Made by a program: the position numbers and the translations under genes
The notes under the pieces: model-generated
What the model was told of the DNA's origin: nothing
The model's input: only the letters and a program-made list of their open reading frames with translations
Database searches by the model: none
Assembly: GCA_039028635.1 (NCBI GenBank)
Contig: JBCCHV010000024.1
Coordinates: 1 to 64,000 of the forward strand
Reading direction: 5' to 3'
DNA length: 64,000 nt
Source: Acidobacteriota bacterium
Lineage (GTDB): Bacteria > Acidobacteriota > Thermoanaerobaculia > Multivoradales > JBCCEF01
Shown: piece after piece, positions 1 to 64,000 of the stretch
Position numbering within the stretch: the first letter of the stretch is position 1
How the letters are laid out: each line of letters opens with the position of its first letter

Positions 1-336
1 ATCGACAACTGCGACGAGTTCATCTACTACGAGGACGTCTGGCGGGAGCGCGAGAAGGCGCCGGCAGTGGCCGGCGGCACCGAGAAGAGCGCCGAGGCCT
101 TCGCCCTCATGATCAGCGCCATTCAGGCCCTGATCCGCGAGAACAAAGACGTCCTGTGGGGCTCGATGGTCAAGCAGACCATGCAGCGCAAGCGGCCCTC
201 CTTCAACGAGGGCTACTACAACTACAGCTCCTTCTCGGAGCTGCTCGAAGACGCCGAGCGTCAGAACCTGATCAAGCTGAAGAAGGACCGCCGGTCCGGG
301 ACCTACATCGTCACCGGTTTCGCCAATCGCAAGTAG
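1..336 (+). CDS. NYN-domain protein with C-terminal LOTUS/OST-HTH domain (3' end only)
   Basis: The 5' part lies outside the window; the frame is open from base 1 to the TAG at 334-336 (111 residues). The first residues, DNCDEFIYYEDVW, resemble the end of a PIN-like NYN RNase domain as found in LabA/DUF88 proteins. After a Pro/Ala-Gly linker, roughly residues 30-108 look like a LOTUS/OST-HTH winged helix (hydrophobic helix around ALIRENKD, then SMVKQTMQRKRPSFNE, then LEDAERQNLIKL and a beta hairpin). Proteins of this two-domain kind are thought to be RNA-binding nucleases; the catalytic acidic residues would be upstream and cannot be checked here. Family assignment is good, cellular role unknown. 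A palindromic repeat element begins 21 bases after the stop. Confidence 0.8.
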   Translation: MDNCDEFIYYEDVWREREKAPAVAGGTEKSAEAFALMISAIQALIRENKDVLWGSMVKQTMQRKRPSFNEGYYNYSSFSELLEDAERQNLIKLKKDRRSGTYIVTGFANRK

Positions 337-356
337 GGACGGTCGGCTCGACGAGC

Positions 357-540
357 CTAGCCCGCCCTTTTCACGAGTTTTCCGCTGCGAGTCCGTATGT
401 CCTGGAATCTGCTGCGTCTTCCAGCGCCTGCTCTCCTCGCAGTACGTCGAGTACGGCGGCGTCGTGGCAGCGACGGATGCCTTGCATCTTCAAGAACCTA
501 CGGCCTCTCGCGAGGAAACCTCCTGAGAAGGCCGGGCTAG
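357..540. repeat. MITE-like palindromic repeat, copy 1
   Basis: A 184-base element with imperfect terminal inverted repeats: the left end reads CTAGCCCGCCCTTTTCACGA and the right end, reverse-complemented, reads CTAGCCCGGCCTTCTCAGGA, with the similarity continuing through a TTTCC block (about 27 bases per arm). The interior is closely similar, in the same orientation, to the element at 51792-51973, with one 2-base length difference. It has no plausible gene of its own. It sits between the NYN gene and higA, and its right-hand CTAG supplies the stop codon of higA on the minus strand. Confidence 0.85.
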
Positions 541-833
541 GGTGCCATGGCGGGTAGTTGAGGGTGAACCACAATCTCGTCCTCGTGCTCGCGAGCCTTG
601 GCGAGGTCGTAGGCCGTTTGGAGGCGCATCCAGTGGGCCGCGTTCGACCAGCCAACCTTCTCGAGGCGGATTGCCATCTCGGGTGAAATCCCAGACTTTC
701 CATTGATGACTCGAGACAGGGTATGCCGAGTCACTCCCAGCATCTGTGCTCCTTCGGTGACCGTCAGCTGCAGTGGATCGAGACAGGCGTCCTTTACTGA
801 GTGCCCGGGGTGGGGTGGTTGCTTCATGGTCAT
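537..833 (-). CDS. higA: HigA-family antitoxin, XRE helix-turn-helix
   Basis: The 98-residue protein has the HigA/VapI layout: an N-terminal HPGHSVKDACLDPLQLTVTE segment, then a helix-turn-helix (AQMLGVTRHTLSRVINGKSG, residues ~30-50), then MAIRLEKVGWSNAAHWMRLQ, typical of this antitoxin family. HigA binds and neutralises the HigB mRNA interferase and represses its own operon. The toxin remnant lies just upstream (stop at 845, 11 bases before this ATG), which is the usual toxin-first order of higBA. The TAG stop (539-537) belongs to the terminal inverted repeat of the adjacent repeat element, so the last residues (about PAMAP) may be insertion-derived. The antitoxin appears intact although the toxin does not. 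Confidence 0.85.
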   Translation of the reverse strand: MTMKQPPHPGHSVKDACLDPLQLTVTEGAQMLGVTRHTLSRVINGKSGISPEMAIRLEKVGWSNAAHWMRLQTAYDLAKAREHEDEIVVHPQLPAMAP

Positions 834-844
834 TTCGGGGCTTT

Positions 845-1124
845 CTAGTGGTAGGCGATCAGGTTTACTTCCCTAGCATCGCCGTCGGCGAAGCGAAAGG
901 TGATTCGCCAGTTGCCGGATACGGAGATGCTCCAAGCTCCTTTGAGATCTCCCTTCAAGCGATGGAGCCGATATCCGGGTAGGTCGAGGTCCGTTGGGGC
1001 CAAGGCGTTGTCGAGGTGAAAGAGGACATCTGCGATCCGTTTTCGCTGGTCCGCCCGGACTTTGCTGCCATCTCCTGATTCGTAGAGCTTCTTGAGGCCT
1101 CGGTGCTTGAAGCTTACGATTCAT
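845..1124 (-). pseudogene. higB: HigB/RelE-like toxin with disrupted start
   Basis: Reading 1120 down to 845 gives 91 codons ending at TAG: the protein contains FKHRGLKKLYE near the N-terminus and WSISVSGNWRITFRF then EVNLIAYH near the C-terminus, the hallmarks of HigB (RelE/ParE fold, ribosome-dependent mRNA interferase). The reading frame has no ATG, GTG or TTG at its beginning. An ATG at 1124-1122 is one base out of frame (ATGA|ATC), and the in-frame codon before ATC is TGA. Family members typically begin M-I-x-S-F, so a single-base insertion after the ATG best explains the pattern; initiation at ATC is a less likely alternative. Hence a probable recent inactivation, with the antitoxin kept. 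Confidence 0.75.
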
Positions 1125-1197
1125 CGACTGTAACATGACACGTTGCGGGTTGCGGTCGTGCGCAAATCGCTCCCAGGGGAGCACTTCGCCCTGCCCG

Positions 1198-1350
1198 TTA
1201 CTGCGGGTCGATCGGCTGGTTGTTGCGAAAGTCGTTTTCCTGGTGCTGCTCGGGCCGCCGCTTGAACCAGCGGCGCAGAAGGGGCCAGGTCCAAGCGAGG
1301 ATGAAGATACCGATCGCTATCAGGTTCTCGAGATCGGGGAGGTCGTTCAT
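1198..1350 (-). CDS. 50-residue single-span membrane peptide coupled to RND exporter
   Basis: This short gene starts at ATG 1350-1348, which overlaps the TGA of the upstream RND-type exporter (1349-1347) in an ATGA arrangement, so it is probably translated by coupling. The product starts MNDLPDLENL, has one hydrophobic stretch (IAIGIFILAWTWPLL, residues 12-26), then a basic patch (RRWFKRR) and a polar, Asn/Gln-rich tail ending in IDPQ. That suggests a small bitopic protein with its tail in the cytoplasm by the positive-inside rule. It may be an accessory subunit of the exporter, as small proteins are for other RND pumps; there is no direct evidence of this. Only start coupling, composition and position support it. 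Confidence 0.6.
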   Translation of the reverse strand: MNDLPDLENLIAIGIFILAWTWPLLRRWFKRRPEQHQENDFRNNQPIDPQ

Positions 1351-3509
1351 GGATCGGCGGTGAGTCTACCGCGGATCTTGCGCACCGCTCCGGCCGGCGT
1401 CGAGCCGAGGAGGGCGGGTAGCAGGAAGAGGTCGCCGATCACCGCCAGCAGGATGGCGAAGGCCGAGATGCCGCCGAAGCGGGCTGTCGGCGCAAAGTCC
1501 GAGAGCCCGCAGACGGCGAAGCCGACGGCCAGCACCAGGCCCGTCAGGAGATAGGACGGGGCGGTGAGCTCGAGGGTGCGGGCGACCGCTTCGGCGGTGC
1601 CGTGGCGAGGCGCGAGGTGGCGGAAGTGCCCCAGGGTATGCAGCGTGTCGTCCACCGCCAGACCGAGAACCACCGACGCCACCATCACCGTCGCGACGTC
1701 GACCGGAACGCCGTACCAGCCCATCAGACCGAGTGCGCCGATCACCGGCCAGAGGTTGGGCAGCAGCGCCAGGATGGTGAGGCGCGTGGTGCCGAGGAGA
1801 AGGCGGAAGACCAGGCCGACGGCGATGAAGGTCAGGGCGAAGGAAAGGGCCAGCGTGCGGAGAAGCGCGCGCTGACTCTCGAGCAGCAGTGGGTACTGGC
1901 CGGTGACTTCGATACGGGCTTGCGGAAAGCTGCTCTGGGCGGCTTCTTCGATCGTCGTCAGCAAAGGCTCGAGGCGGTCGAAGCCGGCCATCGGGGCGAA
2001 CACCAGGAGTCTCGCCGTGGTGCTCTGCCACCACGGGGCGAGGGCCTGGCGACCGCGCGGATCTGCGGCGAGGAGGGTGTAGGCGCCTTGGCGGCCGAGG
2101 GAGGTGCCGAGGGCGCTGTTGGCGACGAAGTCGTCCACCAGGTCGCCGGCGCCGACCACTCCGAGGACAGGATCGAAGCCGCGGAGGCGGTCACTCAAGG
2201 TCGACAGGCGGGCGAGCGGGGGAGCGGAGCTGGCCGACTCGGCATTCGGCAGGTGAACCGCCACCTCGAGGCTGGCGATGCCGATGCCGGCCGCTTCGAG
2301 CTCTTCGATGGCGGTGCGGGCCGGGTGCTGTGGCGCAAGGTAGGTGAGGGCGTTGCTCTCGGTGCGCAAGCGAGGCAGACCGGCGAGGGCCACCAGGGCG
2401 AGGGCGGTGGCGAGGGCCAACACCTTGCCGCGATGGGCGAGCAGCCGCGGCGTCATAGCGCGTGCCCAGGCCGAGGTCCGCGACTCGAAGGCTCGCTGTC
2501 CCGGGGGGGCCGCCCCCTTCTTCGAGCCGCCGATGGCGAGCAGGTTCGGTAGTAGCTGAAAGGCCGCCAGGGTGAGGACGGCAATGCCGAGGCCGGACCA
2601 CAGTCCGAGGGAGCGCACCGGGGCCACCGGGCTGACCGCCAGCGAGGCGAAGCCGACGAAGGTGGTGAGCCCGGTCCAGAAGACCGCCCAGCCCTTGTCG
2701 CGGTAGGTCGCGGCCACCGCCGCGGGGTGTTCCAGCTCTCGGCGGTGAGCGCGATAGCGCATCAGCACGTGGATGGCGGTGGCCAGCGAGATGACGAAGA
2801 GCAGCGGCGGCAGCACTGCCAGCACCAGGTTGAGGCGCACGCCTGTGAAGCCCATCAAGCCGAGGAGGGTGAGCTCGCAAACGGCGACGAAGGTCAGCGG
2901 CACGATCAGGCCGGCGAGATCGCGGAAGACGGCGAACAGCAGCAGGCAGGCGGCGATCAGGAGCAACGGAAAGGACTGTGTCTGGATTTCCTGTGACGAG
3001 CGATCGAGGGCGCGGTCGAGAATCGGCGAGCCGGCGAGATGGGCGTCCACCCCCGCCGGTCGATCGCGTTCCAGCAAGGTCGCGAGGGGCGACAGCTCGG
3101 CGTCTTCCGAGAGGGTGACCCAAACGGTGGCGGTGCGCCCGGTTCGATCGATCCAGCCGAGGTTGCGGTCGAGGGTACTGGCGCGGGCGCGTCGGCGGAG
3201 CTCGTCGGGCTCCGGCGGCCAAGCCGAAAGCAGCGGGCGATAGTGGCTGGCGAGGCCGGCGGCACCTTCGACTCCGGGCAGTGTCTGCGCGGCTTCTTCG
3301 AGCTCCAATAACCAGGCCATACCCTCCGGCGTCCACAGCCGATCGCCGGAAACCACCAGGCGCAGGCCGCGATCACTACCGAAGGCGGCGCGCAGCTCCT
3401 GGTAGGCGGCCAGTCGGGGCGAGCCGGCGAGAAAGAACTGCTCCGGCGAGTTGTCGGTCTGCAGTCGCAGGGTGCCGGCGAGACCGCCGAGAAGAAGTCC
3501 GACCGTCAC
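1347..3509 (-). CDS. MMPL/RND-superfamily membrane exporter
   Basis: A 720-residue protein with the two-fold RND/MMPL architecture: TM1 at residues ~2-15, a large periplasmic loop (~20-190), a bundle of helices around LLLIAACLLLFAVFRDLAGL and further to ~310, TM7 near VLALATALALVALAG, a second periplasmic loop, and a final helix bundle (ALSFALTFIAVGLVFRLLL to FAILLAVIGDLFLLPALL). Such single-polypeptide exporters move lipids or hydrophobic molecules using the proton gradient. The GTG start at 3509 is 44 bases after the stop of the yceI-like gene; the frame is open further upstream but offers only CTG. YceI proteins bind polyisoprenoid-type lipids, so an isoprenoid or lipid substrate is possible but unproven. 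Confidence 0.8.
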   Translation of the reverse strand: MTVGLLLGGLAGTLRLQTDNSPEQFFLAGSPRLAAYQELRAAFGSDRGLRLVVSGDRLWTPEGMAWLLELEEAAQTLPGVEGAAGLASHYRPLLSAWPPEPDELRRRARASTLDRNLGWIDRTGRTATVWVTLSEDAELSPLATLLERDRPAGVDAHLAGSPILDRALDRSSQEIQTQSFPLLLIAACLLLFAVFRDLAGLIVPLTFVAVCELTLLGLMGFTGVRLNLVLAVLPPLLFVISLATAIHVLMRYRAHRRELEHPAAVAATYRDKGWAVFWTGLTTFVGFASLAVSPVAPVRSLGLWSGLGIAVLTLAAFQLLPNLLAIGGSKKGAAPPGQRAFESRTSAWARAMTPRLLAHRGKVLALATALALVALAGLPRLRTESNALTYLAPQHPARTAIEELEAAGIGIASLEVAVHLPNAESASSAPPLARLSTLSDRLRGFDPVLGVVGAGDLVDDFVANSALGTSLGRQGAYTLLAADPRGRQALAPWWQSTTARLLVFAPMAGFDRLEPLLTTIEEAAQSSFPQARIEVTGQYPLLLESQRALLRTLALSFALTFIAVGLVFRLLLGTTRLTILALLPNLWPVIGALGLMGWYGVPVDVATVMVASVVLGLAVDDTLHTLGHFRHLAPRHGTAEAVARTLELTAPSYLLTGLVLAVGFAVCGLSDFAPTARFGGISAFAILLAVIGDLFLLPALLGSTPAGAVRKIRGRLTADP

Positions 3510-3553
3510 CCAGCGAGCCCATCTGGAGGCGGCGGGTGCCGCCGGCAGGTCGG

Positions 3554-4123
3554 TCAGGGCGCTCGGTCGAGGGTCTCGAAGGTGACCTCGACCTCCTTCT
3601 CGACCCGCAGGACGAAGGTGCTGGGATCTTCCAGGCCCCAGGCGACGAAGGGGATGCGAAAGGAACCGCGAACGTTGCCTTCACCGGGGCCTTCGTCGAC
3701 GTGCTCGAAGATGATCTCGAAGGAATGCTCGTCACCGTGGAAGGTCAGTCGCCCCTGCAGAGTGCCGCTGCCGGGATAGTTGCCGGCGAAGGACTCGGCG
3801 ACGAAGGTGGCGGTGGGGAAGCGCTCGCTCTCGAGGATGTCGCGGTGCATCTTGCGGTCGCGCTTGGCGTTGCCGGTGTCGCCGCTGGCGATGTCGAGGA
3901 CGATCTCGCCGGAGGCTTCCCCGCTGGCCGGGTCGAAGGTGATCTCGCCGCGCAGCAGGCGGAAGGTGCCTTCGACCTGGTGGAGGGTCGCCCCGAGGGT
4001 GAAGGCGACCTTGGTCTGCTCCGGGTCGAGGCGGCGAACGATGGGTTCGGCTTCGATCACCGGTCCGCCGACGGCGGTGGCGATCAGCGCGACAGCGAGG
4101 AGGATGGGAAGTCTGCTCTTCAT
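3554..4123 (-). CDS. YceI-family periplasmic lipid-binding protein
   Basis: A 189-residue protein with a Sec signal peptide (MKSRLPILLAVALIATAVGG, cleavage probably near residue 23-26). The mature part is the YceI lipocalin-like barrel: it opens with LDPEQTKVAFTLGATLHQVE and contains GEIVLDIASGDTGNAKRD and MHRDILESERFPTATF, all characteristic of the family. YceI proteins bind long polyisoprenoid chains in a hydrophobic tunnel. An ATG at 4132 is also available but 4123 gives a better signal peptide. The gene is first in a leftward operon with the RND-type exporter and the small membrane peptide, suggesting periplasmic lipid carriage for that exporter (inference). It is divergent from mscS. Confidence 0.85.
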   Translation of the reverse strand: MKSRLPILLAVALIATAVGGPVIEAEPIVRRLDPEQTKVAFTLGATLHQVEGTFRLLRGEITFDPASGEASGEIVLDIASGDTGNAKRDRKMHRDILESERFPTATFVAESFAGNYPGSGTLQGRLTFHGDEHSFEIIFEHVDEGPGEGNVRGSFRIPFVAWGLEDPSTFVLRVEKEVEVTFETLDRAP

Positions 4124-4227
4124 GGGGCTCACCTCGAGACTGCTCCGGGATTCTAGCCCGAGCCGTTAAGATCTGGGCGCCGCCGAAGGTGGTCCCGACC
4201 AACCCCAGTGAAGAGGGCGATCGATCT

Positions 4228-5418
4228 ATGACTCCGAAGACGCCAACCGTTGATCCCGCCGCCCCCGAGGGTGGAGATCCCGCTGCCGCTGGCGATACCG
4301 CTGCTGCCGGCGGCGACGCCGCCGTCGAAGCCAGCCGGGCGGGTGCCAGCGCAGTGCGTGATCTCCTCGCGCAGACGCCGCTGACCAATGTGTACCTCCA
4401 GGCCCTGGCGGTGGTCCTGTTCGCGTTCATCGCCTCGTGGATCGTCGACCGCGTCATCTCGCGCGGTCTGGCGCGCTGGGCGCGCCACACCAAGACCGAT
4501 CTCGACGACAAGTTAATCTCGCTGCTGCACCGGCCCGTGCGCCTCAGCGTGCTGCTGATCGGCCTCGCCATCGCCACCCAGCTGATGGGTCTGGCGCCGA
4601 CCATCGAGCGCGTCACCCTGGGGGTCATCCAGACCTTGGCGGTCTTCCTCTGGGCTTCCTTCGCGATGCGCTTCGTGTCGCTGCTGCTGACCTCCTTCCA
4701 GTCCCGCAAAGACCGCTTCAAGGCCCTCGACAGCCGCACCTTTCCGCTGTTCGACAACCTCGCGAAGATCCTCATCGTCGGCGCGGCGATCTACTTCGTC
4801 TTCCTGGCCTGGAACATCGATGTCACCGCCTGGCTGGCGTCGGCGGGCATCATCGGCATCGCCGTCGGCTTCGCCGCCAAGGACACCCTGGCCAACCTCT
4901 TCGCCGGCCTGTTCATCGCCGCCGATGCTCCCTACAAGGTGGGCGATTACGTCAACCTCGATTCCGGCGAGCGCGGTCGCGTCACCCAGGTGGGCATTCG
5001 CACCACCCGCATGCTGACCCGCGACGACATCGAGATCACGATTCCGAACTCGGTGATCGCCAACGCCAAGATCATCAACGAGAGCGGTGGCCGGTGGGAG
5101 AAGGAGCGCCTGCGGGTGAAGGTGGGGGTGGCCTACGGCAGCGACGTCGATCAGGTGCGCCAAGCGCTGATGGCGGTGGCCGGCGACTACGACATCGTGT
5201 GCGCCGATCCCGAGCCGCGGGTGCGCTTCCGGGCGCTGGGCAACTCCAGCCTCGACTTCGAGCTCCTGGTCTGGGTCAACGATCCGGAGCTGCGCGGTCG
5301 CGCCCTCGACATGCTCTATGAAGGGGTCTACAAGCGCTTCATGGCGGAAGGCATCGAGATTCCTTTCCCGCAGCGCGACGTCCACCTCTACACCCATTCG
5401 GTGCCGAACGAATCGTGA
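4228..5418 (+). CDS. MscS-family mechanosensitive ion channel
   Basis: Start chosen at ATG 4228 (an upstream GTG at 4189 is possible); 396 residues. The N-terminus is Ala/Gly/Pro-rich and low complexity, followed by transmembrane helices near residues 55-75, 95-115 and 122-145, then another near 175-195, and the pore-lining TM3 (ASAGIIGIAVGFAAKDTLAN followed by LFAGLFIAADAPYKVGDYV), the signature of MscS. The cytosolic beta domain (GRVTQVGIRTTRMLTRDDIE, then IPNSVIANAKI) and the C-terminal alpha/beta cage complete a normal small-conductance channel, which releases solutes upon hypo-osmotic shock. The stop overlaps the GTG start of the next gene (GTGA), so the two are probably co-transcribed. 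Confidence 0.92.
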   Translation: MTPKTPTVDPAAPEGGDPAAAGDTAAAGGDAAVEASRAGASAVRDLLAQTPLTNVYLQALAVVLFAFIASWIVDRVISRGLARWARHTKTDLDDKLISLLHRPVRLSVLLIGLAIATQLMGLAPTIERVTLGVIQTLAVFLWASFAMRFVSLLLTSFQSRKDRFKALDSRTFPLFDNLAKILIVGAAIYFVFLAWNIDVTAWLASAGIIGIAVGFAAKDTLANLFAGLFIAADAPYKVGDYVNLDSGERGRVTQVGIRTTRMLTRDDIEITIPNSVIANAKIINESGGRWEKERLRVKVGVAYGSDVDQVRQALMAVAGDYDIVCADPEPRVRFRALGNSSLDFELLVWVNDPELRGRALDMLYEGVYKRFMAEGIEIPFPQRDVHLYTHSVPNES

Positions 5419-6497
5419 TTCGCTGCGTTCCGCGATGGGCAGGCGGTGGGATCCTCTGCCTGCTGCTCATCGTGGGCTGGACCACCGCCGGAGCGCCCCT
5501 TTCGGCACTCGAGGTGGGTTGGCAGCGGATCGAGATTCCGGCGACCGGTTCCTATGCTCTGGTCTATCTGCCGCGCGGTCTCGAGGCAGCGTCGTCACTG
5601 CCGCTGGTGGTGTTTCTGCACGGCTCCGGTGGTGAGCCCGAGCCCTATCAGCGGCTGGTGGAGAACGCTGCCGACGATGCCGGTTGTGTCCTGGTGCTGC
5701 CGCGCTCGCGCATCGGCACCGGTTGGGGCGCCTTCGACGATCCGCAGACGATTGCCGAGAGCGTCGCCACGGTGTCCGCGGAGCTACCCGTCGACCCGGC
5801 CCGCATCGCCATTGCCGGACACTCCGCCGGTGGGGCCTACGCCTTCCACCAGGCATATGCGGTGACCAACCAGTACAGCGGGGTGTTCGCCTTGTCGTCG
5901 CCGACGGCGCCGGTGAACGCCCTCGCCGACCGCACCTACGTCGCCCCCAACCGCATGTACTACGGCACCACCGATCCGAATTACACGGACGGGGCCTACG
6001 CCAACAATCGAGCCCTCTGGCAGCGCCTGGAGGTGCGGTCCGAGGAAGACATCCAGCCCGGCTTCGGCCACAACGTCTGGCCCTCCTTCGTGATGCGCAA
6101 CGGCTTCCGCTTCCTGGTCGAGCAGCGCTATCCGGCGGCGGTCGGTCTCTGCCGTCCCGATGCCACGACCCTCTGTCTGCGCGACGGTCGCTTCGCTCTC
6201 AGCGTCTCCTGGCGGGACGATCGCGACCGTACCGGCGAGGGCGGTGTGGTGACGACGACGGCGGACTCGGGGCTATTCTGGTTCTTCGGGGCCGACAACT
6301 GGGAGCTGTTGGTCAAGGTGCTCGATGGCTGCGCCGACAACCAGCGTTTCTGGGTCTTCACCGCCGCCACCACCAATGTCGAGTACGAGCTGACGGTGCG
6401 GGACCTCGAAGCCGGGGTCACCAAGATCTATCGCAACCCGCTCGGCGTTTCGGCACGAACGGTGGCCGATACGGCCGCCTTCGCCACCTGTCCTTGA
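5415..6497 (+). CDS. Secreted alpha/beta-hydrolase with Acidobacteria-type C-terminal domain
   Basis: A 360-residue protein, GTG start overlapping the mscS stop. A hydrophobic N-terminus (ILCLLLIVGWTTAGAPLSA) is a signal peptide. Residues ~40-235 are a PHB-depolymerase/prolyl-oligopeptidase-like hydrolase: an oxyanion-type VVFLHGSGG, nucleophile elbow GHSAGG (Ser), and a plausible catalytic His in GFGHNVWPSF. Residues ~240-360 form a separate domain starting CRPDATTLCLRDGRFALSVS, with GLFWFFGADNWELLVKVLDG and VEYELTVRDLEAG; closely similar modules end many secreted proteins of Thermoanaerobaculia-like Acidobacteriota (recalled, not searched). Probably an extracellular esterase or peptidase; substrate unknown. 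Confidence 0.8.
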   Translation: MIRCVPRWAGGGILCLLLIVGWTTAGAPLSALEVGWQRIEIPATGSYALVYLPRGLEAASSLPLVVFLHGSGGEPEPYQRLVENAADDAGCVLVLPRSRIGTGWGAFDDPQTIAESVATVSAELPVDPARIAIAGHSAGGAYAFHQAYAVTNQYSGVFALSSPTAPVNALADRTYVAPNRMYYGTTDPNYTDGAYANNRALWQRLEVRSEEDIQPGFGHNVWPSFVMRNGFRFLVEQRYPAAVGLCRPDATTLCLRDGRFALSVSWRDDRDRTGEGGVVTTTADSGLFWFFGADNWELLVKVLDGCADNQRFWVFTAATTNVEYELTVRDLEAGVTKIYRNPLGVSARTVADTAAFATCP

Positions 6498-6530
6498 GAT
6501 GGGCTCATGTCGGGGTGGTTTTACAGTTCG

Positions 6531-6551
6531 TTGACAACTCTCTTCGCGAAG
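6531..6551 (+). promoter_or_regulatory. Possible -35 box and palindrome ahead of secreted propeller gene
   Basis: A consensus TTGACA (6531-6536) is followed at 6542-6551 by a perfect palindrome, CTTCGCGAAG. No good -10 hexamer lies at 16-18 bases, so this may be an activator-dependent promoter or chance. It sits 72 bases before the next start codon. Confidence 0.25.
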
Positions 6552-6607
6552 CGTTCGTATCCAGTCGTGGCGTATACCCACCGCGATCTGCACAAGGAGG
6601 CGATTCC

Positions 6608-7750
6608 ATGCATTCTTTCCACCGCTTGGCCTGCACCGCGCTGGTTCTGGCGCTGCTCGCCGTTCCGTCCCTCGCCCAGTCTTTCCGAGAGGGTCCGCCG
6701 GAGATCCAGTCGATGAGTGCCCTCGCCTTCGGGCCGGACGGCGTGCTGTTCGTCGGCGACGCCAAGGCCGGCGCCGTGGTCGCCCTCGATCTCGACGACG
6801 ACGAGGCCGCCACGCCCGCTGAGCGCTTCGCCCTGGGCGACATCGAAACCAAGATCGCGGCGCTCCTCGGCACCCGCACCAGCGAGGTGCTGATCCACGA
6901 CCTGGCGGTGCATCCGGTGTCGCGGGCGATCTATCTGGCGGTGTCGCGGGAGCGGGCCAAGTGGGCGTCGCGCTGGCAGCTTCCCAACGATCTCGGCGAT
7001 GCCAACGTTTTGCTGCGGGTCGACGCCGAGGGCGAGATCGATGCCGTCGATCTTTCCGAGGCGCGCTGGGCGAGCAGCCCATTGCCGGATCCGGTGGATG
7101 TGGAAAAGACCCACCGCTGGAAAACCGGCACGCCGCTGCGCGTCGACACGGTGACCGACATGGCCTTCGCCAAGGGCACGCTGTGGGTGGCGGGACTGTC
7201 GAACGAAGAGTTCGCGTCGACCGTCTGGAAGGTGCCCTATCCCTTCGCCGAGGGCATCACCAAGACCACCGTCGAGATCTACCACGGTGCCCATGGTGAG
7301 TGGGAAACGCACGCTCCCATCCGAGCCTTCGTGCCCTACGACTTCGAGGGCAAAGAGCACCTGCTGGCGGCCTATCTGTGCACCCCGCTGGTGACCTTCG
7401 AGAGCAGCGATCTGGCCAAGGGGGGCCACGTCAAGGGTCGCACCGTCGCCGAGTTCGGCTCTGGCAACTATCCCCTCGACATGGTCGTTTACCAGAAGGA
7501 CGGCAAGGACCGCCTGCTGATCGCCAACAGCTCGCTGCCCTTCATGGTGGTCGATCCCGCCGACATCGCGAGCTTCGAGGGCTCGATCACGACCGAGGTC
7601 GAGGGCTACACCGCCGGCGTTCCCTACGAGATTCGCTCGCCCACCGGCATTCTCCAGATGGACCTGCTCGACGAGCAGCGCTTGGTCGCGCTGCAGCGCA
7701 GCCCGAGCGGCACTCTGGAGCTGGTCTCGATGCGGCTGGCGCGCTTCTAA
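6608..7750 (+). CDS. Secreted beta-propeller-like protein, function unknown
   Basis: A 380-residue protein; ATG 6608 is preceded by AAGGAGG, a strong ribosome binding site, and opens with a signal peptide (MHSFHRLACTALVLALLAVP, cleavage after SLAQ). The mature part begins with SMSALAFGPDGVLFVGDAKA, the kind of repeat seen in NHL/SMP-30 type propellers, and later has LIHDLAVHPVSRAIYLAVSR, DMAFAKGTLWVAGLSNEEF, LLAAYLCTPLVTFE and LDMVVYQKDGKDRLLIANSS. These repeats suggest a six- or seven-bladed propeller that might bind a ligand or cofactor. No catalytic residues are recognised. It is followed closely by another secreted protein gene in the same direction. Confidence 0.65.
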   Translation: MHSFHRLACTALVLALLAVPSLAQSFREGPPEIQSMSALAFGPDGVLFVGDAKAGAVVALDLDDDEAATPAERFALGDIETKIAALLGTRTSEVLIHDLAVHPVSRAIYLAVSRERAKWASRWQLPNDLGDANVLLRVDAEGEIDAVDLSEARWASSPLPDPVDVEKTHRWKTGTPLRVDTVTDMAFAKGTLWVAGLSNEEFASTVWKVPYPFAEGITKTTVEIYHGAHGEWETHAPIRAFVPYDFEGKEHLLAAYLCTPLVTFESSDLAKGGHVKGRTVAEFGSGNYPLDMVVYQKDGKDRLLIANSSLPFMVVDPADIASFEGSITTEVEGYTAGVPYEIRSPTGILQMDLLDEQRLVALQRSPSGTLELVSMRLARF

Positions 7751-7822
7751 GGGATTGGCGCCATTACAGCGTCAGGCCATCGAGGTGGATGGCCGCTCCG
7801 GGTTGTCGGGCTGCTGGTCGGG

Positions 7823-8953
7823 TTGGGAGTGGGTGCCTCCCTTCTGGGGTCCGCGCTGGTCGCCCAGGAAGTGGAATTCTCGGCTCCGCCCGGTGAGCCG
7901 GATCTGGTCTCGGTGACGGTTCGCGGCCTGCCGGCGGAGTCTTTGGAAACTCTGTCGGCAGCCGATCTCGAGCGTGCCGATTGGTCGACCATCCTTTCGG
8001 TGGTGGCTCTCGCCGACGCCGACGCCGTTGCCGGCGATCTGCCGCCGCTCCTCGGCACCTGGCGGGTCACGGCGACGGGGCTCGAATTCCGCCCCCGGTT
8101 TCCTCCGGCGCCGGGCATGACTCTGTGGGCGCGCTTCGACGGCGCTGCCTTCGATCGCGCGAGCGGAGCCACCGGTACGGCGAGTGGCGAGGCGCGGCAC
8201 CTCCTGCCAGACCTCGCTCGCGGTGCCTCGACGGAGGTCCTGGCGGTCTATCCCTCGGCCGCAGCGCTTCCCGCCAACCTGCTGCGCTTCTATGTCCACT
8301 TCTCGGCGCCGATGAGCGCCCGCCGGGTGCTGCCCCATGTGCGCCTGATCGATGTCGAAGGTGGGGCCCCGATTCCCGATGCCTTCGTCTTCGTCGAAGG
8401 AGGTTTGTGGGATCCGCAGCGCACCCGGCTGACCCTGCTGGTGCATCCGGGGCGGGTCAAGCGCGGCGTCGGTCCCAATGTCGCCCTCGGGCCGGTGCTC
8501 GAGGCGGGCCGCCGCTATCGTTTGGAGATCGACGGCGAGGCGCGCGATGCCGCCGGTCTGCCGCTGCGCTCTGAGTGGGCGCATGAGTTCCGTGCCGGAC
8601 CACCGGATCATCAATCCCCGGATCCTGCCGCCTGGCGCCTCCGCCCGCCGGCGAGCCACGCCTCGCCGCTCACCATCGAGCTGGCCGAGCCGGCCGACCG
8701 TGCGCTCCTCGAGCGCGTGCTGACGGTGGTCGATGGGCAGGGAACGGCGCTGGCCGGGAACGCCCGCGCCGCCGCCGGTGAGCGCTCCTGGTCCTTCCAG
8801 CCCTCAACGCCTTGGCAGCCGGGTACGTACACGTTGGTGGTCTCCGCCGCCCTCGAAGATCCGTCCGGCAACCGGGTCGGCCGGCGCTTCGAGGAACCGC
8901 TCGAAGGCGCCAGCCGTGAAGCCGAGATTCGGCTGGTCTTCGAGGTACCCTGA
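7823..8953 (+). CDS. Secreted protein with SbsA/Ig-like domains
   Basis: The first standard start is TTG 7823 (376 residues), but the frame is open back to 7751 and the upstream codons add a basic stretch before the hydrophobic run VVGLLVGLGVGASLLGSALV, completing a signal peptide. The real start is therefore probably farther left, perhaps the ATT at 7763; no ATG/GTG/TTG exists there. The mature part (after VAQ) contains an N-terminal domain, then a segment typical of bacterial Ig-like SbsA domains (LLRFYVHFSAPMSARRVLPH, residues ~152-171; later RLTLLVHPGRVKRG), and a C-terminal Ig-like domain with WQPGTYTLVVSAALEDPSGN. Role unknown; an envelope or adhesive protein is likely. Confidence 0.6.
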   Translation: MGVGASLLGSALVAQEVEFSAPPGEPDLVSVTVRGLPAESLETLSAADLERADWSTILSVVALADADAVAGDLPPLLGTWRVTATGLEFRPRFPPAPGMTLWARFDGAAFDRASGATGTASGEARHLLPDLARGASTEVLAVYPSAAALPANLLRFYVHFSAPMSARRVLPHVRLIDVEGGAPIPDAFVFVEGGLWDPQRTRLTLLVHPGRVKRGVGPNVALGPVLEAGRRYRLEIDGEARDAAGLPLRSEWAHEFRAGPPDHQSPDPAAWRLRPPASHASPLTIELAEPADRALLERVLTVVDGQGTALAGNARAAAGERSWSFQPSTPWQPGTYTLVVSAALEDPSGNRVGRRFEEPLEGASREAEIRLVFEVP

Positions 8954-9109
8954 GCGCTCTTCCTCGCACGAGGTTGCGCTTTCGGCGCCGGGCCCGCGTT
9001 AAAATACGAGAAGATCGATGCTTCGGCCATTGGGGGATGGTCGAGCTCGGTTGGATTCGCCTCTTGGCGTGCCGCGGGAGGCCTTGTTTTTCTGCCTTGG
9101 AGTCTGGGT

Positions 9110-10300
9110 TTGTCCAGCTTTGCCGTGCTTTCGGGGGTGGTGGGTTTGCTGCTGGCCCTGGCGGTGGTCGAGTTCCGACGCCACCAGCGATCGATCGCCG
9201 CGATTCCCCATCGCATTCACGTCAACGGAACACGTGGTAAATCGAGCGTCACGCGCTTGATCGGAGCCGGGCTGCGCGCCGGGGGCATCCGCACCGTCAC
9301 CAAGGTCACCGGGACCTTCCCGAGGCTGATCCTCGAGGACGGCAGCGATGTGCCGGTGCATCGCAAGGCCGCCGCCAGCATTCTCGAGCAGCTCGGCATC
9401 ATGCGCTTCGCCGTCGACCGCGGTGCCGAGGCGCTGGTGATCGAGTGCATGGCTCTGCAACCGGACTATCAGCGCCTCACCGAAGAGCAGATGGTGCACG
9501 CCACCGTGTCGGTGCTCACCAACGTGCGCCTCGATCACACCGACGTCATGGGGCGAACCCTGCCCGAGATCGCCGCCTCGATGGGCAACACTATTCCGGC
9601 GAACGGCACGGTGTTCACTTCGGAGGCCGACAATCCTCGATTGATCGCCGAGCTGGCCGCCGCCAAAGGCACCGTCTGTGAGCTGGTCACGGCCGAGCAA
9701 GTCGCGGCGGAGGCACTCGATGGCTTCGGCTATATCGAGCATCGCGACAACGTCGCCCTGGCCCTCGCCGTATGTCGCCACCTCGGGGTCGACGACGAGA
9801 CCGCTCTCGCGGGCATGTGGCGGGCGGTTCCCGATGCCGGTGTGCTGACGCGTTCGCGGGTCGAGCAGGGAGGCAAGGTGGCGACGCTGTTCAATGCCTT
9901 CGCCGCCAACGATCCCGATTCGAGCGCTCGCATCTGGAGCATGCTGCGCGATGGCGGGCATCTGCGCGGCCAGCGCTTCGTGCTGCTCAATAGCCGGCCG
10001 GATCGCAAGGACCGCTCCGAGCAGCTCGCCCACCTGGTGGCCGACGAGCTCGGCGAAGAGTGCGATCGCGCCCTGGTGATGGGGGAGCCGACGGATGCCG
10101 TGGTGCGTCTGCTGCGCGGCTATGGCTTCGCCGGCGAGCGCACCGTCGATCTCGGCAAGGCGATGCCGGAGCGGGTGCTCGAGGCGATCTTCGCGGTCAC
10201 TGAATCGGAAAGCAGCATCGTCGCCATCGGCAATATGGGAGGACAGGGGGCGGCCACCGTGGCCCTGTTCGAGGAAAGGAGCCGAACACCGCATGGTTGA
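9110..10300 (+). CDS. pgsB: Poly-gamma-glutamate synthase PgsB/CapB (amide ligase)
   Basis: A 396-residue protein starting at TTG 9110. Residues 2-20 form one transmembrane segment, followed by a Mur-ligase-like catalytic part with the nucleotide-binding motif HVNGTRGKSSVTRL (38-50), VTKVTGTFPRLI, EALVIECMALQPDYQ and VLTNVRLDHTDVMGRT, all diagnostic of PgsB. The enzyme polymerises glutamate through gamma-carboxyl amide bonds using ATP at the inner membrane, together with PgsC. The stop overlaps the pgsC start by 8 bases. A possible -10 (TAAAAT, 9000-9005) lies upstream without a convincing -35. First gene of a five-gene cluster. Confidence 0.93.
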   Translation: MSSFAVLSGVVGLLLALAVVEFRRHQRSIAAIPHRIHVNGTRGKSSVTRLIGAGLRAGGIRTVTKVTGTFPRLILEDGSDVPVHRKAAASILEQLGIMRFAVDRGAEALVIECMALQPDYQRLTEEQMVHATVSVLTNVRLDHTDVMGRTLPEIAASMGNTIPANGTVFTSEADNPRLIAELAAAKGTVCELVTAEQVAAEALDGFGYIEHRDNVALALAVCRHLGVDDETALAGMWRAVPDAGVLTRSRVEQGGKVATLFNAFAANDPDSSARIWSMLRDGGHLRGQRFVLLNSRPDRKDRSEQLAHLVADELGEECDRALVMGEPTDAVVRLLRGYGFAGERTVDLGKAMPERVLEAIFAVTESESSIVAIGNMGGQGAATVALFEERSRTPHG

Positions 10301-10745
10301 AGTCGCCATCACCTTGGGTTTGGTGCTGAGCCTGTTGGCCTACGAAGGATTCGGCTTGGCCGCTGGAGGGCTGGTCGTGCCGGGCTACATCGCTCTGCAG
10401 CTCGGTTCTCCGGAGCGCCTCGCCGGCGTCTTCGTGGTCGCCATGCTCACTTGGGCGGTGATCAAGCTGATCGCCCGCTACACCTTCGTCTTCGGTCGTC
10501 GTCAGCTGGTGCTCTGTGTGCTGGTGGGCTGCCTGCTGTCGATCGCGTCCCGCAACTTCCTGTCCTTCGAGATCGGCTTGGCCACCGTCGAGCTGGCGGC
10601 CGTCGGTTGGGTGATTCCGGGCTTGATCGCCAACTGGTTTCTGAAGCAGGGCATCGCGCGCACCCTGGGGGCGATCACCGTGACCTCGATCCTGGTTCGT
10701 TTGACGCTGATCGTCGTTTTCGGCGGCGCCCTCCTGCCGAGCTGA
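10293..10745 (+). CDS. pgsC: Poly-gamma-glutamate synthase membrane subunit PgsC/CapC
   Basis: A 150-residue, very hydrophobic protein with four or five transmembrane helices, starting MVEVAITLGLVLSLLAYEGF and containing LAAGGLVVPGYIALQLGSPE and VELAAVGWVIPGLIANWFLK, the conserved PgsC/CapC pattern. Its length is normal for the family. PgsC forms the membrane core of the synthase with PgsB and probably guides the nascent polymer. The start at 10293 lies inside the end of pgsB, indicating translational coupling, and pgsW follows after one base. Confidence 0.93.
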   Translation: MVEVAITLGLVLSLLAYEGFGLAAGGLVVPGYIALQLGSPERLAGVFVVAMLTWAVIKLIARYTFVFGRRQLVLCVLVGCLLSIASRNFLSFEIGLATVELAAVGWVIPGLIANWFLKQGIARTLGAITVTSILVRLTLIVVFGGALLPS

Positions 10746-10746
10746 G

Positions 10747-11928
10747 ATGGACTTTCACTGGCTGAATCTGCGCTCGAACCGCATCCTGCTGCCGCTCACG
10801 GCGGTGGCGGTGCTGGGCATGATCTATGTCGAAAGCGGCAAGCGGGAGGTGCGTAGCCCTTGGTACGACGAGATGCTGCGCGCCGCCGAGATTTCGGCCG
10901 AAGCGGCGCGCCACCTCAAGGACTATCGCCTCGAGCGCGGTGTTTTCGTCGACCGCATCAACGACCCGGCCGAAACCGCGCTGATCGGTCAGGAGTACAC
11001 CCAGATCACCACCGACCGCGGCTACCTCGACGCCAAGCTGGCGAGCACCGACCCCAATTTCGCCGCCGCCATCGTCGAAATGCTGCGTCAGCTCGAGGTG
11101 GAGGACGGAGCTTGCGCCGCGGTGGCGATGACCGGGTCTTTCCCAGCCCTCAACCTCTCGGTGCTGGCAGCCCTCGATGCGCTCGGCATGAAGGTGGCGT
11201 CGATCTCGTCCGTGGGAGCGTCGAACTATGGCGCCACCGATCCGTTCTTCACCTGGCTCGACATGGAAGCGGAGCTGGTCTCGGCGGGCGTCTTGTCGAC
11301 GCCTTCTCTGGCGGCCTCCCTCGGCGGCGGCAACGACACCGGCCGTGGCCTTTCCCCCCGGGGCCGGGAGCTGCTGCAGGCGGCGGCGACGCGCCATGCG
11401 GTGCCGCTGATTGCCGCCGAGCAGCTCGAATCCAACGTGCAGCGGCGCGTCGGCCTGTATCGCCAAGGCTGTACCCCGCAGGAGATCGGGGTCTTCGTCA
11501 ACGTCGGTGGAGGCGTGGCGAGCTTGGGCCACTCCCTCAACGCCGATCTGATTCCGAGTGGCCCGTCCGCCACCGTGCCGATGCGCAATTTCCCATTCCG
11601 CGGTGTCCTCCTGCGGCTCAACGAAGAGGGCGTGCCGGTGATTCACCTGCTCAACGTGCGGGCCCTGCGCGATCGCTACGGGCTGGTCGCGGCGCAGGGA
11701 GATCCGATCCCGCCGGGCGTTGGTGAGGTCTTCGGGCGCACTCGCTACAGCGTGGTGCGGGCGGTGGTGGTGGGCACTGGCCTCGCCGCCTTGCTGATCG
11801 CTCTCTTCGCGTTCGACCGGCGGGTTCATCGCTTGGGCAATCAGGAGCCCGATCGCGAATCGCCCGAGGGATCACGGGAAGGTGAGGTCCAGGCAGCGGT
11901 GGTTTCTCTCGAGGAGGAGGCTTCGTGA
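10747..11928 (+). CDS. pgsW: Poly-gamma-glutamate system protein PgsW
   Basis: A 393-residue protein matching the PgsW type (poly-gamma-glutamate system protein). It has an N-terminal transmembrane helix (ILLPLTAVAVLGMIYVES, ~13-30), a large soluble domain with AVAMTGSFPALNLSVLAALD, SISSVGASNYGATDPFFTWL and VFVNVGGGVASLGHSLNADL, and a C-terminal helix (AVVVGTGLAALLIALFAF) ahead of an acidic tail. PgsW occurs with PgsB and PgsC in some bacteria in place of, or besides, PgsA; its biochemical function is not settled. No pgsA-like gene is in this cluster. The stop overlaps the GTG of the next gene (GTGA). Confidence 0.88.
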   Translation: MDFHWLNLRSNRILLPLTAVAVLGMIYVESGKREVRSPWYDEMLRAAEISAEAARHLKDYRLERGVFVDRINDPAETALIGQEYTQITTDRGYLDAKLASTDPNFAAAIVEMLRQLEVEDGACAAVAMTGSFPALNLSVLAALDALGMKVASISSVGASNYGATDPFFTWLDMEAELVSAGVLSTPSLAASLGGGNDTGRGLSPRGRELLQAAATRHAVPLIAAEQLESNVQRRVGLYRQGCTPQEIGVFVNVGGGVASLGHSLNADLIPSGPSATVPMRNFPFRGVLLRLNEEGVPVIHLLNVRALRDRYGLVAAQGDPIPPGVGEVFGRTRYSVVRAVVVGTGLAALLIALFAFDRRVHRLGNQEPDRESPEGSREGEVQAAVVSLEEEAS

Positions 11929-12803
11929 AGAGCCTGATGTGGGCGCTGCTGGTGCTTCTCGGATGTGGCTTTGTGGTCGCCGTCGAAGCCCAGTCGCCGG
12001 TACCGATTTTCGTTTCCGGTCAAGATCGCGATTACGTTCTGCTGTCGCCGAGCAAGTCGACCTTGATCACGGTCAAGGGGCCCGGCGAGCTGCGCTTGCT
12101 GAGCCGGCCGAGATTTCGCCCCACCAGCAGCGAGGCGCAGGGCTATTCGCTCCTCGTGCGAGTCGACGGTGGGGCCGAGCAGGAGGTGCGCTACGACAAG
12201 GTCGAACGTTCCCGCACGGCCATGTTTCGCGATGGAACCCTCGGCGTGCCGGGACGCTTGCAGGACTACTTCCTACGCCTTGGACGCGGCTATCACAACA
12301 TCGAGGTCAGGCCGGCGACGGGCAGTCCCCAGGTCTTTTTCCGCCACCTCTTCAAGCCGAGCAAGGAGCGCCGTCGGAGCTGGGTGCCGGTGACCCCGCG
12401 AGGCGCCCCGGAGCTGGTCGAGCTGGTGGTGCGCGAGACCATCGTGCCCTATCACCGTAACGCGGCCGGCAAGCCGTTTTCTCTCGAGGTGATCGGACCC
12501 ACCGAGCTGCGGATCTTCACCCGCCTCGAGAACACTCCGGAGATGCGCGGCCGCATCCACTATCGCCTGCAGGTGCGGCGTAACGGTCAGGTGGTCAACA
12601 CCTTCCAGGTCAGTAGCCGGCGCTCCGAAGTGACCACCTATCGCGCCAACGACGAGCTGGTGCCGGGGCGGGCGGCGGAGATCGCGGTACCGGTTCCGGA
12701 GGGGCGCCACCGATTCGAGATCGATCCCCTCGATCCCAACAAGCGAAGTCTTCTGGCGCGCTTCATGCTGCCGCGCGAAGACCTCTCCCTGACCGCGGAG
12801 TAA
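11925..12803 (+). CDS. Periplasmic protein of the poly-gamma-glutamate locus, two tandem beta domains
   Basis: A 292-residue protein, GTG start overlapping the end of pgsW, with a signal peptide (MKSLMWALLVLLGCGFVVAV). No known family recognised. Internally it shows two copies of a ~110-residue beta-rich unit: GPGELRLLSRPRFRP with YSLLVRVDGGAEQEVRYDKV and LGRGYHNIEVRP (residues ~35-130), then GPTELRIFTRLENTP with YRLQVRRNGQVVNTFQV and PEGRHRFEIDP (~180-280). The linker (RRRSWVPVTPRG) and both units recur in the next gene product. Position suggests periplasmic handling or outer-membrane delivery of poly-gamma-glutamate; this is inferred from context only. Confidence 0.7.
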   Translation: MKSLMWALLVLLGCGFVVAVEAQSPVPIFVSGQDRDYVLLSPSKSTLITVKGPGELRLLSRPRFRPTSSEAQGYSLLVRVDGGAEQEVRYDKVERSRTAMFRDGTLGVPGRLQDYFLRLGRGYHNIEVRPATGSPQVFFRHLFKPSKERRRSWVPVTPRGAPELVELVVRETIVPYHRNAAGKPFSLEVIGPTELRIFTRLENTPEMRGRIHYRLQVRRNGQVVNTFQVSSRRSEVTTYRANDELVPGRAAEIAVPVPEGRHRFEIDPLDPNKRSLLARFMLPREDLSLTAE

Positions 12804-12809
12804 CCGGCC

Positions 12810-14708
12810 ATGAAGAGCTACTTCTGTTGGCTGCTGGTGCCGTTGGTGGCTTTGATGGGAGCGACGGGCCTCCAGGCGGCAACCGACCTCGAGCCGGACG
12901 AAACCTTCCTGCGCTCCACCTTTCGATCCGACGGCGAGCCGCGGGCCTACCTTCGGGTCGGACGCCAGCAGCCGGCGAGCTTCTCCTTCTGTGGTGCGGG
13001 CAAGCTGCAGATTCTCAGCCGGGCGGTTCTCGAGTCGGGTGCCGCGGCGGCGCGCTACTCCCTGGCGATCGAGATCGACGGTCAGCGGCAGTCGGTGCGC
13101 TTCGATCATCGCGTCACCCGGGTCGACTCCGGCAGCTTCGACGGCAGCGCCGAGGCGGGCGCCTTGCGCCGCGCACCCTTCGACCTCGGACGCGGCTGCC
13201 ACACGGTGGAAGTCGCGGTCACTTACTCCACCGAGCCAGTGGTCGGAATTCGCGCCAGCTTCTCCGAGAAACGGCCGACTCGTCGCTCCTGGCAGCCGGC
13301 GATCATCCGCGGCGGGCGCGAGGTCGAGCTGGCGGTCGGCGACGAGCGGGCCATCTATCGAAGGCTGACGGCCGATCAACCGTTGGTGCTGAATCTCGCT
13401 GGGCCAGCCTGGGTCCGCCTGTTGGTGCGGCCGCTGGGTTCCGGTGAGGTGGTGAGCCATGATCTGACGGTCCGGCGCGACGGTGAGTCTTACCGGCGCT
13501 ATCGCCTGCGCAGCGAGCCGTCTCGCAGCAGCAGCCTGGTGGGCGATGCCTACGTCACCGTGGGCAGAGCGAACGAGGTGGTGCTCGCCGTCGGGGAGGG
13601 GCGTCAGGAGCTCGAGATTCTCGCGCCGGTGGCCCAGGGGGCCCTGGTTCGAGCGCAAATCGCCGAGCGCACGACCTCAGTGACGGAAGTGGCGACCGAG
13701 GTCGCATCGGAATGGCGGGTCCGGGCGCGGCTGGCGAGCTACTACGACGACAACATCCTGCGCTACTCAGACAAGTTCATCGCGCGCTTCGACGCCGGCC
13801 GTGATCCCGATCGCTTCCGGGTCGACAGCCTCGATGACGTCATCCATCGCGCCGACGTCTACCTGGACCGTTCCTTCTCGGGTCTCGCCGGCCGGCCGGC
13901 CGGCGTGGGCTTCGATCTCGAGCACCGTGCCTACCAGCGCAACGGCATCAAGGATTGGAGCCGTCTGGGCATTTCCTGGGATCAGGAGCTTCCCGGGCAG
14001 CGAGAGCTCACCTTGGCGCTGACCTACACGCCGGACTTCTACGTCCGCCATCTGCGGGATTCGGACCTCACCGGCGCCGGCCAGCAGGTCGATCCCTTCC
14101 AGGCCTTCGAGTTCGAAAAGTCCGAAGCTCGCGCAGCCTTGACGCAGCCCATCGGCGCCAGCTTCCGGGGCCGTTTCCATCTCGGCTATTCTCGCTTCGA
14201 GCACTCCGCCGCCTTCCAAGAGTTCGACAGCGACAACCTCTTCGCTGGCGCTCGTATCGACCACGATTTCGATCGCCGCTGGCGATTCTCCTACGCCGTC
14301 GAGCTCACCGAGTCGAGCGCTCAGGGGTTCGACGAGCCGGGCGAAACCCGGCGGACTTCCGACGACACCGATCCCTCCTACCGTCAGCTCGATCTGATGC
14401 TGGCGGCGCGCTACCGATTCGCCACCGCCCGTCGCCAAACGCTCTTCCTGCAGGGTGAGCTCGGGCAGCGTGACTACACCACCGACAAGGGCTCGCGACT
14501 CGCTCCCCTCCATGCCGGCCGCGACGACGAGCTGCTGCGCTTCTTTGCTTCTTGGCAGCTCGAGCTCAACCAGCGCTACGACCTGATCGTCTTCGGCCAG
14601 CTTCGCGACCGCAGCTCCGAAGCCCCGGTGCGCCTCGACATCGGGGTCGAGAAGGACTACTCGCAGTTCGAGGCCGGAGTCCGCCTGAGCGCTCGCTTCG
14701 GCGGTTGA
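12810..14708 (+). CDS. Outer-membrane beta-barrel protein fused to periplasmic paralogous domains, putative polymer exporter
   Basis: A 632-residue protein with a signal peptide (cleavage after LQAA, ~23). Residues ~35-285 repeat the architecture of the preceding protein: GAGKLQILSRAVLES/YSLAIEIDGQRQSVRF/LGRGCHTVEVAV, a matching linker (TRRSWQPAIIRGG), then GPAWVRLLVRPLGSG/HDLTVRRDGESYRRYRL/EGRQELEILAP. Residues ~300-632 are alternating polar/hydrophobic strands with frequent aromatic ends (YYDDNILRYSDKF, LTLALTYTPDFYVRHL, FRGRFHLGYSRFEHS, WRFSYAVELTESSAQ, YDLIVFGQLRDRS), ending in a barrel-like strand (FEAGVRLSARFGG). An outer-membrane barrel is likely. In this operon it is a candidate surface exit or anchor for the polymer, inferred from position. 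Confidence 0.7.
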   Translation: MKSYFCWLLVPLVALMGATGLQAATDLEPDETFLRSTFRSDGEPRAYLRVGRQQPASFSFCGAGKLQILSRAVLESGAAAARYSLAIEIDGQRQSVRFDHRVTRVDSGSFDGSAEAGALRRAPFDLGRGCHTVEVAVTYSTEPVVGIRASFSEKRPTRRSWQPAIIRGGREVELAVGDERAIYRRLTADQPLVLNLAGPAWVRLLVRPLGSGEVVSHDLTVRRDGESYRRYRLRSEPSRSSSLVGDAYVTVGRANEVVLAVGEGRQELEILAPVAQGALVRAQIAERTTSVTEVATEVASEWRVRARLASYYDDNILRYSDKFIARFDAGRDPDRFRVDSLDDVIHRADVYLDRSFSGLAGRPAGVGFDLEHRAYQRNGIKDWSRLGISWDQELPGQRELTLALTYTPDFYVRHLRDSDLTGAGQQVDPFQAFEFEKSEARAALTQPIGASFRGRFHLGYSRFEHSAAFQEFDSDNLFAGARIDHDFDRRWRFSYAVELTESSAQGFDEPGETRRTSDDTDPSYRQLDLMLAARYRFATARRQTLFLQGELGQRDYTTDKGSRLAPLHAGRDDELLRFFASWQLELNQRYDLIVFGQLRDRSSEAPVRLDIGVEKDYSQFEAGVRLSARFGG

Positions 14709-14731
14709 GGTCGACTCGCTCGCTGCCGCCC

Positions 14732-15352
14732 TCAGAGGCGACGACGGGCCGAGATCGTCCAGTCGACGAGGGTTTCGCCGGTCCGCTGATTGGTCTCCTC
14801 AGAGGTCCACTCGAAGCCGGTCGGCGTGATGTCATGGAAGGTCAGCCGGCTGAAAATGGCGTCGCCGTCGCCGTTGGGGTAGGTGCTGGTCAGCACCATC
14901 TGGTCGTCGCTCTTCACTCCTTCCCAGACAAAGCCGAAGATGTTGCCGGGCTTTGCCTGGTAGCTCACTCGCCACTTGCCTTGATTGGTGTCGAAGAAGC
15001 GGATGCTGGTGGTGGCGGCGGTATCGCTCCAGGTGCGATCCTGAATCGCATGGCCGTTGAGAATGTAGGAAGCCTGCCAGAGGATCATCTCCTCGAACCA
15101 GCTACCGTCCGGTAGGCGTCGTCGGACCTGCGCATCGAACTCCCCGATCAGAAACTCGAACTGGGCCAGCTCCTCCGGCGCTCGAGGGTTGGGGCGGCCG
15201 AAGGGGTGCTCGGCAGTGGGCTCGAAATCCCGAAACAGGGGCTCATTGAGCTTGGCCTCGGAATCAACGATCTCGAGCGGAGGGGTGCTACAGGAGATAG
15301 CCCCTGACAGCAGAAAGGCGAAGACGACAATGACGAATCGGCGTTGGCTCAT
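14732..15352 (-). CDS. DUF1579-like lipoprotein
   Basis: A 206-residue protein with an N-terminal hydrophobic run and a lipobox-like Cys (FAFLLSGAISC, Cys21), so probably a lipoprotein. After a linker come ELAQFEFLIGEFDAQVRRRL, WQASYILNGHAIQDRTW, SIRFFDTNQGKWRVSYQAKP and FSRLTFHDITPTGFEWTSEE, a pattern close to DUF1579-type small beta-barrel proteins whose function is unknown. Convergent with the poly-gamma-glutamate operon (23 bases between stops) and not obviously part of it. Confidence 0.7.
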   Translation of the reverse strand: MSQRRFVIVVFAFLLSGAISCSTPPLEIVDSEAKLNEPLFRDFEPTAEHPFGRPNPRAPEELAQFEFLIGEFDAQVRRRLPDGSWFEEMILWQASYILNGHAIQDRTWSDTAATTSIRFFDTNQGKWRVSYQAKPGNIFGFVWEGVKSDDQMVLTSTYPNGDGDAIFSRLTFHDITPTGFEWTSEETNQRTGETLVDWTISARRRL

Positions 15353-15441
15353 GTGCCTCCTCGAGGAGTTGCAAAACAGTGTGCGAAGGTGAGAGTTCGT
15401 ACCGGGGTACGGAAGGTTTATTCGCTGTCGTGGTGGCCTGA

Positions 15442-15780
15442 AACCTGCTTCACCGCCTCTTGCGCGGCATGGTAGCGATCGAGGTGATTCTCGACGTGGT
15501 CCTCGACTTCACGGAAACCGATGAGGAAACTCTTCTGGTCTTCACCTCCGACCACGAGACCGGCGGCCTGGCCCTGAGCGCGGGGGATCGAACCAACTCC
15601 ACCCTGCGGGCCCTGTGGCCGACCGACGACCACACCGGAGTGCCGGTTCCGCTGCTGGCGACCGGGCCGGGTTCGGAACGCTTCGTGGGCAGCTTCGCGA
15701 CTCGCCAGGTGGGGGCGTTCTTGCTCGACATTCTGAGTGGCGGCAGGGCCCAGGTCGCTCAACTGAGGGGACCGCAGTAG
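15442..15780 (+). pseudogene. Alkaline phosphatase C-terminal remnant
   Basis: The frame opens after a TGA at 15439-15441 and ends at 15780. It translates as the last ~105 residues of an alkaline phosphatase: VVLDFTETDEETLLVFTSDH followed by ETGGLAL, the conserved metal-site segment, then WPTDDHTGVPVPLLATGPGS carrying the metal-binding His, and FVGSFATRQVGAFLLDILSG. A full enzyme needs about 300 more residues, including the Ser nucleophile, and nothing matching precedes it here. The first TTG is at 15460, with no good ribosome binding site. A deletion remnant is the best reading. It lies between a lipoprotein gene and vapBC, in a patch that looks rearranged. Confidence 0.7.
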
Positions 15781-15834
15781 GTCAGCTCGGGGAGCCGTCC
15801 GAGATGGCGATTCTTCGCCGGTTGACAGCGGATC

Positions 15835-16224
15835 TCAGGGCAGGACGAACGAGCACCTCGGCCCGGAGGCCTCGGCGAGGGCTCGATCGAGGGTCGCCAG
15901 GGCGAGATCGAGACCCTCGGCGAGGGCGACGTACCAGGCGTCGTAGCTGGTCAGGTTGTGACGCAGCTCCCAGATGCGATCCGCAAACGGTTCGAAGGGA
16001 AAGAGGTTGAGATCCAGGCGCAGCAGATGGCGGCGAGCGCGGTCGGCATCGGCTGATGTCACGCGGCCGCTCGACTCGAGCCGCCGCAGGACGTTGGCTG
16101 CTTCGACGGGCGCCAGATGGGGCGTGATCAGCTCTTCGCCAAGGACGATCTCCTCAGCCCAGCGGCCGCTCTCTCCGGAATCGACCAACGCTGCCACTAG
16201 CACCGACGCGTCGACGATCACCAT
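15835..16224 (-). CDS. vapC: VapC-type PIN-domain toxin
   Basis: A 129-residue PIN-domain ribonuclease: MVIVDASVLVAALVD carries the first acidic residue, VEAANVLRR the conserved Glu, and LTSYDAWYVALAEGLDLALA the later acidic pair region, ending near LATLDRAL. VapC toxins cleave tRNA or rRNA and are inhibited by the partner VapB. The ATG at 16224-16222 overlaps the last base of the upstream vapB stop (TGATG), so translation is coupled. Length and motifs are normal, so the toxin looks intact. Confidence 0.88.
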   Translation of the reverse strand: MVIVDASVLVAALVDSGESGRWAEEIVLGEELITPHLAPVEAANVLRRLESSGRVTSADADRARRHLLRLDLNLFPFEPFADRIWELRHNLTSYDAWYVALAEGLDLALATLDRALAEASGPRCSFVLP

Positions 16225-16460
16225 CAGCGTCGATCGGCGTCGCGGTGGCCCAGGATTTCGTCGGTCGACAGAGTGACGGCGCTGTAGGTCTTGTCGGCCC
16301 GCGCCTGGGCGACCCAATCGGCCGCCGATGGGCGAGCCGCAATGCGTTCGAGCTCACCGACCAAAAACTCCTGCATCGACTTGCGCTCGCGGGCGGCGCG
16401 CACGGCCAGGGCATCGCGCACCGCTTCGGGGACATGGCGGATAGTGACTTGAACTGGCAT
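16224..16460 (-). CDS. vapB: VapB/FitA-like ribbon-helix-helix antitoxin
   Basis: A 78-residue protein starting MPVQVTIRHVPEAVRDALAV, followed by RAARERKSMQEFLVGELERI: an Arc/FitA-type ribbon-helix-helix DNA-binding N-terminus. The C-terminal part (ARADKTYSAVTLSTDEILGH) would wrap the toxin. It precedes and overlaps vapC, the usual order, and probably represses the operon. The next in-frame start upstream is far away, and ATG 16460 matches the usual family length. A candidate -10 sits only 6 bases upstream of this ATG. Confidence 0.85.
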   Translation of the reverse strand: MPVQVTIRHVPEAVRDALAVRAARERKSMQEFLVGELERIAARPSAADWVAQARADKTYSAVTLSTDEILGHRDADRR

Positions 16461-16466
16461 GGATTC

Positions 16467-16472
16467 ATTATG
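16467..16472 (-). promoter_or_regulatory. vapB: Candidate -10 box of vapBC
   Basis: On the minus strand, CATAAT (16472-16467) lies just ahead of the vapB ATG at 16460, with TTGCAT 17 bases upstream as a weak -35. Transcription from here would begin at or beside the ATG, implying a leaderless vapB message. Assignment rests on hexamer similarity only. Confidence 0.3.
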
Positions 16473-16739
16473 AGCTCTATGCTGGCAAAATGCAATCATT
16501 CCGTCTCCCTCAACGAATAGTGGTCTCGAGCTTCTGTTCTCGAGAACGCGAGATGTCCCTCCACATCGCTCGGGAAGGCGAAAATGCCGATCTTTGGGAT
16601 CGCCTCTCCGACTCTGCCGGGAGAAGCTCATCGGCCCGTTTCACGCGCATCGCCAGAATCCGCCGGCGGGGTCCGTCTTCTTCGATAGCAGTCAACGACG
16701 GAAGCCTCTCTTCCGCCGAGTTCTCATGGGAGGGGTCAG

Positions 16740-17813
16740 ATGAGTGTGACGGTCAAGCTTTGGATCGCTGGTCTTGCGGCTTTGGTCGAGCCGGGAGACG
16801 GTGAGCTCGTGGCAATGGTTCCGGAGACTTCTCAAGTGTCCGAGTTCAAAGTTCCCGAACACGAGGCCAGCCTGGTTTTCTTGCAGGAAGACCTCGTTCC
16901 GCAGGATGACGGAACAAGATCCTGCGAAGCGGTGGGCGCGACATCGGACGGCCCAGCGACGAGTGATTCTCGAGACGACAATGTCGTTTGCTCGATGCCG
17001 ATCGCGGGCTGGAAAGTCCGCTTGAGTGCTGCAGCCGTCAAGGACCCAGATCGCAACGGGATCCCATTCTTTGTGGATGGGGGCCATGAGATTTCTGCGG
17101 CCGCGCAAGCCGGTTTGTCACCGGCCGTCGATTCGATGCTGACTCTGAGCGGGTTCAGCTCGCTGAGCGCATGCGGGCCTTTGGGGGAGAGCAAAAGGTT
17201 CGGCAACAGCCTGGTGCAAGTTTGGGATCTGAAGAGCTTTGGCGATCAAACGGGCACGACGCCTGGGGTTCTGGCTGGTGTTGCCGAGGTGACCGCCGAA
17301 ACCACAGGAGATCCTGCGGTCACCTTCAAAGCTCTGAGAGGGGACGATTCCCGCGATCCCTTGATCTTTGAGCCGAAGGGGGAGCTCGAGCTGATGCTGT
17401 TGGCGGAGCCGAGTGACGATCACAAGGACCAGGGACCTCAGCTCTTGGACACCCATTTCTACGCCTTTCATGCTCTGTGGGAGAGTTCGGGCACGGACCC
17501 CCGGCAATTCTGGCCAATTCCTCACCACGTGCGATTCATTCCTCGAGACGAAAGCCCTCTGGAAGCCTGCGTTGGACCGTTCTTCTACGACTGCACCGCG
17601 ATCGTCGAGTCTTTCGAGGCTTCGGTCCGGAGAGGCTTTCTGAACCAGGGATGGACTGCCGCTGTTCTGAGGAGACTTCAGAACAGATTCTTGCGCCCGC
17701 AAAACGTTCGGGGGACCTGGAGCAGCAGGGCGAGCTCGGCAGCTCAGACCTGCCTAGCCGGTCCGCCGATCTGCCCCAAGAAGTTGTTCCAGGCAAGCAG
17801 AATGAGCGACTAG
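16740..17813 (+). CDS. Unrecognised protein, 357 residues
   Basis: The ATG is preceded by GGGAGGGG. I do not recognise a family. The protein begins MSVTVKLWIAGLAALVEPGD, has no signal peptide or transmembrane helix that I can see, and is acidic in its first half. Notable segments are EHEASLVFLQEDLVPQDDG, IAGWKVRLSAAAVKDPDRNG, SLVQVWDLKSFGDQTGT and HVRFIPRDESPLEACVGPFF. Cysteines are scattered. Codon use and GC are lower than in neighbouring housekeeping genes (33 of 60 G+C at 16861-16920, counted by hand), consistent with acquired DNA. It is convergent with thrC, the two stops overlapping in CTAG. The last ~60 residues are basic and less well-ordered, so the C-terminus might be secondarily extended. 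Confidence 0.55.
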   Translation: MSVTVKLWIAGLAALVEPGDGELVAMVPETSQVSEFKVPEHEASLVFLQEDLVPQDDGTRSCEAVGATSDGPATSDSRDDNVVCSMPIAGWKVRLSAAAVKDPDRNGIPFFVDGGHEISAAAQAGLSPAVDSMLTLSGFSSLSACGPLGESKRFGNSLVQVWDLKSFGDQTGTTPGVLAGVAEVTAETTGDPAVTFKALRGDDSRDPLIFEPKGELELMLLAEPSDDHKDQGPQLLDTHFYAFHALWESSGTDPRQFWPIPHHVRFIPRDESPLEACVGPFFYDCTAIVESFEASVRRGFLNQGWTAAVLRRLQNRFLRPQNVRGTWSSRASSAAQTCLAGPPICPKKLFQASRMSD

Positions 17814-19129
17814 TGCCGCAAGATCTCGATCAAGGGTGCTGCTTCGCCTTTGATGGGCCGTACCTTCCGCTCCCTTTCCAAGCACACCGCCAGCCGCCCC
17901 GGCAGCTCGATTTCTCTTCCGATGACCGCTTCGAGGCCGTCGCGGAATTTGGCTGGGTGGGCGGTGGCGAGGACGATGCCGCTGGCCGGGCTTTCGTCGG
18001 CTTCCGCGCGCCGCTCGAGCTCTTGTCGCAGGGCGAGGTAGCCGACGGCGGTGTGGGGGTCGAGGAGGTAGCCGGTGCGGCGGTCGACGTCGGCCACCGC
18101 CCGGCGGGTTTGGTCGTCGTCGAAGCGGGCGCCGCGGAGGTCGCGCCTTAGGGCGGCGAGGTCGCCGTCGTAGAGCGCCTGGATGCGATCGAAGTTGCTC
18201 GGGTTGCCGACGTCCATGGCGTTCGACAGGGTGCGAACCGAAGGTCGCGGGCTGAAGACGCCATTCTCGAGGTACTCGGGCACGACGTCGTTGCGGTTGG
18301 TGGCGGCGACGAAGCCGGCGGTCTCGAGGCCGAGGCGTTGCGCCACCAGGCCGGCGGTGAGGTTGCCGAAGTTGCCGCTCGGGACCGAGAACAGGGGCGG
18401 CGGAGCGTCTGCCGGCAGCTGGGATGCCGCCAGGAAGTAGTAGAAGGCTTGGGGCAGCAGACGCCCAAAGCTGATCGAGTTGGCGGAGGTCAGGAGGAGC
18501 TCCTGACGAAGCTCCTGATCGGCGAAGACTTCCTTGACCATTCGCTGGCAGTCGTCGAAGGTGCCGTCGACGGCGAGCGCCTCGATGTTATCGCCCAGGG
18601 TGGTGAACTGGCGCTCCTGCAGCGGGCTGACCTTGCCTTCCGGAAAAAGGATGACGACGCGCGTCCGGGGCACCCCCAGGAAGGCTTGCGCGACGGCGCT
18701 GCCGGTGTCGCCGGAGGTCGCGACCAGCACGGTCAGCGGTCTCTCTTCGTCGCGCAGCAGGTAGGCCAGAAGGCGGGCGAGGAAGCGGGCTCCGACGTCC
18801 TTGAAGGCGAGGGTCGGGCCGTGGAAAAGCTCGAGGACGGAGAGGGTCGAATCGCCCACCGTCTCGAGGCGGCGCAAAGGGATGGGGAAGTCGAGGGCGT
18901 CGGCGATCAACGATCGCCGGTCGGCGGCCGGCAGGTCGCTCAGAAAGGGCGCGGCGATCCGGTCGGCGATGCCGAGGGGAGACTGCTCGCGCAGAGAAGC
19001 GAGAAAGACGTTGTCATAGGTCGGCCAACTCTCCGGCAGGTAAAGGCCGCCGTCCGGCGCCAGTCCTTTGACCAGGACCTGGGCGAGTCCAGCCGGCGGT
19101 GCCTCTCCACGGGTGCTGACGAATCTCAC
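17810..19129 (-). CDS. thrC: Threonine synthase
   Basis: A 439-residue PLP enzyme converting O-phosphohomoserine to threonine. The N-terminal MRFVSTRGEAPPAGLAQVLV and GLAPDGGLYLPESW are family-typical, Lys110 in HGPTLAFKDVGARF is the PLP lysine, VATSGDTGSAVAQAF is the conserved catalytic loop and VPSGNFGNLTAG binds the PLP phosphate. Length agrees with the long (class I) bacterial form. Last gene of the leftward operon thrA-asd-thrB-thrC, 31 bases after thrB. The stop overlaps that of the convergent unknown gene. Confidence 0.95.
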   Translation of the reverse strand: MRFVSTRGEAPPAGLAQVLVKGLAPDGGLYLPESWPTYDNVFLASLREQSPLGIADRIAAPFLSDLPAADRRSLIADALDFPIPLRRLETVGDSTLSVLELFHGPTLAFKDVGARFLARLLAYLLRDEERPLTVLVATSGDTGSAVAQAFLGVPRTRVVILFPEGKVSPLQERQFTTLGDNIEALAVDGTFDDCQRMVKEVFADQELRQELLLTSANSISFGRLLPQAFYYFLAASQLPADAPPPLFSVPSGNFGNLTAGLVAQRLGLETAGFVAATNRNDVVPEYLENGVFSPRPSVRTLSNAMDVGNPSNFDRIQALYDGDLAALRRDLRGARFDDDQTRRAVADVDRRTGYLLDPHTAVGYLALRQELERRAEADESPASGIVLATAHPAKFRDGLEAVIGREIELPGRLAVCLERERKVRPIKGEAAPLIEILRH

Positions 19130-19160
19130 GGTCGCCCCCTCTCCTCGACCCGTGCTGGGC

Positions 19161-20087
19161 TCATCGGACGACGCGGGCGCCCGGCGCTTCGACCAGCGTC
19201 ACCCAGGTATCGGCCGAGAGACCGGCCGCCGATTGCAGGGCCTGGCTCATCGCCCGCGCTACCTCCTGGGCGCGCTCTGTGCTCTCGACGAGGGCGAAAA
19301 TCGAGGGTCCACTGCCGGAGAGGCCGGCGCCGAGGGCGCCGGCGGCGAGGGCTGCGTCTTTGGCCTGGTCGAAGCCCGGAACGGCGTCGGTGCGCAGCGG
19401 CTCGGCGACGACGTCCACCAGGGCGCTCGCCAGCAGTCGAAGATCGTTCTGGCACAGGCCGGCGACCAGAGCCGCGGTGTTGCCCCATTGCGTCACCGCC
19501 CGGGTCAGCGGCACGCTGTCGCCAATAGCCTGGCGAGCGGAGCGGGTTTCGACCTCGACATCTGGCCGAACCAAGGCGCAGGCGAGGCCCGGCGGTACCG
19601 GCAAGCGATCGACCCGCAGCCCGCGGACCATGACGAAGCCGCCGTAGAGGCTGGGGGCGGCATTGTCGGCATGGGCGGTGCCGCAGGCCATGCGCTCGCC
19701 TTCGACGGCGCAGGCGAGAAGAATCTCCCGCGCACTGCCGAGGTCGAGGAGTGCGTTGACGGCGACCACCGCCGCCACCGCCGAGGCGGCGCTCGATCCG
19801 AGACCGCTGGCCAGCGGCATCTGCTTGTGGATGGCGAGCTCGACGCCGACCGCTTCGGCACCGTGGCGGGCGAGCAGTCGAGCCGCGGCGACGCCGGCGG
19901 TGTTGCTCTCGGCCTGGCGCGGCAGGCGGTCATCATCGCCGGTGATTTCGCGAATCACGATCCCGGGCTGGTCGCTTCGCCGGGCTTCGACGAGGTCTCC
20001 CGGACCGCGGACGGCGAAGCCGAAGAGGTCGAAGCCGCAGCAGACGTTCGACACACTCGCCGGGGCGAAAGCCCGAACCGTTTTCAT
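19161..20087 (-). CDS. thrB: Homoserine kinase
   Basis: A 308-residue GHMP kinase that phosphorylates homoserine with ATP. Start ATG 20087 gives the normal N-terminus MKTVRAFAPASVSNVCCGFD; the ATP-binding motif PLASGLGSSAASAVAAV lies at ~91-107, CGTAHADNAAPSLYGGFVMV follows, and GALGAGLSGSGPSIFALVES is the C-terminal Gly-rich motif. It lies between asd (19 bases upstream) and thrC, completing the homoserine-to-threonine branch. Confidence 0.95.
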   Translation of the reverse strand: MKTVRAFAPASVSNVCCGFDLFGFAVRGPGDLVEARRSDQPGIVIREITGDDDRLPRQAESNTAGVAAARLLARHGAEAVGVELAIHKQMPLASGLGSSAASAVAAVVAVNALLDLGSAREILLACAVEGERMACGTAHADNAAPSLYGGFVMVRGLRVDRLPVPPGLACALVRPDVEVETRSARQAIGDSVPLTRAVTQWGNTAALVAGLCQNDLRLLASALVDVVAEPLRTDAVPGFDQAKDAALAAGALGAGLSGSGPSIFALVESTERAQEVARAMSQALQSAAGLSADTWVTLVEAPGARVVR

Positions 20088-20106
20088 GGCGTCGGTCCTC
20101 GGCGGG

Positions 20107-21180
20107 TCAGGCTCGTCGTGCCTCGGCGTGGAGCCCACGCTCGACCGCCAGCTCGGCGAGCAGGAGGGCGCCGCCGGCGGCACCGCGCAGGGTGTTGTGG
20201 GACAGGGTGACGAACTTGTAGTCGAGCAGTGGGCAGGGGCGCAGTCGCCCGACGCTGGCCGCCATGCCGCCATCGAGATCGCGGTGCAGGCGCGGCTGGG
20301 GAACGTCCAGGCCATCGAGCCAGTGCACCGGTCGCGCCGGTGCCGTCGGCAAGCTCAGCTCCTGCGGTGCCGCCCGGAAATCGCTCCAAGCTCGCCGCAG
20401 ATCGTCCTCCGAGGCCTGCCGCTCGAGAGCCACCGAGACGCAGGCGGTGTGTCCATCGATCACCGGCACGCGGTTGCAGTGGGCGCTGACCCGCACCTCG
20501 GCCGGAATGATGGCGCTGCCGTCGAGGCGGCCGAGGATCTTGCGCGTCTCGGCCTCGACCTTTTCCTCTTCGTTGGGAATGAAGGGGATGATGTTGTCGA
20601 GCGTTTGCACCCCCGGTACTCCGGGTAGGCCGGCGCCGGAGACCGCCTGCAAGGTGGTGACGTGCAGCCGGTCGATGCCGAAGGCGTCGGCCAACGGTTT
20701 GAGCGCCAGCACCAGGCCGATGGTGGAGCAGTTGGGGTTGGTCAGCAGGGCGCCGCCGCGGTTGCGGAAGGCGTCTTGGTGACGGGCGAGATCGATGTGG
20801 TCCGGGTTGACCTCGGGCACCACCAGCGGAACGTCAGGGTCCATGCGATGGGCGCCGGCGTTCGACACCACCAGGTGGCCGGCAGCGGCGAGGGCCGGTT
20901 CGAGGGGGCCGGCCACCGACGAGCCGAGGGCCGAGAAGACCAGCGGACAGCCGGCCACGGAGGCGGGTTCGGTGGGTTGCAGCACGAGCTCGCGATAGGC
21001 CTCCGGAAGGGCCGTCGTCTGCAGCCAGCGCACCGCTTCTGCATAGGGCTTGCCGCTCGAACGCTGTGAGGCGGTGAGGACTCGGACCTCGAACCAAGGA
21101 TGATCGGCGAGGAGGGCGAGGAAGCGTTGGCCGACGCTGCCGGTGGCTCCCAGCACGGCGACCGGGATCTTGGCGCTCAT
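20107..21180 (-). CDS. asd: Aspartate-semialdehyde dehydrogenase
   Basis: A 357-residue enzyme reducing aspartyl phosphate to aspartate semialdehyde with NADPH. The nucleotide-binding VAVLGATGSVGQRFLALL is at 7-24 and the catalytic Cys151 is in LLTNPNCSTIG; LQAVSGAGLPGVPGVQTLDN and the C-terminal DGMAAS-VGRLRPCPLL pattern fit the archaeal/yeast-type subfamily rather than the E. coli type. Its ATG overlaps the thrA stop (ATGA). Because thrA here is the kinase-dehydrogenase fusion, asd lies between its two reactions in the pathway. Confidence 0.93.
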   Translation of the reverse strand: MSAKIPVAVLGATGSVGQRFLALLADHPWFEVRVLTASQRSSGKPYAEAVRWLQTTALPEAYRELVLQPTEPASVAGCPLVFSALGSSVAGPLEPALAAAGHLVVSNAGAHRMDPDVPLVVPEVNPDHIDLARHQDAFRNRGGALLTNPNCSTIGLVLALKPLADAFGIDRLHVTTLQAVSGAGLPGVPGVQTLDNIIPFIPNEEEKVEAETRKILGRLDGSAIIPAEVRVSAHCNRVPVIDGHTACVSVALERQASEDDLRRAWSDFRAAPQELSLPTAPARPVHWLDGLDVPQPRLHRDLDGGMAASVGRLRPCPLLDYKFVTLSHNTLRGAAGGALLLAELAVERGLHAEARRA

Positions 21181-23648
21181 GAGGTCCCCGGGGGGCTTTC
21201 CGCCACCGCTCGCAGCACGTCGGCGAAGACGCCGGCGGCGGTCACCTCGGGTCCGGCGCCGGGGCCGCGGATGGTGAGCGGCGGACTCTGGTAGCGCTCG
21301 GTGGTCAGGACCACCAGATTCTCGGTGCTGCGAGCGCTGGCCAGCGGATGGTCGTTGGGCACCGGGTCGAGGGCGACGCGGGCGCGGCCCTCGACCAGGC
21401 TGGCGCGGTAGCGCAGCCGGAAGCCCTCGGTGTCGGCGTCGCGGCGTTGCGCTTCGAAGGCTTCATCAAGGCTCGGCAGGTGCTGCCAGAAATCCTCGAG
21501 ATCGAGGTCGGGTCGAGCATCCTCGGCGGTGATCAGAGGCTCGACCCGTACGTCCTCGGGCTCGAGCTCGAGGCCTGCGACCCGGGCCAGAATCAGCAGC
21601 TTGCGGGCGACGTCTTGACCGCCGAGGTCGTCCCGAGGGTCCGGCTCCGTGAGCCCGAGATCGTGGGCCGACCGCACCGCCTCGCTGAATGCCATGCCGC
21701 TCTCGAGACGATCGAGGAGGAAGCTCAGGGTTCCCGAGAACAGGCCCTCGACCGAAATCAGACGATCGCCGGTGGCGACGAGGTCGGCGAGGCTGCGCAC
21801 CACCGGTAGCCCGGCGCCGACGGTGGTCTCGAAGTAGAGGCGCCCCCCGGATCGCCCAGCGCCGAGGTTCGGAATCAGAGGGCGAAAGGTCGCGAGCGGT
21901 CCCGCCAGGCGTCGCTTGTTGGCGGTCACCACGGCGACATCTTCTTCGAGCAGGCGATCGTAGAAGCCGGCGACGTCGTCGCTGGCGGTGCAGTCGACGA
22001 AGATGCGCCGCGAGCGGGCGTCTCCGAGGGCGAAGTCCACCAGGCCGGCGACGCCGCAAGGCTCTCCGCCGGTGGCGAGTCGCTCGGCGGCATCCGCCGG
22101 ATCGAGTCCCTGCGGGCTGGCGACCATCGTCTGGCTGTTGGCGACGGCGGCGAGGCGCAGATCGAGGCCTGCGGCGGCCAGGCGCTCGCGCTCGCTGGCG
22201 AGCTGCTGGAGAAAGGCGGCGCCGACCCTTCCGGTGCCGGCGAGGAAGATCTCGACCGCCTGCCGGGGTCCGGCGAAGAAAGCTTCGTGAACAGTCTGGA
22301 CGGCGCGCTCTTCGTCCTCGCCGTCGACCACCAGCGAGATGTTGCGCTCCGACGAGCCCTGGGCGATGGCTCGTACGTTGATGCGGTGAGCGCCGAGGCT
22401 GGCGAAGAGCCGTCCGGCGATGCCGGTCTGCTCGCTCATGCCGGAACCGACGACGGCGACGATCGAGAGGTCTTCTTCGACCACCAGCTCCTCGATCAGG
22501 CCGGCCTCGCGCTCGAGACTGAACTCGTCGTCGATGGCGCGGCGGGCCGAGGCGACGGCGGCGGGCTCGACGGCGAAGCAGATCGAGTGCTCACTCGAGG
22601 CCTGGCTGATCAGGATGACGCTGATACCTTCCCGGGCGAGGGCTCCGAAGAGCCGCATGGCGATCCCCGGGACGCCGACCATGCCGTCGCCCTCGAGCCG
22701 CATCAAGGCCACTCGGTGGACCGATGAGACGCCGCGCACGGGCCCGCCCTCGGTGCCGGCACCGGCCTCGACCCGGGTGCCCGGGAAGGCGGGATTGAGA
22801 GTGTTCTTGATCCACAGCGGGACGCCGGCACTGCGCGCCGGGTGGACCGTCGGTGGGTAGACCACTTTGGCGCCGAAGTGAGACAGCTCCATGAGCTCTT
22901 CGTAGCCCATCTGAGAGATCGGCGAGGCGGCCTCGACCCAGCGTGGATCGGCGCTCAGGACGCCGTCGACGTCGGTCCACAGCTCCACGGCCTTGGCCTT
23001 CAGGGCGGCGCCGATGAGGGCCGCCGTGTAGTCGGAGCCACCGCGCCCGAGGGTGGTGGTTTCGCCCGCCGGCGTGGCGCCGAGAAAGCCGGTGACGACC
23101 TGCAGGGAGGTCGCTCCGGAGAAGAACTCGCGCAGTCGGTCGTAGGTGGCGTCGAGATCGACCCGGGCATTGCCGAAGCGGTCGTCGGTCACCACCAGGC
23201 GCCGTGCGTCGCAGCGCTCCGCCTCGATGCCAACCCGGCGCAGCGCCGCCGCGACGATCCCCGTCGACAAGCGTTCGCCGTAGCTCAAGATGCTGTCGCA
23301 GGTGCGCGGGCTCGCTTCTCGCACCAGCCAGACGCCGCGCAGCAGGTCGTCGAGATCCTCGAAGGCGCGGCCGATGGCGTCGCCGAGGGCGCTGCGCTCG
23401 TCCTCTCCGGCGAGGCTTTCCGCCGCCGCCCGATGACGCTCGGCGAGGCGCTCGACGATCTCGCGGTAGGACTCGTCGCGTTGTTCGGCGGCGCGAGCCG
23501 CCGCCGCCAAGTCGTCGGTGACGCCGCCGAAGGCGGAGAGCACGCAGGCCACGGGGCCGGACTCGAGGGCAGTGGCGAGAATGCCCGCGACGGTGACGAT
23601 ACGTTCCGGGGTGGCCAGCGACGAGCCACCGAACTTCAGGACTTTCAC
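21177..23648 (-). CDS. thrA: Bifunctional aspartate kinase / homoserine dehydrogenase
   Basis: GTG 23648 gives MKVLKFGGSSLATPERI, the exact aspartokinase start; the frame is open further upstream but without homology. The 823 residues match E. coli ThrA in length. Aspartokinase spans ~1-290 (TTTLGRGGSDYTAALIGAAL, ELWTDVDGVLSADPRW), two ACT regulatory segments ~310-460 (EGDGMVGVPGIAMRLFGALA, VGSGMSEQTGIAGRLFASLG) and homoserine dehydrogenase ~465-823 (IFLAGTGRVGAAFLQQL, GLFSGTLSFLLDRLESG, DPRDDLGGQDVARKLLILAR). First gene of the threonine operon; ACT domains imply threonine feedback inhibition. No convincing leader peptide or attenuator was found upstream. Confidence 0.95.
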   Translation of the reverse strand: MKVLKFGGSSLATPERIVTVAGILATALESGPVACVLSAFGGVTDDLAAAARAAEQRDESYREIVERLAERHRAAAESLAGEDERSALGDAIGRAFEDLDDLLRGVWLVREASPRTCDSILSYGERLSTGIVAAALRRVGIEAERCDARRLVVTDDRFGNARVDLDATYDRLREFFSGATSLQVVTGFLGATPAGETTTLGRGGSDYTAALIGAALKAKAVELWTDVDGVLSADPRWVEAASPISQMGYEELMELSHFGAKVVYPPTVHPARSAGVPLWIKNTLNPAFPGTRVEAGAGTEGGPVRGVSSVHRVALMRLEGDGMVGVPGIAMRLFGALAREGISVILISQASSEHSICFAVEPAAVASARRAIDDEFSLEREAGLIEELVVEEDLSIVAVVGSGMSEQTGIAGRLFASLGAHRINVRAIAQGSSERNISLVVDGEDEERAVQTVHEAFFAGPRQAVEIFLAGTGRVGAAFLQQLASERERLAAAGLDLRLAAVANSQTMVASPQGLDPADAAERLATGGEPCGVAGLVDFALGDARSRRIFVDCTASDDVAGFYDRLLEEDVAVVTANKRRLAGPLATFRPLIPNLGAGRSGGRLYFETTVGAGLPVVRSLADLVATGDRLISVEGLFSGTLSFLLDRLESGMAFSEAVRSAHDLGLTEPDPRDDLGGQDVARKLLILARVAGLELEPEDVRVEPLITAEDARPDLDLEDFWQHLPSLDEAFEAQRRDADTEGFRLRYRASLVEGRARVALDPVPNDHPLASARSTENLVVLTTERYQSPPLTIRGPGAGPEVTAAGVFADVLRAVAESPPGTS

Positions 23649-23820
23649 CTCGACCTCCGGTCCACCCGCATCGGCGGGAAGGAGTCGCGCCGGGACCCTT
23701 CCTCGGCGCCGTTGGGAAGGCGGGATCCTACTACAGGCGGGCGTTTTCGACCTTGGCGAGCGCCACGATGGTGGTGATCGAGACGTTGGCTCGATCACCC
23801 TTCCGGGCACATAATGAGCC

Positions 23821-24360
23821 ATGGCTCCGCTGCCTTTTCTCGGCGAGCCGGCGAGCCCCGTGGCGGCGACCCTCTTGGGTGGTCTCCTGCTGCTCGCCGG
23901 TCGCAAGGTTTTCTGGCTCGCCGTCGGCGTGACCGGCTTCGCCTTCGGCCTCGCCCTCGCCATCCAATACCTTCGCCTCGAGTCGTTCTGGCTGCACGTC
24001 ACCCTGGCCGTTCTCGCCGGTGTCTTGGGCGTCCTGCTGGCCTTCTTCGTGCAGCGGCTGGCGGTGGCCGTGGCCGGTTTTCTGCTTGGCGGTCAAGGCG
24101 GGCTGTTGCTCTGGCAGGCCCTCGAGGTGGCGCCCGATCTGGCCCCCTGGATGGTCTTCGTGGCCGCCGGATTGGTGGTGTCGATCCTCGCCGGAAGCCT
24201 GTTCGAGATGGCCCTCGTCCTGCTCTCGGCGGTGGTCGGTGCCAATCTGGTGGTCGACGCCTGGGGAGGGCAGCCCCCCTGGTCGCTGCTGATCATCGTT
24301 CTGCTGGCGCTCTTCGGAGCCTTCGTGCAGCTCACCTTCCTCGAGCGCGAGAAACGCTAG
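23821..24360 (+). CDS. DUF4203/TMEM198-like multispanning membrane protein
   Basis: A 179-residue protein with about seven hydrophobic helices: PVAATLLGGLLLLAGRKVFW, GVTGFAFGLALAIQYL, LHVTLAVLAGVLGVLLAFFV, RLAVAVAGFLLGGQGGLLLW, MVFVAAGLVVSILAGSLFEM, ALVLLSAVVGANLVVDAW and LLIIVLLALFGAFVQLTFLE. The Gly-rich helix packing resembles TMEM198/DUF4203 proteins, whose function is unknown. Divergent from thrA, convergent with gltA (5 bases between stops). No operon partner. Confidence 0.65.
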   Translation: MAPLPFLGEPASPVAATLLGGLLLLAGRKVFWLAVGVTGFAFGLALAIQYLRLESFWLHVTLAVLAGVLGVLLAFFVQRLAVAVAGFLLGGQGGLLLWQALEVAPDLAPWMVFVAAGLVVSILAGSLFEMALVLLSAVVGANLVVDAWGGQPPWSLLIIVLLALFGAFVQLTFLEREKR

Positions 24361-24365
24361 CCCGC

Positions 24366-25520
24366 CTACGACCCTGCGCCAACCGATTCGGCGAGAAGGT
24401 CGGGCTTCGCCCGAGCGGCGAGCGGCACCCATCGCCTGCCTTGCTCGCCGACGTACTCCGATCGCGGCCGGATCAGCCGGCCGCTCTCCTGCTGCTCGCG
24501 CACATGGGCCATCCAGCCGGCGATGCGACCGATGGCGAAGGTGGGGGTGAAGAGGTCCGTCGTCAGCCCGAGGCCATCGAGCAAGAGGGCGGTGTAGAAC
24601 TCGACGTTGGTGGCGATGCGGCGGTGCGGCTTGCGTTGCCGGAGCTGTTCGAGGGCGATCGCTTCGACGCCCCGGGCGAGCTCATAGAGCGCGCGATCTC
24701 CGTCGTCGGCGAAGAACTCCTCGGCGGCCTGAGCCAGCACCTCGGCCCGTGGGTCGCGGACCCGGTAGACCCGGTGGCCGAATCCCATCAGTCGTTCGCC
24801 GCGGTCCAGAGCGTCTTGGATCCAGGCTTCGGCACGGTCCACTCGGCCGATCGCCTTGACCATGTCGAGGGCCGGTCCAGGGGCACCGCCGTGGAGCGGA
24901 CCCTTGAGGGCGCCGAGGGCTCCGACGGCGGCATCGACGGGGTCGGAACCGGTGGAGACGATCACCCGGGCGGTGAAGGTGGAGGCGTTGAAGCCGTGGT
25001 CGCAAACCGTGTTGAGGTAGGTCTCGAGGCCGCGCACCCGGGCGGCCGAGGGCACCTCGCCGGTGAGCTGGTGCAGGTAGCTGGCGGCGTGCCCCAGGTC
25101 TTGGCGCGGCTCGACCGGAGGCCGATCGTGCAACAACCGGTGATAGGCGCCGACCAGCAGCGGCAGGGTGGCGATCAGCGTGCGAGCGTCGGCGGCTGCG
25201 GTGAGGGCGAGGCTGGCGGTGCCGACGGTGAGGGCATCCATCGGCGCGAGCCGGCGCTCGGCGGCGGCGCTCAGCAGCTCGAGGGTCGCCGGCTCGAGGT
25301 GGCGCCGGGAGGCGAGGTCGGCGCAGAAGGCTTCGAGCTCGTCCGGGGTTGGTAAGCGGTCGTTCCAGAGCAGGAAGATCGTTTCTTCGAAGCGGGCCCG
25401 CGGAGCCAGCTCTTCGACCGGGTAGCCGCTCAGGGTGAGCTGGCCGGCTTCGCCGTCGACGCGGCTGAGGGTGGTTTCGGCGGCGACGATGCCTTCGAGG
25501 CCGGGACTGTAAGAGCTCAT
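24366..25520 (-). CDS. gltA: Citrate synthase
   Basis: A 384-residue short-form citrate synthase: opens SSYSPGLEGIVAAETTLSRV, then LTLSGYPVEELA, with catalytic-region motifs NASTFTARVIVSTGSD, GALKGPLHGGAPGPALDM (His), LMGFGHRVYRVRDPRA (His) and NVEFYTALLLDGLGL (acidic residue at the usual Asp position is Glu, common in the citrate/2-methylcitrate group). It condenses oxaloacetate with acetyl-CoA; use of propionyl-CoA cannot be excluded. Malate dehydrogenase is also encoded in this window, at 52.7 kb. It is divergent from a citrate-synthase-like protein with a DNA-binding domain, and the intervening region holds inverted repeats. Confidence 0.9.
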   Translation of the reverse strand: MSSYSPGLEGIVAAETTLSRVDGEAGQLTLSGYPVEELAPRARFEETIFLLWNDRLPTPDELEAFCADLASRRHLEPATLELLSAAAERRLAPMDALTVGTASLALTAAADARTLIATLPLLVGAYHRLLHDRPPVEPRQDLGHAASYLHQLTGEVPSAARVRGLETYLNTVCDHGFNASTFTARVIVSTGSDPVDAAVGALGALKGPLHGGAPGPALDMVKAIGRVDRAEAWIQDALDRGERLMGFGHRVYRVRDPRAEVLAQAAEEFFADDGDRALYELARGVEAIALEQLRQRKPHRRIATNVEFYTALLLDGLGLTTDLFTPTFAIGRIAGWMAHVREQQESGRLIRPRSEYVGEQGRRWVPLAARAKPDLLAESVGAGS

Positions 25521-25593
25521 GTCACAACTCCTTTCGGGGAGCGCTCGGGCCGGGAATGACCGGGCCGAGCCGGTTCAATTTCCTTGAGATCGG

Positions 25594-25626
25594 CAATATT
25601 GTCAATCTTGATTTATGAATCAATAT
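25594..25626. promoter_or_regulatory. Inverted repeats between gltA and the HTH-citrate synthase gene
   Basis: An AT-rich stretch in otherwise GC-rich DNA. It contains TTGATT (25608-25613) and AATCAA (25618-25623) as a 6-base inverted repeat with 4-base spacer, nested within ATATTG (25596-25601) and CAATAT (25621-25626). CAATATTG at 25594-25601 is itself palindromic. The position between divergent genes, one encoding an HTH protein, fits an operator; binding is untested. Confidence 0.5.
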
Positions 25627-25657
25627 GGGCGAAACTCGGTATCGGGAGGAGAAATCG

Positions 25658-26860
25658 ATGGATCAGGAGTTCTTGACGGCGCGTCAGGCGGCGACGGCTT
25701 TGGGAGTCAGCCGTTCGACTCTCTATGCCTACGTCAGTCGAGGCATGCTGCGCTCCGAGGCGGTGCCCGGCGATCCGCGAGCGCGCCGCTACGGCCGCGC
25801 CGAGGTCGAGCGACTGTTGTCCCGCAAGGCCCTGCGGCGGGATCCCGAGGGCAGTGTTCCGACGGCTCTCGATTGGGGCACGCCAGTGCTCGAATCGGCG
25901 ATCACCCTGATCGAGGGGGGCCGCCTGTTCTACCGCGGGCACGATGCGCTGCTGCTGGCTCGCCGATGGAGCGTGGAGGAGGTTGCGGCGCTGCTGTGGA
26001 CCGGAGATTCCGAGGACTCGACCCACCTCTTCGCCGCCGATCGGGCACCGCAGGTCGAGCTGCCGGCGGCGGCCGACCGGCTCGAGCCGGTCGAGCGCTG
26101 CCAGGTGGCCCTGCCGCTGGCCGCGGTGGACGACTTCGCCGCCTGGGACCTGCGACCGAGCGCCCTCGCCCTGACCGGGGCGCGCATCGTGCGGCTGTTG
26201 ATTTCGGTGGTGAGCGGGCGCGCCACCTCACCGGCCGGTCTGGTGGCGAGCCTCGATCAGGACGCTCGGCCCGGCGCCGCGGCGGCGTTGCGCGGCGCCC
26301 TCATCCTGTGCGCCGACCACGAACTCAACGTTTCGTCCTTCACGGCTCGCTGCGTCGCCTCCGCCGAGTCCACCCTCTACGACGTGGTCGGCGCCGGCCT
26401 CGGGGCGCTGCGCGGGCGCCGCCACGGCGGCTGCTCGTCGCAGGTCGAGGCCTTGATGCGCGAGATCGAGGGCGCCGGCGAAGTCCGGCGAGTGCTCGCT
26501 GATCGCCTGCGCCGGGGCGAAGAGATCCCCGGCTTCGGGCACCCGCTGTATCCGGCCGGCGATCCGCGGGCGAAGCTACTGCTCGAGCTCGCCGGCGCCG
26601 TGCGCGGTGGCGCAGCGACCCTCGAGCCGATCGACCGACTGATCACCGCGGCCCGCGCCCTGATCGGCGAAGAGCCCACCGTCGATGTCGCCCTGGTCGC
26701 CCTGGCCCGGGTGCTCGAGTTGCCGCCGGGAGGACCGGTGGCCCTCTTCGCCCTCGGCCGCAGCCTGGGCTGGATCGGTCAGGCGATCGAGCAGTACGGT
26801 ACCGGTCGCTTGATTCGGCCGCGTGCCCGCTACTCGGGTCCGCGCCAGGGTGAGGCTTGA
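25658..26860 (+). CDS. Citrate-synthase-like protein with N-terminal DNA-binding HTH
   Basis: Start ATG 25658 has GGAGGAG upstream; 400 residues. Residues ~5-55 are a MerR/excisionase-like helix-turn-helix: LTARQAATALGVSRSTLYAY, then VSRGMLRSEAVPGDPRARRY and AEVERLLSRK. The remainder is a citrate synthase fold: LIEGGRLFYRGHDALLLARR, NVSSFTARCVASAESTLYDV, LRGRRHGGCSSQVEALMREI (His), EIPGFGHPLYPAGDPRAKLL (His) and PTVDVALVALARVLELP (Asp). The three catalytic-type residues are thus present. Such fusions are known only as predicted proteins to my knowledge; divergence from gltA suggests a regulator sensing citrate-synthase ligands or moonlighting as an enzyme. Confidence 0.85.
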   Translation: MDQEFLTARQAATALGVSRSTLYAYVSRGMLRSEAVPGDPRARRYGRAEVERLLSRKALRRDPEGSVPTALDWGTPVLESAITLIEGGRLFYRGHDALLLARRWSVEEVAALLWTGDSEDSTHLFAADRAPQVELPAAADRLEPVERCQVALPLAAVDDFAAWDLRPSALALTGARIVRLLISVVSGRATSPAGLVASLDQDARPGAAAALRGALILCADHELNVSSFTARCVASAESTLYDVVGAGLGALRGRRHGGCSSQVEALMREIEGAGEVRRVLADRLRRGEEIPGFGHPLYPAGDPRAKLLLELAGAVRGGAATLEPIDRLITAARALIGEEPTVDVALVALARVLELPPGGPVALFALGRSLGWIGQAIEQYGTGRLIRPRARYSGPRQGEA

Positions 26861-26899
26861 AGGGCGGCCCGAAACTCGACCTCGTGACAACATCTGGTC

Positions 26900-27268
26900 A
26901 TGTTCTGCCCAAATTGCGGTGCCGAGTTTCGTGACGAGATCGACCAATGCGCCGACTGCGGGGTGCCCTTGGTCGCCGAATCGCCGCAGGGTGGCGGTAG
27001 CGATCCGGTGGTTCTCCTGCGGACCCCCGACACGGTTGAGCTGAGCGTCGTCAAATCGTTGCTCCAGGCCGAAGGGATCGCCCACTTCGTGCAGGGCGAA
27101 GAGTCGCTCCACATGCTCCCGATCGCCGGCCATGGTGGCTTTTTTTCGAAGCACGGATTGTCGGCGGCGGTGCTGGTGCCGGAAGATCAGCTCGATCGCG
27201 CGCGCGAGGTCCTCGCCGCCCAGGTGCCCCCGGACCCTGATCCCGAGCCGGAGCCGGGTTCCGAGTAG
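26900..27268 (+). CDS. Zinc-ribbon protein with DUF2007-like domain
   Basis: A 122-residue cytosolic protein. The N-terminus MFCPNCGAEFRDEIDQCADC is a four-Cys zinc ribbon (CxxC...CxxC). Residues ~36-105 (VVLLRTPDTVELSVVKSLLQ, then AEGIAHFVQGEE, SAAVLVPEDQLDRAREVLAA) form a DUF2007-type signal-transducing fold thought to bind small ligands or proteins. The tail PPDPDPEPEPGSE is disordered. Function unknown. It lies just downstream of the HTH-citrate synthase gene (39 bases) and converges on the FAD reductase gene of the polyketide cluster. Confidence 0.75.
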   Translation: MFCPNCGAEFRDEIDQCADCGVPLVAESPQGGGSDPVVLLRTPDTVELSVVKSLLQAEGIAHFVQGEESLHMLPIAGHGGFFSKHGLSAAVLVPEDQLDRAREVLAAQVPPDPDPEPEPGSE

Positions 27269-27271
27269 AGC

Positions 27272-28384
27272 TCAGCGACCCGTGGCGAACCGCCAGACCA
27301 GCCGCGTCGCCGGCACCAGCCCGAGTTGGCTCGGCGGCAAAGCCCGGCAATGAATCGCCAGCAGGCGGTCGAAGACGCTCCGCTCGCGGGCCAGGGCGCG
27401 GAGCGCCCGGCGCCGCAAAGCGGGCCGCTTCTCGAGAGCGAGCAACAGCTCCGTCATGGCGTCCGGCAAACGCCGCAGGCGCCGGCAAGCGCGCTCGTAG
27501 CGCTGCGGCCGGCCGCTGGCGACGGCGTCGGCCAGGGCCTCGGCCTGGTGCAGGGCCAGGGACATGCCTTCGCCGGTGATGGCGTCGACATAGCCGGCGG
27601 CGTCGCCGAGCAACAAGGTGCGGTCCCGGCGGACGCCTCGCACCCGCTGGCGTAGCGGCCCGCAGCCCCGCGCCCGGGAGGTGGTGGCGCAGCCGGCGAG
27701 CCGTTCCGCGAGGGTCGGGAAGCGCGCCAAGAGCTGCTCCCAGGTGGCCTTGCCACGGCGCCAGAGAATCGCCACTCCGACCTCGTCGGCGGCAACCGGG
27801 GTGATATAGGCCTCGGCGTTTTCGGCCCAGTGGACCTCGACCCGTTCACTCCAGGGGGCGCAGCGGAAGTGCTGCCGAACGCCGAAGCGGCGGTCCTGCG
27901 CCGCCTTGCCGGCGAGGCCGGCCCAGCGGCGCAGGGGGGAGCGCAGTCCGTCCGCCGCCACCAGGTAGCGACCAAGCCGCCTGCGATCGCCGCTCACCAC
28001 CTCCACCCCTTGCTCGCCGCGGGCTTCGATCGTTTCGACCTTGGAACCCCACAGCAGCTCGACGCCGAGGGCTTCGGCCCGCTGCACCATCGCCTGGTGG
28101 AGCGCCGGTCGCCGCACCCCGAGCCCGTGGCCGGCCGGGAAGTCACCCTCGGCGATGGTGCCGTCCGATTGGCAGTAGCGGATGCCGCGGAAGGGCCGGC
28201 CGGTGACGCGGACACCGAAGCGCTCGAGGCAAGCGACGCCGTCCGGCATCAAGCCTTCGCCGCAGGGCTTGTCGAGGGGTGGCCGACGCTGCTCCAGGAG
28301 GCTGACCGAGAGGCCCTGCAGGCGACACGCGATGGCAGCCCCCAGGCCGGCCGGTCCGCCGCCGACGATCACCAGGTCGGTCAT
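27272..28384 (-). CDS. FAD-dependent oxidoreductase of the type III PKS cluster (geranylgeranyl-reductase-like)
   Basis: ATG 28384 overlaps the fatty acyl-AMP ligase stop (ATGA) and gives 370 residues. The N-terminal MTDLVIVGGGPAGLGAAIAC is the FAD Rossmann motif; PCGEGLMPDGVACLERFGV is the group-specific second motif, YLVAADGLRSPLRRWAG the GD-like motif and RTLLLGDAAGYVDAITGEGM the FAD ribityl-binding motif. These place it among geranylgeranyl reductase/monooxygenase-like flavoproteins. In alkylpyrone and alkylresorcinol clusters such enzymes hydroxylate or reduce the polyketide lipid; the exact reaction is inferred from context. Confidence 0.8.
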   Translation of the reverse strand: MTDLVIVGGGPAGLGAAIACRLQGLSVSLLEQRRPPLDKPCGEGLMPDGVACLERFGVRVTGRPFRGIRYCQSDGTIAEGDFPAGHGLGVRRPALHQAMVQRAEALGVELLWGSKVETIEARGEQGVEVVSGDRRRLGRYLVAADGLRSPLRRWAGLAGKAAQDRRFGVRQHFRCAPWSERVEVHWAENAEAYITPVAADEVGVAILWRRGKATWEQLLARFPTLAERLAGCATTSRARGCGPLRQRVRGVRRDRTLLLGDAAGYVDAITGEGMSLALHQAEALADAVASGRPQRYERACRRLRRLPDAMTELLLALEKRPALRRRALRALARERSVFDRLLAIHCRALPPSQLGLVPATRLVWRFATGR

Positions 28385-30156
28385 CCTTTGCCACCTTCCG
28401 CGGCGCGGGGTCGGCTCACCCGGGAGCGCGCGTAGGCGACGCTGGAGCGGGCCAGGGCCCCGATCATGCTCAGGCCGGTGACCGGGTTCGGGGCGGTGAG
28501 CTCGTCGGCGAGATAGCGCTGCAGGGCCTCCTGGCGGCGCAGCTTTCCAGAGGTGGTGCGGGGAAGAGTGCCGGGTTCGAGAATCACCACCCGATCGGCC
28601 TTGAGGCCGGTGGCTCCGAGCACCCGCTCGGAGCAGCGCTGCGGCAGACCCTCGATCTCTTCCTTCGTTGCTTCGCGGGCCGTCTCCACCAGCAGCGCGA
28701 GGATCTCGCGCTCTTGCCCTTCGGGCAGCCAACCGACGGCGATGGCGCAGCCGGTGCGCAGGCCTGGCAGGTCCTGCAGGGATTGCTCGATCTCCTCCGG
28801 CGCATAGTTGCGACCGCGCAGCACGATGAGGTCCTTGGCGCGGCCCGTCAGGTAGAGCTCGCCGTCGCGGACGAAGCCGAGATCGCCGGTGTCGAGCCAG
28901 CCGTCGACCAGGGCCCGGGCTGTGGCCTCGGGGCGGCCGAGGTAGCCGCTCATCAGGGAGGGACCGCGCACCCACAGCTTGCCGATCTCACCGTCCGGGA
29001 CGGCGCGGGTGGCGGGGTCTTGGGCCGTCACCGGCAGGATGCGAAGCTCGAATCCCGGCAGGGGGCGACCCAGGGAGGGCAGCTCGAGGCCGGCGTCGGC
29101 GGCCTCGGCACGGCCCTCCTGGGCGAGGTGATCGCGATCGAAGGTGGTGCTCGAGAAGGGCTGATCGAGGGGCGAAAAGGTCACCGCCAGGGCGGCTTCC
29201 GAGAGTCCGTAGACGGGGGTCAAGGCGGTGCCCTGGAAGCCCCAGCGGGCGAAGCGCTCGCGGAAGGCGCGCAGGACGCTGGGGGCGACCGCCTCGGCGC
29301 CGTTGAGGGCCACCTGCCAGCACGACAGATCGACCCCGTCCATCTCCTCGTCGGTGATCTTCTCCAGGCACAGGCCGTAGGCGAAGTTGGGCGCCGGGGA
29401 GATGGTGGCGCGATAGCGGGAAATGGCGCGCAGCCACAGGACCGGTCGCACCACGAAGGCCTCCGGCGGTAGCAGGGTGAGGGTGGCCGGTCGCTCGAGG
29501 GCCGGGAAGACACAGCCGATCAAACCCATGTCGTGGTAGAGCGGCAGCCAGCTGACGCCGGTGTGGTGGCCCTCCGGCCAGAAGGAGTTGAGGGCCTCGG
29601 TTTGGGCTCGGATGGCGCGGTGGCTGAGGGCGACCGGTTTGGGGTCGACGGTGGTGCCGGAGGAAAACTGCACCAGGGCGAGATCCTCGGCGCGATCGGT
29701 GGCGATCTCATCCCGCGGCGGCGCCGTCGGCAGGTCGTCGAGAGTGCGGCAGCCGAGGGCAGGCCGAGCCCGCTCGATGGTCTCGCCGAGTATGCGCCGC
29801 ACCCGGGGATCGGCGAGCACCAGGCGCGCCCCGCTGGCGGAGATCAGCCCGGCGGTGCGCAGGTGGTACTCCTGCAGGCGGCCGAGCCGCACCGGCGGAT
29901 AGAGCGGTACCGGCACGGCGCCACAGGCGAGGATGCCGAAGAAGCCGTAGAAAAAGGCTTCGCCGGTCGGGAAGATCATCGCTACCCGGTCGCCGGCGGC
30001 GATGCCGGCGCTCTCCAGCCGGCCGGCGACGCCGAGGGCACGGTAGTGAATCTCCTGCCAGGAGACGAAGTTGGCGCGCTCGCGGCGGTCGAGGAAACGC
30101 AGGCCGGAATCCGGGTGGTCGGCGGCGCGGCGCAGAAGCTGGCCGAGGGTGCTCAT
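28381..30156 (-). CDS. Fatty acyl-AMP ligase (FAAL-type)
   Basis: A 591-residue adenylate-forming enzyme. Motifs: ALVQFSSGTTVDPKPVALSH (P-loop, ~162-181), GVSWLPLYHDMGLIGCVFPA typical of FAALs, LTPVYGLSEAALAVTFSPLD, GWLDTGDLGFVRDGELYLTG and the C-terminal RTTSGKLRRQEAL lysine. FAALs activate fatty acids as acyl-adenylates and pass them to an acyl carrier protein rather than CoA; the carrier gene is immediately upstream, its stop overlapping this ATG. In the operon it would supply the acyl starter for the type III polyketide synthase. Confidence 0.9.
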   Translation of the reverse strand: MSTLGQLLRRAADHPDSGLRFLDRRERANFVSWQEIHYRALGVAGRLESAGIAAGDRVAMIFPTGEAFFYGFFGILACGAVPVPLYPPVRLGRLQEYHLRTAGLISASGARLVLADPRVRRILGETIERARPALGCRTLDDLPTAPPRDEIATDRAEDLALVQFSSGTTVDPKPVALSHRAIRAQTEALNSFWPEGHHTGVSWLPLYHDMGLIGCVFPALERPATLTLLPPEAFVVRPVLWLRAISRYRATISPAPNFAYGLCLEKITDEEMDGVDLSCWQVALNGAEAVAPSVLRAFRERFARWGFQGTALTPVYGLSEAALAVTFSPLDQPFSSTTFDRDHLAQEGRAEAADAGLELPSLGRPLPGFELRILPVTAQDPATRAVPDGEIGKLWVRGPSLMSGYLGRPEATARALVDGWLDTGDLGFVRDGELYLTGRAKDLIVLRGRNYAPEEIEQSLQDLPGLRTGCAIAVGWLPEGQEREILALLVETAREATKEEIEGLPQRCSERVLGATGLKADRVVILEPGTLPRTTSGKLRRQEALQRYLADELTAPNPVTGLSMIGALARSSVAYARSRVSRPRAAEGGKG

Positions 30157-30407
30157 GGCGAAGCCAGCTTACGCTGCACGATGGCGATCAGGTCGGACAC
30201 CGTCTCGATGCCCGCCTCGTCGCCGTCGTCGAGGAGGATGCGGAAGCGGTTCTCGATCTCCACCGCCAGGGTGAGAAGGCGCAGCGAGTCGAGGCCGAGG
30301 TCTTCTACCAGCCGCATTTCCGGTTGGAGGGCGCCCTTCCACTGCAGGTGTTCCTGGGCGACTTTGGTGATGTCGGCGAGGATGGCCTCGGCGTTGGGGG
30401 TGGTCAT
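30153..30407 (-). CDS. Acyl carrier protein
   Basis: An 84-residue carrier protein with the phosphopantetheine site Ser41 in RLVEDLGLDSLRLLTLAVEI, flanked by the usual three-helix pattern. ATG 30407 overlaps the stop of the methyltransferase gene upstream (ATGA) and its own stop overlaps the acyl-AMP ligase start. It is a dedicated carrier, not the fatty acid synthase ACP, judging from position, and would accept the acyl group from the FAAL and present it to the type III PKS. Confidence 0.9.
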   Translation of the reverse strand: MTTPNAEAILADITKVAQEHLQWKGALQPEMRLVEDLGLDSLRLLTLAVEIENRFRILLDDGDEAGIETVSDLIAIVQRKLASP

Positions 30408-30949
30408 CGGGCAGCTCCCTCGGGCAGGCGAGTCTCCGCCAGGGCTTGCTCCTCGACTCGGATACGGGTTCGCAGGAGGAACAGGTTGGCGAGGCTCCAG
30501 CCGAGGGCCGTCAGCCAGGCGCCGTGGATCAGCGGCAGGGCGGCGATCTCGATCACCACCGCCAGGTAGTTGGGATGGCGCAGGTAGCGGAACGGGCCGC
30601 CCGCGACCAGCGGTTCGCCGGGCACCACCAGGACGCGGGTCGTCCAGCGTTCGCCGAGGGTGCGCACGGTCCAGTAGCGCAGGCCCATGGCGGCGGCGAC
30701 GGCCAGACCCGCGACGAGGGCGAGAGTCGGCCGAAAAGGCCGATCGAGGAGCCAGACCTCGAGGGGGCCGGCGGCCAGGAAGGAGCTGTGGAGGGCCACC
30801 ATCCAGGGGTAGTGGGACTGTCCGACCTCGAAGCCGCCGCGAGCCCGCAGGGCGCTTTCGTGGCGACGCGACAGGCGCAGCTCGAAAAGCCTCTCGAGAG
30901 CGACCGCGAGGACCACCAAGGTGAACCAGCCTCGGCTGTCGATCACCAC
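30404..30949 (-). CDS. Isoprenylcysteine carboxyl methyltransferase-like membrane methyltransferase
   Basis: A 181-residue membrane protein with four or five helices. The C-terminal signature VPGEPLVAGGPFRYLRHPNY then LAVVIEIAALPLIHGAW is the ICMT/PEMT motif that binds S-adenosylmethionine. Homologues paired with type III polyketide synthases (BpsB beside BpsA in Bacillus) O-methylate alkylpyrones, and the same job is likely here. GTG-like start at 30949 overlaps the end of the PKS gene by 7 bases. Confidence 0.85.
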   Translation of the reverse strand: MVIDSRGWFTLVVLAVALERLFELRLSRRHESALRARGGFEVGQSHYPWMVALHSSFLAAGPLEVWLLDRPFRPTLALVAGLAVAAAMGLRYWTVRTLGERWTTRVLVVPGEPLVAGGPFRYLRHPNYLAVVIEIAALPLIHGAWLTALGWSLANLFLLRTRIRVEEQALAETRLPEGAAR

Positions 30950-32007
30950 CGCAGCAACACCAGCTCGGAGCAGAACCCCGGTCCCATGGCCAACAGCACG
31001 CCATAACTGCCGGCCGCTGGCCGGTGGTTGGCGAGAGTCTCCTCGAGCACCAAGAGCACCGAGGTGGAGGACAGATTGCCGACTTCCCGCAGGCTGCGCC
31101 AGGTGACGGCGAGATCCTCTTCATCGAGATCGAGGCCGGCCTGAATGGCGGCCAGAACCTTCGGTCCGCCGGGATGACAAACCCAGGACTGGATGTCGCT
31201 TCGGCGCAAGCCGTGATCGGCGAGAAAGCGATCGACGTCGTCGGCGAGGTGCTCGCGGGCGAGTTGCGGCACCTGTGGCGACAGAACGATGGCGAAGCCG
31301 CGCTCCGAGATGTCCCAGCCCATCGCCCGTTCCGTGTCGCGGTAGAACACCGAGCGGGTGGCGACGATCTCCGGGCCCTCGCTACCGTTCGAGGTCGGTC
31401 CACGGTCGGCGCCTCGCACGACCACGGCGGCGGCGCCGTCTCCGAACAACCCCGAGGCGATGAGGTTGGGAATCGACAGATCTTCCCGTTGCAGGGTGAG
31501 CGAGCAGAGCTCGACCGAGAGCAGCACCGCCACCTGCTCGGGATAGGCCTTCACGTAATCGGCGGCGCGGGCGATGCCGGCGGCGCCGGCGACGCAGCCG
31601 AGGCCGAAGATGGGGATCCTCCGGAGGTTCGTCGGTAGACCGAGACGATTGACCAGCCGGGCGTCGAGGGAAGGCGTGGCGATACCGGTGACGGACACGG
31701 TGATCAAGGCTCCGACATCCGACACCGTCAGTCCGGCCCGCTCCAGGGCTTGACGAATGGCGCCTTCGCCGACCTCCTGGGCGACTCGAATCCAGGCATC
31801 GTTGGCCTGCCCCCAGCGCTCAAGCTTGGAGTACTCGTCAATCGGCAGGGCGAGGTGCCTGCCTCCGACCAGGACATTGCGGTGGAGCTGCTCGAGTCGG
31901 CCGAGATTGAAGTGGCGCTGGGCCCAATGCTCGCGCAGCGCCGCGATCAGGGTCTCTTGATCGTAGTAGTGGGGCGGCAGGGCCTTGCCGACGGCGGCGA
32001 TCCTCAT
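30943..32007 (-). CDS. Type III polyketide synthase (alkylpyrone/alkylresorcinol-type)
   Basis: A 354-residue thiolase-fold enzyme with the catalytic triad visible: Cys138 in IFGLGCVAGAAG, His278 in WVCHPGGPKVLA, Asn311 in EVGNLSSTSVLLV. GFGD-like loop is SGLFGDGAAAVVV. It condenses an acyl starter with malonyl-CoA units to form pyrones or resorcinols. ATG 32007 has a GAGG box upstream. First gene of the leftward operon PKS-methyltransferase-ACP-FAAL-FAD oxidoreductase, all with short overlaps. Linkage to FAAL and ACP suggests a long-chain acyl starter delivered on a carrier instead of CoA. Confidence 0.93.
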   Translation of the reverse strand: MRIAAVGKALPPHYYDQETLIAALREHWAQRHFNLGRLEQLHRNVLVGGRHLALPIDEYSKLERWGQANDAWIRVAQEVGEGAIRQALERAGLTVSDVGALITVSVTGIATPSLDARLVNRLGLPTNLRRIPIFGLGCVAGAAGIARAADYVKAYPEQVAVLLSVELCSLTLQREDLSIPNLIASGLFGDGAAAVVVRGADRGPTSNGSEGPEIVATRSVFYRDTERAMGWDISERGFAIVLSPQVPQLAREHLADDVDRFLADHGLRRSDIQSWVCHPGGPKVLAAIQAGLDLDEEDLAVTWRSLREVGNLSSTSVLLVLEETLANHRPAAGSYGVLLAMGPGFCSELVLLRW

Positions 32008-32103
32008 TGCGGATCCTCGGAGTAGGGCACGGGCCGATCTTAGCCCGACCTTCTTGCCGCCGCTTCACGGTGTCGGGATCTTTCGCCGCGGCAAGCTCCC
32101 CCC

Positions 32104-32140
32104 AATAAAAAAGCGGGCCGGCCCCGAGTGTAGGCCGGCC
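32104..32140 (-). terminator. Intrinsic terminator downstream of the caspase-like gene
   Basis: Minus strand: an 8-base GGCCGGCC arm (32140-32133), 9-base loop, matching arm (32123-32116), then CGC and six T (32112-32107). It would end transcription of the 32.3-38.8 kb locus before the PKS operon begins at 32007. Confidence 0.85.
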
Positions 32141-32311
32141 ACGGAGGAACTTGCGTAACCCCGGTGGCGACAACGCCGGCGCGGAGCGCTCATCCGAACG
32201 CGACGTCATCGCTGGCACCGTAGTGGTGCTCCCGACGCCGCGTCCTGATCTAACCTGGACGGTGACGTCAGAAGTTCCTACTGAGTGTTGATGCCATCTC
32301 CCGCGAAATGT

Positions 32312-33544
32312 TCAGACCCTTGGCGAAAATAGTCTGGCCGCCGGATCTCCGAGGATGATGAAGCGGCGAGCATCGGCGGTGGCGGTCCACAATCCGACCA
32401 GGCGATCCTGGTCGACCGGCAGGCCGCGCTCGCGTTCTTCGAGCAGCAAAAGGAGCTCGCTGGCGAGCTCGCCGTGGCGACGCGCGAAGGCGGCCATCGC
32501 CTGGCCGATGGTGGCGCCGGCCAAGAGCTCGTCGAGGAGGAGCTCGAAGACGCCCCGCTGGCTGCCGGCGCCGGGCCAAAGGAACGACCAGCCCCAGGTT
32601 CGCTCGACGTGCCCGACGACGGCGAGGGAGCCGAGCTCCAGAAAGCGCCGCGGCAGAGCCGCCACGAAGGGGCGCGACGCCAGCGGCGGAGAGTCGCCGC
32701 CGGCGAGATGGTCGAAGCCGTCGCGGCAAGGGGTGCCGGCGCTGTAGCAGCCGAAGTGGAAGACCATCCGAGGAGCGTCCTCGGGGACGTCCTCGGCGGC
32801 GAAGATCTGCTCGTCCGGCACCTCACCTCGAGCCCGTCGCGGTCCGGGCCAGTCCTGGCACAGAAGGGCCCCCTGGCGTTGCCGTTGGCGCGGATCGTCG
32901 GCACTCAACCGCAGGCCGTGACCTGCCAGAAAGAGCAGCTCCGGCCGGTTCTCGAGGGCGCGGAGGAGGCGCTCCTTGGTCGCCGTTTCGGCGATCAGGA
33001 GCTCGAAGGTGTCGTCGAGGAGCGATTGCGCCAGCGGGTTCACCAATAGATCGACAATCCGTTCGGTGACACCGTCTTCCGGGTTGCGCGGCGCCACCAG
33101 CAGGCCATGGGGGCAGCTCGTCGAACCTTCGGTCTCCGCTGCGATCACCCTCTGGCCGTAGCGGTGATAGCTCTCGGGATCGTCGAAATCGAGTCGTCCC
33201 ACGCGGTGCTGCAAGGCGAGCTGGAACTGGAAGTCGAAGGCGATGGCCTCGGCGTTTCCCACCAGCAGGAGGTTCGCCGGCATGCGATCCGGTTGCGGCG
33301 GGCCCGGCGCGACGCCGTGGCGGGCGAGGAAGTCGAGCTTGGTTTCACCCGCTCGATAGCCGTCGCCGCCGCGCAGCTCGCGGTAGCGGTCGGCGCCGGC
33401 TTGCTGGCGACGATGCTCGAGCAGCGGACGGAGGGCTTCGGCCACTGCGGGATCGCCGCCCTGGGCGAAGATGACGCCCCAGCCGTCTCGAGCCAGGTTC
33501 GGCGGTGAGGGAAGCGTTGTCCGGGGCATCGAGGGCGCGAGCAT
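32312..33544 (-). CDS. Caspase-like (clan CD) cysteine peptidase
   Basis: A 410-residue protein without signal peptide. The clan CD dyad is visible: His209 in PELLFLAGHGLRLSAD and Cys266 in MVFHFGCYSAGTPCRDGFDH, each after a hydrophobic strand as in CHAT, gingipain and caspase proteases. Residues ~1-200 are an N-terminal domain (MPANLLLVGNAEAIAFDFQF, RLDFDDPESYHRYGQRV), and 290-410 include PRRFLELGSLAVVGHVERTW, which resembles the region after the Cys in CHAT proteases. Substrate unknown. It follows a 55-residue peptide gene, with hairpins between, and ends the sigma factor/CHAT locus ahead of a terminator. Confidence 0.75.
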   Translation of the reverse strand: MLAPSMPRTTLPSPPNLARDGWGVIFAQGGDPAVAEALRPLLEHRRQQAGADRYRELRGGDGYRAGETKLDFLARHGVAPGPPQPDRMPANLLLVGNAEAIAFDFQFQLALQHRVGRLDFDDPESYHRYGQRVIAAETEGSTSCPHGLLVAPRNPEDGVTERIVDLLVNPLAQSLLDDTFELLIAETATKERLLRALENRPELLFLAGHGLRLSADDPRQRQRQGALLCQDWPGPRRARGEVPDEQIFAAEDVPEDAPRMVFHFGCYSAGTPCRDGFDHLAGGDSPPLASRPFVAALPRRFLELGSLAVVGHVERTWGWSFLWPGAGSQRGVFELLLDELLAGATIGQAMAAFARRHGELASELLLLLEERERGLPVDQDRLVGLWTATADARRFIILGDPAARLFSPRV

Positions 33545-33586
33545 CGGCAGAGCTCGGGAGGAGAAGAAGTCGGGAGGGGGAAAGGG

Positions 33587-33654
33587 CTTCGCCCCCTGAT
33601 GAAAGGGGGCGAAGCGGGACTCCGATCCTCGAGGAGCGAGCTCGAGGACCGGAG
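33587..33654 (-). promoter_or_regulatory. Tandem hairpins between peptide and caspase-like genes
   Basis: Between the peptide stop (33667) and the protease start (33544) lie two stem-loops: an imperfect stem around 33620-33654 (TCCTCGAG/CTCGAGGA core) and a perfect 10-base stem, CTTCGCCCCC (33587-33596) with GGGGGCGAAG (33605-33614). There is no clear T-run, so they may act as RNA processing or partial-termination elements setting the peptide:protease ratio. Confidence 0.45.
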
Positions 33655-33666
33655 CTCGGGTCGGCT

Positions 33667-33834
33667 TTACGGGTTGCCGCCGCCGCCGCTGCCGTTGTTA
33701 CCGGACGGGTCGGTCGACCCGGACGAGCCGCTGTCGGCCTGGCCGATCGGGAAATGGGGTCCCTTCCAGCTCGCCTCGCGGTCGTCGAAACCAATGTCGG
33801 GCATTCCGCTGTCACTGGTCTGGCTAAAGGTCAT
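33667..33834 (-). CDS. 55-residue Gly/Ser-rich peptide next to caspase-like protease
   Basis: ATG 33834 is preceded by AGAGGTAGAG. The product begins MTFSQTSDSGMPDIGFDDRE, has ASWKGPHFPIG in the middle and ends in a Ser/Gly/Asn-rich tail (PSGNNGSGGGGNP). It is acidic and hydrophilic, with no signal peptide or membrane helix. No family recognised. It has its own AT-rich upstream region and precedes the caspase-like protease gene by 122 bases. It could be a substrate, inhibitor or released peptide effector of that protease; this is inference from linkage. Coding is supported by a good ribosome binding site and codon-position GC bias. Confidence 0.55.
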   Translation of the reverse strand: MTFSQTSDSGMPDIGFDDREASWKGPHFPIGQADSGSSGSTDPSGNNGSGGGGNP

Positions 33835-33916
33835 GGTCTCTACCTCTTGGGTTTTTGTTTCCTACTCGTTGGGCCTCACCCATATAGACCAGGGAAGAGG
33901 GAAATCTCGTTAGCCC

Positions 33917-33976
33917 AAGCGGCAAAAAAGTTTCAATTTGTAATAAATTAAAATCTAATAATCTTAAAAATTGGAT
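33917..33976 (-). promoter_or_regulatory. AT-rich putative promoter of the peptide-protease unit
   Basis: About 55 bases with hardly any G or C, unlike the surroundings. On the minus strand it includes TTGAAA (about 33936-33931) ahead of a T-tract and runs like TTTTAATTTATTA that resemble an UP element. It lies 85-140 bases before the peptide ATG, suggesting separate transcription of peptide and protease. No convincing -10 can be paired. Confidence 0.4.
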
Positions 33977-34033
33977 CAGACAGCGAGCCGCGCCCTTCTT
34001 CTGGGTAGCGGTTCTAGAAACGCCTGCCGAGAT

Positions 34034-37000
34034 TCAGTCGAGCCGGCCCTGCTGAACGAACCCGGCCCAGTAGAAGGGCGCGTTGAATCTGTCACTCTCG
34101 AGAAGGCCGAGCTGGGCGTCGCGAAGCGCTGCGCTGGCGGAGAGGTCATGATCCCAGTAGGCTTTGTGGAGGTCCTCCATGAGGACACTGGTAGCGGCGT
34201 CATCGACGGCCCAGAGGCTCACGACCAAACGGGCAGTACCGGCCTGGAAGAAGGCCTGGGTCATCCCGAGGAATCCTTCGACTGCTGTCTCCTCGCCGAG
34301 TGCGGTCTCACAGCCACTGAGAACCACTAGGTCGGCTCGGAGGTCGAGCTGGCGAATGTCGCGGTCGGTCAAGAATCCATTGACCTCTCGTCCACCTTCG
34401 TCAAAGCGCGAGAGCCACAGTCCGTGGCGCTGCGGATCGCGATGAAGCACGGCATGGGTCGAGAACTGGATGACTCCGAAGTTGGCGAGCAGACCTTCGA
34501 GAATTCTCTGGCGGTTTGCCTCGAAGCGGAAGAAGGTTTTGGATTCCTCGACGAGTTCGGCGATGTTCTCGCCCTCGAGCCGAGCGTAGCGGAGGCGCGG
34601 GAATTTGCTCGCAATGGGATCGTGCGCGCCTTCGTTGCTCTCGAAGAGTCGACTGTCCAAAACAGGGTCGCCGACAACCGCTAGGGATGGGGTCTTGGAA
34701 CGGCGTTTCGATTGGCTTTGCAACTGGTACCAGGACGGCGCTGATGGGAAAGTCGTCAGTTGGAAGTTGTGAATCAACGAGCCTGGCGAGTTCTCTGTTG
34801 TCCACGGGAGTGCAGCCCAGGGAACGTAGTGGGAGACCCCGTCGGGAATGATCAGCCATCGCTCGACATTGGCGAGCCAGTCTCCTTCCCGTTCAACGAG
34901 GTCGGCCAGGAGAGTCTTCGAGAGCTCGTCGAGAGCCGGTGTCGAGGCGGTGCCAGGTTTGCGGTACTGCTTCTCCTGAATCTCTTCATAGGCCTTCTTG
35001 ATGACGGTACTGAGCTGCTGCCTGGGCGGTAGCTCGAAGCTCTCGAAGCGGTCGCGGGTGAGAGCCCAGAGAAAGCTACGTTCTGTTCCAAGGGCGAGGG
35101 TGACGACAAGTGTCTTTTCGCTCGGTAACGCGTCTCGAACCTGCGCCAGACTGACTCGCTGATCACGCAGCTTCTCGATCAGCGCCTCGTCGCTAGGAGT
35201 CAAGAGCCTCTGCTGAGCCCTCCGTAGCTCCGACTCGACGAGCTCAAGACGTGCCTGGAGTTCTTCGAGAGTGGATTCGCCGGCTTCGGAACCAGGAGAC
35301 CGGCTCCACAAACCCTCGGTGATTCTTCGATCAATGTCCGAGCGCTTGCTTTCCAGCTCCTCGAGCTCTCTCCGCTGATTGACCGTCAGAAATTTACGGC
35401 CATCGTCCGAGCCCATCAGCAGGCTTTCCAGCATGGTCAGACCGCGAGCTCGACCGTGAAGAGCGAATGCCTGCTCTTGATGCCCTTCCTCGGGGCTCAG
35501 GCGTTCGAGCTCCATTCGGGTATCGATCGCGAGCTCGAAGGCTGACAGGCTTCGGCGATGGAGCTGCTGGCGTGCTTCGAGATCCAGGCCGAGGAGGCGA
35601 AGCTCGCCATATTCATCGACGGCCTTATCGGCAATCTCTGCGGCCTTCTCGGGATCTCGATAGCGGACCGAGCGCGCAAGGCCCTCATAGGCCTCGGCGA
35701 GCCCCCGCTGCAAGGCGGACGATTCGAGAACTTCGATCGCTTGGCTGAACAGCTCTTCTGCGGAGGTCGAATCTTGATCGCGCAACTCCAGATGGCCGAG
35801 CTTGTTAAGGACGAGGGCGAGATTGCCTTTGTCTCCGAGCTGATCGGACAAGCTTCTTGCCTCTTCGAGTCTTGATCTCCCTTCCTCGATCCGTCCAGCA
35901 GCGATGGCGAGTTGGCCGAGATCTTGGAGAGTCGTTGCTTCACCTCGACGATCTTTGGATTGTTGCCGCTTCTCGAGGGCTCGGCCAAAGAGGGCTGCGG
36001 CTTTCTGTAGCTCCCCACGGGCTGCTTCGAATTGCGCTAGGCGATTGAGGAGTGTTCCCTGGAGGGCCGCCGAGGGTTCTTCAGCGAGCGCCTGCTCGAA
36101 GCGCTGGATCCCACCCCGAGTGTCGCCTCGAAGCGCGAGGTTGTCGCCCAGATTGTTGAGGACTTTGGCGATGTCTTCCGATCGACGGTCTTGGAGCCCT
36201 TCGAAGGCAGTGAGGGCAGCGAGGAACTGATCTCCGGCTTCGCGCAGGGCGCCGATCGCATTGAGAACGATGCCGAGGTTGTTGTTGGTGATGGCCTCTC
36301 CCAACTCGTCTTCGGCGAGGCGACGGCGAGGAAGATTCGCGCGGTGTATCTCCTCGGCCTCACGGAAGCGGCCGATCATGCGTAGAACTTCACCGCGCTG
36401 GTTCTCAGCCGTCGCTTGTGCCCAGAGAGACCCGATGGTGCCAAAGAGCTCGGCGGCCTGGGAAAAGTATGAAACTGCCTGTGAGCTTGCCCCTTGGTAC
36501 CAGGCGCACTCACCGAGGTAGCGGCGGGAGTAGGCTTCGCGTTGGAGCGTCGCTCGGACTACGGAAAGAGGTGTGCCGGGATTGAAAGCCGATCCGAAGA
36601 CTTGACTCACAGCTGGCGCAGAAGCCAAGAGTCGGTCGTCGGCAGTGCCAGTAAGCTGCGACAGCAGATCAGGCGACAAGGTTCCGTCGTTGCGGCGAGC
36701 GCCGATCTTCTCGAGCTCCTCGACGGTCGAACCGAAGTCGCCGCAAGCTTCTCGCAGGTTATTCGCCTGCCGGAGTTTCTCCGCTGCTGTAAGGTGGCGT
36801 TCGGCTCGCTCAAGGGTCTGGTCTGCGAACGTTGCCGTTCTCGGAGTCGACCACCGGTGTCGATAGTGGCCTCCTGGTTCGCTGGCGAAGGCGTGGAGGC
36901 GGACTCTGTACTCGCCCGATTCCATGGCTACGAAGTGAACCATTTCAAGCCCGCGGTCGTGCTGCGGAAGAAAGGAATCGACCGCTGGTAGCTCCCCTGA

Positions 37001-37168
37001 CTTCGGAGTGACAGGGATCAACTCGACATCAACTCCATGCTGCTCTACCTCGAGGCGAGCTGTTTCGCCGGCCGCTAGATAGATCGACGTCTCAAAGGTC
37101 TCGTCGCCGGCGAGAAAGGGCAGGCCTGGACCGCAGGCGACGGCGAAAAGCACCGGCACCAGTAGCAA
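34034..37168 (-). CDS. Lipoprotein TPR-CHAT protease with PPC-like N-terminal domain
   Basis: A 1044-residue protein. LLVPVLFAVAC is a lipobox signal (Cys12), although the only usual start, TTG 37168, leaves no positive charges; the frame is open upstream to include ELSCVLYLL but without ATG/GTG. Residues ~20-115 resemble a PPC beta-sandwich (SIYLAAGETARLEVEQHG, ESGEYRVRLHAF). Residues ~115-590 are TPR repeats (for example ENQRGEVLRMIGRFREAEEI, NNLGDNLALRGDTRGGIQRF, QDLGQLAIAAGRIEEGRSRL), followed by a coiled coil (~620-690) and a CHAT caspase-like domain (~700-1044) with His905 in IQFSTHAVLHRD and Cys953 in LVVLSGCETALGEE. Both catalytic residues are present. It is preceded by an anti-sigma-like protein and an ECF sigma factor in the same operon. 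Confidence 0.88.
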   Translation of the reverse strand: MLLVPVLFAVACGPGLPFLAGDETFETSIYLAAGETARLEVEQHGVDVELIPVTPKSGELPAVDSFLPQHDRGLEMVHFVAMESGEYRVRLHAFASEPGGHYRHRWSTPRTATFADQTLERAERHLTAAEKLRQANNLREACGDFGSTVEELEKIGARRNDGTLSPDLLSQLTGTADDRLLASAPAVSQVFGSAFNPGTPLSVVRATLQREAYSRRYLGECAWYQGASSQAVSYFSQAAELFGTIGSLWAQATAENQRGEVLRMIGRFREAEEIHRANLPRRRLAEDELGEAITNNNLGIVLNAIGALREAGDQFLAALTAFEGLQDRRSEDIAKVLNNLGDNLALRGDTRGGIQRFEQALAEEPSAALQGTLLNRLAQFEAARGELQKAAALFGRALEKRQQSKDRRGEATTLQDLGQLAIAAGRIEEGRSRLEEARSLSDQLGDKGNLALVLNKLGHLELRDQDSTSAEELFSQAIEVLESSALQRGLAEAYEGLARSVRYRDPEKAAEIADKAVDEYGELRLLGLDLEARQQLHRRSLSAFELAIDTRMELERLSPEEGHQEQAFALHGRARGLTMLESLLMGSDDGRKFLTVNQRRELEELESKRSDIDRRITEGLWSRSPGSEAGESTLEELQARLELVESELRRAQQRLLTPSDEALIEKLRDQRVSLAQVRDALPSEKTLVVTLALGTERSFLWALTRDRFESFELPPRQQLSTVIKKAYEEIQEKQYRKPGTASTPALDELSKTLLADLVEREGDWLANVERWLIIPDGVSHYVPWAALPWTTENSPGSLIHNFQLTTFPSAPSWYQLQSQSKRRSKTPSLAVVGDPVLDSRLFESNEGAHDPIASKFPRLRYARLEGENIAELVEESKTFFRFEANRQRILEGLLANFGVIQFSTHAVLHRDPQRHGLWLSRFDEGGREVNGFLTDRDIRQLDLRADLVVLSGCETALGEETAVEGFLGMTQAFFQAGTARLVVSLWAVDDAATSVLMEDLHKAYWDHDLSASAALRDAQLGLLESDRFNAPFYWAGFVQQGRLD

Positions 37169-37251
37169 GAGGTAGAGAACGCAACTCAGCTCTACGGTTT
37201 GCCGGATTTCTCTCCCTTGTCGGAAGAGACGAGGAGCAGAATGGTTCGAAT

Positions 37252-38040
37252 CTATGGTTCGGGGCAGATCTCGAAGTCCTGGAAGTCGCGGTTCGAACCG
37301 TCTTGGGCGGTCACTTGGACAGCGTAGCTGGCGGGCGCTAAGTCCGTTGGTGGCAGCGTGACGAAGAACTCGCTATGACCATCCCATGCGATCGAACCTT
37401 GCGCAAGAATCTGGTCCCGAGCATCGAGCACTTGAATCTCGAGGGTCTGGGCGCCGCTGCCCGCGATTCGGTTCGGCTGGACCCCCACAGCTCCGACGGC
37501 AGCAGAACTGTGCTGTAAGCAGGTGATCTCGTTCTCAGGGCCACGAAGCCGGTCGGTTGGCTCGGAGACTGCTCCGACCGAAGGTCTATCAGCAGACACT
37601 CTCACTTGAGCGACCTCCGCCGGCTGCGGTCGGGAGAGCAAAGTCACCAGGGTGACCAGAGCGATGCAGGCGGCGAGGCCGGCGTAGAGCCACTTGGTGG
37701 ATCCGTGGGCCGCCGCGGCGGCGGCCGCGGGTGCTGGTTGGACGGAGTCGGCGGCAGCTTCGCCTCTGTTGGCGGACGCCCTTTGGGGAGGACCGAGGAC
37801 GCGAGAACGGATTCTCGCCAGTGCCGCGGCTTCTTCCGGCGAAGGCGGTGCGGTGATCTCTGCGAGCAGCTCGCGACAGCTCTCGCACCTTTCGAGGTGG
37901 GCGGCGATCCGAAGCTCATCGAGGCGCGACAGGTCGCCCTCGGAGAAGCAATGGAGATCCGCTTCGCTCACGTGCCGGCGAATTTGATGCTCTCTCAGCT
38001 CTTCGAGAATCTGGTCGAGCTCTTGGTCTTTCTCTTCCAT
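37252..38040 (-). CDS. Zinc-finger anti-sigma-like transmembrane protein
   Basis: ATG 38040 gives 262 residues (a GTG at 38055 is an alternative). Cytosolic residues 1-60 carry the ZAS-type zinc motif His48-x3-Cys52-x2-Cys55 in RIAAHLERCESCRELLAEIT. An Ala/Pro-rich linker leads to one transmembrane helix (WLYAGLAACIALVTLVTLLS, 117-136). The exported part (~140-262) is beta-rich (QTLEIQVLDARDQILAQGSI, LAPASYAVQVTAQDG). This is the topology of an anti-sigma factor: zinc domain for the sigma factor inside, sensor outside. It lies between the ECF sigma gene (27 bases upstream) and the TPR-CHAT gene (83 bases downstream). Confidence 0.8.
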   Translation of the reverse strand: MEEKDQELDQILEELREHQIRRHVSEADLHCFSEGDLSRLDELRIAAHLERCESCRELLAEITAPPSPEEAAALARIRSRVLGPPQRASANRGEAAADSVQPAPAAAAAAAHGSTKWLYAGLAACIALVTLVTLLSRPQPAEVAQVRVSADRPSVGAVSEPTDRLRGPENEITCLQHSSAAVGAVGVQPNRIAGSGAQTLEIQVLDARDQILAQGSIAWDGHSEFFVTLPPTDLAPASYAVQVTAQDGSNRDFQDFEICPEP

Positions 38041-38067
38041 GGCGGCACCTGTCACAAGTCCTGGGCT

Positions 38068-38793
38068 TCAGTCCGTGTCCTGGTCCGTTGGCTCCGATTC
38101 CGCGGCATCGAGACAACGGCGCAGTCGCTGTCGGCCGGTCGAGAGATGGCTCTTGACCGCGTCGCGGGAGATGCCGAGGGCCTTGGCGATCTCGCTGTAG
38201 CTCTGCCCCCAGCTACGGAGCAGCACCACTTCCCGCTGCCTTCTGGAGAGCTGATCGAGACAGCGCTCTACCTGTTCGATCTTCTCGCGACTTTGCAGCG
38301 CCCTTTCGGGGTCTTCGTGGGGATCTTCGACCCCTTCCGCTTCGTCGAAGACGAGATCCAAGGAGACCTCGTCGTGCCTACGTTTGAGGGTGTTCCCGGA
38401 TCGCAGAAACTCTTTGAGCTTGTTGGCCGCGATCGAGTAGACCCAGGTCGTGAAGCTGGATCGACCCTCGAATGTGTCCCTACTTCTTATGATGCTGTTT
38501 AGCGTGAGTTGGGTGAGGTCTTCAGTATCTTCAAAGGTTCCGCGTTTGCCGAGATTGCGCCGGAAGTACCGCAAAAGCAGCGGGGCGTAGACCTCGAAGA
38601 GCTCTTCGTCGGTGGCGGGAGGGTCGATCACGGCAGCGGTCGATGGCGGGTCAGTTCTCGGTTGCCCGATCAGGGATCGAAGTCCCGTGGTTGGTGCGAG
38701 TTGCTTCTGGAGCCGGGGTGCCCCGACGGAATGCATGGCGACCCTGCTGCGGGACGCCCGATGCAGGGCGGAGTATAACTCCGCTCGAAACAT
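38068..38793 (-). CDS. ECF-type RNA polymerase sigma factor
   Basis: Up to 241 residues; region 2 is at ~68-135 (YAPLLLRYFRRNLGKRGTFE, DLTQLTLNSIIRSRDTFEGR, SSFTTWVYSIAANKLKEFLR) and region 4 at ~178-228 (LDQLSRRQREVVLLRSWGQS, YSEIAKALGISRDAVKSHLS). Regions 1.1 and 3 are absent, so it is an ECF sigma. The true start may be ATG 38736 (MHSVGAPRLQ), because the sequence just before 38793 is AT-rich and lacks a ribosome binding site. First gene of the operon with the zinc-finger membrane protein and the TPR-CHAT protease. Confidence 0.9.
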   Translation of the reverse strand: MFRAELYSALHRASRSRVAMHSVGAPRLQKQLAPTTGLRSLIGQPRTDPPSTAAVIDPPATDEELFEVYAPLLLRYFRRNLGKRGTFEDTEDLTQLTLNSIIRSRDTFEGRSSFTTWVYSIAANKLKEFLRSGNTLKRRHDEVSLDLVFDEAEGVEDPHEDPERALQSREKIEQVERCLDQLSRRQREVVLLRSWGQSYSEIAKALGISRDAVKSHLSTGRQRLRRCLDAAESEPTDQDTD

Positions 38794-38818
38794 TCAAATA
38801 GCTAAATGAGGGCCTGCC

Positions 38819-39226
38819 TCAAGGCTGGTCGGAACGTTTGCGCAATCCCGATGCCCAGGCCGCGGCCGCGAGCAAGAGGCCCGCGATGGTGTAGAGCAAC
38901 AGGCTGCGCTGGGCCAGAGGCCAGAGGAGCGGGCGCGGTGGAGCGCCGGCGGCGGCCGCAGCCAGCACGGCCACCGGACCGCGAAAGAGCCATCCGATCC
39001 ATCCGGCGTAGAGGCCGGTGAGGAGCAGGTTGCCGCCGCGCTCGGCGAGCAGCGCGAAGAGGGCGGTGAGGGCGATCGCCTCGAGAACCCAGGCACCGAC
39101 CACGGTGGTGGCTGGAACTTGGGCCGTCGGGTTTTCCACCACGCTCTGGAAAAAGGCGATGGCCAGAATCAGCAGCGGCAGGGCCCAAAGATAGAAGCGT
39201 CGCAATGTGGAGGCATGATAACTCAC
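38819..39226 (-). CDS. Small multispanning membrane protein, unknown
   Basis: A 135-residue protein with four hydrophobic helices: FYLWALPLLILAIAFFQSVV, TVVGAWVLEAIALTALFALL, GWLFRGPVAVLAAAAAG and LLLYTIAGLLLAAAAWASGL, ending in a basic, polar tail. No family recognised. It is in the same direction as and 25 bases ahead of the sigma factor gene but has normal high GC, so it probably belongs to the older backbone. Divergent from the DUF2064 gene. Confidence 0.55.
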   Translation of the reverse strand: MSYHASTLRRFYLWALPLLILAIAFFQSVVENPTAQVPATTVVGAWVLEAIALTALFALLAERGGNLLLTGLYAGWIGWLFRGPVAVLAAAAAGAPPRPLLWPLAQRSLLLYTIAGLLLAAAAWASGLRKRSDQP

Positions 39227-39311
39227 TGAGGCGCGGTATATTGGCTCGTGTCCGATGCCCTCCGGTCACCGGTAATCCGTTCAGCGGCTGGCGGCGTATG
39301 GACCATTGAAC

Positions 39312-40076
39312 ATGCACTCGCGCCGCTCCCAGCCCACGCTTCTCGTCTTCACCCTCGGCGCCGATCGCGAGGTCGATCGACGGCCTCTCCTGCCGGCGCC
39401 GTTGCGCGCCCGCGAGGTCGAGCTGCGGCGGGCCTGGCTGGCGGCGACCCTCGACATCGGGCGCCAGTTGGGCTGTTGTCTGGAGGTTTCGACACCGGCG
39501 CCGCTCGCCCTCGGCGGTGACGTTCGCCATCGGTCGCAGGTCGGTCACGACTTCGGCAGTCGCTTTGCGGCGGCTTTCGCTGCCGCCCTCGAGACCAGCT
39601 CGGGACCGGTGGTCGCCGTCGGTGCCGACTCGCCGGCATTCGGGGCCGGCCATCTGCGGCGGGCCCTGGCCTTGCTGGCCTCCCGTCCGGACCGGGTGGT
39701 GCTGGGGCCGAGCCGCGATGGTGGTGTCTACTTGATCGCCACCGCCACCCCCGTTCCCGGTCTTGCGGAAGAGGTTCGCTGGTGTCGCCGCGACACCTCG
39801 CGAAGTCTGCGCCAGGCCCTCGAGGCCCTCGGCCGCGAGGTGGTCGAGCTCGATCCGCTGCACGACGTCGACGGTCCGGCGGACCTTCAGCGCTGGCTCG
39901 GATCGCGCCACTTCGTCGCCGACCTCGCGCCTCTGGCGGTCACTCTGCGCCGCCTGCTGGCCCGGTGGATTCGCCCTGCTTGTCCGCGTCGTCTCGGCAG
40001 ACCGCTGCAAGCCCCGGTCGCTTTCTCACTGGCCCGCGCCCCGCCGATCCCGGCGTCCGCCTCCGCCACGATCTGA
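39312..40076 (+). CDS. DUF2064 (TIGR04282-type) nucleotidyl/glycosyltransferase-like protein
   Basis: ATG 39312 gives 254 residues (TTG 39306 also possible). The core fits DUF2064 glycosyltransferases: HDFGSRFAAAFAAALE, VVAVGADSPAFGAGHLRRAL (containing the GxDSP acidic motif) and DRVVLGPSRDGGVYLIATAT, followed by DTSRSLRQALEALGREVVEL and LDPLHDVDGPADLQRW. These are characteristic of rSAM/selenodomain-associated transferase 1 proteins. The first ~40 residues usually hold PxxxxxKTRL-type substrates motifs that are degenerate here. DUF2064 genes are often near arsenosugar radical SAM genes, which agrees with the radical SAM and ArsM-like genes downstream. Confidence 0.75.
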   Translation: MHSRRSQPTLLVFTLGADREVDRRPLLPAPLRAREVELRRAWLAATLDIGRQLGCCLEVSTPAPLALGGDVRHRSQVGHDFGSRFAAAFAAALETSSGPVVAVGADSPAFGAGHLRRALALLASRPDRVVLGPSRDGGVYLIATATPVPGLAEEVRWCRRDTSRSLRQALEALGREVVELDPLHDVDGPADLQRWLGSRHFVADLAPLAVTLRRLLARWIRPACPRRLGRPLQAPVAFSLARAPPIPASASATI

Positions 40077-40167
40077 CGCTTTGATGGCTGCGCGTCGCCC
40101 CGTCGTGGGCCGCGCTTTCGCGTAGTCCTCCGACTGCTCCGGAGGTCTGTGCTCGAGGGATCGACGA

Positions 40168-41058
40168 ATGACCGAGTCTGCTTATCCACAAGACGGCCTG
40201 CCGGCGCCGGAAGTCCACCTGACGGCGCTCGACACGCTTTGGTTCCAAGTTTCCGGCACGGTCTGCAACCTGGCCTGTAGTCACTGCTTCATCTCTTGCT
40301 CGCCGACCAACAAGACCCACCAGATGATGTCCCTCGAGAAGGTGCAGGGCTACCTCGACGAGGCGGCGCTGCTGGGGGTCAAGGAGTTCTACTTCACCGG
40401 CGGCGAGCCGTTCCTGAACCCGCAGATGGAGGCCATCCTGGAAGCCGCCCTGGCGGTGGGGCCGGCCAGCGTGCTGACCAACGGCCTGCTCCTCGACGAG
40501 GGCCGCTGCCAGCGGCTGAAGGGCCTACAGGACGGCTCCGAATACTCCCTCGACGTGCGCGTTTCCCTCGATGGCTACGACGCCGCGACCAACGACGCGA
40601 TTCGCGGCGTGGGCACCTTCGATCGCGTTCTCGCGGCGGTGCGCCGGCTGCTCGACGTCGGCCTCAATCCGGTCCTGACGGTCACCGAGGTCTACGGCGA
40701 CTCGGGCACCGAGGCGGGCAAGGCGCGCTTTTTCGAGCTGCTGCGCGGGTTGGGAGCCGACAAGCCTCGCCTCAAGGTGCTGCCGGTGTTTCAGATCGGC
40801 TCCGAAGCGGAGCGCGGCGGCGCCTACGAGAGCTGGCAGAAGCTGCGCGGCATCGACGCCCCGGACGGAAGTTGGGAGCACCTGCAGTGCAGCGCCTGTC
40901 GCATGGTGACGGACCACGGCGTGTGGGTCTGCCCGATTCTGGTGAACGAGCCTGAGGGCAAGATGGGGGAACGCTTGGCGGATACCCTCGACACTTTCCC
41001 CCTCGAGCACCCGGCGTGCTGGACCTGCCACGTTTTCGGCGTCAGCTGCCGGACCTGA
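40168..41058 (+). CDS. Radical SAM enzyme with SPASM-like C-terminal cysteines
   Basis: A 296-residue protein. The iron-sulfur motif is Cys33-x3-Cys37-x2-Cys40 in VCNLACSHCFISC, followed by EFYFTGGEPFLNPQMEAILE (the GGEP motif binding SAM), VLTNGLLLDEG and DVRVSLDGYDAATNDAIRG. The C-terminus has further cysteines (LQCSACRMVTDHGVWVCP and PACWTCHVFGVSC) that could ligate an auxiliary cluster. The substrate is unknown. Seventeen bases before a metallophosphoesterase-like gene and close to an ArsM-type methyltransferase, so a role in making an organic arsenic or related metabolite is suspected. Confidence 0.85.
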   Translation: MTESAYPQDGLPAPEVHLTALDTLWFQVSGTVCNLACSHCFISCSPTNKTHQMMSLEKVQGYLDEAALLGVKEFYFTGGEPFLNPQMEAILEAALAVGPASVLTNGLLLDEGRCQRLKGLQDGSEYSLDVRVSLDGYDAATNDAIRGVGTFDRVLAAVRRLLDVGLNPVLTVTEVYGDSGTEAGKARFFELLRGLGADKPRLKVLPVFQIGSEAERGGAYESWQKLRGIDAPDGSWEHLQCSACRMVTDHGVWVCPILVNEPEGKMGERLADTLDTFPLEHPACWTCHVFGVSCRT

Positions 41059-41074
41059 GGACGAGGCCGAGACG

Positions 41075-42088
41075 ATGGCGAATCGCATTCCCGAAGACCA
41101 GGAACGGCGCCGGCAGCGCGCCGCCGAGCGCGCCAAGCTGACCCGTCACCGGGGCCTGGCGACCTGGGGCGAGAAGCTGGTGCCCCTCGGCGAGTTTCGC
41201 GATGCCGTCGAGCAAGCCGGTCACCGCCTGTCGCCGGAACAGCGCCAAGAAGCGGTGCACGGTTATCGCGCCGCTCAGCCGACGGCGATTTCGGTCGAAG
41301 GGCCGTGGAGCCGAATCGCCGTCTTCGGCGGCGTCTACAACAATCATCAGGCCCTGGCGGCGGTCCTCGAGGAGGCCACCCGGCGCGGTGCCGAAGCGAT
41401 CTACTGCCTGGGCGATCTGGGCGGCTTCGGGCCGAGCCCGGAAAAGGTCTGGCCGCTGCTCGAGCAAGGTGCCGTGCGCACCATCCAGGGCAATTACGAA
41501 GAGTCTCTGGCCAGTGGCCGCGAGGACTGCAACTGCGGCTACACGGATCCGCGCGACAACCACTTTGCGCGCATTTCCTACGGCTACACGGACCAGAACT
41601 GCTCGGCCGAGTTCAAGGCCTGGATGGGTGAGCTGCCGCTCCAGCGGCGGGTTCGGGTCGGCTGCCGCGAGCTGCTGCTGGTGCACGGCTCGCCGCGGCG
41701 CATCAACGAGTTCCTGTTCGCCTCGTCGGCGCCGGCAGCGTTTCTCGAAGTCCTGCTCGACCAGAACGCCTGCGACGGTTTGCTCTGCACCCACACCGGC
41801 CTGCACTGGCATCGCCGGCTGCCGTCGGGCCGCGATGCGATCAATGTCGGCGTGATCGGTCGACCCGCCAACGATGGCGATTCGCGAGTCTGGTTCGCCA
41901 TGCTGGAGGAGCGCTCCGGCGACCTCGAGGTCGAGCTGGTGCCGCTCGTCTACGACCACCAGGCCCTGGCGCAGGAGATGCGCCGCGAAGAGCTGCCGGA
42001 GGAGTTCGTCGAGACCATCCTGACGGGATGGTGGACGACCTGCCTGGAGATTCTGCCGCCGCGGGAGCGGGCGTCCTCGAAACACTGA
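41075..42088 (+). CDS. Metallophosphoesterase-like protein with altered first motif
   Basis: A 337-residue protein. Residues ~80-290 follow the calcineurin-like phosphodiesterase pattern: AVFGGVYNNHQALAAVL, YCLGDLGGFGPSPEKVWPLL (GDxxGxGP), TIQGNYEESLASG (GNYE), LLLVHGSPRRINEFLF and LLCTHTGLHWHRRLP. However, the first motif is GGVYNNH where active enzymes have GDxHxN, so one metal-site Asp and the His are replaced by Gly and Tyr. The N-terminal ~75 residues are basic and helical and unlike the family. It may be catalytically modified. Co-transcribed with the radical SAM gene upstream (16-base gap). Confidence 0.75.
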   Translation: MANRIPEDQERRRQRAAERAKLTRHRGLATWGEKLVPLGEFRDAVEQAGHRLSPEQRQEAVHGYRAAQPTAISVEGPWSRIAVFGGVYNNHQALAAVLEEATRRGAEAIYCLGDLGGFGPSPEKVWPLLEQGAVRTIQGNYEESLASGREDCNCGYTDPRDNHFARISYGYTDQNCSAEFKAWMGELPLQRRVRVGCRELLLVHGSPRRINEFLFASSAPAAFLEVLLDQNACDGLLCTHTGLHWHRRLPSGRDAINVGVIGRPANDGDSRVWFAMLEERSGDLEVELVPLVYDHQALAQEMRREELPEEFVETILTGWWTTCLEILPPRERASSKH

Positions 42089-42133
42089 CCCAAGTCTCAA
42101 CATCTACCGAAGAGATCCGCGGAGGGATTTCCC

Positions 42134-43363
42134 ATGACTATCGAACCAACCGTCGAAAACGCTCTCGACCACGGGGCCGTGGACGCCAGCTCACCGGACC
42201 CCACGGCGTCGGCCGGCCAAGCCGAGGCGGCGGTGCGCCAACGCTATGCCGCTGGGGCTCAGGCCCAGGAAGCGTCCCTCTGCTGTCCGATCGACTACGA
42301 CCCGCGCTACCTCGAGGTGATTCCCCAGGAAGTGCTCGAGCGCGACTACGGCTGCGGCGATCCGAGTCGCTACCTGGCCGCCGGTGAGACGGTGCTCGAT
42401 CTCGGCAGCGGCACCGGCAAGATCTGTTTCATCGCCTCGCAGGTGGTCGGTCCCGAGGGCCGCGTGATCGGAGTCGATATGACCCCCGAAATGCTTTCCG
42501 TGGCGCGGCAGGCGGCGCCGGTGGTGGCGGAACGGCTGGGGTACGGCAATGTCGACTTCCGACGCGGCCGGATTCAAGACCTCGGCCTCGATCTCGACCG
42601 CCTCGATCGCGAGCTCGCGGCTCGGCCGGTGAGCGATGCGGCCCATCTGTTGGCGGCCCAGGAGACCCTCGACCGGCTGCGTCAGGAAGAGCCGATGGTG
42701 GCCAGCGACTCGGTGGATGTGGTGGTCTCGAACTGTGTTCTCAACCTGGTCGCCGGCGCCGACAAACGGCAGCTCTTCGGCGAAATCTACCGGGTGCTGC
42801 GCAATGGCGGCCGAGCGGTGATCTCGGACATCGTGAGCGACGAGCCGGTGCCCGAGTCGTTGCAGAGGGATCCCGAGCTGTGGAGCGGCTGCATCTCCGG
42901 TGCCCTCACCGAGAGTGGCTTCCTCGAGGCCTTTCAGGAGGCCGGGTTCCATGGTGTCCGCATCCTCGAGCGGCAGGTCGAGGCCTGGCAAACGGTGCAG
43001 GGCATCGAGTTCCGCTCTTTGACCCTGGAGGCTTTCAAGGGCAAGGAAGGCCCTTGCTGGGAGCGCAACCAGGCGGTGATCTACAAGGGCCCCTTCCTCG
43101 AGGTGACCGACGACGATGGCCATCGCATGGTGCGCGGCGAGCGCTACGCGGTGTGCGAGAAGACCTATCGCCTTTACCAGCGCGAGCCCTATCGCGGCAT
43201 GTTCGAGGCCATCGAGCCGCGCCTCGAGATTCCCCTCGAAGCGGCGGAGCCCTTCGATTGCAGCCGCACCGTGCACCGGCACCCGCGCGAGACCAAAGGC
43301 ATGGATTACGACGCCACCATCGAGGCCGCGGGCGGCTGCGAGCCCGGTGGAGACTGCTGCTGA
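42134..43363 (+). CDS. arsM: ArsM-type arsenite methyltransferase
   Basis: A 409-residue SAM-dependent methyltransferase; GGAGGG box before ATG. The SAM site is VLDLGSGTGKICFIASQVVG (~88-107). Three cysteine sites typical of As(III) methyltransferases are kept: Cys50-Cys51 in QEASLCCPIDYD, Cys201 in DVVVSNCVLNLV and Cys253 in ELWSGCISGALTE. A ~35-residue insertion (about 153-190) precedes the VVVSNC strand, and the C-terminus ends GGCEPGGDCC, an extra Cys cluster. The family methylates trivalent arsenic; the enzyme may be in detoxification or in synthesis of organoarsenicals. Neither arsC, arsB nor arsR is next to it. Confidence 0.82.
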   Translation: MTIEPTVENALDHGAVDASSPDPTASAGQAEAAVRQRYAAGAQAQEASLCCPIDYDPRYLEVIPQEVLERDYGCGDPSRYLAAGETVLDLGSGTGKICFIASQVVGPEGRVIGVDMTPEMLSVARQAAPVVAERLGYGNVDFRRGRIQDLGLDLDRLDRELAARPVSDAAHLLAAQETLDRLRQEEPMVASDSVDVVVSNCVLNLVAGADKRQLFGEIYRVLRNGGRAVISDIVSDEPVPESLQRDPELWSGCISGALTESGFLEAFQEAGFHGVRILERQVEAWQTVQGIEFRSLTLEAFKGKEGPCWERNQAVIYKGPFLEVTDDDGHRMVRGERYAVCEKTYRLYQREPYRGMFEAIEPRLEIPLEAAEPFDCSRTVHRHPRETKGMDYDATIEAAGGCEPGGDCC

Positions 43364-43365
43364 GC

Positions 43366-44205
43366 ATGCTGCGACGCGGATTCCTTCTCATCGTCGGCAT
43401 TGCCCTGTTGGCGCTGCCGGCGAGCGCCCTGCGGATCAACGGCTCGACCACCGTCAACCCGGTGGTGGTGCGGGCCGCCGAGATCCTGCAGGCGGAACAG
43501 GGCCTGAAGATCTTGGTCGACACTCAGGGTGGCAGCTCCGGCGGCATCGCCGCCCTCGGCGATGGACGGGTCGAGATCGGCATGTCGTCGCGGCCGCTGT
43601 CGGCGAAGGACCGTGAGCGCTTTCCCGGCACCCGCTTTCAGCCCGTGCCGATCGGCTACGACGCTGTCGCTCTGGCGGTGTCGCGCGATGTTTGGGAAGG
43701 CGGCCTTCGCACCCTGACGCGGCAGCAGGTGCGCGGTCTCTATGAGGGCACGATCCGCAACTGGCGCGAGATCGGCGGCCCCGATCGCCGGGTGGCTTTC
43801 TTCAACAAGGAGCCCGGTCGCGGCACCTGGGAGGTCTTCGCCGACTGGCTCTACGGCGATGCCGATCGGGCACCCTTGGTCAGCCTGCCGGAGGTGGGCT
43901 CGAACGAGGAGGGGCGCAACAAGGTGCGCTCGACCCGCGGCGCGATCACCCAGATCTCCGTCGCCTGGACCGATCAGCGGTCCCTCTTCGCCGTTCCCCT
44001 GATCGCCGACGACGGCACCGCCGTGGAGCCCAGCCGCGATCATCTGGAGGCCGGTTCCTACCCCTTGTCGCGGCCGCTCCTGGTGATCACCAACGGCGAT
44101 CCGCGGGGCGAGGCGCGCCTGATGGTCGACTTCCTGCTCAGCCCCCGAGGTCAAGGGCTGGTCGAGGAGAGCGGCTATCTCAGTCTGGGTGACCTCGCTC
44201 GCTGA
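43366..44205 (+). CDS. pstS: PstS-like periplasmic oxyanion-binding protein
   Basis: ATG 43366 follows arsM by two bases; 279 residues, with a signal peptide (FLLIVGIALLALPASA). The mature start LRINGSTTVNPVVVRAAEIL is the PstS phosphate-binding loop, and VDTQGGSSGGIAALGDGRVE, IGMSSRPLSAKDRERFPG, GYDAVALAVSRDVW and FFNKEPGRGTWEVFADWLYG fit type II periplasmic phosphate receptors. Residues differ enough from housekeeping PstS that arsenate or another oxyanion cannot be excluded. The stop overlaps pstC (TGATG). Confidence 0.85.
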   Translation: MLRRGFLLIVGIALLALPASALRINGSTTVNPVVVRAAEILQAEQGLKILVDTQGGSSGGIAALGDGRVEIGMSSRPLSAKDRERFPGTRFQPVPIGYDAVALAVSRDVWEGGLRTLTRQQVRGLYEGTIRNWREIGGPDRRVAFFNKEPGRGTWEVFADWLYGDADRAPLVSLPEVGSNEEGRNKVRSTRGAITQISVAWTDQRSLFAVPLIADDGTAVEPSRDHLEAGSYPLSRPLLVITNGDPRGEARLMVDFLLSPRGQGLVEESGYLSLGDLAR

Positions 44206-45104
44206 TGCAGCGTCTCGGCGGCATCGCCCTGTGGAGCTGGGCCTGCGGCTTGCTGGCGGCGGCCTTCTTTGCCGCCCAGGTGCTGCTGCTGGTGGCCGAG
44301 AGTTTGCCGCTGTGGCGCCATCAGGGCCTGCTGTCCTACCTGTTCGGGGAGCGCTGGTTCTTTCGCGTCCAGGAGTTCGGCGCGCTGCCGATGATCTACG
44401 GCACCGTGGCCGTCGCCACCGTTGCCCTGTCGTTGGCGGCCCCGATCGGCATCGGTGCCGCACTGTTCAGCGCCGAGTATCTCGGCCCGCGGGCCCGATG
44501 GTTGTTCAAGACCACCGTCGAGCTGCTGGCGGCGGTGCCGTCGGTGGTCTATGGCCTGCTCGGCGTGCTGCTGCTGCGCGACCTGGTCTACCGCGCCCTC
44601 GAGCCCTTCGATCCCCTCTCCGGGGACAGCCTGCTGACCGCCGGGCTTCTGCTCGCCGTGATGATTCTGCCGACGGTCATGACCTTTGCCGATGACGCCC
44701 TCGCCGGGGTCTCCGCCGGGCAGCGCCGGGCGGCTCGCGCCCTCGGTTTGACCCATGGCCAAACGGTGCTTCGGATTGCGCTACCGCAGGCTTGGCCGGG
44801 TCTGGTGGCGGCGGTGCTGCTCGCCCTCGGTCGCGCCCTCGGCGAGACCATCGCGGTCTTCCTGGTGGTCGGTCGGCAGGACAACCAGTGGCCGGAGCGT
44901 CTCTGGTCGCCGGCGCCGCTGATCGAGCCCGGCCAAACCCTGACCAGCAAGCTCGGCGGCTCGGAGACCTTTCTCGCCTACGGTGATTCCCTGCACTGGG
45001 CCGCCATCGTCGGCCTTGGCCTGGTGCTGCTCGGCATCACCCTCACGGTGACCCTGGCCGGTCATCTGGTGGCGGCTCTGCCGAATCGCTGGCGGCGGCG
45101 ATGA
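44205..45104 (+). CDS. pstC: PstC-like ABC transporter permease
   Basis: A 299-residue permease with six helices (WACGLLAAAFFAAQVLLLVA, IYGTVAVATVALSLAAPIGI, ELLAAVPSVVYGLLGVLLLR, LLTAGLLLAVMILPTVMTFA, ALPQAWPGLVAAVLLALGRA, IVGLGLVLLGITLTVTLAGH). ALGLTHGQTVLRIALPQAW is the EAA loop contacting the ATPase. The family is phosphate transport PstC. Start and stop overlap both neighbours (4 bases with pstA), indicating tight co-translation. Confidence 0.88.
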   Translation: MQRLGGIALWSWACGLLAAAFFAAQVLLLVAESLPLWRHQGLLSYLFGERWFFRVQEFGALPMIYGTVAVATVALSLAAPIGIGAALFSAEYLGPRARWLFKTTVELLAAVPSVVYGLLGVLLLRDLVYRALEPFDPLSGDSLLTAGLLLAVMILPTVMTFADDALAGVSAGQRRAARALGLTHGQTVLRIALPQAWPGLVAAVLLALGRALGETIAVFLVVGRQDNQWPERLWSPAPLIEPGQTLTSKLGGSETFLAYGDSLHWAAIVGLGLVLLGITLTVTLAGHLVAALPNRWRRR

Positions 45105-45952
45105 GCGGCCGCTGGCGGGATCGCGCCTTGAGCTGTTACGCCGGTGCCAGTGCGCTGCTCGCCCTCGGCCTGTTCGTCGCCCTGCTCGCGGTGCTGTTGC
45201 TGCGCGGGGGACCGGTGCTGTCTTGGGAGCTGCTCAGCGAGGCGTCGAGCCGGGCCGGTGCCGCCGGCGGCCTGCGCTATCAGATCCTGGGCACCGGGCT
45301 CTTGATCGCCACCGCGGCGGCCTTCGCGGTGCCGCTGGCGGTGGCCCTCGGCCTGCTCTCGACGGTCTATCTGAAAGCTGCCTCGGCTCGCCGCCTCGAC
45401 CTCGCCCTGTACGTCGCCAACGGCATCCCGTCGATCCTCTTCGGCCTCGCCGGCATAGCCTTCTTCTCGCGCGCCCTCGACTGGGGCAAGTCCTGGCTGG
45501 CTGGCGGCATCGTGCTCGCCATGATGATCTTGCCCACCCTCACCGTCGCCTTCGCCGAGCGCGTGCGGGCGATTCCCGGGCGCTATCTCGAGGCGGCCTA
45601 CGGCCTCGGGCTGTCGCGCGATCGCGTGGTGCGGGCGGTGATCCTGCCGCAGAGCTTCGGTGGTCTGGTCTCCGGTGCCCTGCTCGGTCTCGCCCGCGCC
45701 GCCGGCGAGACCGCGCCGATCCTGTTCACGGCGGCGATCTTCTCCGGTGCGACGGTGCCCGACGGCATTCGCGACAACCCCGTGCTGGCGCTGCCCTACC
45801 ACATCTTCGTGCTGGCTCAGGACTCCCTCGATCCCGGAGCCGGGGCCCGGTTGTGGGGCGCCGCCCTGGTCCTCGTCCTGCTGGTGGCGGGGCTCGCCTC
45901 GATCGCTCTGCCGGCCCGGCTGAGATTGCGCGAGGAGGCCTACCGTGGCTGA
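45101..45952 (+). CDS. pstA: PstA-like ABC transporter permease
   Basis: A 283-residue permease, partner of PstC: LLALGLFVALLAVLLLRGGP, RYQILGTGLLIATAAAFAVP, YVANGIPSILFGLAGIAFFS, GGIVLAMMILPTLTVAFAER and the EAA loop AAYGLGLSRDRVVRAVILPQ are diagnostic. GLARAAGETAPILFTAAIFS is the typical PstA helix. It completes the oxyanion channel. Overlaps pstC by 4 and pstB by 8 bases. Confidence 0.88.
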   Translation: MSGRWRDRALSCYAGASALLALGLFVALLAVLLLRGGPVLSWELLSEASSRAGAAGGLRYQILGTGLLIATAAAFAVPLAVALGLLSTVYLKAASARRLDLALYVANGIPSILFGLAGIAFFSRALDWGKSWLAGGIVLAMMILPTLTVAFAERVRAIPGRYLEAAYGLGLSRDRVVRAVILPQSFGGLVSGALLGLARAAGETAPILFTAAIFSGATVPDGIRDNPVLALPYHIFVLAQDSLDPGAGARLWGAALVLVLLVAGLASIALPARLRLREEAYRG

Positions 45953-46757
45953 GCCCCTCTTGGTGGCGCGGGGGCTGACCGTGCGGACGTCGTCGCGGGT
46001 CTTGCTGCGTGCGGTGGATCTGGAGGCGCCGCGCCACCGGGTGGTCTGCCTGATGGGGCCGTCCGGAGCCGGCAAGACGACTCTGCTGCGCTGTCTCAAC
46101 CGGCTGGTGGAGCTGAGCCCGGGGCTGCGCGTCGAGGGCCAGGTCTTTCTCGACGGCGAGCCCATCTACCAGCGCCGGGTCGATCCGGACGCTTTGCGCG
46201 GCCGCATCGGCATGCTGTTCCAGCAGCCGGTGATCTTCCCCGGCTCGATCGAGCACAACGTCACCTTCGGGTTGCGTCACACCCGCCGCCTGACCGCCGG
46301 CGAGCGGCGCGAGAGGGCGCACCAAGCGCTGCGCGAGGCCGCCCTGTGGGACGAGGTGGCGGATCGACTGGCCGAGCCCGCCGATCAGCTCTCGGTCGGT
46401 CAACAGCAACGTCTCTGCCTGGCTCGGGTTTTGTCCCTCGATCCGGACGTGCTGCTGATGGACGAACCCACCAGCGCTCTAGATCCAGCCTCGACCCGCA
46501 AGATCGAAGAGCGCTTGGCGAGCCTCAAGGCGGGCCGGGCGGTGGTGGTGGTGACCCACGATCCCGGACAGGCCGAGCGCATCGCCGATCGGGTGGTCGA
46601 GATGGCTTTGGTCGAGGGGGCGGGGGAGACGAGGCCGGCGGGCTCCCTCGACGTTGTGTCTGCGGCGCCGCAGGCTCCTGGGCTGCGACCGGTGGGCAAG
46701 ACTCTTCAAGAGATTCCCGACGAAGGGGCGCAGAATGCGTTGCGCGGGTTACCCTAG
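45945..46757 (+). CDS. pstB: PstB-like ABC transporter ATPase
   Basis: A 270-residue ATPase: Walker A GPSGAGKTTLLRC (38-50), Walker B VLLMDEPTSALDP, and the signature LSVGQQQRLCLARVL, in which the usual LSGGQ second Gly position is Val. The family is PstB (RCLNRLVEL and the acidic loop that follows fit). The C-terminal ~40 residues are an added Ala/Gly-rich tail. There is no phoU after it; a flavoprotein gene follows instead after 18 bases, so phosphate-starvation control of the usual kind is not evident. Confidence 0.88.
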   Translation: MAEPLLVARGLTVRTSSRVLLRAVDLEAPRHRVVCLMGPSGAGKTTLLRCLNRLVELSPGLRVEGQVFLDGEPIYQRRVDPDALRGRIGMLFQQPVIFPGSIEHNVTFGLRHTRRLTAGERRERAHQALREAALWDEVADRLAEPADQLSVGQQQRLCLARVLSLDPDVLLMDEPTSALDPASTRKIEERLASLKAGRAVVVVTHDPGQAERIADRVVEMALVEGAGETRPAGSLDVVSAAPQAPGLRPVGKTLQEIPDEGAQNALRGLP

Positions 46758-46775
46758 AGAAAAGGAGTATTTGCG

Positions 46776-47972
46776 ATGAAGCCGAAGTTAGCGATTCTGG
46801 GAGCCGGCCCGGTGGGCCTCGAGGCCGCCCTCGCCGCTGCCGAGGGTGGCTATCCCTTCGCGCTCTACGAGGCCGGCGACGGCGTGGCGGCGGCGGTGCG
46901 CTCGTGGGGCCACGTACGGCTGTTCTCGCCCTGGAGCCTCAACGTGTCACCGCGCGCTCGCCGCCTTCTCGCCGCCGTTGGCCTCGAGCTGCCGGCGGAC
47001 GACACTTGCCCCACTGGGGAGGAGCTGGTGGAGCGCCTTTTCGAGCCGCTCGCCGCCCAGCCGAGCATCGCCCCTCACCTTCGGCTGGGGGAGCGGGTGG
47101 TGGCGGTCAGTCGCGACGGCCTGGTCAAGAGCGACGAGATCGGCACCGGGCGCCGCGCCGAGCGCCCCTTCCGCTTGTTGATTCGTGACGCCAGCGGCGG
47201 CGAGCGCATCGACCGTGCCGACCGGGTGCTCGATTGCACCGGCACCTACGACTGCCCCAATCAGCTCGGCGACGGCGGCATTGCGGCTCCCGGCGAGGCC
47301 GCCGCCGAGGGCGCCATCGAGCGCCAGATCCCTCGCATCGACAGCTCCTGGGCTGGTCTCACCACCCTGCTGGTCGGTGCCGGCTACTCGGCGCAGACGG
47401 CGGTGCGCGATCTCGCCGAGCTGGCGGAGCGGGAGCCCGGGACCCGGGTGCTGTGGGCGCTGCGGCGAGAAGACCCCCTGCCGCCTCCGCCGGAGGACGA
47501 TCCGCTGCCCGAGCGCGCCGCCCTCGCCGCCACGGCCGGAGCCCTGTCGCGCGCTGCCTCGCCGGCCGTCGAGACCCGCTTCGGCGTCGTCGTCGAGGCC
47601 CTCGAGGCCGAGGCAGATCGCTGGCGGGTGACCTTGCGGCGCCGCGACGACAGGGTCGAAACGGTGGTGGTCGACCGCATTCTTTCGCTAACCGGCTACG
47701 TCGGCGATCATCGTCTCTACCGGCAGCTCCAGGTTCACGAGTGCTATGCCACTGCCGGCCCGATGAAGCTGGCGGCGGCGCTGCTCGGCTCGGCCGGCGG
47801 AGATTGCCTGGACCAAACCGGTCACGGCGGCGACTCGCTGCTCAATCCGGAGCCTGGCTTCTTTCTGCTGGGCAGCAAGTCCTACGGCCGCAACCCGACG
47901 TTTCTGATGCGCCTCGGCTGGGAGCAGGTCGACGAGGTCTTCGCCCTGTGGGCGCGCGACAGGGCCGCCTGA
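46776..47972 (+). CDS. FAD/NAD(P)-binding oxidoreductase (ArsO/flavin-monooxygenase-like)
   Basis: A 398-residue protein; AAGGAG box before ATG. The FAD motif is LAILGAGPVGLEAALAAAEG (5-24), and a second Rossmann motif TLLVGAGYSAQTAVRDLAEL binds NADPH. SWGHVRLFSPWSLNVSPRAR and DRVLDCTGTYDCPNQLG resemble flavin monooxygenase-like proteins, and ILSLTGYVGDHRLYRQLQVH the family's C-terminal portion. In ars operons ArsO has a similar fold, but the assignment of this protein to ArsO is a guess from the neighbouring arsM. It could oxidise a sulfur or arsenic centre. Confidence 0.75.
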   Translation: MKPKLAILGAGPVGLEAALAAAEGGYPFALYEAGDGVAAAVRSWGHVRLFSPWSLNVSPRARRLLAAVGLELPADDTCPTGEELVERLFEPLAAQPSIAPHLRLGERVVAVSRDGLVKSDEIGTGRRAERPFRLLIRDASGGERIDRADRVLDCTGTYDCPNQLGDGGIAAPGEAAAEGAIERQIPRIDSSWAGLTTLLVGAGYSAQTAVRDLAELAEREPGTRVLWALRREDPLPPPPEDDPLPERAALAATAGALSRAASPAVETRFGVVVEALEAEADRWRVTLRRRDDRVETVVVDRILSLTGYVGDHRLYRQLQVHECYATAGPMKLAAALLGSAGGDCLDQTGHGGDSLLNPEPGFFLLGSKSYGRNPTFLMRLGWEQVDEVFALWARDRAA

Positions 47973-47996
47973 GGCCTTGCCAGGAGATCGCCAACC

Positions 47997-48695
47997 ATGA
48001 GCCAACCCGTTGCCATCGTCACCGCCGCCGGTCGCGGCATGGGCGCCGCCTGTGCGCGCGAGCTCAGCCGGCGCGGCTGGTCCCTCGCCCTGATGGCGCG
48101 CTCCGGCGAGGTCGATGCGGTCGCCGAAGAGTGCGGTGCCCTTGCCTTGCGCGGTTCGGTGACTGAGCAAGCCGACGTCGAGCGTCTGGTGGATGCCACT
48201 CTCGAGCGCTACGGTCAGCTCGACGGCGTGGTCAACAACACCGGCCATCCGCCGCGCGGCGAGCTCCTCGAGTTCGCCGACGTCGAGTGGCACGACGCGC
48301 TCGATCTGGTGGTGCTCAACGTGGTGCGCATGGCGCGGGCGGTGACTCCCGCTCTGGTCGAGCGCGGTGGCTCGATCGTCAACATCTCGACCTTCGGAGC
48401 GGTCGAGCCATCCCTCGACTTTCCCCTGTCGTCGGCCCTGCGCGCCTCTGTCGGTGCCTTCGCCAAGCTCTATGCCGACCGCTATGCCTCGGCCGGGGTG
48501 CGCATGAACAATCTGCTGCCGGGCTACATCGACAGCTACGAGGTCGACGAAGAGACGCTGCGCGAGATTCCCGTCGGCCGTCCCGGCTCGGTGCGCGAGG
48601 TCGCCAAGACGGCGGCCTTCCTGCTGACTTCCGACTCCGCCTACATCACCGGTCAGAGCCTGCGCGTCGACGGCGGCCTGACGCGCTCCGTGTGA
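47997..48695 (+). CDS. SDR-family protein lacking the catalytic Tyr-x3-Lys
   Basis: A 232-residue short-chain dehydrogenase/reductase fold: AIVTAAGRGMGAACARELSR is the cofactor-binding Gly motif, GVVNNTGHPPRGELLEFADV the NAG-like motif, and SIVNISTFGAVEPS the catalytic Ser region. Where the YxxxK pair should be, the sequence is SLDFPLSSALRASVGAFAKL, which has no Tyr. SDRs without the pair may be non-redox isomerases, binders or use other residues. Last gene of the arsM-pst-flavoprotein run, 24 bases after the flavoprotein gene. Confidence 0.8.
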   Translation: MSQPVAIVTAAGRGMGAACARELSRRGWSLALMARSGEVDAVAEECGALALRGSVTEQADVERLVDATLERYGQLDGVVNNTGHPPRGELLEFADVEWHDALDLVVLNVVRMARAVTPALVERGGSIVNISTFGAVEPSLDFPLSSALRASVGAFAKLYADRYASAGVRMNNLLPGYIDSYEVDEETLREIPVGRPGSVREVAKTAAFLLTSDSAYITGQSLRVDGGLTRSV

Positions 48696-48707
48696 TCGCC
48701 GTCGGGC

Positions 48708-48713
48708 TATAAT
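48708..48713 (+). promoter_or_regulatory. Consensus -10 box before TPR gene
   Basis: A perfect TATAAT within GC-rich DNA, 50 bases before the ATG of the TPR gene. No good -35 hexamer at 16-18 bases. Confidence 0.45.
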
Positions 48714-48762
48714 TCGGAGCGCATCGCGACTGCCCTTTGATCGCTCTGGGAAGGAGAAACGG

Positions 48763-49395
48763 ATGTTCCGCAAGACGCTATTGATCGCCCTGCTGGTCTC
48801 TCTGCTGCCGATGGCCCTGTGGGCGGCCGGCGGCTCATCGGCACCGACCGCACCGACCAAGTCGCCGGCGGAAGAAGCCAAGGAGCTCTACAACCGTGGT
48901 CTCGAGCTGCGCGACAAGGCCTGGTCCCTCGAAGAGAAGGCCCAGGGTCTCTCCGGAGCCGAGCGCGACAAGGTGGCGGCCAAGATCGAGAAGACCTACC
49001 GCAAGGCCGCCGAGCGCTTCTCCGAAGCGACCTCGAAGAACGCGCGCTTTCACCAGGCCTACAGCAGCCTGGGTTACGCCCTGCGCAAGGTGGGTGACTA
49101 CGAAGACTCGCTGCGGGCCTACAACCAGGCCCTCGAGCTCGCTCCGACCTACGCCGAAGCGATCGAGTATCGCGGCGAGGCCTACCTCGGCCTGGGTCGC
49201 CTGGAAGATGCCAAGGAGGCCTACCTGAGCCTCTTCACCCTCGACCGGGCGCGTGCCGACGAGCTGTTGGCGGCGATGCAGACCTGGCTCGAGAGCAACC
49301 CCGGTGAAGAAGGCTTCGCCTCCTGGGTTGCGGAGCGCGCCAAGATCGCCTCGCAGACGGCCTCTCTGTCGCAACTCTCGACCCGCCGCTGGTAG
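48763..49395 (+). CDS. Secreted or periplasmic TPR protein
   Basis: A 210-residue protein; GGAG box before ATG. Signal peptide (MFRKTLLIALLVSLLPMALW, cleavage near AAGG), then a helical region (AEEAKELYNRGLELRDKAWS) and two or three TPR motifs, the clearest being FHQAYSSLGYALRKVGDYED, SLRAYNQALELAPTYAEAIE and YRGEAYLGLGRLEDAKEAYL. Such proteins scaffold envelope complexes; no specific partner. The downstream peroxidase frame opens at the TAG of this gene. Confidence 0.7.
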   Translation: MFRKTLLIALLVSLLPMALWAAGGSSAPTAPTKSPAEEAKELYNRGLELRDKAWSLEEKAQGLSGAERDKVAAKIEKTYRKAAERFSEATSKNARFHQAYSSLGYALRKVGDYEDSLRAYNQALELAPTYAEAIEYRGEAYLGLGRLEDAKEAYLSLFTLDRARADELLAAMQTWLESNPGEEGFASWVAERAKIASQTASLSQLSTRRW

Positions 49396-49526
49396 CGCAG
49401 ATCCTGCGTCGGGAGTCGCCGCCGCTCTGCGGCAGCGGCGGCTTCCGACCCCGCTGTTCGCCCCTTTCTCGCGGGGCTCTGCTGGTCGTATTTCTCCTGG
49501 CGGGCTGTGCCGGTCCTCGAGGACCG

Positions 49527-50645
49527 GTGGCCGCGCCGGCCTCCGTCCAGAGCGCGGCGCCGCTGCTCGCCGAGGTCCTGCCGGCGCCCTTCCCGCCGCC
49601 GCGGGTGCCGGCCGGGAATCCCCTGACGGCGGCCAAGATCGAGCTCGGCCGACACCTCTTCTACGACCGCCGTCTGTCCTTCAACGGCTCGGCTTCATGC
49701 GCCGACTGCCATCGCCAGGAGCTCGCCTTCACGGATGGCTTGGGGCGCGCCATCGGCGCCACCCGGCAGGCCCATCCGCGGGGCGCGATGAGTCTCGCCA
49801 ACGTCGCCTACAACGTCAGCTTCGGCTGGGATGATCCCAACCTGCGAAGCCTCGAAGAGCAGGCCCGGGTACCGATCCTCAATCAGGCTCCGATTGAGCT
49901 CGGGGTGGCGGGCCACGAAGAGGAAGTGTTGGCGCGTCTCGATCGCGATCCGGTTTATCGGCGCCTGCTGCCGCGGGCTTTTCCGCGCCAGCCGGGGCCG
50001 ATGAGCCTCGATCACGTGGTGCACGCCCTCGCCGCCTTCGAGCGCATCCTCTATTCCGGCGATTCGCCCTACGATCGCCTGGTCTACGGCGGCGACTCGG
50101 CGGCCCTCTCGCCGGCGGCGCGGCGCGGCATGGACCTATTCTTTTCGGACGACCTCAAGTGCTCGCGCTGCCACGCCGGCTTCACCTTTTCGGGGCCGGT
50201 GGCCTTTCGTGGGGCGCCGGCGCCGCCGCCCATCTTTCACAACAATGGGCTCTATGGGGAGGACCGGATCACCAACCCCGGACTGCGCCGGACCACCGGC
50301 CGTCCCGAGGACGGCGGGCGCTTTCGCGCTCCCACGCTGCGCAACATCGCGGTCACCGCGCCCTACATGCACAACGGTGCCCTGCCGAGCCTGGCAGCGG
50401 TGGTCGACCACTATGCCCGGGGTGGCCAAGGACACCGCAATCAAAGCGATCAGGTGACCGGCTTCGAGCTCGCTCCGGGGCAGCGCGAAGAGCTGGTGGC
50501 ATTCCTCGAGTCGCTCACCGACGAGGCTTTCCTGAGCAACCCACGATTCGCCGATCCGTGGCCGAGAGCGCCGGCGCGAAAACTTTTTTCACCGGGTGAT
50601 GAAACGTTTTCGGCGCTGTCGACACTCCCAGTCGGATCGCGTTGA
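49527..50645 (+). CDS. Di-haem cytochrome c peroxidase family lipoprotein (CcpA/MauG)
   Basis: The first standard start (GTG 49527) gives 372 residues, but the frame upstream encodes a lipoprotein signal (GALLVVFLLAGC, lipid Cys codon at 49506-49508) with no ATG/GTG/TTG; initiation is probably at CTG or similar near 49404-49480. Two haem c sites are present: SASCADCHRQE (~55-65) and LKCSRCHAGF. FRAPTLRNIAVTAPYMHNG is the conserved distal region of the family, and SLEEQARVPILNQAPIELG also matches. The enzyme reduces hydrogen peroxide in the periplasm or, as in MauG, modifies proteins. It is followed by an intrinsic terminator. Confidence 0.85.
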   Translation: MAAPASVQSAAPLLAEVLPAPFPPPRVPAGNPLTAAKIELGRHLFYDRRLSFNGSASCADCHRQELAFTDGLGRAIGATRQAHPRGAMSLANVAYNVSFGWDDPNLRSLEEQARVPILNQAPIELGVAGHEEEVLARLDRDPVYRRLLPRAFPRQPGPMSLDHVVHALAAFERILYSGDSPYDRLVYGGDSAALSPAARRGMDLFFSDDLKCSRCHAGFTFSGPVAFRGAPAPPPIFHNNGLYGEDRITNPGLRRTTGRPEDGGRFRAPTLRNIAVTAPYMHNGALPSLAAVVDHYARGGQGHRNQSDQVTGFELAPGQREELVAFLESLTDEAFLSNPRFADPWPRAPARKLFSPGDETFSALSTLPVGSR

Positions 50646-50781
50646 ACGGGCCCCCCGTCGGGTAGCCCCCAAACGGCCTTCCGCGCGGGGTCCCCTTCCG
50701 TGGCGGGCGGGCGGCGATCCAAGCCGGGGTGTCCGGTGAGTCCGTCTCGAGACGGCGGACGAGCCAGACGGCAATTCAGAA
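50646..50781 (+). other. GC-rich hairpin-rich untranslated stretch
   Basis: Between the peroxidase stop and the terminator. It holds several possible stems (CCCG/CGGG near its start, CGGC/GCCG around 50710-50727, and GTCC...GGAC around 50742-50763 enclosing the palindrome GTCTCGAGAC). No coding potential or known riboswitch motif was recognised. It may be the 3' UTR or a 3' UTR-derived small RNA ending at the terminator. Confidence 0.3.
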
Positions 50782-50826
50782 AGGCCGCTGCGTGGCGCAA
50801 CCCCATTCGCAGCGGCCTCTTTTTTT
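50782..50826 (+). terminator. Intrinsic terminator after peroxidase gene
   Basis: An 11-base perfect stem, AGGCCGCTGCG (50782-50792) with CGCAGCGGCCT (50808-50818), 15-base loop, followed by C and seven T (50820-50826). Read leftward the stem is followed by a weaker T-run, so it may also serve the convergent panE gene. Confidence 0.9.
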
Positions 50827-50841
50827 GTCTGGAATCGAATC

Positions 50842-51768
50842 TCAGGACTCGCGTCGGGCGGCCCGTTCGCTCGGCAGCAGGCAGCGGTAGAGGAAGTCGT
50901 TGACCGGCACCTCGACGCCGGCCTGAGCCGCCAATCGCACCACCGCGCCGGTTTGCGATTCGAGCTCCGAAGGCCTGCCGGCCATCAGGTCGCGCTGCAT
51001 CGAAGCGGTGCCTGCCGGCGGCAGGCCGTCGAGAAAGGCGAGGGTGGCTTCGAGGGTGTGGTCGGAGAGGGCGATCCCCAGGGCGCGCGCCACCGCCACC
51101 ACTTCCTCCATCGACCGGCGCACCAGCTGGCGAGTTTCGGCCATTTGGCGGAAGACACCGAGCGGCACCCGGGTGATGGCTCCGATGCCGCTGACCGGTG
51201 CGATGAAGAGGAATTTCTTCCACATCGCCTTGCGGATGTCGTCGGGGGTTTCGGCGACGATGCCGGCTCCGTCGAGGGCGCTGGCGAGGTCTGCGACCCG
51301 CGGTGAGGCGGCGCCGTCGAGCTCGCCGAGGGCGATGGTCGGCTCGGCGCCGAGGTGGCGCACCACCGCCGGGGCGGTGGCCTCGCTGATGATCTTGCAC
51401 AGGCCACCGAGCACTCGACCGGGAAAGTGCTTGAGAAGCTGGTCCGGGGCCTCGACACCGTTTTGCAGTGGCAGCAAGGTGGTGTTCGGGCCGACCAGCG
51501 GTCGCAGGCTGGGAGCGACCTCCGGCACTTGCCAGGCCTTGACCGCCAGCAGCACCGCGTCGACCTCGCCGATGGCCTCGGGGCGCTCTTCGGCGCGTAC
51601 GTCGGCGAGGTGTAGATCGCCCTTCGGGCTGGTGAGCTCGAGGCCCTCTCGGCGGAGGGCGGCGAGGGTCTTGCCGCGGGCCAGGAAGGTCACCTCGTGG
51701 CCGCCTGCGGCGAGGCGGCCACCGAAGTAGAGCCCGACGGCTCCGGCACCGACGATTGCGAATCTCAT
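50842..51768 (-). CDS. panE: 2-dehydropantoate 2-reductase (ketopantoate reductase)
   Basis: A 308-residue NADPH-dependent enzyme: MRFAIVGAGAVGLYFGGRLA is the nucleotide-binding motif, LLAVKAWQVPEVAPSLRPLV and LLPLQNGVEAPDQLLKHFPG are typical, and MWKKFLFIAPVSGIGAITRV contains the catalytic Lys. DLMAGRPSELESQTGAVV is the C-terminal signature. It makes pantoate for coenzyme A; some ApbA/PanE homologues reduce other 2-keto acids. Monocistronic; its start is 24 bases from the second palindromic repeat. Confidence 0.88.
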   Translation of the reverse strand: MRFAIVGAGAVGLYFGGRLAAGGHEVTFLARGKTLAALRREGLELTSPKGDLHLADVRAEERPEAIGEVDAVLLAVKAWQVPEVAPSLRPLVGPNTTLLPLQNGVEAPDQLLKHFPGRVLGGLCKIISEATAPAVVRHLGAEPTIALGELDGAASPRVADLASALDGAGIVAETPDDIRKAMWKKFLFIAPVSGIGAITRVPLGVFRQMAETRQLVRRSMEEVVAVARALGIALSDHTLEATLAFLDGLPPAGTASMQRDLMAGRPSELESQTGAVVRLAAQAGVEVPVNDFLYRCLLPSERAARRES

Positions 51769-51791
51769 GCGGTTCGAATCTCCATTGTCGT

Positions 51792-51973
51792 CTAACCCGC
51801 CCTTCTCACCAGCTTTCCGCTGCGCGTCCCTATGTCCCGAAATCTGCTGCGTTTTCCGTCGCCTGCACTCCTCAGCACGTCGAGTACGGCGGCGTCGTGG
51901 CCGCGACGGACGCCCTGAATCTTCAAGAACCTACGGCCTGTCGCGAGGAAACCTCGTGAGAAGGCCGGGTTAA
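51792..51973. repeat. MITE-like palindromic repeat, copy 2
   Basis: A 182-base element, same orientation as copy 1 at 357-540. Its left end reads CTAACCCGCCCTTCTCACCA and its right end, reverse-complemented, TTAACCCGGCCTTCTCACGA. The interior is largely shared with copy 1, including the run TCTTCAAGAACCTACGGCCT present in part in both. The minus-strand translation of both copies (FLAxGRRFLKxQGxRR) looks protein-like but is a by-product of the repeat. It occupies the 312-base gap between panE and the DUF5668-like gene; the rest of this gap holds only a likely promoter/RBS for the latter. Confidence 0.85.
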
Positions 51974-52080
51974 CCGTAATCGACGGTACCCCGGTCGACC
52001 AAGGGCCGAGATCGAATCGGGCCGTGGGCTGGTATGGTCGGGCGCAGCCGAAACACAACCGCTGAGAGGAGATTGGGGCG

Positions 52081-52626
52081 ATGAGTGATGTGACTCCGTC
52101 GGCGTCCGGGGCACGCCGGCGCTATCTGGTGGTCGGTGTGGTGGTGGTGGCCGTGGCGCTCTGGCTGTTGCTCGACGCGGCCGGTGTCGGGGTGCCTCCG
52201 CTGCGTCAATTCTGGCCCGTCTTCGCCATTCTCGGGGGCCTCGCCTCGGCGGTCGACTTCTTCGTCGGCACTCGGCGTCCGAGCTCCCTGGGCAAGGCCG
52301 CGGCCGGCATCGGCACCGGTGCCCTCTTCTTTTCGCTGACCTACGGCTATCTGAGCTGGCGGCCGCTTCTGGACTGGCTGCCGGGGATTCCTCTGATCGT
52401 CGGCTTCGCCTTGCTCACCACCTGGCTCGCCGGTGGCTTGCGCAAGCCGCCGCTGCTGGTCTGGGGAGCGGTGCTCGCTGGCCTCGGATTGACCGCCTTC
52501 GCCAGTCGCTACGACTGGCTCGAGAGGATTCTGCCGTCGCCCATCGTTTTCTGGGCGGTGCTTCTGCTGGCCCTCGGCCTGTACATGATTTGGCGCGCCT
52601 TTCGGAAGGATCGTGGTACGGCCTGA
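52081..52626 (+). CDS. LiaF/DUF5668-like membrane protein
   Basis: A 181-residue protein with GAGGAG upstream. Hydrophobic helices: YLVVGVVVVAVALWLLLDAA, LRQFWPVFAILGGLASAVDF, GIPLIVGFALLTTWLAGG, LLVWGAVLAGLGLTAFASRY and VFWAVLLLALGLYMIWRAF. The FWPVFAILGG and VFWAVLLLALGLYMI segments resemble DUF5668/LiaI-LiaF transmembrane modules, of stress-response membrane proteins. Function not assigned. Confidence 0.6.
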   Translation: MSDVTPSASGARRRYLVVGVVVVAVALWLLLDAAGVGVPPLRQFWPVFAILGGLASAVDFFVGTRRPSSLGKAAAGIGTGALFFSLTYGYLSWRPLLDWLPGIPLIVGFALLTTWLAGGLRKPPLLVWGAVLAGLGLTAFASRYDWLERILPSPIVFWAVLLLALGLYMIWRAFRKDRGTA

Positions 52627-52713
52627 GGGGCTGTTAAGCTCGCCGCGCCGGGCACTCCGGCAGCTTCTCGACGAACCGACCGACCCATCCGCTTTTCTGA
52701 CGAGGACCGACCC

Positions 52714-53691
52714 ATGAAGAACCCCGTTCGCGTGGCCATCACCGGCGCGGCCGGCAATATCGGATACGCCCTGGCCTTTCGCATCGCCGCCGGCGACATG
52801 CTGGGCCCGGATCAGCCCGTGATCCTGCAACTGATCGAGATTCCGCCGGCGATGGACGCCCTCGGTGGGGTCGTCATGGAGCTCAACGACTGCGCCTTCC
52901 CGCTGCTCCACGGCATCGTCGCGACCTCCGAGCTCGAAGCCGGTTTCCGGGACGCCGACTTCGCCCTCCTGGTGGGCGCTCGGCCGCGTGGACCCGGCAT
53001 GGAGCGCAACGATCTCTTGGGGGCCAACGGCAAGATCTTCGGACCTCAGGGCAAGGCGATCAACGATCACGCTTCGCGCGGCGTCAAGGTTCTGGTGGTG
53101 GGCAATCCCGCCAACACCAACGCCCTGATCGCGGCGGCCAACGCCCCCGATCTCGATCCCCGCCAGTTCACCGCCATGACCCGCCTCGACCACAACCGGG
53201 CGATCAGCCAGCTCGCCGAGAAGACCGGTGCCCACGCCACCGATATCCGGCGGATGATCATCTGGGGCAACCACTCCTCGACTCAGTATCCGGACATCGC
53301 CCACGCCACCATCGCGGGCGATGCCGCCGCCTCGCAGGTCGACCAGGACTGGTACCGCGACACTTTCATTCCGACGGTGCAGAAGCGCGGTGCCGCCATC
53401 ATCCAGGCGCGCGGCGCATCCTCGGCGGCCTCGGCGGCCTCGGCGGCCATCGATCACATGCGCAGCTGGTCCCTGGGATTGGACGAAGGCGATTGGGTGA
53501 GCATGGCGGTGCCGTCGGACGGCAGCTACGGCATTGCCCCTGGGGTGATCTATTCCTTCCCCTGCGTTTGTCGGGACGGTGACTGGAGCATCGTTCAGGA
53601 TCTCGAGATCGATGACTTCAGCCGCCAGCGGATGGAGGCCACGGACGCCGAGCTGCGCGAAGAGCGCGACGCCGTTCGCGATCTCCTGTAA
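52714..53691 (+). CDS. mdh: Malate dehydrogenase
   Basis: A 325-residue NAD-dependent enzyme interconverting malate and oxaloacetate. [20 protein letters not shown] (7-26) binds [19 protein letters not shown] contains the substrate Arg pair, [18 protein letters not shown] and [17 protein letters not shown] carry substrate residues, and [14 protein letters not shown] contains the catalytic His. This is the cytosolic-type (MDH group I) form. Provides oxaloacetate for the citrate synthase encoded at 24.4 kb. AGGACC-type weak RBS; followed by a DoxX-like gene after 69 bases. Confidence 0.95.
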
Positions 53692-53760
53692 GCCCGGGTA
53701 GAAAGCCGTTCACCGCTGTTCGAGGACTTGGCCCCCGAGGCCTCTCGGAAAGGAGCTCCC

Positions 53761-54138
53761 ATGCGTTGGCTCGACCTGTTGACCCGCTTCGCCCTGGCGG
53801 CGATCTTCATCGTCTTCGGACTGAACGGATTCTTCAAGTTCCTGCCGGTGCCGGAGCTGCAGCCGGACGCCGCCTCGTTCATCGGACTTCTGATCGGCTC
53901 CGGCTACATGAAGGTGGTCAAGCTGATCGAGATCATCGGCGGCATCCTGCTGTTGGTCAACCGCCGCCCGCTGGGGCTCACCCTGCTCGGTCCGGTGGTG
54001 GTCAACATCATGCTCTTCCACCTCCTCTTCGATCCCGCCAGCATGGCGCCGGGGGTGGTCGTGCTAGTGCTCTGGGCTTTCCAGATGTGGCGCCACTGGG
54101 GCGCCTTCGCGGGCCTCTTGAAGGCCGGACAGGCCTGA
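53761..54138 (+). CDS. DoxX-like membrane protein
   Basis: A 125-residue protein, GGAAAGGAG before ATG. Four hydrophobic helices: LLTRFALAAIFIVFGLNGFF, MKVVKLIEIIGGILLLVNRR, GLTLLGPVVVNIMLFHLLFD and GVVVLVLWAFQMWRHWGAFA. The overall pattern is that of DoxX/SURF4-type small integral membrane proteins. Function unknown, probably redox or membrane homeostasis. Confidence 0.75.
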   Translation: MRWLDLLTRFALAAIFIVFGLNGFFKFLPVPELQPDAASFIGLLIGSGYMKVVKLIEIIGGILLLVNRRPLGLTLLGPVVVNIMLFHLLFDPASMAPGVVVLVLWAFQMWRHWGAFAGLLKAGQA

Positions 54139-54157
54139 TTAGAAGACCGGCGGCGCC

Positions 54158-54589
54158 TCAGCCGCCGGTCGCTTCCACCAGCCGGTCGGCGATCGCCGCC
54201 GGGATCGGAATCGGCTTGAGTCCTGCCGGGTCGTCGAGAATGCAGCAGACGGAGGAAATGCGACCCCGGGCGACGTGGCGCTCGCCGAGCCAGAAGTCCG
54301 CTTCGTAGGTCATCGAGCTGTGGCCCTTGCGCGCCACCCGCAGGCGGATCTCGACCTCGTCGCCGTAGCGCAGGGGGCTGAGGTAACGGCACTGGGCCTC
54401 GACCCGCGGCCAGCCGATGGTGTGGCCTTCGTGGCGGCTGTGGACGAGAGTGCCGAGGGAACGCAGTAGCTCGTGCTCGGCGGTTTCCATATAGACGAAG
54501 AAGCGCGAGAAGTGGACGATGCCGCCGGTGTCCGTGTCGGCGAACTCGACGCGCCGGAAGACCTTGAATTCTGAGATGGGTTCGGCCAT
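54158..54589 (-). CDS. Hotdog-fold acyl-CoA thioesterase (4HBT/YbgC-like)
   Basis: A 143-residue hotdog protein: VFRRVEFADTDTGGIVHFSR contains the catalytic Asp of the 4HBT/YbgC type, RFFVYMETAEHELLRSLGTL the hot-dog helix, and VEAQCRYLSPLRYGDEVEIR and SSMTYEADFWLGERHVARGR the strands. It hydrolyses acyl-CoA or acyl-ACP thioesters; substrate unknown. Convergent with the DoxX-like gene (19 bases). Confidence 0.85.
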   Translation of the reverse strand: MAEPISEFKVFRRVEFADTDTGGIVHFSRFFVYMETAEHELLRSLGTLVHSRHEGHTIGWPRVEAQCRYLSPLRYGDEVEIRLRVARKGHSSMTYEADFWLGERHVARGRISSVCCILDDPAGLKPIPIPAAIADRLVEATGG

Positions 54590-54631
54590 GGCCGAGGAGT
54601 ATAGCGAGGGTCTATTATGCCCTGTCTCAGG

Positions 54632-54677
54632 AGTTTATATGCATATATTTGAATAATATTTATCATCGGCATAGGAT
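54632..54677 (+). promoter_or_regulatory. AT-rich promoter with palindrome before secreted protein gene
   Basis: In a divergent gap: palindrome TATATGCATATA (54636-54647), then TTGAAT (54649-54654), 17 bases, and TAGGAT (54672-54677), a reasonable sigma-70-like promoter for the rightward gene at 54762. The palindrome could be an operator. Confidence 0.5.
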
Positions 54678-54761
54678 GCCCGCAGAGGACGAATCTGGTC
54701 TTCACCCGGCGACTCGCTTGGCCGGTGAAGGCCCCAAACGACTCCTGGAAAGGAGACATCG

Positions 54762-55355
54762 ATGCAGCGCAGCCAGCAATGGTTGAAGGGGATTGTCTTG
54801 CTCGCCGTGGCCCTGGGATGGGTTTCGTCGGCCCACGGTTCGACCTTCGTACGGGCCGGCCTCGACAAGCTCGTGGCCGACAACGAATCGATCGTGGTGG
54901 CCGAGGTCCTGGGCGCCGAGTCCTACTGGAACCAGGGCGGGACTCTGATGCTGACGGACGTTCGTCTGGCGGTTTCGGAGGTCCTCAAGGGGGACGCGTC
55001 GAAGAAGAGTGGTGACGAGCTCACGGTGACCCTCCTCGGGGGCACGATCGGTGATCTTTCGACGGTGATCGTCGGCGGTGCGAATCTCGAGCCGCAGAGC
55101 TCCTACGTGCTGTTCGTCAACCGTGAGGATCTGCCCGGAGCGCCGGCGGTCGAAACCGTGCGCGATCATTCCCAGGGCGCCTTCGAGCTCGTCGAGGAGC
55201 AGGGCGAGATGAAGGCCGTCAGCCAGGCCAAGGACCACGGCCTCTATCCCGACGCCCAGGGCAAGACGGAGGTGCCCTTCGGGCCCGAAGGGGTCGGCCT
55301 CGATGAGCTCAAGCAGGCCATACAGGATCAGGTCAAGGCCCAGGAGGTGAAGTGA
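54762..55355 (+). CDS. Secreted protein of unknown function, partner of matrixin
   Basis: A 197-residue protein with GGAAAGGAG before ATG and a signal peptide (WLKGIVLLAVALGWVSSAHG). The mature part opens STFVRAGLDKLVADNESIVV and has VRLAVSEVLKGDASKKSGDE, VTLLGGTIGDLSTVIVGGAN, LEPQSSYVLFVNREDL and a charged C-terminus. The pattern is one often seen just upstream of secreted matrixin-like proteases (as recalled), and its stop overlaps the matrixin start region. Possibly an inhibitor or chaperone-like partner; no direct evidence. Confidence 0.6.
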   Translation: MQRSQQWLKGIVLLAVALGWVSSAHGSTFVRAGLDKLVADNESIVVAEVLGAESYWNQGGTLMLTDVRLAVSEVLKGDASKKSGDELTVTLLGGTIGDLSTVIVGGANLEPQSSYVLFVNREDLPGAPAVETVRDHSQGAFELVEEQGEMKAVSQAKDHGLYPDAQGKTEVPFGPEGVGLDELKQAIQDQVKAQEVK

Positions 55356-56311
55356 TGATGCGGCTCGCTCGAATCACCCTCGCGGTCGCCGTCAGCTTGG
55401 CGGTCGCTCTCCCGGCCTTCGCTTTTCGCATGATCCAGGCCAACGCCAACGGTCGCGTCACCGGTGGCAACCTGGTCGCTTGCAACGCTGCCGGTGGCTT
55501 TGCCCATTGGACGACCCTCGAAATCGGCTGGCGGATCAACCAGGCGAACCAGGGCTGGCCCGCCGTCGGGCCGCTGCGCAACGCCATCGACGCCTGGAAC
55601 GAGGTCACCGGCGACGGCTATGTGCTGGATTATGACTGGACCACCAACAACGGCTTCGCCACCGACGGCATCAATACCGTCCTGTGGGCGCCGGGGAACG
55701 GCTGCGTCGGAGACTGTTTGGCGCTGACCGCTCTGGTGATTCAGAACGGGCAGGAGATCATCGAGTCCGACATCACTTTCAACAACAACGTCACCTGGAC
55801 CAACACCGGGGCCAACTTCGATCGCGAGACGGTGCTGATCCACGAGCTCGGCCACTCCCTCGGCATCCATCACTCGGAAGTCGCCAGCCCGCGGCCGATC
55901 ATGCGGGCCGGCTATGTCGGCAAGCAGCACTTCCTGACCAATGACGATCGCGAGGCCCTGCGTTGTTCCTACGATCGCTATCACCCCTGCACGGCGGCAC
56001 CGCCGACGCCGCTCCACATCTCCGGTCCCGATCGCGATCTCTGTCAGGGCGCCGACGAGCAGTATCGAACGCCGCACATCCCGGGAGCGGAGAGCTATCG
56101 CTGGGAGGTGCTCAATCACTTCTTCAGCACCACCAGCACGGCCAACTACATCTACTTGAGCGGCTGGTACTTCCAGACGCCAGGACCCTACTCGATTCGG
56201 GTGAGGTCGCAGAACGACTGCGGCTCGAGCGCCTGGCGCCAGGGGACGATCTGGGTGCTGCCCAACTCGGACCCGGCCTGCGGCGGCTGTAACGGCCGGT
56301 TCTGTTTCTAG
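55352..56311 (+). CDS. Secreted matrixin-type zinc metalloprotease
   Basis: Start is GTG 55352 or, more likely, ATG 55355 or 55358 behind CAGGAGGTGAAG. Signal peptide ends near LPAFAF. The catalytic motif VLIHELGHSLGIHHSEV (~170) is the zinc-binding HExGHxxGxxH, with a downstream IMRAG Met-turn (PRPIMRAGYVGKQ). A C-terminal ~100-residue Ig-like portion (ISGPDRDLCQGADEQYRTPH to the end) has several Cys and may bind a substrate or surface. Overlaps the preceding partner gene, so the two should be co-expressed. Confidence 0.85.
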   Translation: MMMRLARITLAVAVSLAVALPAFAFRMIQANANGRVTGGNLVACNAAGGFAHWTTLEIGWRINQANQGWPAVGPLRNAIDAWNEVTGDGYVLDYDWTTNNGFATDGINTVLWAPGNGCVGDCLALTALVIQNGQEIIESDITFNNNVTWTNTGANFDRETVLIHELGHSLGIHHSEVASPRPIMRAGYVGKQHFLTNDDREALRCSYDRYHPCTAAPPTPLHISGPDRDLCQGADEQYRTPHIPGAESYRWEVLNHFFSTTSTANYIYLSGWYFQTPGPYSIRVRSQNDCGSSAWRQGTIWVLPNSDPACGGCNGRFCF

Positions 56312-56345
56312 GCCGGGGATTCGCTCGCAGCGCCGGCGGCGCGGG

Positions 56346-57680
56346 TCAAACGGCCTGCGCCGCTTCTTCGTTCCGGGTGGGTTCCCCGGCCTGAGCCGCG
56401 CCTTCCAACACCGCCCGGTAGACCGCGAGGGTTTCCTCGGCCATCGCCTGGGCGTGGAAGCGGCGGTGGACGAGATCGCGGCCGCGGCGGCCGAGCTCGT
56501 GGCGCAGGTTCGGGCTGTCGAGCAGGCGCTCGAGGCCGTGCACCAAGTCATCGACGGAACCGGGATCGGTGAGCACGCCGCCGCCGGTGGCCTGGATGAT
56601 CTCCGGAAAGGCGCCATGGCGTGGCTGCACCACCGGCACGCCGTGGGCCAGAGCTTCGAGCACCGAGAGGCCCTTGGGCTCGCGGTAAACGGTGGGGACG
56701 GAGAAGATGTCGAGGCGCGACAGCAGGTCGAGCTTGCCCTGGCGGTCGACCTCCCCGTGGAAGGTGACGCGGTCGGCGAAGCCGGCATCGGCGACGCGCT
56801 GCTCGAGGCCGGCGACAAAGGGGCGGTCTCGGGGACCGACGTAGCCCGCGACTTCGAGCCGCGGTGCGGGATTCTTCGCGGCGATCTTCAGAAACGCCTC
56901 GACCAGCAGATCGAGCCCTTTCTCCGGGCACTGGCGGGCCAGATAGCCGATCAGCGGCGGTGCTTGCGGGTCCCTTTCGGTGGCGTCCGGGACGTCGCTC
57001 AGGCGAATCCCCAGCGGCACGACGAAAGTGTTCTCGGGCGGCAGCGCCAGACGCTCTTTGAGCTCTTCGGTGTAGTAGCGGCTGGTCGCGACGTAGGCGT
57101 CGGCGTCACCGGCGCGGCGGCGCAGCTCGTCGCTGACGCGCTGGCGCCAGCTCTCTGGCAGGTAGTCGAGAAAGAGATCCTCCCCGGTCAAACCGCAGAT
57201 CACCGGCACGCCGAGGGCCTGGCGCATGGCCGGGGCCATGCCGAGGAGGAGGGCGTTGGTGAGCTGAACCAAGTCGGGCTGATAGTCCTGCAGCCAATCG
57301 ACCAGCTTTTGGAGCTCCTTGGCCTGGCGACCGTCTTCCCCCTGCAGTACCGACAGGGTGAGCTCACCGAGCTCGCCGGCGTCGGTCGACGAGCTCAGCT
57401 TCGAGACCTGATTGAGCAGGCCGCGGTTGTCGAGCCAGCGCTCGACGAAGGCCGGCATGCGGCGAAAGAACCGGCTCTTCTGCTGCAGATAGACGTTGAC
57501 GGCGCCATAGAAGACGCGGTCGGCGCTGACGTCGTCTTCGTCCGTGCGCAGCGGCGTGTAGATGGGCAGCAGGGCGACCTCGTGGCCGGCCTCGATCAAG
57601 GCGGCGGCGAGGGTGTTGTCGTGCAGACAGCTACCGCAGTACATGCCGGCGGCGCCGGCGGCGATGTAGGCGATTCTCAT
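56346..57680 (-). CDS. GT4-family glycosyltransferase
   Basis: A 444-residue GT-B enzyme: MRIAYIAAGAAGMYCGSCLH and LAAALIEAGHEVALLPIYTP at the N-terminus, then PPLIGYLARQCPEKGLDLLV (donor-site start), VTFHGEVDRQGKLDLLSRLD and FSVPTVYREPKGLSVLEALA with HGVPVVQPRHGAFPEII, the EX7E-type donor motif. It transfers a nucleotide sugar to an unknown acceptor. ATG 57680 overlaps the stop of the halogenase-like gene (ATGA). Last gene of the leftward 64-56 kb operon. Confidence 0.88.
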   Translation of the reverse strand: MRIAYIAAGAAGMYCGSCLHDNTLAAALIEAGHEVALLPIYTPLRTDEDDVSADRVFYGAVNVYLQQKSRFFRRMPAFVERWLDNRGLLNQVSKLSSSTDAGELGELTLSVLQGEDGRQAKELQKLVDWLQDYQPDLVQLTNALLLGMAPAMRQALGVPVICGLTGEDLFLDYLPESWRQRVSDELRRRAGDADAYVATSRYYTEELKERLALPPENTFVVPLGIRLSDVPDATERDPQAPPLIGYLARQCPEKGLDLLVEAFLKIAAKNPAPRLEVAGYVGPRDRPFVAGLEQRVADAGFADRVTFHGEVDRQGKLDLLSRLDIFSVPTVYREPKGLSVLEALAHGVPVVQPRHGAFPEIIQATGGGVLTDPGSVDDLVHGLERLLDSPNLRHELGRRGRDLVHRRFHAQAMAEETLAVYRAVLEGAAQAGEPTRNEEAAQAV

Positions 57681-58954
57681 CGTCCGGTGGCGGCGATCGG
57701 TGCGGCCTCCTGGCTCTGGAACTCGTCGAGGGCAGTGATCAGGTGATCCACCGGTCGGCGGTAGACGTTGCCCACCAGCAGGTCGACGACGGCCTCGCGG
57801 CAATCCGGGAAGCGCTCGAGGAACTTGGCGAAGGAGAAACCGCGGTCGTAGAAGGCGTAGACCAGCCGCTTGACGGCGGTCATGCCGGCGACGAACTCGT
57901 CCTCGTTGCGGCGCAGGCTGGCTTCCGAGAGATCGTCCTCGGCGAGGCCCTCGAGCAGGGCGTCGGCGGCGATCTCGCCGGACCTCAGGGCGAGGAAGAC
58001 ACCGGAGGAGTAAATCGGGTCGATGAAGCCAAAGGCGTCCCCGGCCAGGATCCAGCCGTCGCCGGCCATCTGAGTCGAGAGGTACGAGAAGTCTTTCAGC
58101 ACCTTGACGTCGCGGACCTGGCGCGCTCCCTCCAGGCGCTCGGCGAGGGCCGAGCAGAGGGCGAGCTCTTCGTCGAACACCTTCTGCGGATCCCGCGGGC
58201 GGCCCTTGGTCAGATAGTCGATGTGACCGACGACGCCGACGCTGACCTTGCCTCCGGGCAGCGGAATGAACCAGAACCAGGAGTCCTGGTTCTCGGTGTG
58301 CAGGATGAGGGTGGCCCCGCGGTCGATGCCGTCGTCGAAGTGGGCGCCCTCGTAGTGGGTGAAGTAGGAGGCGTTCTTCAGACAGGGGTGCAGCTCCTGG
58401 ATTTTGAGCTTGCGCGACAGCAGGGCACGCTGGCCGCTGGCGTCGACCACCGCCCGGCAACTCAGCTCGCGGGCCGGACCACCGGCGACTTCGGCGCGCA
58501 CGCCGCGGGCGCGGTCGCCCTCGAAGAGCACTTCCCGCACCGGCGAGGAGAACTGCACCTCGGCGCCCTTCTTGCGGGCGTTGTCGAGCAGCATGCCGTC
58601 GAACTCGCTGCGCAGCACCTGCCAGGTCTGGGAGGAGTCGTGGTCGTCCGTCTCGTGGAAGTAGAAGGGCGACGAGCCGCGGCCGTGGCGGTTGAAGAAC
58701 TGCACCGAGTACTTCTTCGGGAAGGCGCTCTCCTTCATCTCGTCGAGCACGCCGAGGCGTTCGAGGGTCCAGTAGGTCGCCGGCATCAGCGATTCGCCGA
58801 TCTTGAAGGCCGGCCGCTCGGCGCGCTCGAGGAGCAGCACCCGGTGACCGGCTTCGGCCACCAGGGTGGCGGTAGTGGCGCCGGCCGGGCCGCCGCCGAT
58901 GACGATGACGTCGTAGTCGTATGAAGTTGCAGCATTCGCTGGTTCTGGGGTCAC
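57677..58954 (-). CDS. Flavin-dependent halogenase-like / FAD oxidoreductase
   Basis: A 425-residue flavoprotein with GTG start. VIVIGGGPAGATTATLVAEA binds FAD, FKIGESLMPATYWTLERLGV is the second conserved motif, DSWFWFIPLPGGKVSVGVVG includes the WxWxIP-like motif characteristic of flavin halogenases, and WILAGDAFGFIDPIYSSGVF the FAD ribityl motif. Non-halogenating relatives exist, so either halogenation or hydroxylation is possible. It sits between a TonB receptor and a glycosyltransferase, suggesting tailoring of a transported or exported compound. Confidence 0.75.
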   Translation of the reverse strand: MTPEPANAATSYDYDVIVIGGGPAGATTATLVAEAGHRVLLLERAERPAFKIGESLMPATYWTLERLGVLDEMKESAFPKKYSVQFFNRHGRGSSPFYFHETDDHDSSQTWQVLRSEFDGMLLDNARKKGAEVQFSSPVREVLFEGDRARGVRAEVAGGPARELSCRAVVDASGQRALLSRKLKIQELHPCLKNASYFTHYEGAHFDDGIDRGATLILHTENQDSWFWFIPLPGGKVSVGVVGHIDYLTKGRPRDPQKVFDEELALCSALAERLEGARQVRDVKVLKDFSYLSTQMAGDGWILAGDAFGFIDPIYSSGVFLALRSGEIAADALLEGLAEDDLSEASLRRNEDEFVAGMTAVKRLVYAFYDRGFSFAKFLERFPDCREAVVDLLVGNVYRRPVDHLITALDEFQSQEAAPIAATGR

Positions 58955-58966
58955 GGCGGGGCTCTC

Positions 58967-61114
58967 CTAAAAGCGGTAGTCGATAGCCGTGGAGGCGGCG
59001 AAGCCGGGGGCGGGAATCACCGAGGTGTTGCTGAACCCGCGGGTGAGAATTTCTTCGTCGGTGACGTTGTCGAGGTTCAAGCGCAGGCGCCAGGGGCCGC
59101 GCTCCCAGGAGGCTGAGAGGTCGAGGCGAAAGGAATCGCCGACGGTGAAGACGTTGTCCTCGTCGATGAACTGCTCGCCGGTGTAGCGACCGCCGCCGGC
59201 GATGCCGAAGCCGTTGTCCCAGCGGTGGCTGAGCCAGACCTTGGCGAGATGCTCCGGGGCGAAGGGCGCGCGGTTGCCGGAGTGATCGAGGAGCAGCGGC
59301 GGGAAGGCCGGTCCGAGGAACAGCAGCTCGCTGAAGCGGGTGAGCTCGCTCTCGGTGTAGGCGTAGGCGAGATGGAGCCGCGTGCCGGGGGCGATCTCGC
59401 CGCCGACCTCGACCTCGAGGCCCTCGGACTGCTGGTCGCCGACCTGGCGCTCGACGCCGAAGCCCACCGGAATGGCGATGTTCTCGCGGTCCAGTCGGAA
59501 GATCGCCAGGCTGCCGGCCCAGGCGCCGGAGAAGCGCACTCCGGCTTCCACCTGCCGGCTCTCTTCGGGCACCCGGTTGGGGTCGGTGGCGAAGGTCGAG
59601 GGCGGCGCGAAGGCCTCGCCGCCGTTGGCGTAGAGAACGACCTTCGGCGTTGCCGCGAAAACGGCGCCGATCATCGGGCTGACCTCGTCGTCCTCGCGCT
59701 CGGCGCCGCTGGCGTTGTCCTCGAAGTCGATGCGATCGAAGCGCACTCCGAGGAGCAGCTCGAAGCGCTCACCGAAACGCATCTGGTCGACGATGTAGGG
59801 TGCCACCACCCGGCTGCGGGCGTCGACGTTGCGCGCCTGGCCGGGGAGCGGGAAGAGCTGATCCGCCGAGGTCGGCGAGGTTTCGACCGGAGCGAACACC
59901 GAGATGTTGGGCAGCAGCCGGGCGTCGAAGAAGAACTGGTCTTCGAGCTGCGACAGCTCGAGGCCGACCAGCAGCGAGTGCTCGACGCCACCGGTGGTGA
60001 GCTCGGCGATGCCCTCGAGCTGGTTGCCGATCAAGGTCTGCTCGTCGTCGAGAATCAACATCGTGCGGCTGATCGCGAGATCGCCGGTGACGTCCGCCAG
60101 GACGCCGTTGAAGACGGTGCCCCGGGAGTCCCAGTCGAGATTGCGGTAGTAGGCCTTGTCGCGCAGCAGGAAGCGGCTGCCGAAGCGCTTTTCGATGTCG
60201 ACCTGGCCGCGGTCGATGACCTGCTCCGAGAGGTCGATCGGCGACTGATAGGAGCGCTCGAAGGGCACCGGGGCGAGGCTGGCGCCGCCCCGGCCGTCGA
60301 AGATCAGGGGCAGACCGGCGTCGCTCTCGCCGTCGATCTCGAGGCGTTCGAGGTTGAAGTTGACGGACACGTCTTCCCGCGGCCGCCAGGTGAGGGCGGG
60401 GTTGAAGGAGCGCGTCTCCATCGCCTTGTCGTCGCGGAAGCCGTCGGTCTCGCGCCACAGGCCATTGAGGCGGAAGCTCCACTCGCCGTCGGCGCTGGCG
60501 CGGTTGGCGTCGATGTTGCCTTCGAAGGTGCCGAAGGAGCCGGCGCCGATACCGACCCGAGCGAAGGATGCCGGCAGCGGTTGCTTGCGCACCAGATTGA
60601 CGGTTCCTCCCAGCGGGCTGCCGCCGTAGAGGAAGGCGGTCGGGCCGCGGTAGACCTCGGCGCGCTCGACGTTGTAGAGCTGGTAGAAGGTGGTCTCCGG
60701 CTCGGGAGCTCCATCGGTCAGGATGAGGCCGCTCGACACCGAATCGAGGCCGCGCACCACGAAGAAGTCGAAGACGCCGCTACCGGTCTGGACGTTGAGC
60801 CCGCTGGCATTCTCGAGGGCGTCGCCCAGCACCGCGCCGCCCTGTTCTCCGAAGAGGGCGGTGGGAACGACGGTGACGCTCGCCGGCGTGCGATCGAGGG
60901 AGAGCGGAAGCTTGGCGGCGACGGTGTTCGAGGTCGGCACATAGGGCAGCTTGCCCTCCACCCTCACCTCGCCACCCTCGACCAAGTAGGGCTCGTTCGG
61001 GCTCTCGGAGGCGGACTCTTCTTCGGCGAAAAGAGCAGCCCCGGGCAAAAGGGCGCAGAGCCCGAGGACGACAAGACGGGGCAGGCGATGCCAGCTCTTG
61101 GGATGAAAGATCAC
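58967..61114 (-). CDS. TonB-dependent siderophore-type outer-membrane receptor
   Basis: A 715-residue protein with a signal peptide (LVVLGLCALLPGAALFAEEE). The plug runs from ~60 to ~180 (SVTVVPTALFGEQGGAVLGD, FFVVRGLDSVSSGLILTDGA, VERAEVYRGPTAFLYGGSPL, GGTVNLVRKQPL), the siderophore-receptor type. The rest is the 22-strand barrel, ending FAASTAIDYRF with a C-terminal Phe. No obvious TonB box was identified with confidence (VRVEG-like near residue 49). The ligand may be a metal complex, porphyrin or the product of the same operon. Just downstream of the PQQ-propeller gene (6 bases). Confidence 0.9.
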   Translation of the reverse strand: MIFHPKSWHRLPRLVVLGLCALLPGAALFAEEESASESPNEPYLVEGGEVRVEGKLPYVPTSNTVAAKLPLSLDRTPASVTVVPTALFGEQGGAVLGDALENASGLNVQTGSGVFDFFVVRGLDSVSSGLILTDGAPEPETTFYQLYNVERAEVYRGPTAFLYGGSPLGGTVNLVRKQPLPASFARVGIGAGSFGTFEGNIDANRASADGEWSFRLNGLWRETDGFRDDKAMETRSFNPALTWRPREDVSVNFNLERLEIDGESDAGLPLIFDGRGGASLAPVPFERSYQSPIDLSEQVIDRGQVDIEKRFGSRFLLRDKAYYRNLDWDSRGTVFNGVLADVTGDLAISRTMLILDDEQTLIGNQLEGIAELTTGGVEHSLLVGLELSQLEDQFFFDARLLPNISVFAPVETSPTSADQLFPLPGQARNVDARSRVVAPYIVDQMRFGERFELLLGVRFDRIDFEDNASGAEREDDEVSPMIGAVFAATPKVVLYANGGEAFAPPSTFATDPNRVPEESRQVEAGVRFSGAWAGSLAIFRLDRENIAIPVGFGVERQVGDQQSEGLEVEVGGEIAPGTRLHLAYAYTESELTRFSELLFLGPAFPPLLLDHSGNRAPFAPEHLAKVWLSHRWDNGFGIAGGGRYTGEQFIDEDNVFTVGDSFRLDLSASWERGPWRLRLNLDNVTDEEILTRGFSNTSVIPAPGFAASTAIDYRF

Positions 61115-61120
61115 GGGAAG

Positions 61121-62338
61121 TCAGTCTCCGGCCGCCACATCGAGGGCGACGATCTGGCGCTCGTCCCGCAGGAAGAGCTTGCCATGGGCGAGGGTGGGTA
61201 CGGTCCAGCTCTTGCCGTTGAAGAGCTGGAAGGAGGAAAGCTCGCGGTAACTCTCGGGCGAGGCTTCGGCAAGGGCCAAACGACCACCTTCACCGAGGAT
61301 GAAGAGCTTGCCGTCGGCGAGGGTCAACGAACCGTGCTCGAAGCCGCGGGTCTTCCAGCGCTCTTCACCGGTGGCGGCGTCGAGGCACTTGAGGATCGAG
61401 TTGTCGAAGCCGTAGAGGTGGCCTTCGTAGAGCACCGAGCTCGAGAACTTGTTCTTCATCCGCCGCTGGCGCCAGACCTCGACGGCGTCGCGGCGCTCGC
61501 CTTCGGCGGTCAGGCGGTAGAAGGCCGAGCCGGTGTCGTAGCCGGATGAGACGAACAGGCCGTTCGGCGGCACCGCGATCGGGGCGGCGGCGTTGACGTC
61601 CCAGCTCGTCGACCAGGAGTGCTTCCACAGCAGGTCGCCGTTGCCGGGGTCGAGGGCGACGAGCTGGCTGGCGGTGAAGAAGATCACCTGTTGGCGACCG
61701 CCGACCTCGAGGAGCAAGGGGGTCGAGTAGCCGGCCTTGTCCGTTTCGGTGGTCCAGGCGACGACGCCGGTGAGCTTCTTGAAGGCGGCGATGGAAGCAC
61801 CTTTGCGACCGCCGACGTCGACCAGCACCAGGTCATCGACCACCAGCGGTTGGGCGCTGGTGCCCCAGCGCGGCGGTCGGGCGCCGAGGGACTTCTTGAG
61901 GTCCTGCGACCACAGCGCCTTGCCGCTGTTGGCATCGACCGCCACCAGCACGCTGCGGGCGCCATAGGCGTAGACGATGCCGTCGTCGACGGTGGGTGTC
62001 GACCGCGGTCCGTCGCCTTGATTGTCGCGGTAGAGGCCGTCGAGGCGATAACGCCACTTCTCCCCTCCGCTGGCGGCATCGAGACGGATCAGGAACTCGC
62101 CGTCGCCGTTGGCGAAGAGGGTGAAGACACCGTCCTCGACCACCGAGATGCCGGAGAAGCCGCGTCCGAGATCGCGCTGCCACAACATCTCCGCTCCCTC
62201 CGCCGGCCAGGCGTCGAGGAGCCCCGTCTCGCTGGAAACGCCGGTGCCCTCGGGACCGCGGAAGCGCGGCCAGTCGAAAGCCAGTGCCGGCAGGGCGCAG
62301 AGGGTGGCGAGCAGCCAAAGGGCGAGGGTTGCCTTCAT
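61121..62338 (-). CDS. Secreted PQQ-type beta-propeller protein
   Basis: ATG 62338 (the upstream GTG/ATG at 62386 is less likely) gives 405 residues, with a signal peptide (ATLALWLLATLCALPALAFD). WPRFRGPEGTGVSSETGLLD and at least five repeats of the PQQ-propeller kind (VLVAVDANSGKALWSQDLKK, SQLVALDPGNGDLLWKHSW, LKCLDAATGEERWKTRGFEH, IVALDVAAGD) show an eight-bladed BamB/PQQ-like propeller without catalytic Asp/Ca residues that I could identify. Likely a structural or binding protein in the periplasm; partner of the TonB receptor by operon position. Confidence 0.82.
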   Translation of the reverse strand: MKATLALWLLATLCALPALAFDWPRFRGPEGTGVSSETGLLDAWPAEGAEMLWQRDLGRGFSGISVVEDGVFTLFANGDGEFLIRLDAASGGEKWRYRLDGLYRDNQGDGPRSTPTVDDGIVYAYGARSVLVAVDANSGKALWSQDLKKSLGARPPRWGTSAQPLVVDDLVLVDVGGRKGASIAAFKKLTGVVAWTTETDKAGYSTPLLLEVGGRQQVIFFTASQLVALDPGNGDLLWKHSWSTSWDVNAAAPIAVPPNGLFVSSGYDTGSAFYRLTAEGERRDAVEVWRQRRMKNKFSSSVLYEGHLYGFDNSILKCLDAATGEERWKTRGFEHGSLTLADGKLFILGEGGRLALAEASPESYRELSSFQLFNGKSWTVPTLAHGKLFLRDERQIVALDVAAGD

Positions 62339-62385
62339 GGGGGTTCTCCGGGTCGGGGCTGCAAAAGAGCGGCGAAAAGGGCTCA

Positions 62386-63726
62386 TCAGGTGTAGCGGGC
62401 GCCCTGGTAGCGGGGGTCGTAGAAGCCCGGCAACAGGCTGTCGACCTGCAGCAGGCCGCGCCGGGTGAGGGTGACGCCGGCGGAATTCTCGATGTGGGCC
62501 ATGCCGCGCACTTCGAGATCGTGCCAGACCGGTTGCCAGCGCTCGAGGATGTCGACCCCGAACTTCTCGAGGAAGGGCTCTTGACGCACGGCGCCGAGCT
62601 TGAGCTGCAAGATGAGCTCGCGAATCAAACGGTCATCGGCGCCGGTGGCGAAGGCTCGTGACCACGGAAAGCGGCCCTCTTCGATGGCCTCCAGGTAATC
62701 ACCCCAGCCGGCGTTGTTCTGGAAGTGCACGCCCCGGAAATGGGAGAAGGAGGCGATGCCGGCGCCGAGCAGGTCGCTGCCGTGCCAGAGGGCATCGCGG
62801 TACAGGAAGCGCGCTCCGGCCTTGCCGGGCTTGATCATGGTGTAGGCGCTCGAAACGTCGTAGCCGGCGGCCTGCAGGCTCTCCATGGCGTAGTTGTTCC
62901 ACTCGCGCTTGGTCTGCCAGTCGGCAAAGGGCGGCAGCTCGCCGCCGCCTTCGAGGAGCTGCTTCGAGAAGCGGGCGTTGTAGGGCAGCTCCATCTGGTA
63001 GATGGTGACGCTGTCCGGGGCCAGCTCGATGGTGCGCTCGATGGTCTCGCGCCAGGTCTCCCAGGTCTCGCCGACCATGCCGGCGATGAGGTCGATGTTG
63101 AGCTGGTCGAAATCGAGGTCGGTGATCCACGGCAGCACGCGATCGATCTCGCGGGTGAGGTGGGCGCGACCGTTCTCGCGCAGGATCTCGTCGTTGAAGT
63201 TCTCGATGCCGAGGGACAGGCGGGTGACACCGAGCTCGCGGATGGTGGCGAGCTTGGAGCGCGTCAGGGTGCCCGGCTCGCACTCGAAGGTGACCTCCTC
63301 GACGGCGTCCCAGGAGAAGGCTTCTCGCACCCGGTCGACCAGCGCACTGAGGTGGCGCACGCTGATGAAGGACGGCGTGCCGCCACCGAAATAGACGAAG
63401 CGCAGCGGTCGCCCGGCGATGGCCGGCTGGGTGGCGTAGAGCTCGACCTCGCGGGCGAGGGCGTCCGTGTAGCGACTGATCTCGCCGCTGTTCTTGTCGG
63501 TGTAGACGCGGAAGTAGCAGAACTTGCAGCGCTTGCGGCAGAACGGGATGTGCAGATAGAGGCCGAACGGCTCGTCGCTCGCGGCGGGAGTCTGGAAGGC
63601 TTCCTCCACGGCGCTGAGCTGGCGGTCGTTCCAGGCCGAAAACGGCGGATAGTTGGAGACGAAGACGCTACCGACCTGAGTCTCGGCGGTGGTTTGGCCG
63701 GAGGTGGCCGGATCCGGTTGGCTCAT
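62386..63726 (-). CDS. HemN/HemW-like radical SAM protein
   Basis: A 446-residue protein. Cys-x3-Cys-x2-Cys in LHIPFCRKRCKFCYFRVYTD (~57-76) binds the 4Fe-4S cluster, RFVYFGGGTPSFISVRHLSA is the GGGTPS motif of HemN/HemW proteins, GVTRLSLGIENFNDEILREN the later SAM-binding part and LIRELILQLKLGAVRQEPFL the HemN_C-like C-terminal domain. Unlike HemW it contains an unusual N-terminal ~50-residue extension. It may be a porphyrin/haem-modifying enzyme or another radical SAM methyltransferase-like enzyme; neither can be decided. Its stop and start overlap neighbours (ATGA with the upstream propeller). Confidence 0.8.
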   Translation of the reverse strand: MSQPDPATSGQTTAETQVGSVFVSNYPPFSAWNDRQLSAVEEAFQTPAASDEPFGLYLHIPFCRKRCKFCYFRVYTDKNSGEISRYTDALAREVELYATQPAIAGRPLRFVYFGGGTPSFISVRHLSALVDRVREAFSWDAVEEVTFECEPGTLTRSKLATIRELGVTRLSLGIENFNDEILRENGRAHLTREIDRVLPWITDLDFDQLNIDLIAGMVGETWETWRETIERTIELAPDSVTIYQMELPYNARFSKQLLEGGGELPPFADWQTKREWNNYAMESLQAAGYDVSSAYTMIKPGKAGARFLYRDALWHGSDLLGAGIASFSHFRGVHFQNNAGWGDYLEAIEEGRFPWSRAFATGADDRLIRELILQLKLGAVRQEPFLEKFGVDILERWQPVWHDLEVRGMAHIENSAGVTLTRRGLLQVDSLLPGFYDPRYQGARYT

Positions 63727-64000
63727 CGTGCGGGGGACTCCGTGGAAGCCGGTCCGAAGGTGTAGAGCACGCCATCGGCGCTGCCGATGACCAGATAGCC
63801 GCCGGCGATGGCCGGTGAGGCATCGAAGGCGGATCCGGTGTCGAACTCCCAGCGGGTCTCACCGCTGGTGAGATCGAGGGCCTGGATCTTGCCGTCCTGG
63901 CCGGCGACGAAGACGCGATCGCCGAGCAACACCGGCGAGGCGTCGAAGCGGGCGCGGAAGGAGCGCTTCCAGATCTCCGAGCCGTCTGCCAGGCGCAGGG
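63723..64000 (-). CDS. PQQ-type beta-propeller protein, partial (5' end beyond the window)
   Basis: The frame is open from base 64000 to the TGA at 63723-63725, 92 residues of a longer protein. It contains propeller repeats of the same kind as the gene at 61-62 kb: LADGSEIWKRSFRARFDASP, VLLGDRVFVAGQDGKIQALD and LTSGETRWEFDTGSAFDASP, then AGGYLVIGSADGVLYTFGPA. Its stop overlaps the start of the radical SAM gene (ATGA). It is the most upstream gene of the leftward operon visible here. Confidence 0.75.
   Translation of the reverse strand, partial: LRLADGSEIWKRSFRARFDASPVLLGDRVFVAGQDGKIQALDLTSGETRWEFDTGSAFDASPAIAGGYLVIGSADGVLYTFGPASTESPAR

Follow-up and report, generated by a model that had tools for sequence, protein, structure and literature searches.

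The window, by which we mean the whole 64,000-nucleotide stretch analyzed here from an Acidobacteriota contig (JBCCHV010000024.1), carries two genes that lie head to head, 137 bp apart, with inverted repeats between them. One of the genes encodes a protein that joins a helix-turn-helix (HTH) to a citrate synthase fold (HTH-CS protein), and the other encodes a citrate synthase. The features of the locus are the following.

24366-25520, minus strand: divergent citrate synthase gene, probably accessory (384 aa, PRK12350/CitA-like, with Glu where the catalytic Asp would be)
25521-25657: divergent intergenic region, 137 bp
25577-25605, minus strand: candidate promoter reading leftward into the citrate synthase gene (TTGACA, complement of 25600-25605; 17-bp spacer; -10 position GAAATT, complement of 25577-25582)
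25596-25626: outer repeat ATATTG...CAATAT
25599-25624: conserved putative operator TTGTCAATcTTGATTtatgAATCAAT, matching the consensus at 21 of 21 defined positions
25599-25629, plus strand: candidate rightward promoter (TTGTCA at 25599-25604, 19-bp spacer, TATGGG at 25624-25629)
25602-25611: overlapping dyad TCAA-TC-TTGA, within the putative operator
25608-25623: inner dyad TTGATT-N4-AATCAA, in the window TTGATT-TATG-AATCAA
25658-26860, plus strand: HTH-CS protein gene, 400 aa, start placed from its Shine-Dalgarno sequence (winged HTH at about residues 5-60, complete citrate synthase fold at about 73-393)

The ATG at 25658 is most likely the translation start of the HTH-CS gene, as a strong Shine-Dalgarno sequence, GGGAGGAG, lies ahead of it at 25644-25651; the reading frame can also open at 25625, and the ATG was preferred for this sequence. 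With the start taken there, the repeats at 25596-25626 and the putative operator are entirely intergenic. A first-pass annotation of this DNA had the gene transcribed away from a citrate synthase gene and placed inverted repeats at 25608-25623 and 25596-25626 between the two; both repeats are present, and the divergent product of 24366-25520 (minus strand) matches PF00285 at 379 bits.

The same annotation proposed that an HTH is fused to a citrate synthase fold, and this is borne out by matches of the HTH-CS protein above the Pfam cutoffs for HTH_17 (PF12728, 30.2 bits; cutoff, 27), MerR_1 (PF13411, 26.8 bits; cutoff, 21.6), and Citrate_synt (PF00285, 202.5 bits; cutoff, 27), the last of which places it in the citrate synthase superfamily. 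By its sequence, the head is an N-terminal winged HTH of the MerR type: HTH_17 was found in all 40 members scanned and MerR_1 in 37 of them (E value of 0.001), and a profile of the HTH head compared with the PDB gave SoxR as the top match (E value of 0.0021), followed by TipA (E value of 0.059). No LysR domain, as expected of a LysR-type CitR, was found among the Pfam matches, and the protein fell below the cutoff of every NCBIfam synthase model listed, the best being TIGR01800 at 140 bits versus a cutoff of 421. An AlphaFold2 model built from an alignment of 40 sequences (mean pLDDT, 89.8) predicts an HTH backed by a strand pair plus a complete citrate synthase fold, for which the best solved fold is 3hwk_D (Z score of 35.8; root mean square deviation of 2.4 over 315 residues). 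MerR proteins dimerize through a long central helix that forms an antiparallel coiled coil; in this monomer model, helices span residues 47-61 and 63-72, and pLDDT is low at about 61-80; the HTH modelled alone reached a pLDDT of 54.7, which is too poor for use.

The neighbor had been called gltA, a name we do not retain. The genome has a third citrate synthase on a separate contig, C44, which scores 468 bits versus 379 and 199 for the other two, and the neighbor has Glu at the position of the catalytic Asp362 of E. coli GltA, as does its best PDB match, 2c6x ("citrate synthase 1"), with which it shares the NVEFY motif. We take 2c6x to be CitA of B. subtilis. The neighbor matches NF009005 at 361 bits (cutoff, 332). 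It is probably an accessory CitA-like synthase and not the housekeeping gltA, the accessory role being deduced from the separate, higher-scoring synthase on C44.

The putative operator recurs well beyond the window. Its consensus, TTGTCAATnTTGATT-N4/5-AATCAAT, with 21 defined positions, was read from 11 intergenic regions, so that those 11 loci are not independent in the following counts while the others are. Ninety-seven of the 98 distinct HTH-CS proteins have enough upstream DNA to be scored, and within 400 bp a site matching at least 18 of 21 positions was found for 76 of the 97, versus 0 of 485 dinucleotide shuffles (at least 15 of 21: 86 of 97 versus 7 of 485). Within about 2.4 kb upstream, these numbers rise to 94 of 97 at the lower threshold and 84 of 97 at the higher one, the shuffle control referring to the 400-bp range. 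Several columns of the site are invariant in 89 loci, which were preselected by a score of at least 15 and include two duplicates, and in the eight alpha- and betaproteobacterial plasmid loci the inner gap has 5 bp where the other loci have 4. The cultivable Rubrobacter marinus (L048) carries the gene pair with a less perfect site of 17 of 21. Among six further loci, several of them apparently repeats of loci already counted, five score 18 to 21 of 21 (a citrate synthase partner is present at four of the five), and one (L136) scores only 14. When the DNA of 25590-25635 was folded as a single strand, a z score of -3.0 was obtained, yet the conserved dyad was not formed.

Gene and site also occur together across genomes. 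In the window's own genome (6.28 Mb), a search for the core pattern at up to two mismatches gave the exact copy at 25602-25624 and one other copy with two mismatches. That the inverted repeat exceeds chance is supported by this sole exact match and by its recurrence across phyla. Of 59 genomes in the order, the window genome included, 11 have an HTH-CS gene (in G027 it is split over two contigs), and 10 of the 59 contain the exact core GTCAAnnTTGATn6ATCAA, each as a single copy and always at the HTH-CS locus; the eleventh HTH-CS genome, G036, has a one-base variant of the site. No exact core was found in the 48 genomes of the order without HTH-CS. With a slightly shorter core, 14 of 14 HTH-CS genomes have an exact copy at the HTH-CS locus, and one exact copy lies elsewhere, in G384; one-mismatch copies lie elsewhere in several of the 14, and in G384 fewer one-mismatch matches were counted for the core than for its reversed control (9 versus 33). 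The genomes compared are related and not independent, and one site per genome fits a single-target regulator. Within the phylum, the distribution is patchy (10 of 396 sampled genomes at an E value of 1e-70 or better, window genome included), and judged from the sequences, HTH-CS and nearly the same site recur in several bacterial phyla.

What lies on the other side of the site is exchanged. A citrate synthase partner was found in 75 of the first 94 loci, head to head in all 75; these 94 include three duplicates (L010 = L070, L012 = L109, and L014 = L112), two of them among the 75. In these three pairs, relatives from the window's order have a protein identical to that of a named acidobacterial bin, in agreement with an acidobacterial origin of the window. 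Counted over the 98 distinct HTH-CS proteins, with L010 taken by its other contig, 76 have a citrate synthase as their divergent partner, 8 have an HMGL-like acyltransferase (L013, L038, L049, L067, L076, L111, L115, and L126), 3 a DUF2332 protein (L096, L120, and L122), 2 a coenzyme A (CoA) transferase (L121 and L125), and 1 a cupin (L050). The HMGL-type partner, which we considered as a Re-face citrate synthase, scores far under the cutoffs of the homocitrate, isopropylmalate, and citramalate synthase models that it matches. All 14 loci with an enzyme other than citrate synthase encode the pocket residues HHHRDRR and have a site of 15 to 21 of 21. Eight loci are without a recognized partner (L036, L041, L058, L062, L068, L089, L106, and L110), and five of these have a site of at least 15. 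L041, L062, and L068 form a clade (support, 100/99) without a divergent partner and with no site above 14 of 21, and L106 keeps the site, although the citrate synthase that is the partner in L107, its near twin, was not found there. A tree of the 98 proteins, in which 22 forks are open, sets HTH-CS apart from the two outgroup synthases at 99/99. On this tree, the partner labels require 13 changes and the DUF2332 label requires two, both forced by well-supported branches.

These results lead us to regard it as probable that the HTH-CS protein is a single-target transcription regulator that uses its citrate synthase pocket as a ligand sensor and places its HTH on the intergenic dyad. Local control of both the divergent gene and the HTH-CS gene through the intergenic repeat is strongly supported by phylogenetic footprinting, by the co-occurrence of gene and site, and by the replacement of partners while the site is kept. 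The proposal of the first-pass annotation that the protein controls gltA survives in part, the presumed target being the accessory CitA-like synthase.

Both candidate promoters in the window have weak -10 boxes (3 of 6 matches). Across the family, the leftward arrangement TTGACA-17-TAnnnT, whose -35 is the complement of TGTCAA in the site, was found with at least four matches to TATAAT in 37 of 89 loci versus 3 to 7 of 89 at eight other spacings. The rightward arrangement TTGTCA-19-TATATn reached at least four matches in 41 of 89 loci; here, 33 of 89 also score at a 21-bp spacing because of an AT-rich tail, and in 15 of 87 loci no more than 31 nt separate the operator start from the nearest start codon, so that a promoter with a 19-bp spacer is not general in the family. 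For these reasons, we consider the leftward promoter, that of the citrate synthase gene, likely, and the case for a MerR-type promoter in the rightward direction suggestive. An excerpt from PMC8113463 gives MerR promoters a spacer of 19 to 20 bp, and at many HTH-CS loci the dyad likewise lies between a putative -35 and -10 that are 19 bp apart.

From the sequences, we infer DNA binding, the ligand, action as a dimer, the use of both promoters, and the sign of control, which could work together in the following way. A homodimer of the citrate synthase fold would carry two winged-HTH heads of the MerR/excisionase type that bind the intergenic dyad, and its pocket would sense oxaloacetate, citrate, or both, or else a closely similar compound. 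According to an excerpt from PMC4524684, citrate synthase closes upon binding oxaloacetate and acetyl-CoA, which would give HTH-CS a ready switch, the opening or closing of the fold shifting the HTH heads. The operator overlaps the presumed -35 of the synthase promoter and sits inside the presumed promoter of the HTH-CS gene itself, and its occupancy may therefore set the expression of both divergent genes. Repression of both promoters that is relieved by ligand is our best guess for the sign of control, and we lean toward it only slightly.

The nature of the ligand is suggested by the active site, for which residues are numbered as in E. coli GltA without Met (reference sequence from MG1655). 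We take His264, His305, and Asp362 to be the catalytic residues of the E. coli enzyme and His229, Arg314, Arg387, and Arg407 to be those on the oxaloacetate side. The HTH-CS protein of the window retains all seven, so that the earlier statement that two His and one Asp remain was right about the residues and too low in its count. All seven are present in 89 of the 98 distinct HTH-CS proteins, and 3 more are truncated before R407. The CoA side looks different. Of the residues K309 and K355/K356, presumably the basic residues on the CoA side in E. coli, the first is replaced by Pro in the window protein and in 82 of 98 HTH-CS proteins (basic in only 6), and the other two fall in gaps in 98 of 98, so the basic CoA-side residues of a functional citrate synthase are not found here. 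In the partners, the K309 column is Lys or Arg in 75 of 75, and Glu stands at D362 in 74 of the 74 rows that reach that position (duplicates included). By these alignments, HTH-CS and the partner synthase differ in complementary ways, on the D362 side and on the K309 side. In pig citrate synthase, Arg46, Arg164, and Lys366 contact CoA, according to an excerpt from PMC8455617. The segment from R314 to D362 averages 37.3 residues in HTH-CS (range, 29 to 52) versus 48.0 in the partners. We assume that pig Lys366 should fall in the stretch missing from this segment and that pig Arg46 may correspond to R93 of the window protein, a possible CoA-contact Arg that is invariant in 98 of 98 HTH-CS proteins; Ala is found there in 50 of 75 partners. 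The dicarboxylate pocket thus looks intact in sequence, and the features of the CoA side seem reduced rather than lost. The conserved pocket speaks for oxaloacetate or citrate as the putative ligand, and binding of acetyl-CoA appears less likely because two basic CoA-side positions are gone, though one possible CoA-contact Arg is invariant.

An intact pocket might equally belong to a trigger enzyme, here a catalytically active synthase of citrate or a related product that would bind DNA as well and so signal how much substrate it carries. We hold this to be possible but doubtful. The conservation of D362 (98 of 98) and H305 (92 of 98) would suit an enzyme equally as a binding pocket, the seven residues are intact in all but a few members, a full citrate synthase fold is predicted by the model, and added DNA-binding domains are already known in the trigger enzymes PutA and BirA (excerpt from PMC8249747). 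Against it stand the losses on the CoA side, with its shortened segment, and six natural H305 mutants among the 98 (three to Q and one each to L, to N together with R387H, and to D), two of which, L074 and L113, form a sister pair in the tree. Five of the six still have a citrate synthase partner and a site of 20 to 21 of 21; in the sixth, L110, the site reaches only 15 of 21 and such a partner is missing. Six homologues without H305, five of them with site and partner, argue that catalysis is not the conserved role, which weighs against the second option of the first-pass annotation, an enzyme that also represses its own region. PutA and PepA are described as single-target regulators in the same excerpt from PMC8249747, and citrate synthase is absent from the five E. 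coli trigger enzymes that it names. Like PutA and BirA, HTH-CS combines an enzyme fold with a DNA-binding domain; unlike in these, catalysis by HTH-CS is putative, and the catalytic His is lost in some members.

Other known systems resemble single features of the proposed regulator. HTH-CS shares the N-terminal winged HTH of the MerR/excisionase type with MerR regulators, from which it differs in having a full citrate synthase fold as its effector part. The reuse of enzyme folds as sensors is known from MocR/GabR, in which an HTH is joined to an aminotransferase fold that serves as the effector domain; HTH-CS is built in the same way from an HTH and a metabolic enzyme fold, but the HTH of MocR/GabR is of the GntR type and the enzyme fold is unrelated. 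In Bacillus subtilis, the gene of the LysR protein CitR adjoins that of the accessory citrate synthase CitA, much as the HTH-CS gene lies beside an accessory synthase, and CitR is without a citrate synthase fold. The M. tuberculosis proteins PrpC (3hwk, a methylcitrate synthase) and CitA have the same complete fold (Z scores of 35.8 and 33.2), with active-site residues kept as in HTH-CS, whereas HTH-CS is set apart from type I citrate/2-methylcitrate synthases by its added HTH, its shortened CoA-side segment, and its scores below the NCBIfam cutoffs.

We think it improbable that HTH-CS is instead a regulatory subunit that forms mixed dimers with the divergent synthase, so that the promoter reads enzyme abundance or occupancy. 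Citrate synthase active sites draw residues from both subunits (excerpt from PMC4524684), linkage of the two genes is seen in 75 of 94 loci, and HTH-CS keeps D362 where the partners have Glu in 74 of 74 rows, all of which would suit mixed dimers; however, HTH-CS and the partner share only 29% identity, and HTH-CS persists with an intact pocket beside unrelated partner enzymes. HTH-CS could also be a plain citrate synthase whose HTH is a vestige or an accident and to which the repeat is unrelated. Plasmid records, in which most of the listed homologues bear the name "citrate synthase family protein," might imply this, but we regard it as very improbable given that the HTH part is no less conserved than the synthase part (mean identity to the window protein of 55% and 51%, respectively), that HTH_17 is present in 40 of 40 members, and that gene and site co-occur. 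With most of the closest plasmid homologues listed annotated only as citrate synthase, their likely role as regulators would escape annotation.

We consider it rather likely that HTH-CS represents a widespread undescribed class of transcription factors in which a whole citrate synthase serves as the metabolite sensor and which has carried its own near-invariant operator between phyla, where it was reused to control now one single enzyme, now another (citrate synthases, HMGL-family acyltransferases, CoA transferases, and DUF2332 proteins). A search of the open-access literature in PubMed Central found no description of an HTH-joined citrate synthase regulator. Oxaloacetate and citrate mark the entry point into the TCA cycle; to our knowledge, few direct transcriptional sensors of oxaloacetate have been described. 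A regulator that senses with the pocket of the entry enzyme itself would, if true, show how central metabolism can be read, and the conserved 26-bp operator, the compact divergent unit, and the natural catalytic mutants make this readily testable; biosensors could be another use for the unit, as one of their parts.

The breadth of this class should be read with the sampling in mind. The homologues were collected by similarity to the window protein, and 80 of the loci are the best 80 of 237, which makes the sample lean toward close relatives. Metagenome bins supplied most of the homologues, and errors are possible in some of the taxon names. Ten plasmid loci in the set were selected from the 30 best plasmid matches listed, and the set leaves out distant plasmid homologues (about 31 to 38% identity over most of the query) from Burkholderia, Caballeronia, and others.

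The surroundings of the divergent pair vary. An all-against-all comparison of neighboring open reading frames found no other generally conserved neighbor in its 25 largest clusters, and by eye the largest of these were mostly antisense shadows of the two genes. The gap between the HTH-CS gene and its partner exceeds 400 bp in 19 of 75 loci, and the inserted genes are lineage specific, including cupin and PLP-enzyme-like genes and, by eye, threonine-dehydratase-like, MutS-like, and SDR-like genes. In the loci inspected by eye, the site remains at the divergent junction.

Inserted genes separate HTH-CS, the putative regulator with a MerR-like winged HTH and a citrate synthase fold, from its divergent citrate synthase gene in eight loci of homologues (L044, L045, L054, L056 and L095, L097, L098, L100), in each case on the HTH-CS side of the pair. 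The conserved dyad, presumed to be the operator, lies 1.0-2.2 kb from HTH-CS in these loci and closer to citrate synthase, a placement which suggests that the inserted gene may now be part of the regulated unit.

At L013, L067, L076, L111, L126 and L049, citrate synthase is replaced by an HMGL-family acyltransferase, and it is an attractive guess that this enzyme is a Re-citrate synthase. The HTH-CS proteins of L049 and L038 are nearly identical in the tree of homologues; their records are named Deltaproteobacteria and Klebsiella pneumoniae (MAG), respectively, and the latter is probably a misnamed bin. A Deinococcus plasmid retains HTH-CS and the dyad (18 of 21 positions) beside an HMGL partner that is matched in two overlapping pieces, so that its reading frame looks broken:
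L115:3378-4660, HMGL partner, Deinococcus sp. QL22 plasmid

The following genes lie around the pair in the window, named by Pfam match except where marked:
17810-24002 (-), threonine-pathway cluster adjoining the pair (aspartokinase-homoserine dehydrogenase fusion, semialdehyde dehydrogenase, GHMP kinase, threonine synthase)
26900-27268 (+), downstream of HTH-CS: a small DUF2007 protein whose start resembles a zinc ribbon
27272-32007 (-), FAD oxidoreductase, AMP-binding enzyme, ORF (30153-31403, no Pfam match), chalcone/stilbene-type synthase
34034-37168 (-), large TPR-CHAT protein
In gene content, the 27272-32007 group resembles a cluster of the type III polyketide kind.

What the first reader, a model, noticed from the sequence alone, without database searches (positions are those of the whole stretch)
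34034..38793. ECF sigma factor, zinc-finger membrane anti-sigma and TPR-CHAT lipoprotein protease in one operon
Seen: order sigma, anti-sigma-like protein (H-x3-C-x2-C, one helix, exported domain), then a lipoprotein with PPC, TPR, and CHAT domain with His905 and Cys953. Established: in type III-E CRISPR systems a TPR-CHAT protease cleaves a protein (Csx30) that holds an ECF sigma factor. Inference: a CRISPR-independent analogue in which the outside-facing protease trims the anti-sigma protein and frees the sigma factor. No Cas genes were seen here.
Basis: partly seen in the sequence, partly recalled or inferred. Interest (0 to 1): 0.8.

Follow-up and report, generated by a model that had tools for sequence, protein, structure and literature searches.

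The report
Sigma factor operon with two caspase-like proteases
In an uncultured acidobacterium, a stress-type gene switch (sigma factor plus membrane brake) sits in one operon with a secreted caspase-like protease, a tiny disordered protein and a second, gingipain-like protease; the arrangement recurs many times in this phylum and looks like a split version of a known myxobacterial anti-phage switch, but cutting of the brake by the protease is still untested.

Summary
It is not chance: 13 of 19 strong TPR-CHAT genes in this genome have an ECF sigma neighbour (p about 6e-10), and 58 of 90 sampled in the order do. The same five-gene cassette occurs again in this genome. The CHAT protein is not Csx29. 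The closest known system is the M. xanthus anti-sigma DdvA, whose solved structure shares the TPR and caspase-like fold with it (Z 20.9); its partner sigma DdvS runs an anti-phage island. So the cassette looks like a split DdvA/DdvS. Cleavage of the anti-sigma is plausible but unproven: in the sister species the same site keeps sigma and anti-sigma without TPR-CHAT, so the protease may instead be an output. New variant of a known kind.

The parts
38068..38793 (-). ECF (group IV) sigma factor, 241 aa, sigma2 and sigma4 only; the first ~55 residues may be an over-long start
37252..38040 (-). anti-sigma factor, 262 aa: H-x3-C-x2-C zinc-finger domain (ChrR/RsiW-like), one TM helix, ~120-aa outside Ig/CopC-like beta domain
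34034..37168 (-). exported (lipoprotein-like) TPR-CHAT protease, 1044 aa: N-terminal PPC-like beta domain, TPR solenoid, CHAT domain with His905/Cys953; start codon uncertain
33835..34033 (-). AT-rich intergenic stretch (44.7% G+C against 61-70% around) in front of the small ORF; possible internal promoter (inference)
33667..33834 (-). small disordered Gly/Ser-rich protein, 55 aa, with Shine-Dalgarno; equivalents lie between TPR-CHAT and the second protease in relatives
32312..33544 (-). second clan CD cysteine protease, 410 aa, gingipain/separase/CHAT-like, His209 invariant and Cys266 in at least 90% of relatives; no signal peptide seen

Best explanation
A self-contained envelope-signalling cassette, best read as a split relative of the M. 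xanthus DdvA/DdvS switch. Resting state: the zinc-finger half of the anti-sigma holds the sigma factor inside the cell while its Ig-like half lies outside (families established; holding of this sigma inferred). The exported TPR-CHAT protein sits on the same outer side; its TPR/beta domains sense a signal or binding partner (inferred). When triggered, its His905/Cys953 centre cuts, or its binding re-arranges, the anti-sigma ectodomain; general site-2 and Clp proteolysis then frees sigma (inferred by analogy with RseA, Csx30 and CalpT). Freed sigma switches on the operon, including the small disordered protein and the second, gingipain-like protease (operon order shown; regulation inferred). In relatives the cassette runs on into CHAT-SIR2, nSTAND1-WD40 or C14 caspase genes, so the output is probably a conflict or cell-death type response. 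My odds: functional coupling of TPR-CHAT to the anti-sigma about 0.6; direct proteolysis of the anti-sigma about 0.4.
For: Own genome: 14 of 25 CHAT domains lie within 6 kb of one of 51 sigma-r2 sites (p 6e-9); for the 19 strong TPR-CHATs p is 1e-8 to 6e-10. Order: 58 of 90 TPR-CHATs have a sigma within 2 kb; 50 of the 58 also have a TM anti-sigma, with 111-235 outside residues. Outside the order, 7 of 20 loci in the phylum still have a sigma nearby. Catalytic His/Cys invariant in 37/37 sigma-linked proteins. Nine of 11 ectodomains of this anti-sigma family in the genome lie beside a CHAT gene (p 6.5e-11; the profile was trained on linked cases). In loci without a recognisable sigma the same ectodomain still precedes TPR-CHAT. 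Solved anti-sigma DdvA aligns with P0001 over 614 residues, TPR to the end of CHAT (Z 20.9). Distance matrices: sigma with cytoplasmic half r 0.69, ectodomain with CHAT r 0.45-0.47, crosses 0.21-0.33.
Against: In sister species G001 the syntenic site holds orthologous sigma and anti-sigma (same ectodomain) but no TPR-CHAT. Two further own-genome loci with this ectodomain lack CHAT; one is followed by a patatin-domain protein. The co-divergence signal follows chromosomal proximity in the ten operons with the reverse order. No anti-sigma/TPR-CHAT fusion was found in Acidobacteriota. Whether DdvA's caspase-like domain is catalytic could not be learned (papers not held). No shared promoter motif was found.
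Confidence: 0.45

Rival explanations
1. TPR-CHAT is an output, not an input: the sigma factor is released by another signal and simply drives expression of an exported protease/effector cargo (TPR-CHAT, small protein, second protease), which acts on other targets.
For: The sigma/anti-sigma pair persists at the syntenic site without TPR-CHAT, with other membrane and exported-looking genes in its place; a related sigma/anti-sigma pair is followed by a patatin-domain protein; cargo genes around the module vary a great deal.
Against: The ectodomain family is strongly tied to TPR-CHAT (9 of 11); it stays beside TPR-CHAT when no sigma is recognisable; DdvA carries the TPR/caspase-like fold inside the anti-sigma itself.
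Confidence: 0.33
2. TPR-CHAT is a non-proteolytic receptor: it binds the anti-sigma ectodomain and changes its state by conformation, as the outside part of a split DdvA, while its protease activity serves autoprocessing or other substrates such as the second protease.
For: DdvA keeps TPR and a caspase-like domain in the anti-sigma chain; in the partial correlations the TPR region co-diverges with the ectodomain more (0.28) than the catalytic domain does (0.14).
Against: His905 and Cys953 are invariant in 37/37 sigma-linked proteins, which a pure receptor would not need.
Confidence: 0.15
3. Neighbours without functional link: a chance cluster of frequent gene families.
For: CHAT and sigma genes are both numerous in this genome.
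Against: Linkage probability 6e-9 or lower and recurrence in relatives and across the phylum.
Confidence: 0.03

Closest known systems
DdvS/DdvA of Myxococcus xanthus (ECF sigma and transmembrane anti-sigma, PDB 8rot, 8rw5)
   Same: ECF sigma plus transmembrane anti-sigma; the DdvA structure shares TPR and caspase-like fold with P0001 (Z 20.9, 614 residues) and with P0004 (Z 14.8, 256 residues). DdvS controls an anti-phage island (PMC12288465); the signal that inactivates DdvA was unknown in PMC4374960.
   Different: Here anti-sigma and TPR-CHAT are separate genes, the anti-sigma has its own Ig-like ectodomain, and a small protein and a second protease follow. No CBASS or Cas genes recognised at the locus. 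DdvA is not found by the CHAT sequence profile.
Craspase Csx29 / Csx30 / CASP-sigma (type III-E CRISPR)
   Same: TPR-CHAT protease, sigma inhibitor and ECF sigma in one system (PMC10028731); best structural match of P0001 (8eey_B Z 29.3).
   Different: Csx29 is cytoplasmic and RNA-guided; P0001 is exported and scores 10 bits against 300 with the Csx29 model. No Cas7-11 or Csx30 recognised at the locus; the anti-sigma here is a membrane zinc-finger protein.
CalpL/CalpT/CalpS (type III CRISPR)
   Same: Protease cuts an anti-sigma factor that holds an ECF sigma (PMC11417357).
   Different: CalpL is a SAVED-Lon protease activated by cA4; no CHAT, no membrane zinc-finger anti-sigma.
ECF54 group
   Same: CHAT-domain, carboxypeptidase and subtilase genes reported in its conserved neighbourhood; proteolytic control proposed (PMC8999054).
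   Different: Described as lacking an anti-sigma factor; here there is one. Group assignment not tested.
EACC2 caspase systems with ECF sigma (PMC8195603)
   Same: Caspase-family protease genetically coupled to an ECF sigma and a TPR protein in conflict-type loci.
   Different: Caspase fused to EACC2 and a DUF1822 TPR protein; no zinc-finger membrane anti-sigma described.
Gingipains (peptidase C25) and separase
   Same: Fold of P0004 (RgpB Z 25.7, 304 residues; separase Z about 17); 15 of 28 family members match Pfam C25.
   Different: About 14% identity, no signal or pro-peptide seen; sits beside TPR-CHAT, sometimes fused to it.

Membership tests
ECF (group IV) sigma factors | sigma2 and sigma4 regions, no sigma3 | tested here: met
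   Sigma70_r2 at 65-132, r4_2 at 173-224, nothing between; TIGR02937 8e-29
Zinc-binding anti-sigma factors (ChrR/RsiW type) | H-x3-C-x2-C anti-sigma domain | tested here: met
   Motif present; TIGR02451 1.3e-5 and zf-HC2 0.0044 sub-threshold; weak alignment with solved ChrR
Zinc-binding anti-sigma factors (ChrR/RsiW type) | binds and inhibits its cognate sigma | not testable with these tools
   Only co-divergence with sigma (r 0.69) and adjacency
CHAT (clan CD) proteases | CHAT domain with His/Cys dyad | tested here: met
   PF12770 1.4e-51; His905 and Cys953 invariant in 37
CHAT (clan CD) proteases | peptidase activity on a substrate | not testable with these tools
   needs an assay
Csx29 (type III-E TPR-CHAT) | reaches the curated Csx29 model NF041237 | tested here: not met
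   10.1 bits, cut-off 300; no locus in the genome reaches it
Csx29 (type III-E TPR-CHAT) | encoded with Cas7-11 and Csx30 | tested here: inconclusive
   None recognised among the genes read next to the locus; the genome's only cas1 lies on another contig. Cas7-11 itself was not searched for.
DdvA-type anti-sigma | anti-sigma domain, TM helix and TPR/caspase-like domain in one chain | tested here: not met
   Split over two genes, P0002 and P0001; fold of the outside part shared
DdvA-type anti-sigma | controls an anti-phage island | not tested
   Sigma targets unknown; some relatives have nSTAND1-WD40 and CHAT-SIR2 genes downstream
Regulated intramembrane proteolysis (RseA/RsiW type) | site-1 cut in the ectodomain followed by a site-2 cut | not testable with these tools
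   Topology fits; no cleavage data
Peptidase C25 (gingipain) | C25 fold with catalytic His/Cys | tested here: met
   P0004 model pLDDT 90.9; RgpB Z 25.7; His209 invariant, Cys266 in at least 90%
Peptidase C25 (gingipain) | passes the Pfam C25 cut-off | tested here: not met
   12.9 bits for P0004 itself, cut-off 23
ECF54 | assignment by the published ECF group models | not tested
   models not available here

The most novel reading that the evidence does not exclude
A two-protease relay across the membrane: the secreted TPR-CHAT protease cuts the anti-sigma ectodomain, freed sigma induces the cassette, and the second, gingipain/separase-like protease processes the small disordered protein encoded between them, giving a CRISPR-independent, caspase-family envelope alarm that Acidobacteriota have multiplied into many insulated paralogues and coupled to conflict genes.
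Probability: 0.22. Interest if true: 0.85.

Novelty: new variant of a known kind. Interest (0 to 1): 0.62.

Why it matters
Site-1 proteases of anti-sigma factors are usually general housekeeping proteases encoded elsewhere (general knowledge). Here a dedicated caspase-family protease is co-encoded with many copies of a widespread sigma/anti-sigma module, and a solved anti-sigma (DdvA) carries the same folds in one chain. That makes the open question of what inactivates DdvA-type anti-sigmas testable in a simple reconstituted system, and offers many natural protease/substrate pairs. It also marks an unnamed clan CD protease family next to nSTAND and SIR2 conflict genes in several phyla.

Tried and rejected
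Fusion of anti-sigma with TPR-CHAT in relatives: over-long frames (1200-1400 aa) were 5' artefacts, not fusions. Cyclophane/FxSxx RiPP reading (HaaT and FxSxx TPR models): only the TPR region matches, 83 bits against 1125 and 37 against 300; dropped. PADLOC: only generic TPR and CARF/HTH partial hits. Rfam and tRNA scans of the window: nothing. Shared promoter motif between the sigma upstream region and the small-ORF upstream region: none; sigma-70 and terminator scans are near chance. Sigma identity of the ~400-aa protein upstream of the fused loci: 5 bits, not supported. Co-divergence as proof of contact: set aside, because the ten reverse-order operons follow gene proximity. Sequence search for DdvA's CHAT domain with profile A5: not among matches up to E 10. 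The search for related loci with the 28-sequence alignment failed; a 7-sequence alignment worked.
Full report
OBSERVATION. The sigma factor has regions 2 and 4 only. The anti-sigma has the H-x3-C-x2-C motif, one TM helix and an outside domain; its cytoplasmic part aligns weakly with solved ChrR and RsiW. The CHAT domain of P0001 is strong (1.4e-51). His905 and Cys953 are invariant in 37 sigma-linked relatives. AlphaFold gives a six-strand domain at 23-106, a long TPR solenoid and the CHAT fold (pLDDT 84.5, pTM 0.82). Pfam PPC does not hit P0001 but hits 2 of 37 relatives, so 'PPC-like' is fair. The lipobox-like LFAVAC is there, but the frame has no ATG, GTG or TTG upstream of the TTG at 37168, so the true start is open.

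Two more genes follow on the same strand. One is a 55-aa ORF (33667-33834). The other, P0004 (32312-33544), is barely seen by Pfam (CHAT 2.9e-4, under cut-off). Its 28-member family has His209 invariant and Cys266 in at least 90%, 15 of 28 members match peptidase C25, and its model (pLDDT 90.9) matches gingipains (Z 25.7, 304 residues), separase and Csx29. It is a second clan CD protease by fold and dyad; activity is untested.

THE CASSETTE RECURS. Contig C76 of the same genome (L034) has the same series: ECF sigma, zinc-finger anti-sigma, TPR-CHAT, an 86-aa small protein, and a P0004 relative at 44% identity. In relatives, P0004 homologues lie directly downstream of TPR-CHAT in most loci. Between them there is usually a small hydrophilic ORF, acidic or Gly/Pro-rich, of very different sequence from locus to locus. 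All nine that I checked, the window's included, have a Shine-Dalgarno-like sequence before the ATG. In five loci TPR-CHAT and the P0004 domain are one polypeptide joined by a Gly/Asp/Pro-rich linker, with an export-signal-like N-terminus.

LINKAGE STATISTICS. The genome (6.28 Mb, 117 contigs) has 25 CHAT domains and 51 sigma-r2 sites. 14 of 25 CHAT domains lie within 6 kb of a sigma site, expected 2.3, p 6e-9. Taking the 19 strong TPR-CHATs, 12 or 13 have a sigma neighbour depending on the detection used: p 1e-8 to 6e-10. In 90 TPR-CHATs sampled, mostly in the order, 58 have a sigma within 2 kb: 41 upstream in the same direction, 13 downstream in the same direction, 4 opposed; 50 also have a TM anti-sigma. 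Outside the order, 7 of 20 Acidobacteriota loci show a sigma nearby. These counts depend on my own ORF calling and profiles, and the loci were chosen because they score well with P0001 or P0004.

TAXONOMY.

ECTODOMAIN. The outside domains of 44 anti-sigmas align as one Ig-like family, with a weak match to CopC in the PDB (0.0036). Scanned over the genome, the profile finds 11 anti-sigma ectodomains, 9 beside a CHAT gene (p 6.5e-11). Caution: the profile was built from linked cases and includes several of these. Where TPR-CHAT is fused to P0004 no sigma is recognised upstream, yet in three of the five loci a TM protein with this ectodomain is still there (E 2e-10 in two; 1e-4 to 5e-4 in a small search for the third), next to or fused with an unnamed ~400-aa protein. 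So the ectodomain tends to stay with TPR-CHAT even when the cytoplasmic partner changes.

CO-DIVERGENCE. Among 44 operons, sigma correlates with the cytoplasmic half of the anti-sigma (r 0.69) and the ectodomain with CHAT (r 0.45); cross pairs give 0.21-0.32. With TPR, catalytic and PPC-like parts separated, the ectodomain goes with the TPR (0.54) and catalytic (0.47) regions. This is the pattern expected of contacts on each side of the membrane. It is not decisive: in the ten operons with TPR-CHAT upstream of sigma, CHAT follows sigma (0.84) more than ectodomain (0.50), as expected if neighbours on the DNA simply travel together.

COUNTER-EVIDENCE FROM SYNTENY. The cassette lies between a FabH-like gene (30943-32007) and a membrane-protein/DUF2064-like pair (38819-40076). 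In G005 and G008 the same flanking genes lie next to each other, with only 0.5-0.7 kb between the FabH-like and DUF2064-like genes, filled by the small membrane-protein gene; the site is empty. In G001, of the same genus, the site holds an orthologous sigma (37%) and anti-sigma (25%, same ectodomain, E 4e-12), but a 241-aa membrane protein and a 348-aa exported-looking protein instead of TPR-CHAT and P0004. So the sigma/anti-sigma pair can exist without TPR-CHAT. Two other own-genome pairs also lack it, one followed by a patatin-domain protein. This keeps the output reading alive.

STRUCTURAL PRECEDENT. Among PDB chains, P0001 matches Csx29 (Z 29.3), separases, and the transmembrane anti-sigma DdvA (8rot_A, Z 20.9, 614 residues, rmsd 6.0, P0001 198-1041 against DdvA 368-991). 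P0004 alone matches DdvA 693-991 (Z 14.8, 256 residues). DdvA is thus an anti-sigma whose outside part has the TPR and caspase-like folds: a natural joining of what are two genes here. [quoted passage not shown] the signal that inactivates DdvA was unknown (PMC4374960). The DdvA papers themselves were not available, so I do not know whether its caspase-like domain is active.

WIDER CONTEXT OF P0004. 277 related stretches were found in GTDB genomes; the 80 listed are from Chloroflexota, Nostoc and other cyanobacteria, Acidobacteriota, Planctomycetota, Myxococcota and others. There it often sits with CHAT genes and long TM proteins; two such neighbourhoods were scanned and gave CHAT-SIR2 and nSTAND1-WD40. 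In relative G029 (L078) the series is sigma, anti-sigma-like, TPR-CHAT, small ORF, P0004 relative, CHAT-SIR2, nSTAND1-WD40. In others a C14 caspase follows. These partners are typical of conflict systems; that is inference by association.

MECHANISM AND VERDICT. Shown here: gene content, order, recurrence, conserved catalytic residues, shared fold with DdvA and Csx29. Inferred: holding of sigma by P0002, same-side contact of P0001 and P0002, cleavage, induction of the operon, action of P0004 on the small protein. I favour coupling of TPR-CHAT to the anti-sigma (about 0.6) and give direct cleavage about 0.4. The TPR-CHAT is not Csx29; it may work like a site-1 protease, which is not proven. One point stays unexplained: P0004 itself has no export signal, while its fused relatives appear exported. 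New variant of a known kind.

PRIOR ART FOUND. CHAT genes next to ECF54 (PMC8999054), ECF sigma in EACC2 caspase systems (PMC8195603), Craspase (PMC10028731), CalpL/T/S (PMC11417357), DdvS/DdvA (PMC12288465, PMC4374960). No held paper combining 'CHAT domain' and 'anti-sigma factor' other than the Craspase paper was found; most subscription papers are not in that library.

Noticed in passing
window 32312-33544; A1 family in 277 GTDB stretches: Unnamed clan CD protease family with a conserved N-terminal N-G-[IV]-D-G-x-[ST]-G-x-Y-L-x-P motif (absent from P0004 itself), in Chloroflexota, cyanobacteria and Acidobacteriota, in some loci beside CHAT-SIR2 and nSTAND1-WD40 genes.
   Followed up: partly
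L090, L094, L095, L100, L102: Natural fusions of TPR-CHAT with the second protease. In some the upstream partner is an unnamed ~400-aa protein plus a TM protein with the anti-sigma ectodomain; in L102 these two are one chain.
   Followed up: partly
L068 and L074: Small protein before the second protease is built of repeats of about DDGDPTSSDPKAGGFxGxGxHK, unlike its equivalents elsewhere.
   Followed up: no
L033, L197, L210, L214, L217: TPR-CHATs without the second protease are often followed by a 100-260 aa soluble protein of no Pfam family with a Gly/acidic tail; possible substrates or effectors.
   Followed up: no
window 32007-39318 against L283-L286: Syntenic site is empty in G005 and G008 and carries a different sigma/anti-sigma cassette in G001; sigma to TPR-CHAT genes are 61-64% G+C against 69-70% in the flanks.
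   Followed up: partly
G000 C6:87803-88039 and C56:27978-28229: The anti-sigma ectodomain profile weakly hits a stretch within the open frames of two TPR-CHATs, near their N-terminal PPC-like domain (E 2.6e-4, 0.003): the two outside domains may be related.
   Followed up: no
window 40168-46757: Radical-SAM protein, phosphoesterase-like and methyltransferase genes (ArsS/ArsM-like by reading only) followed by a PstSCAB-type phosphate transport set; not part of the cassette.
   Followed up: no
G000 C33:1515-2387: The genome carries one cas1, far from this locus.
   Followed up: no
window 34034-37168: No ATG/GTG/TTG start gives P0001 a normal signal-peptide n-region; possible rare start codon or assembly error.
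   Followed up: no
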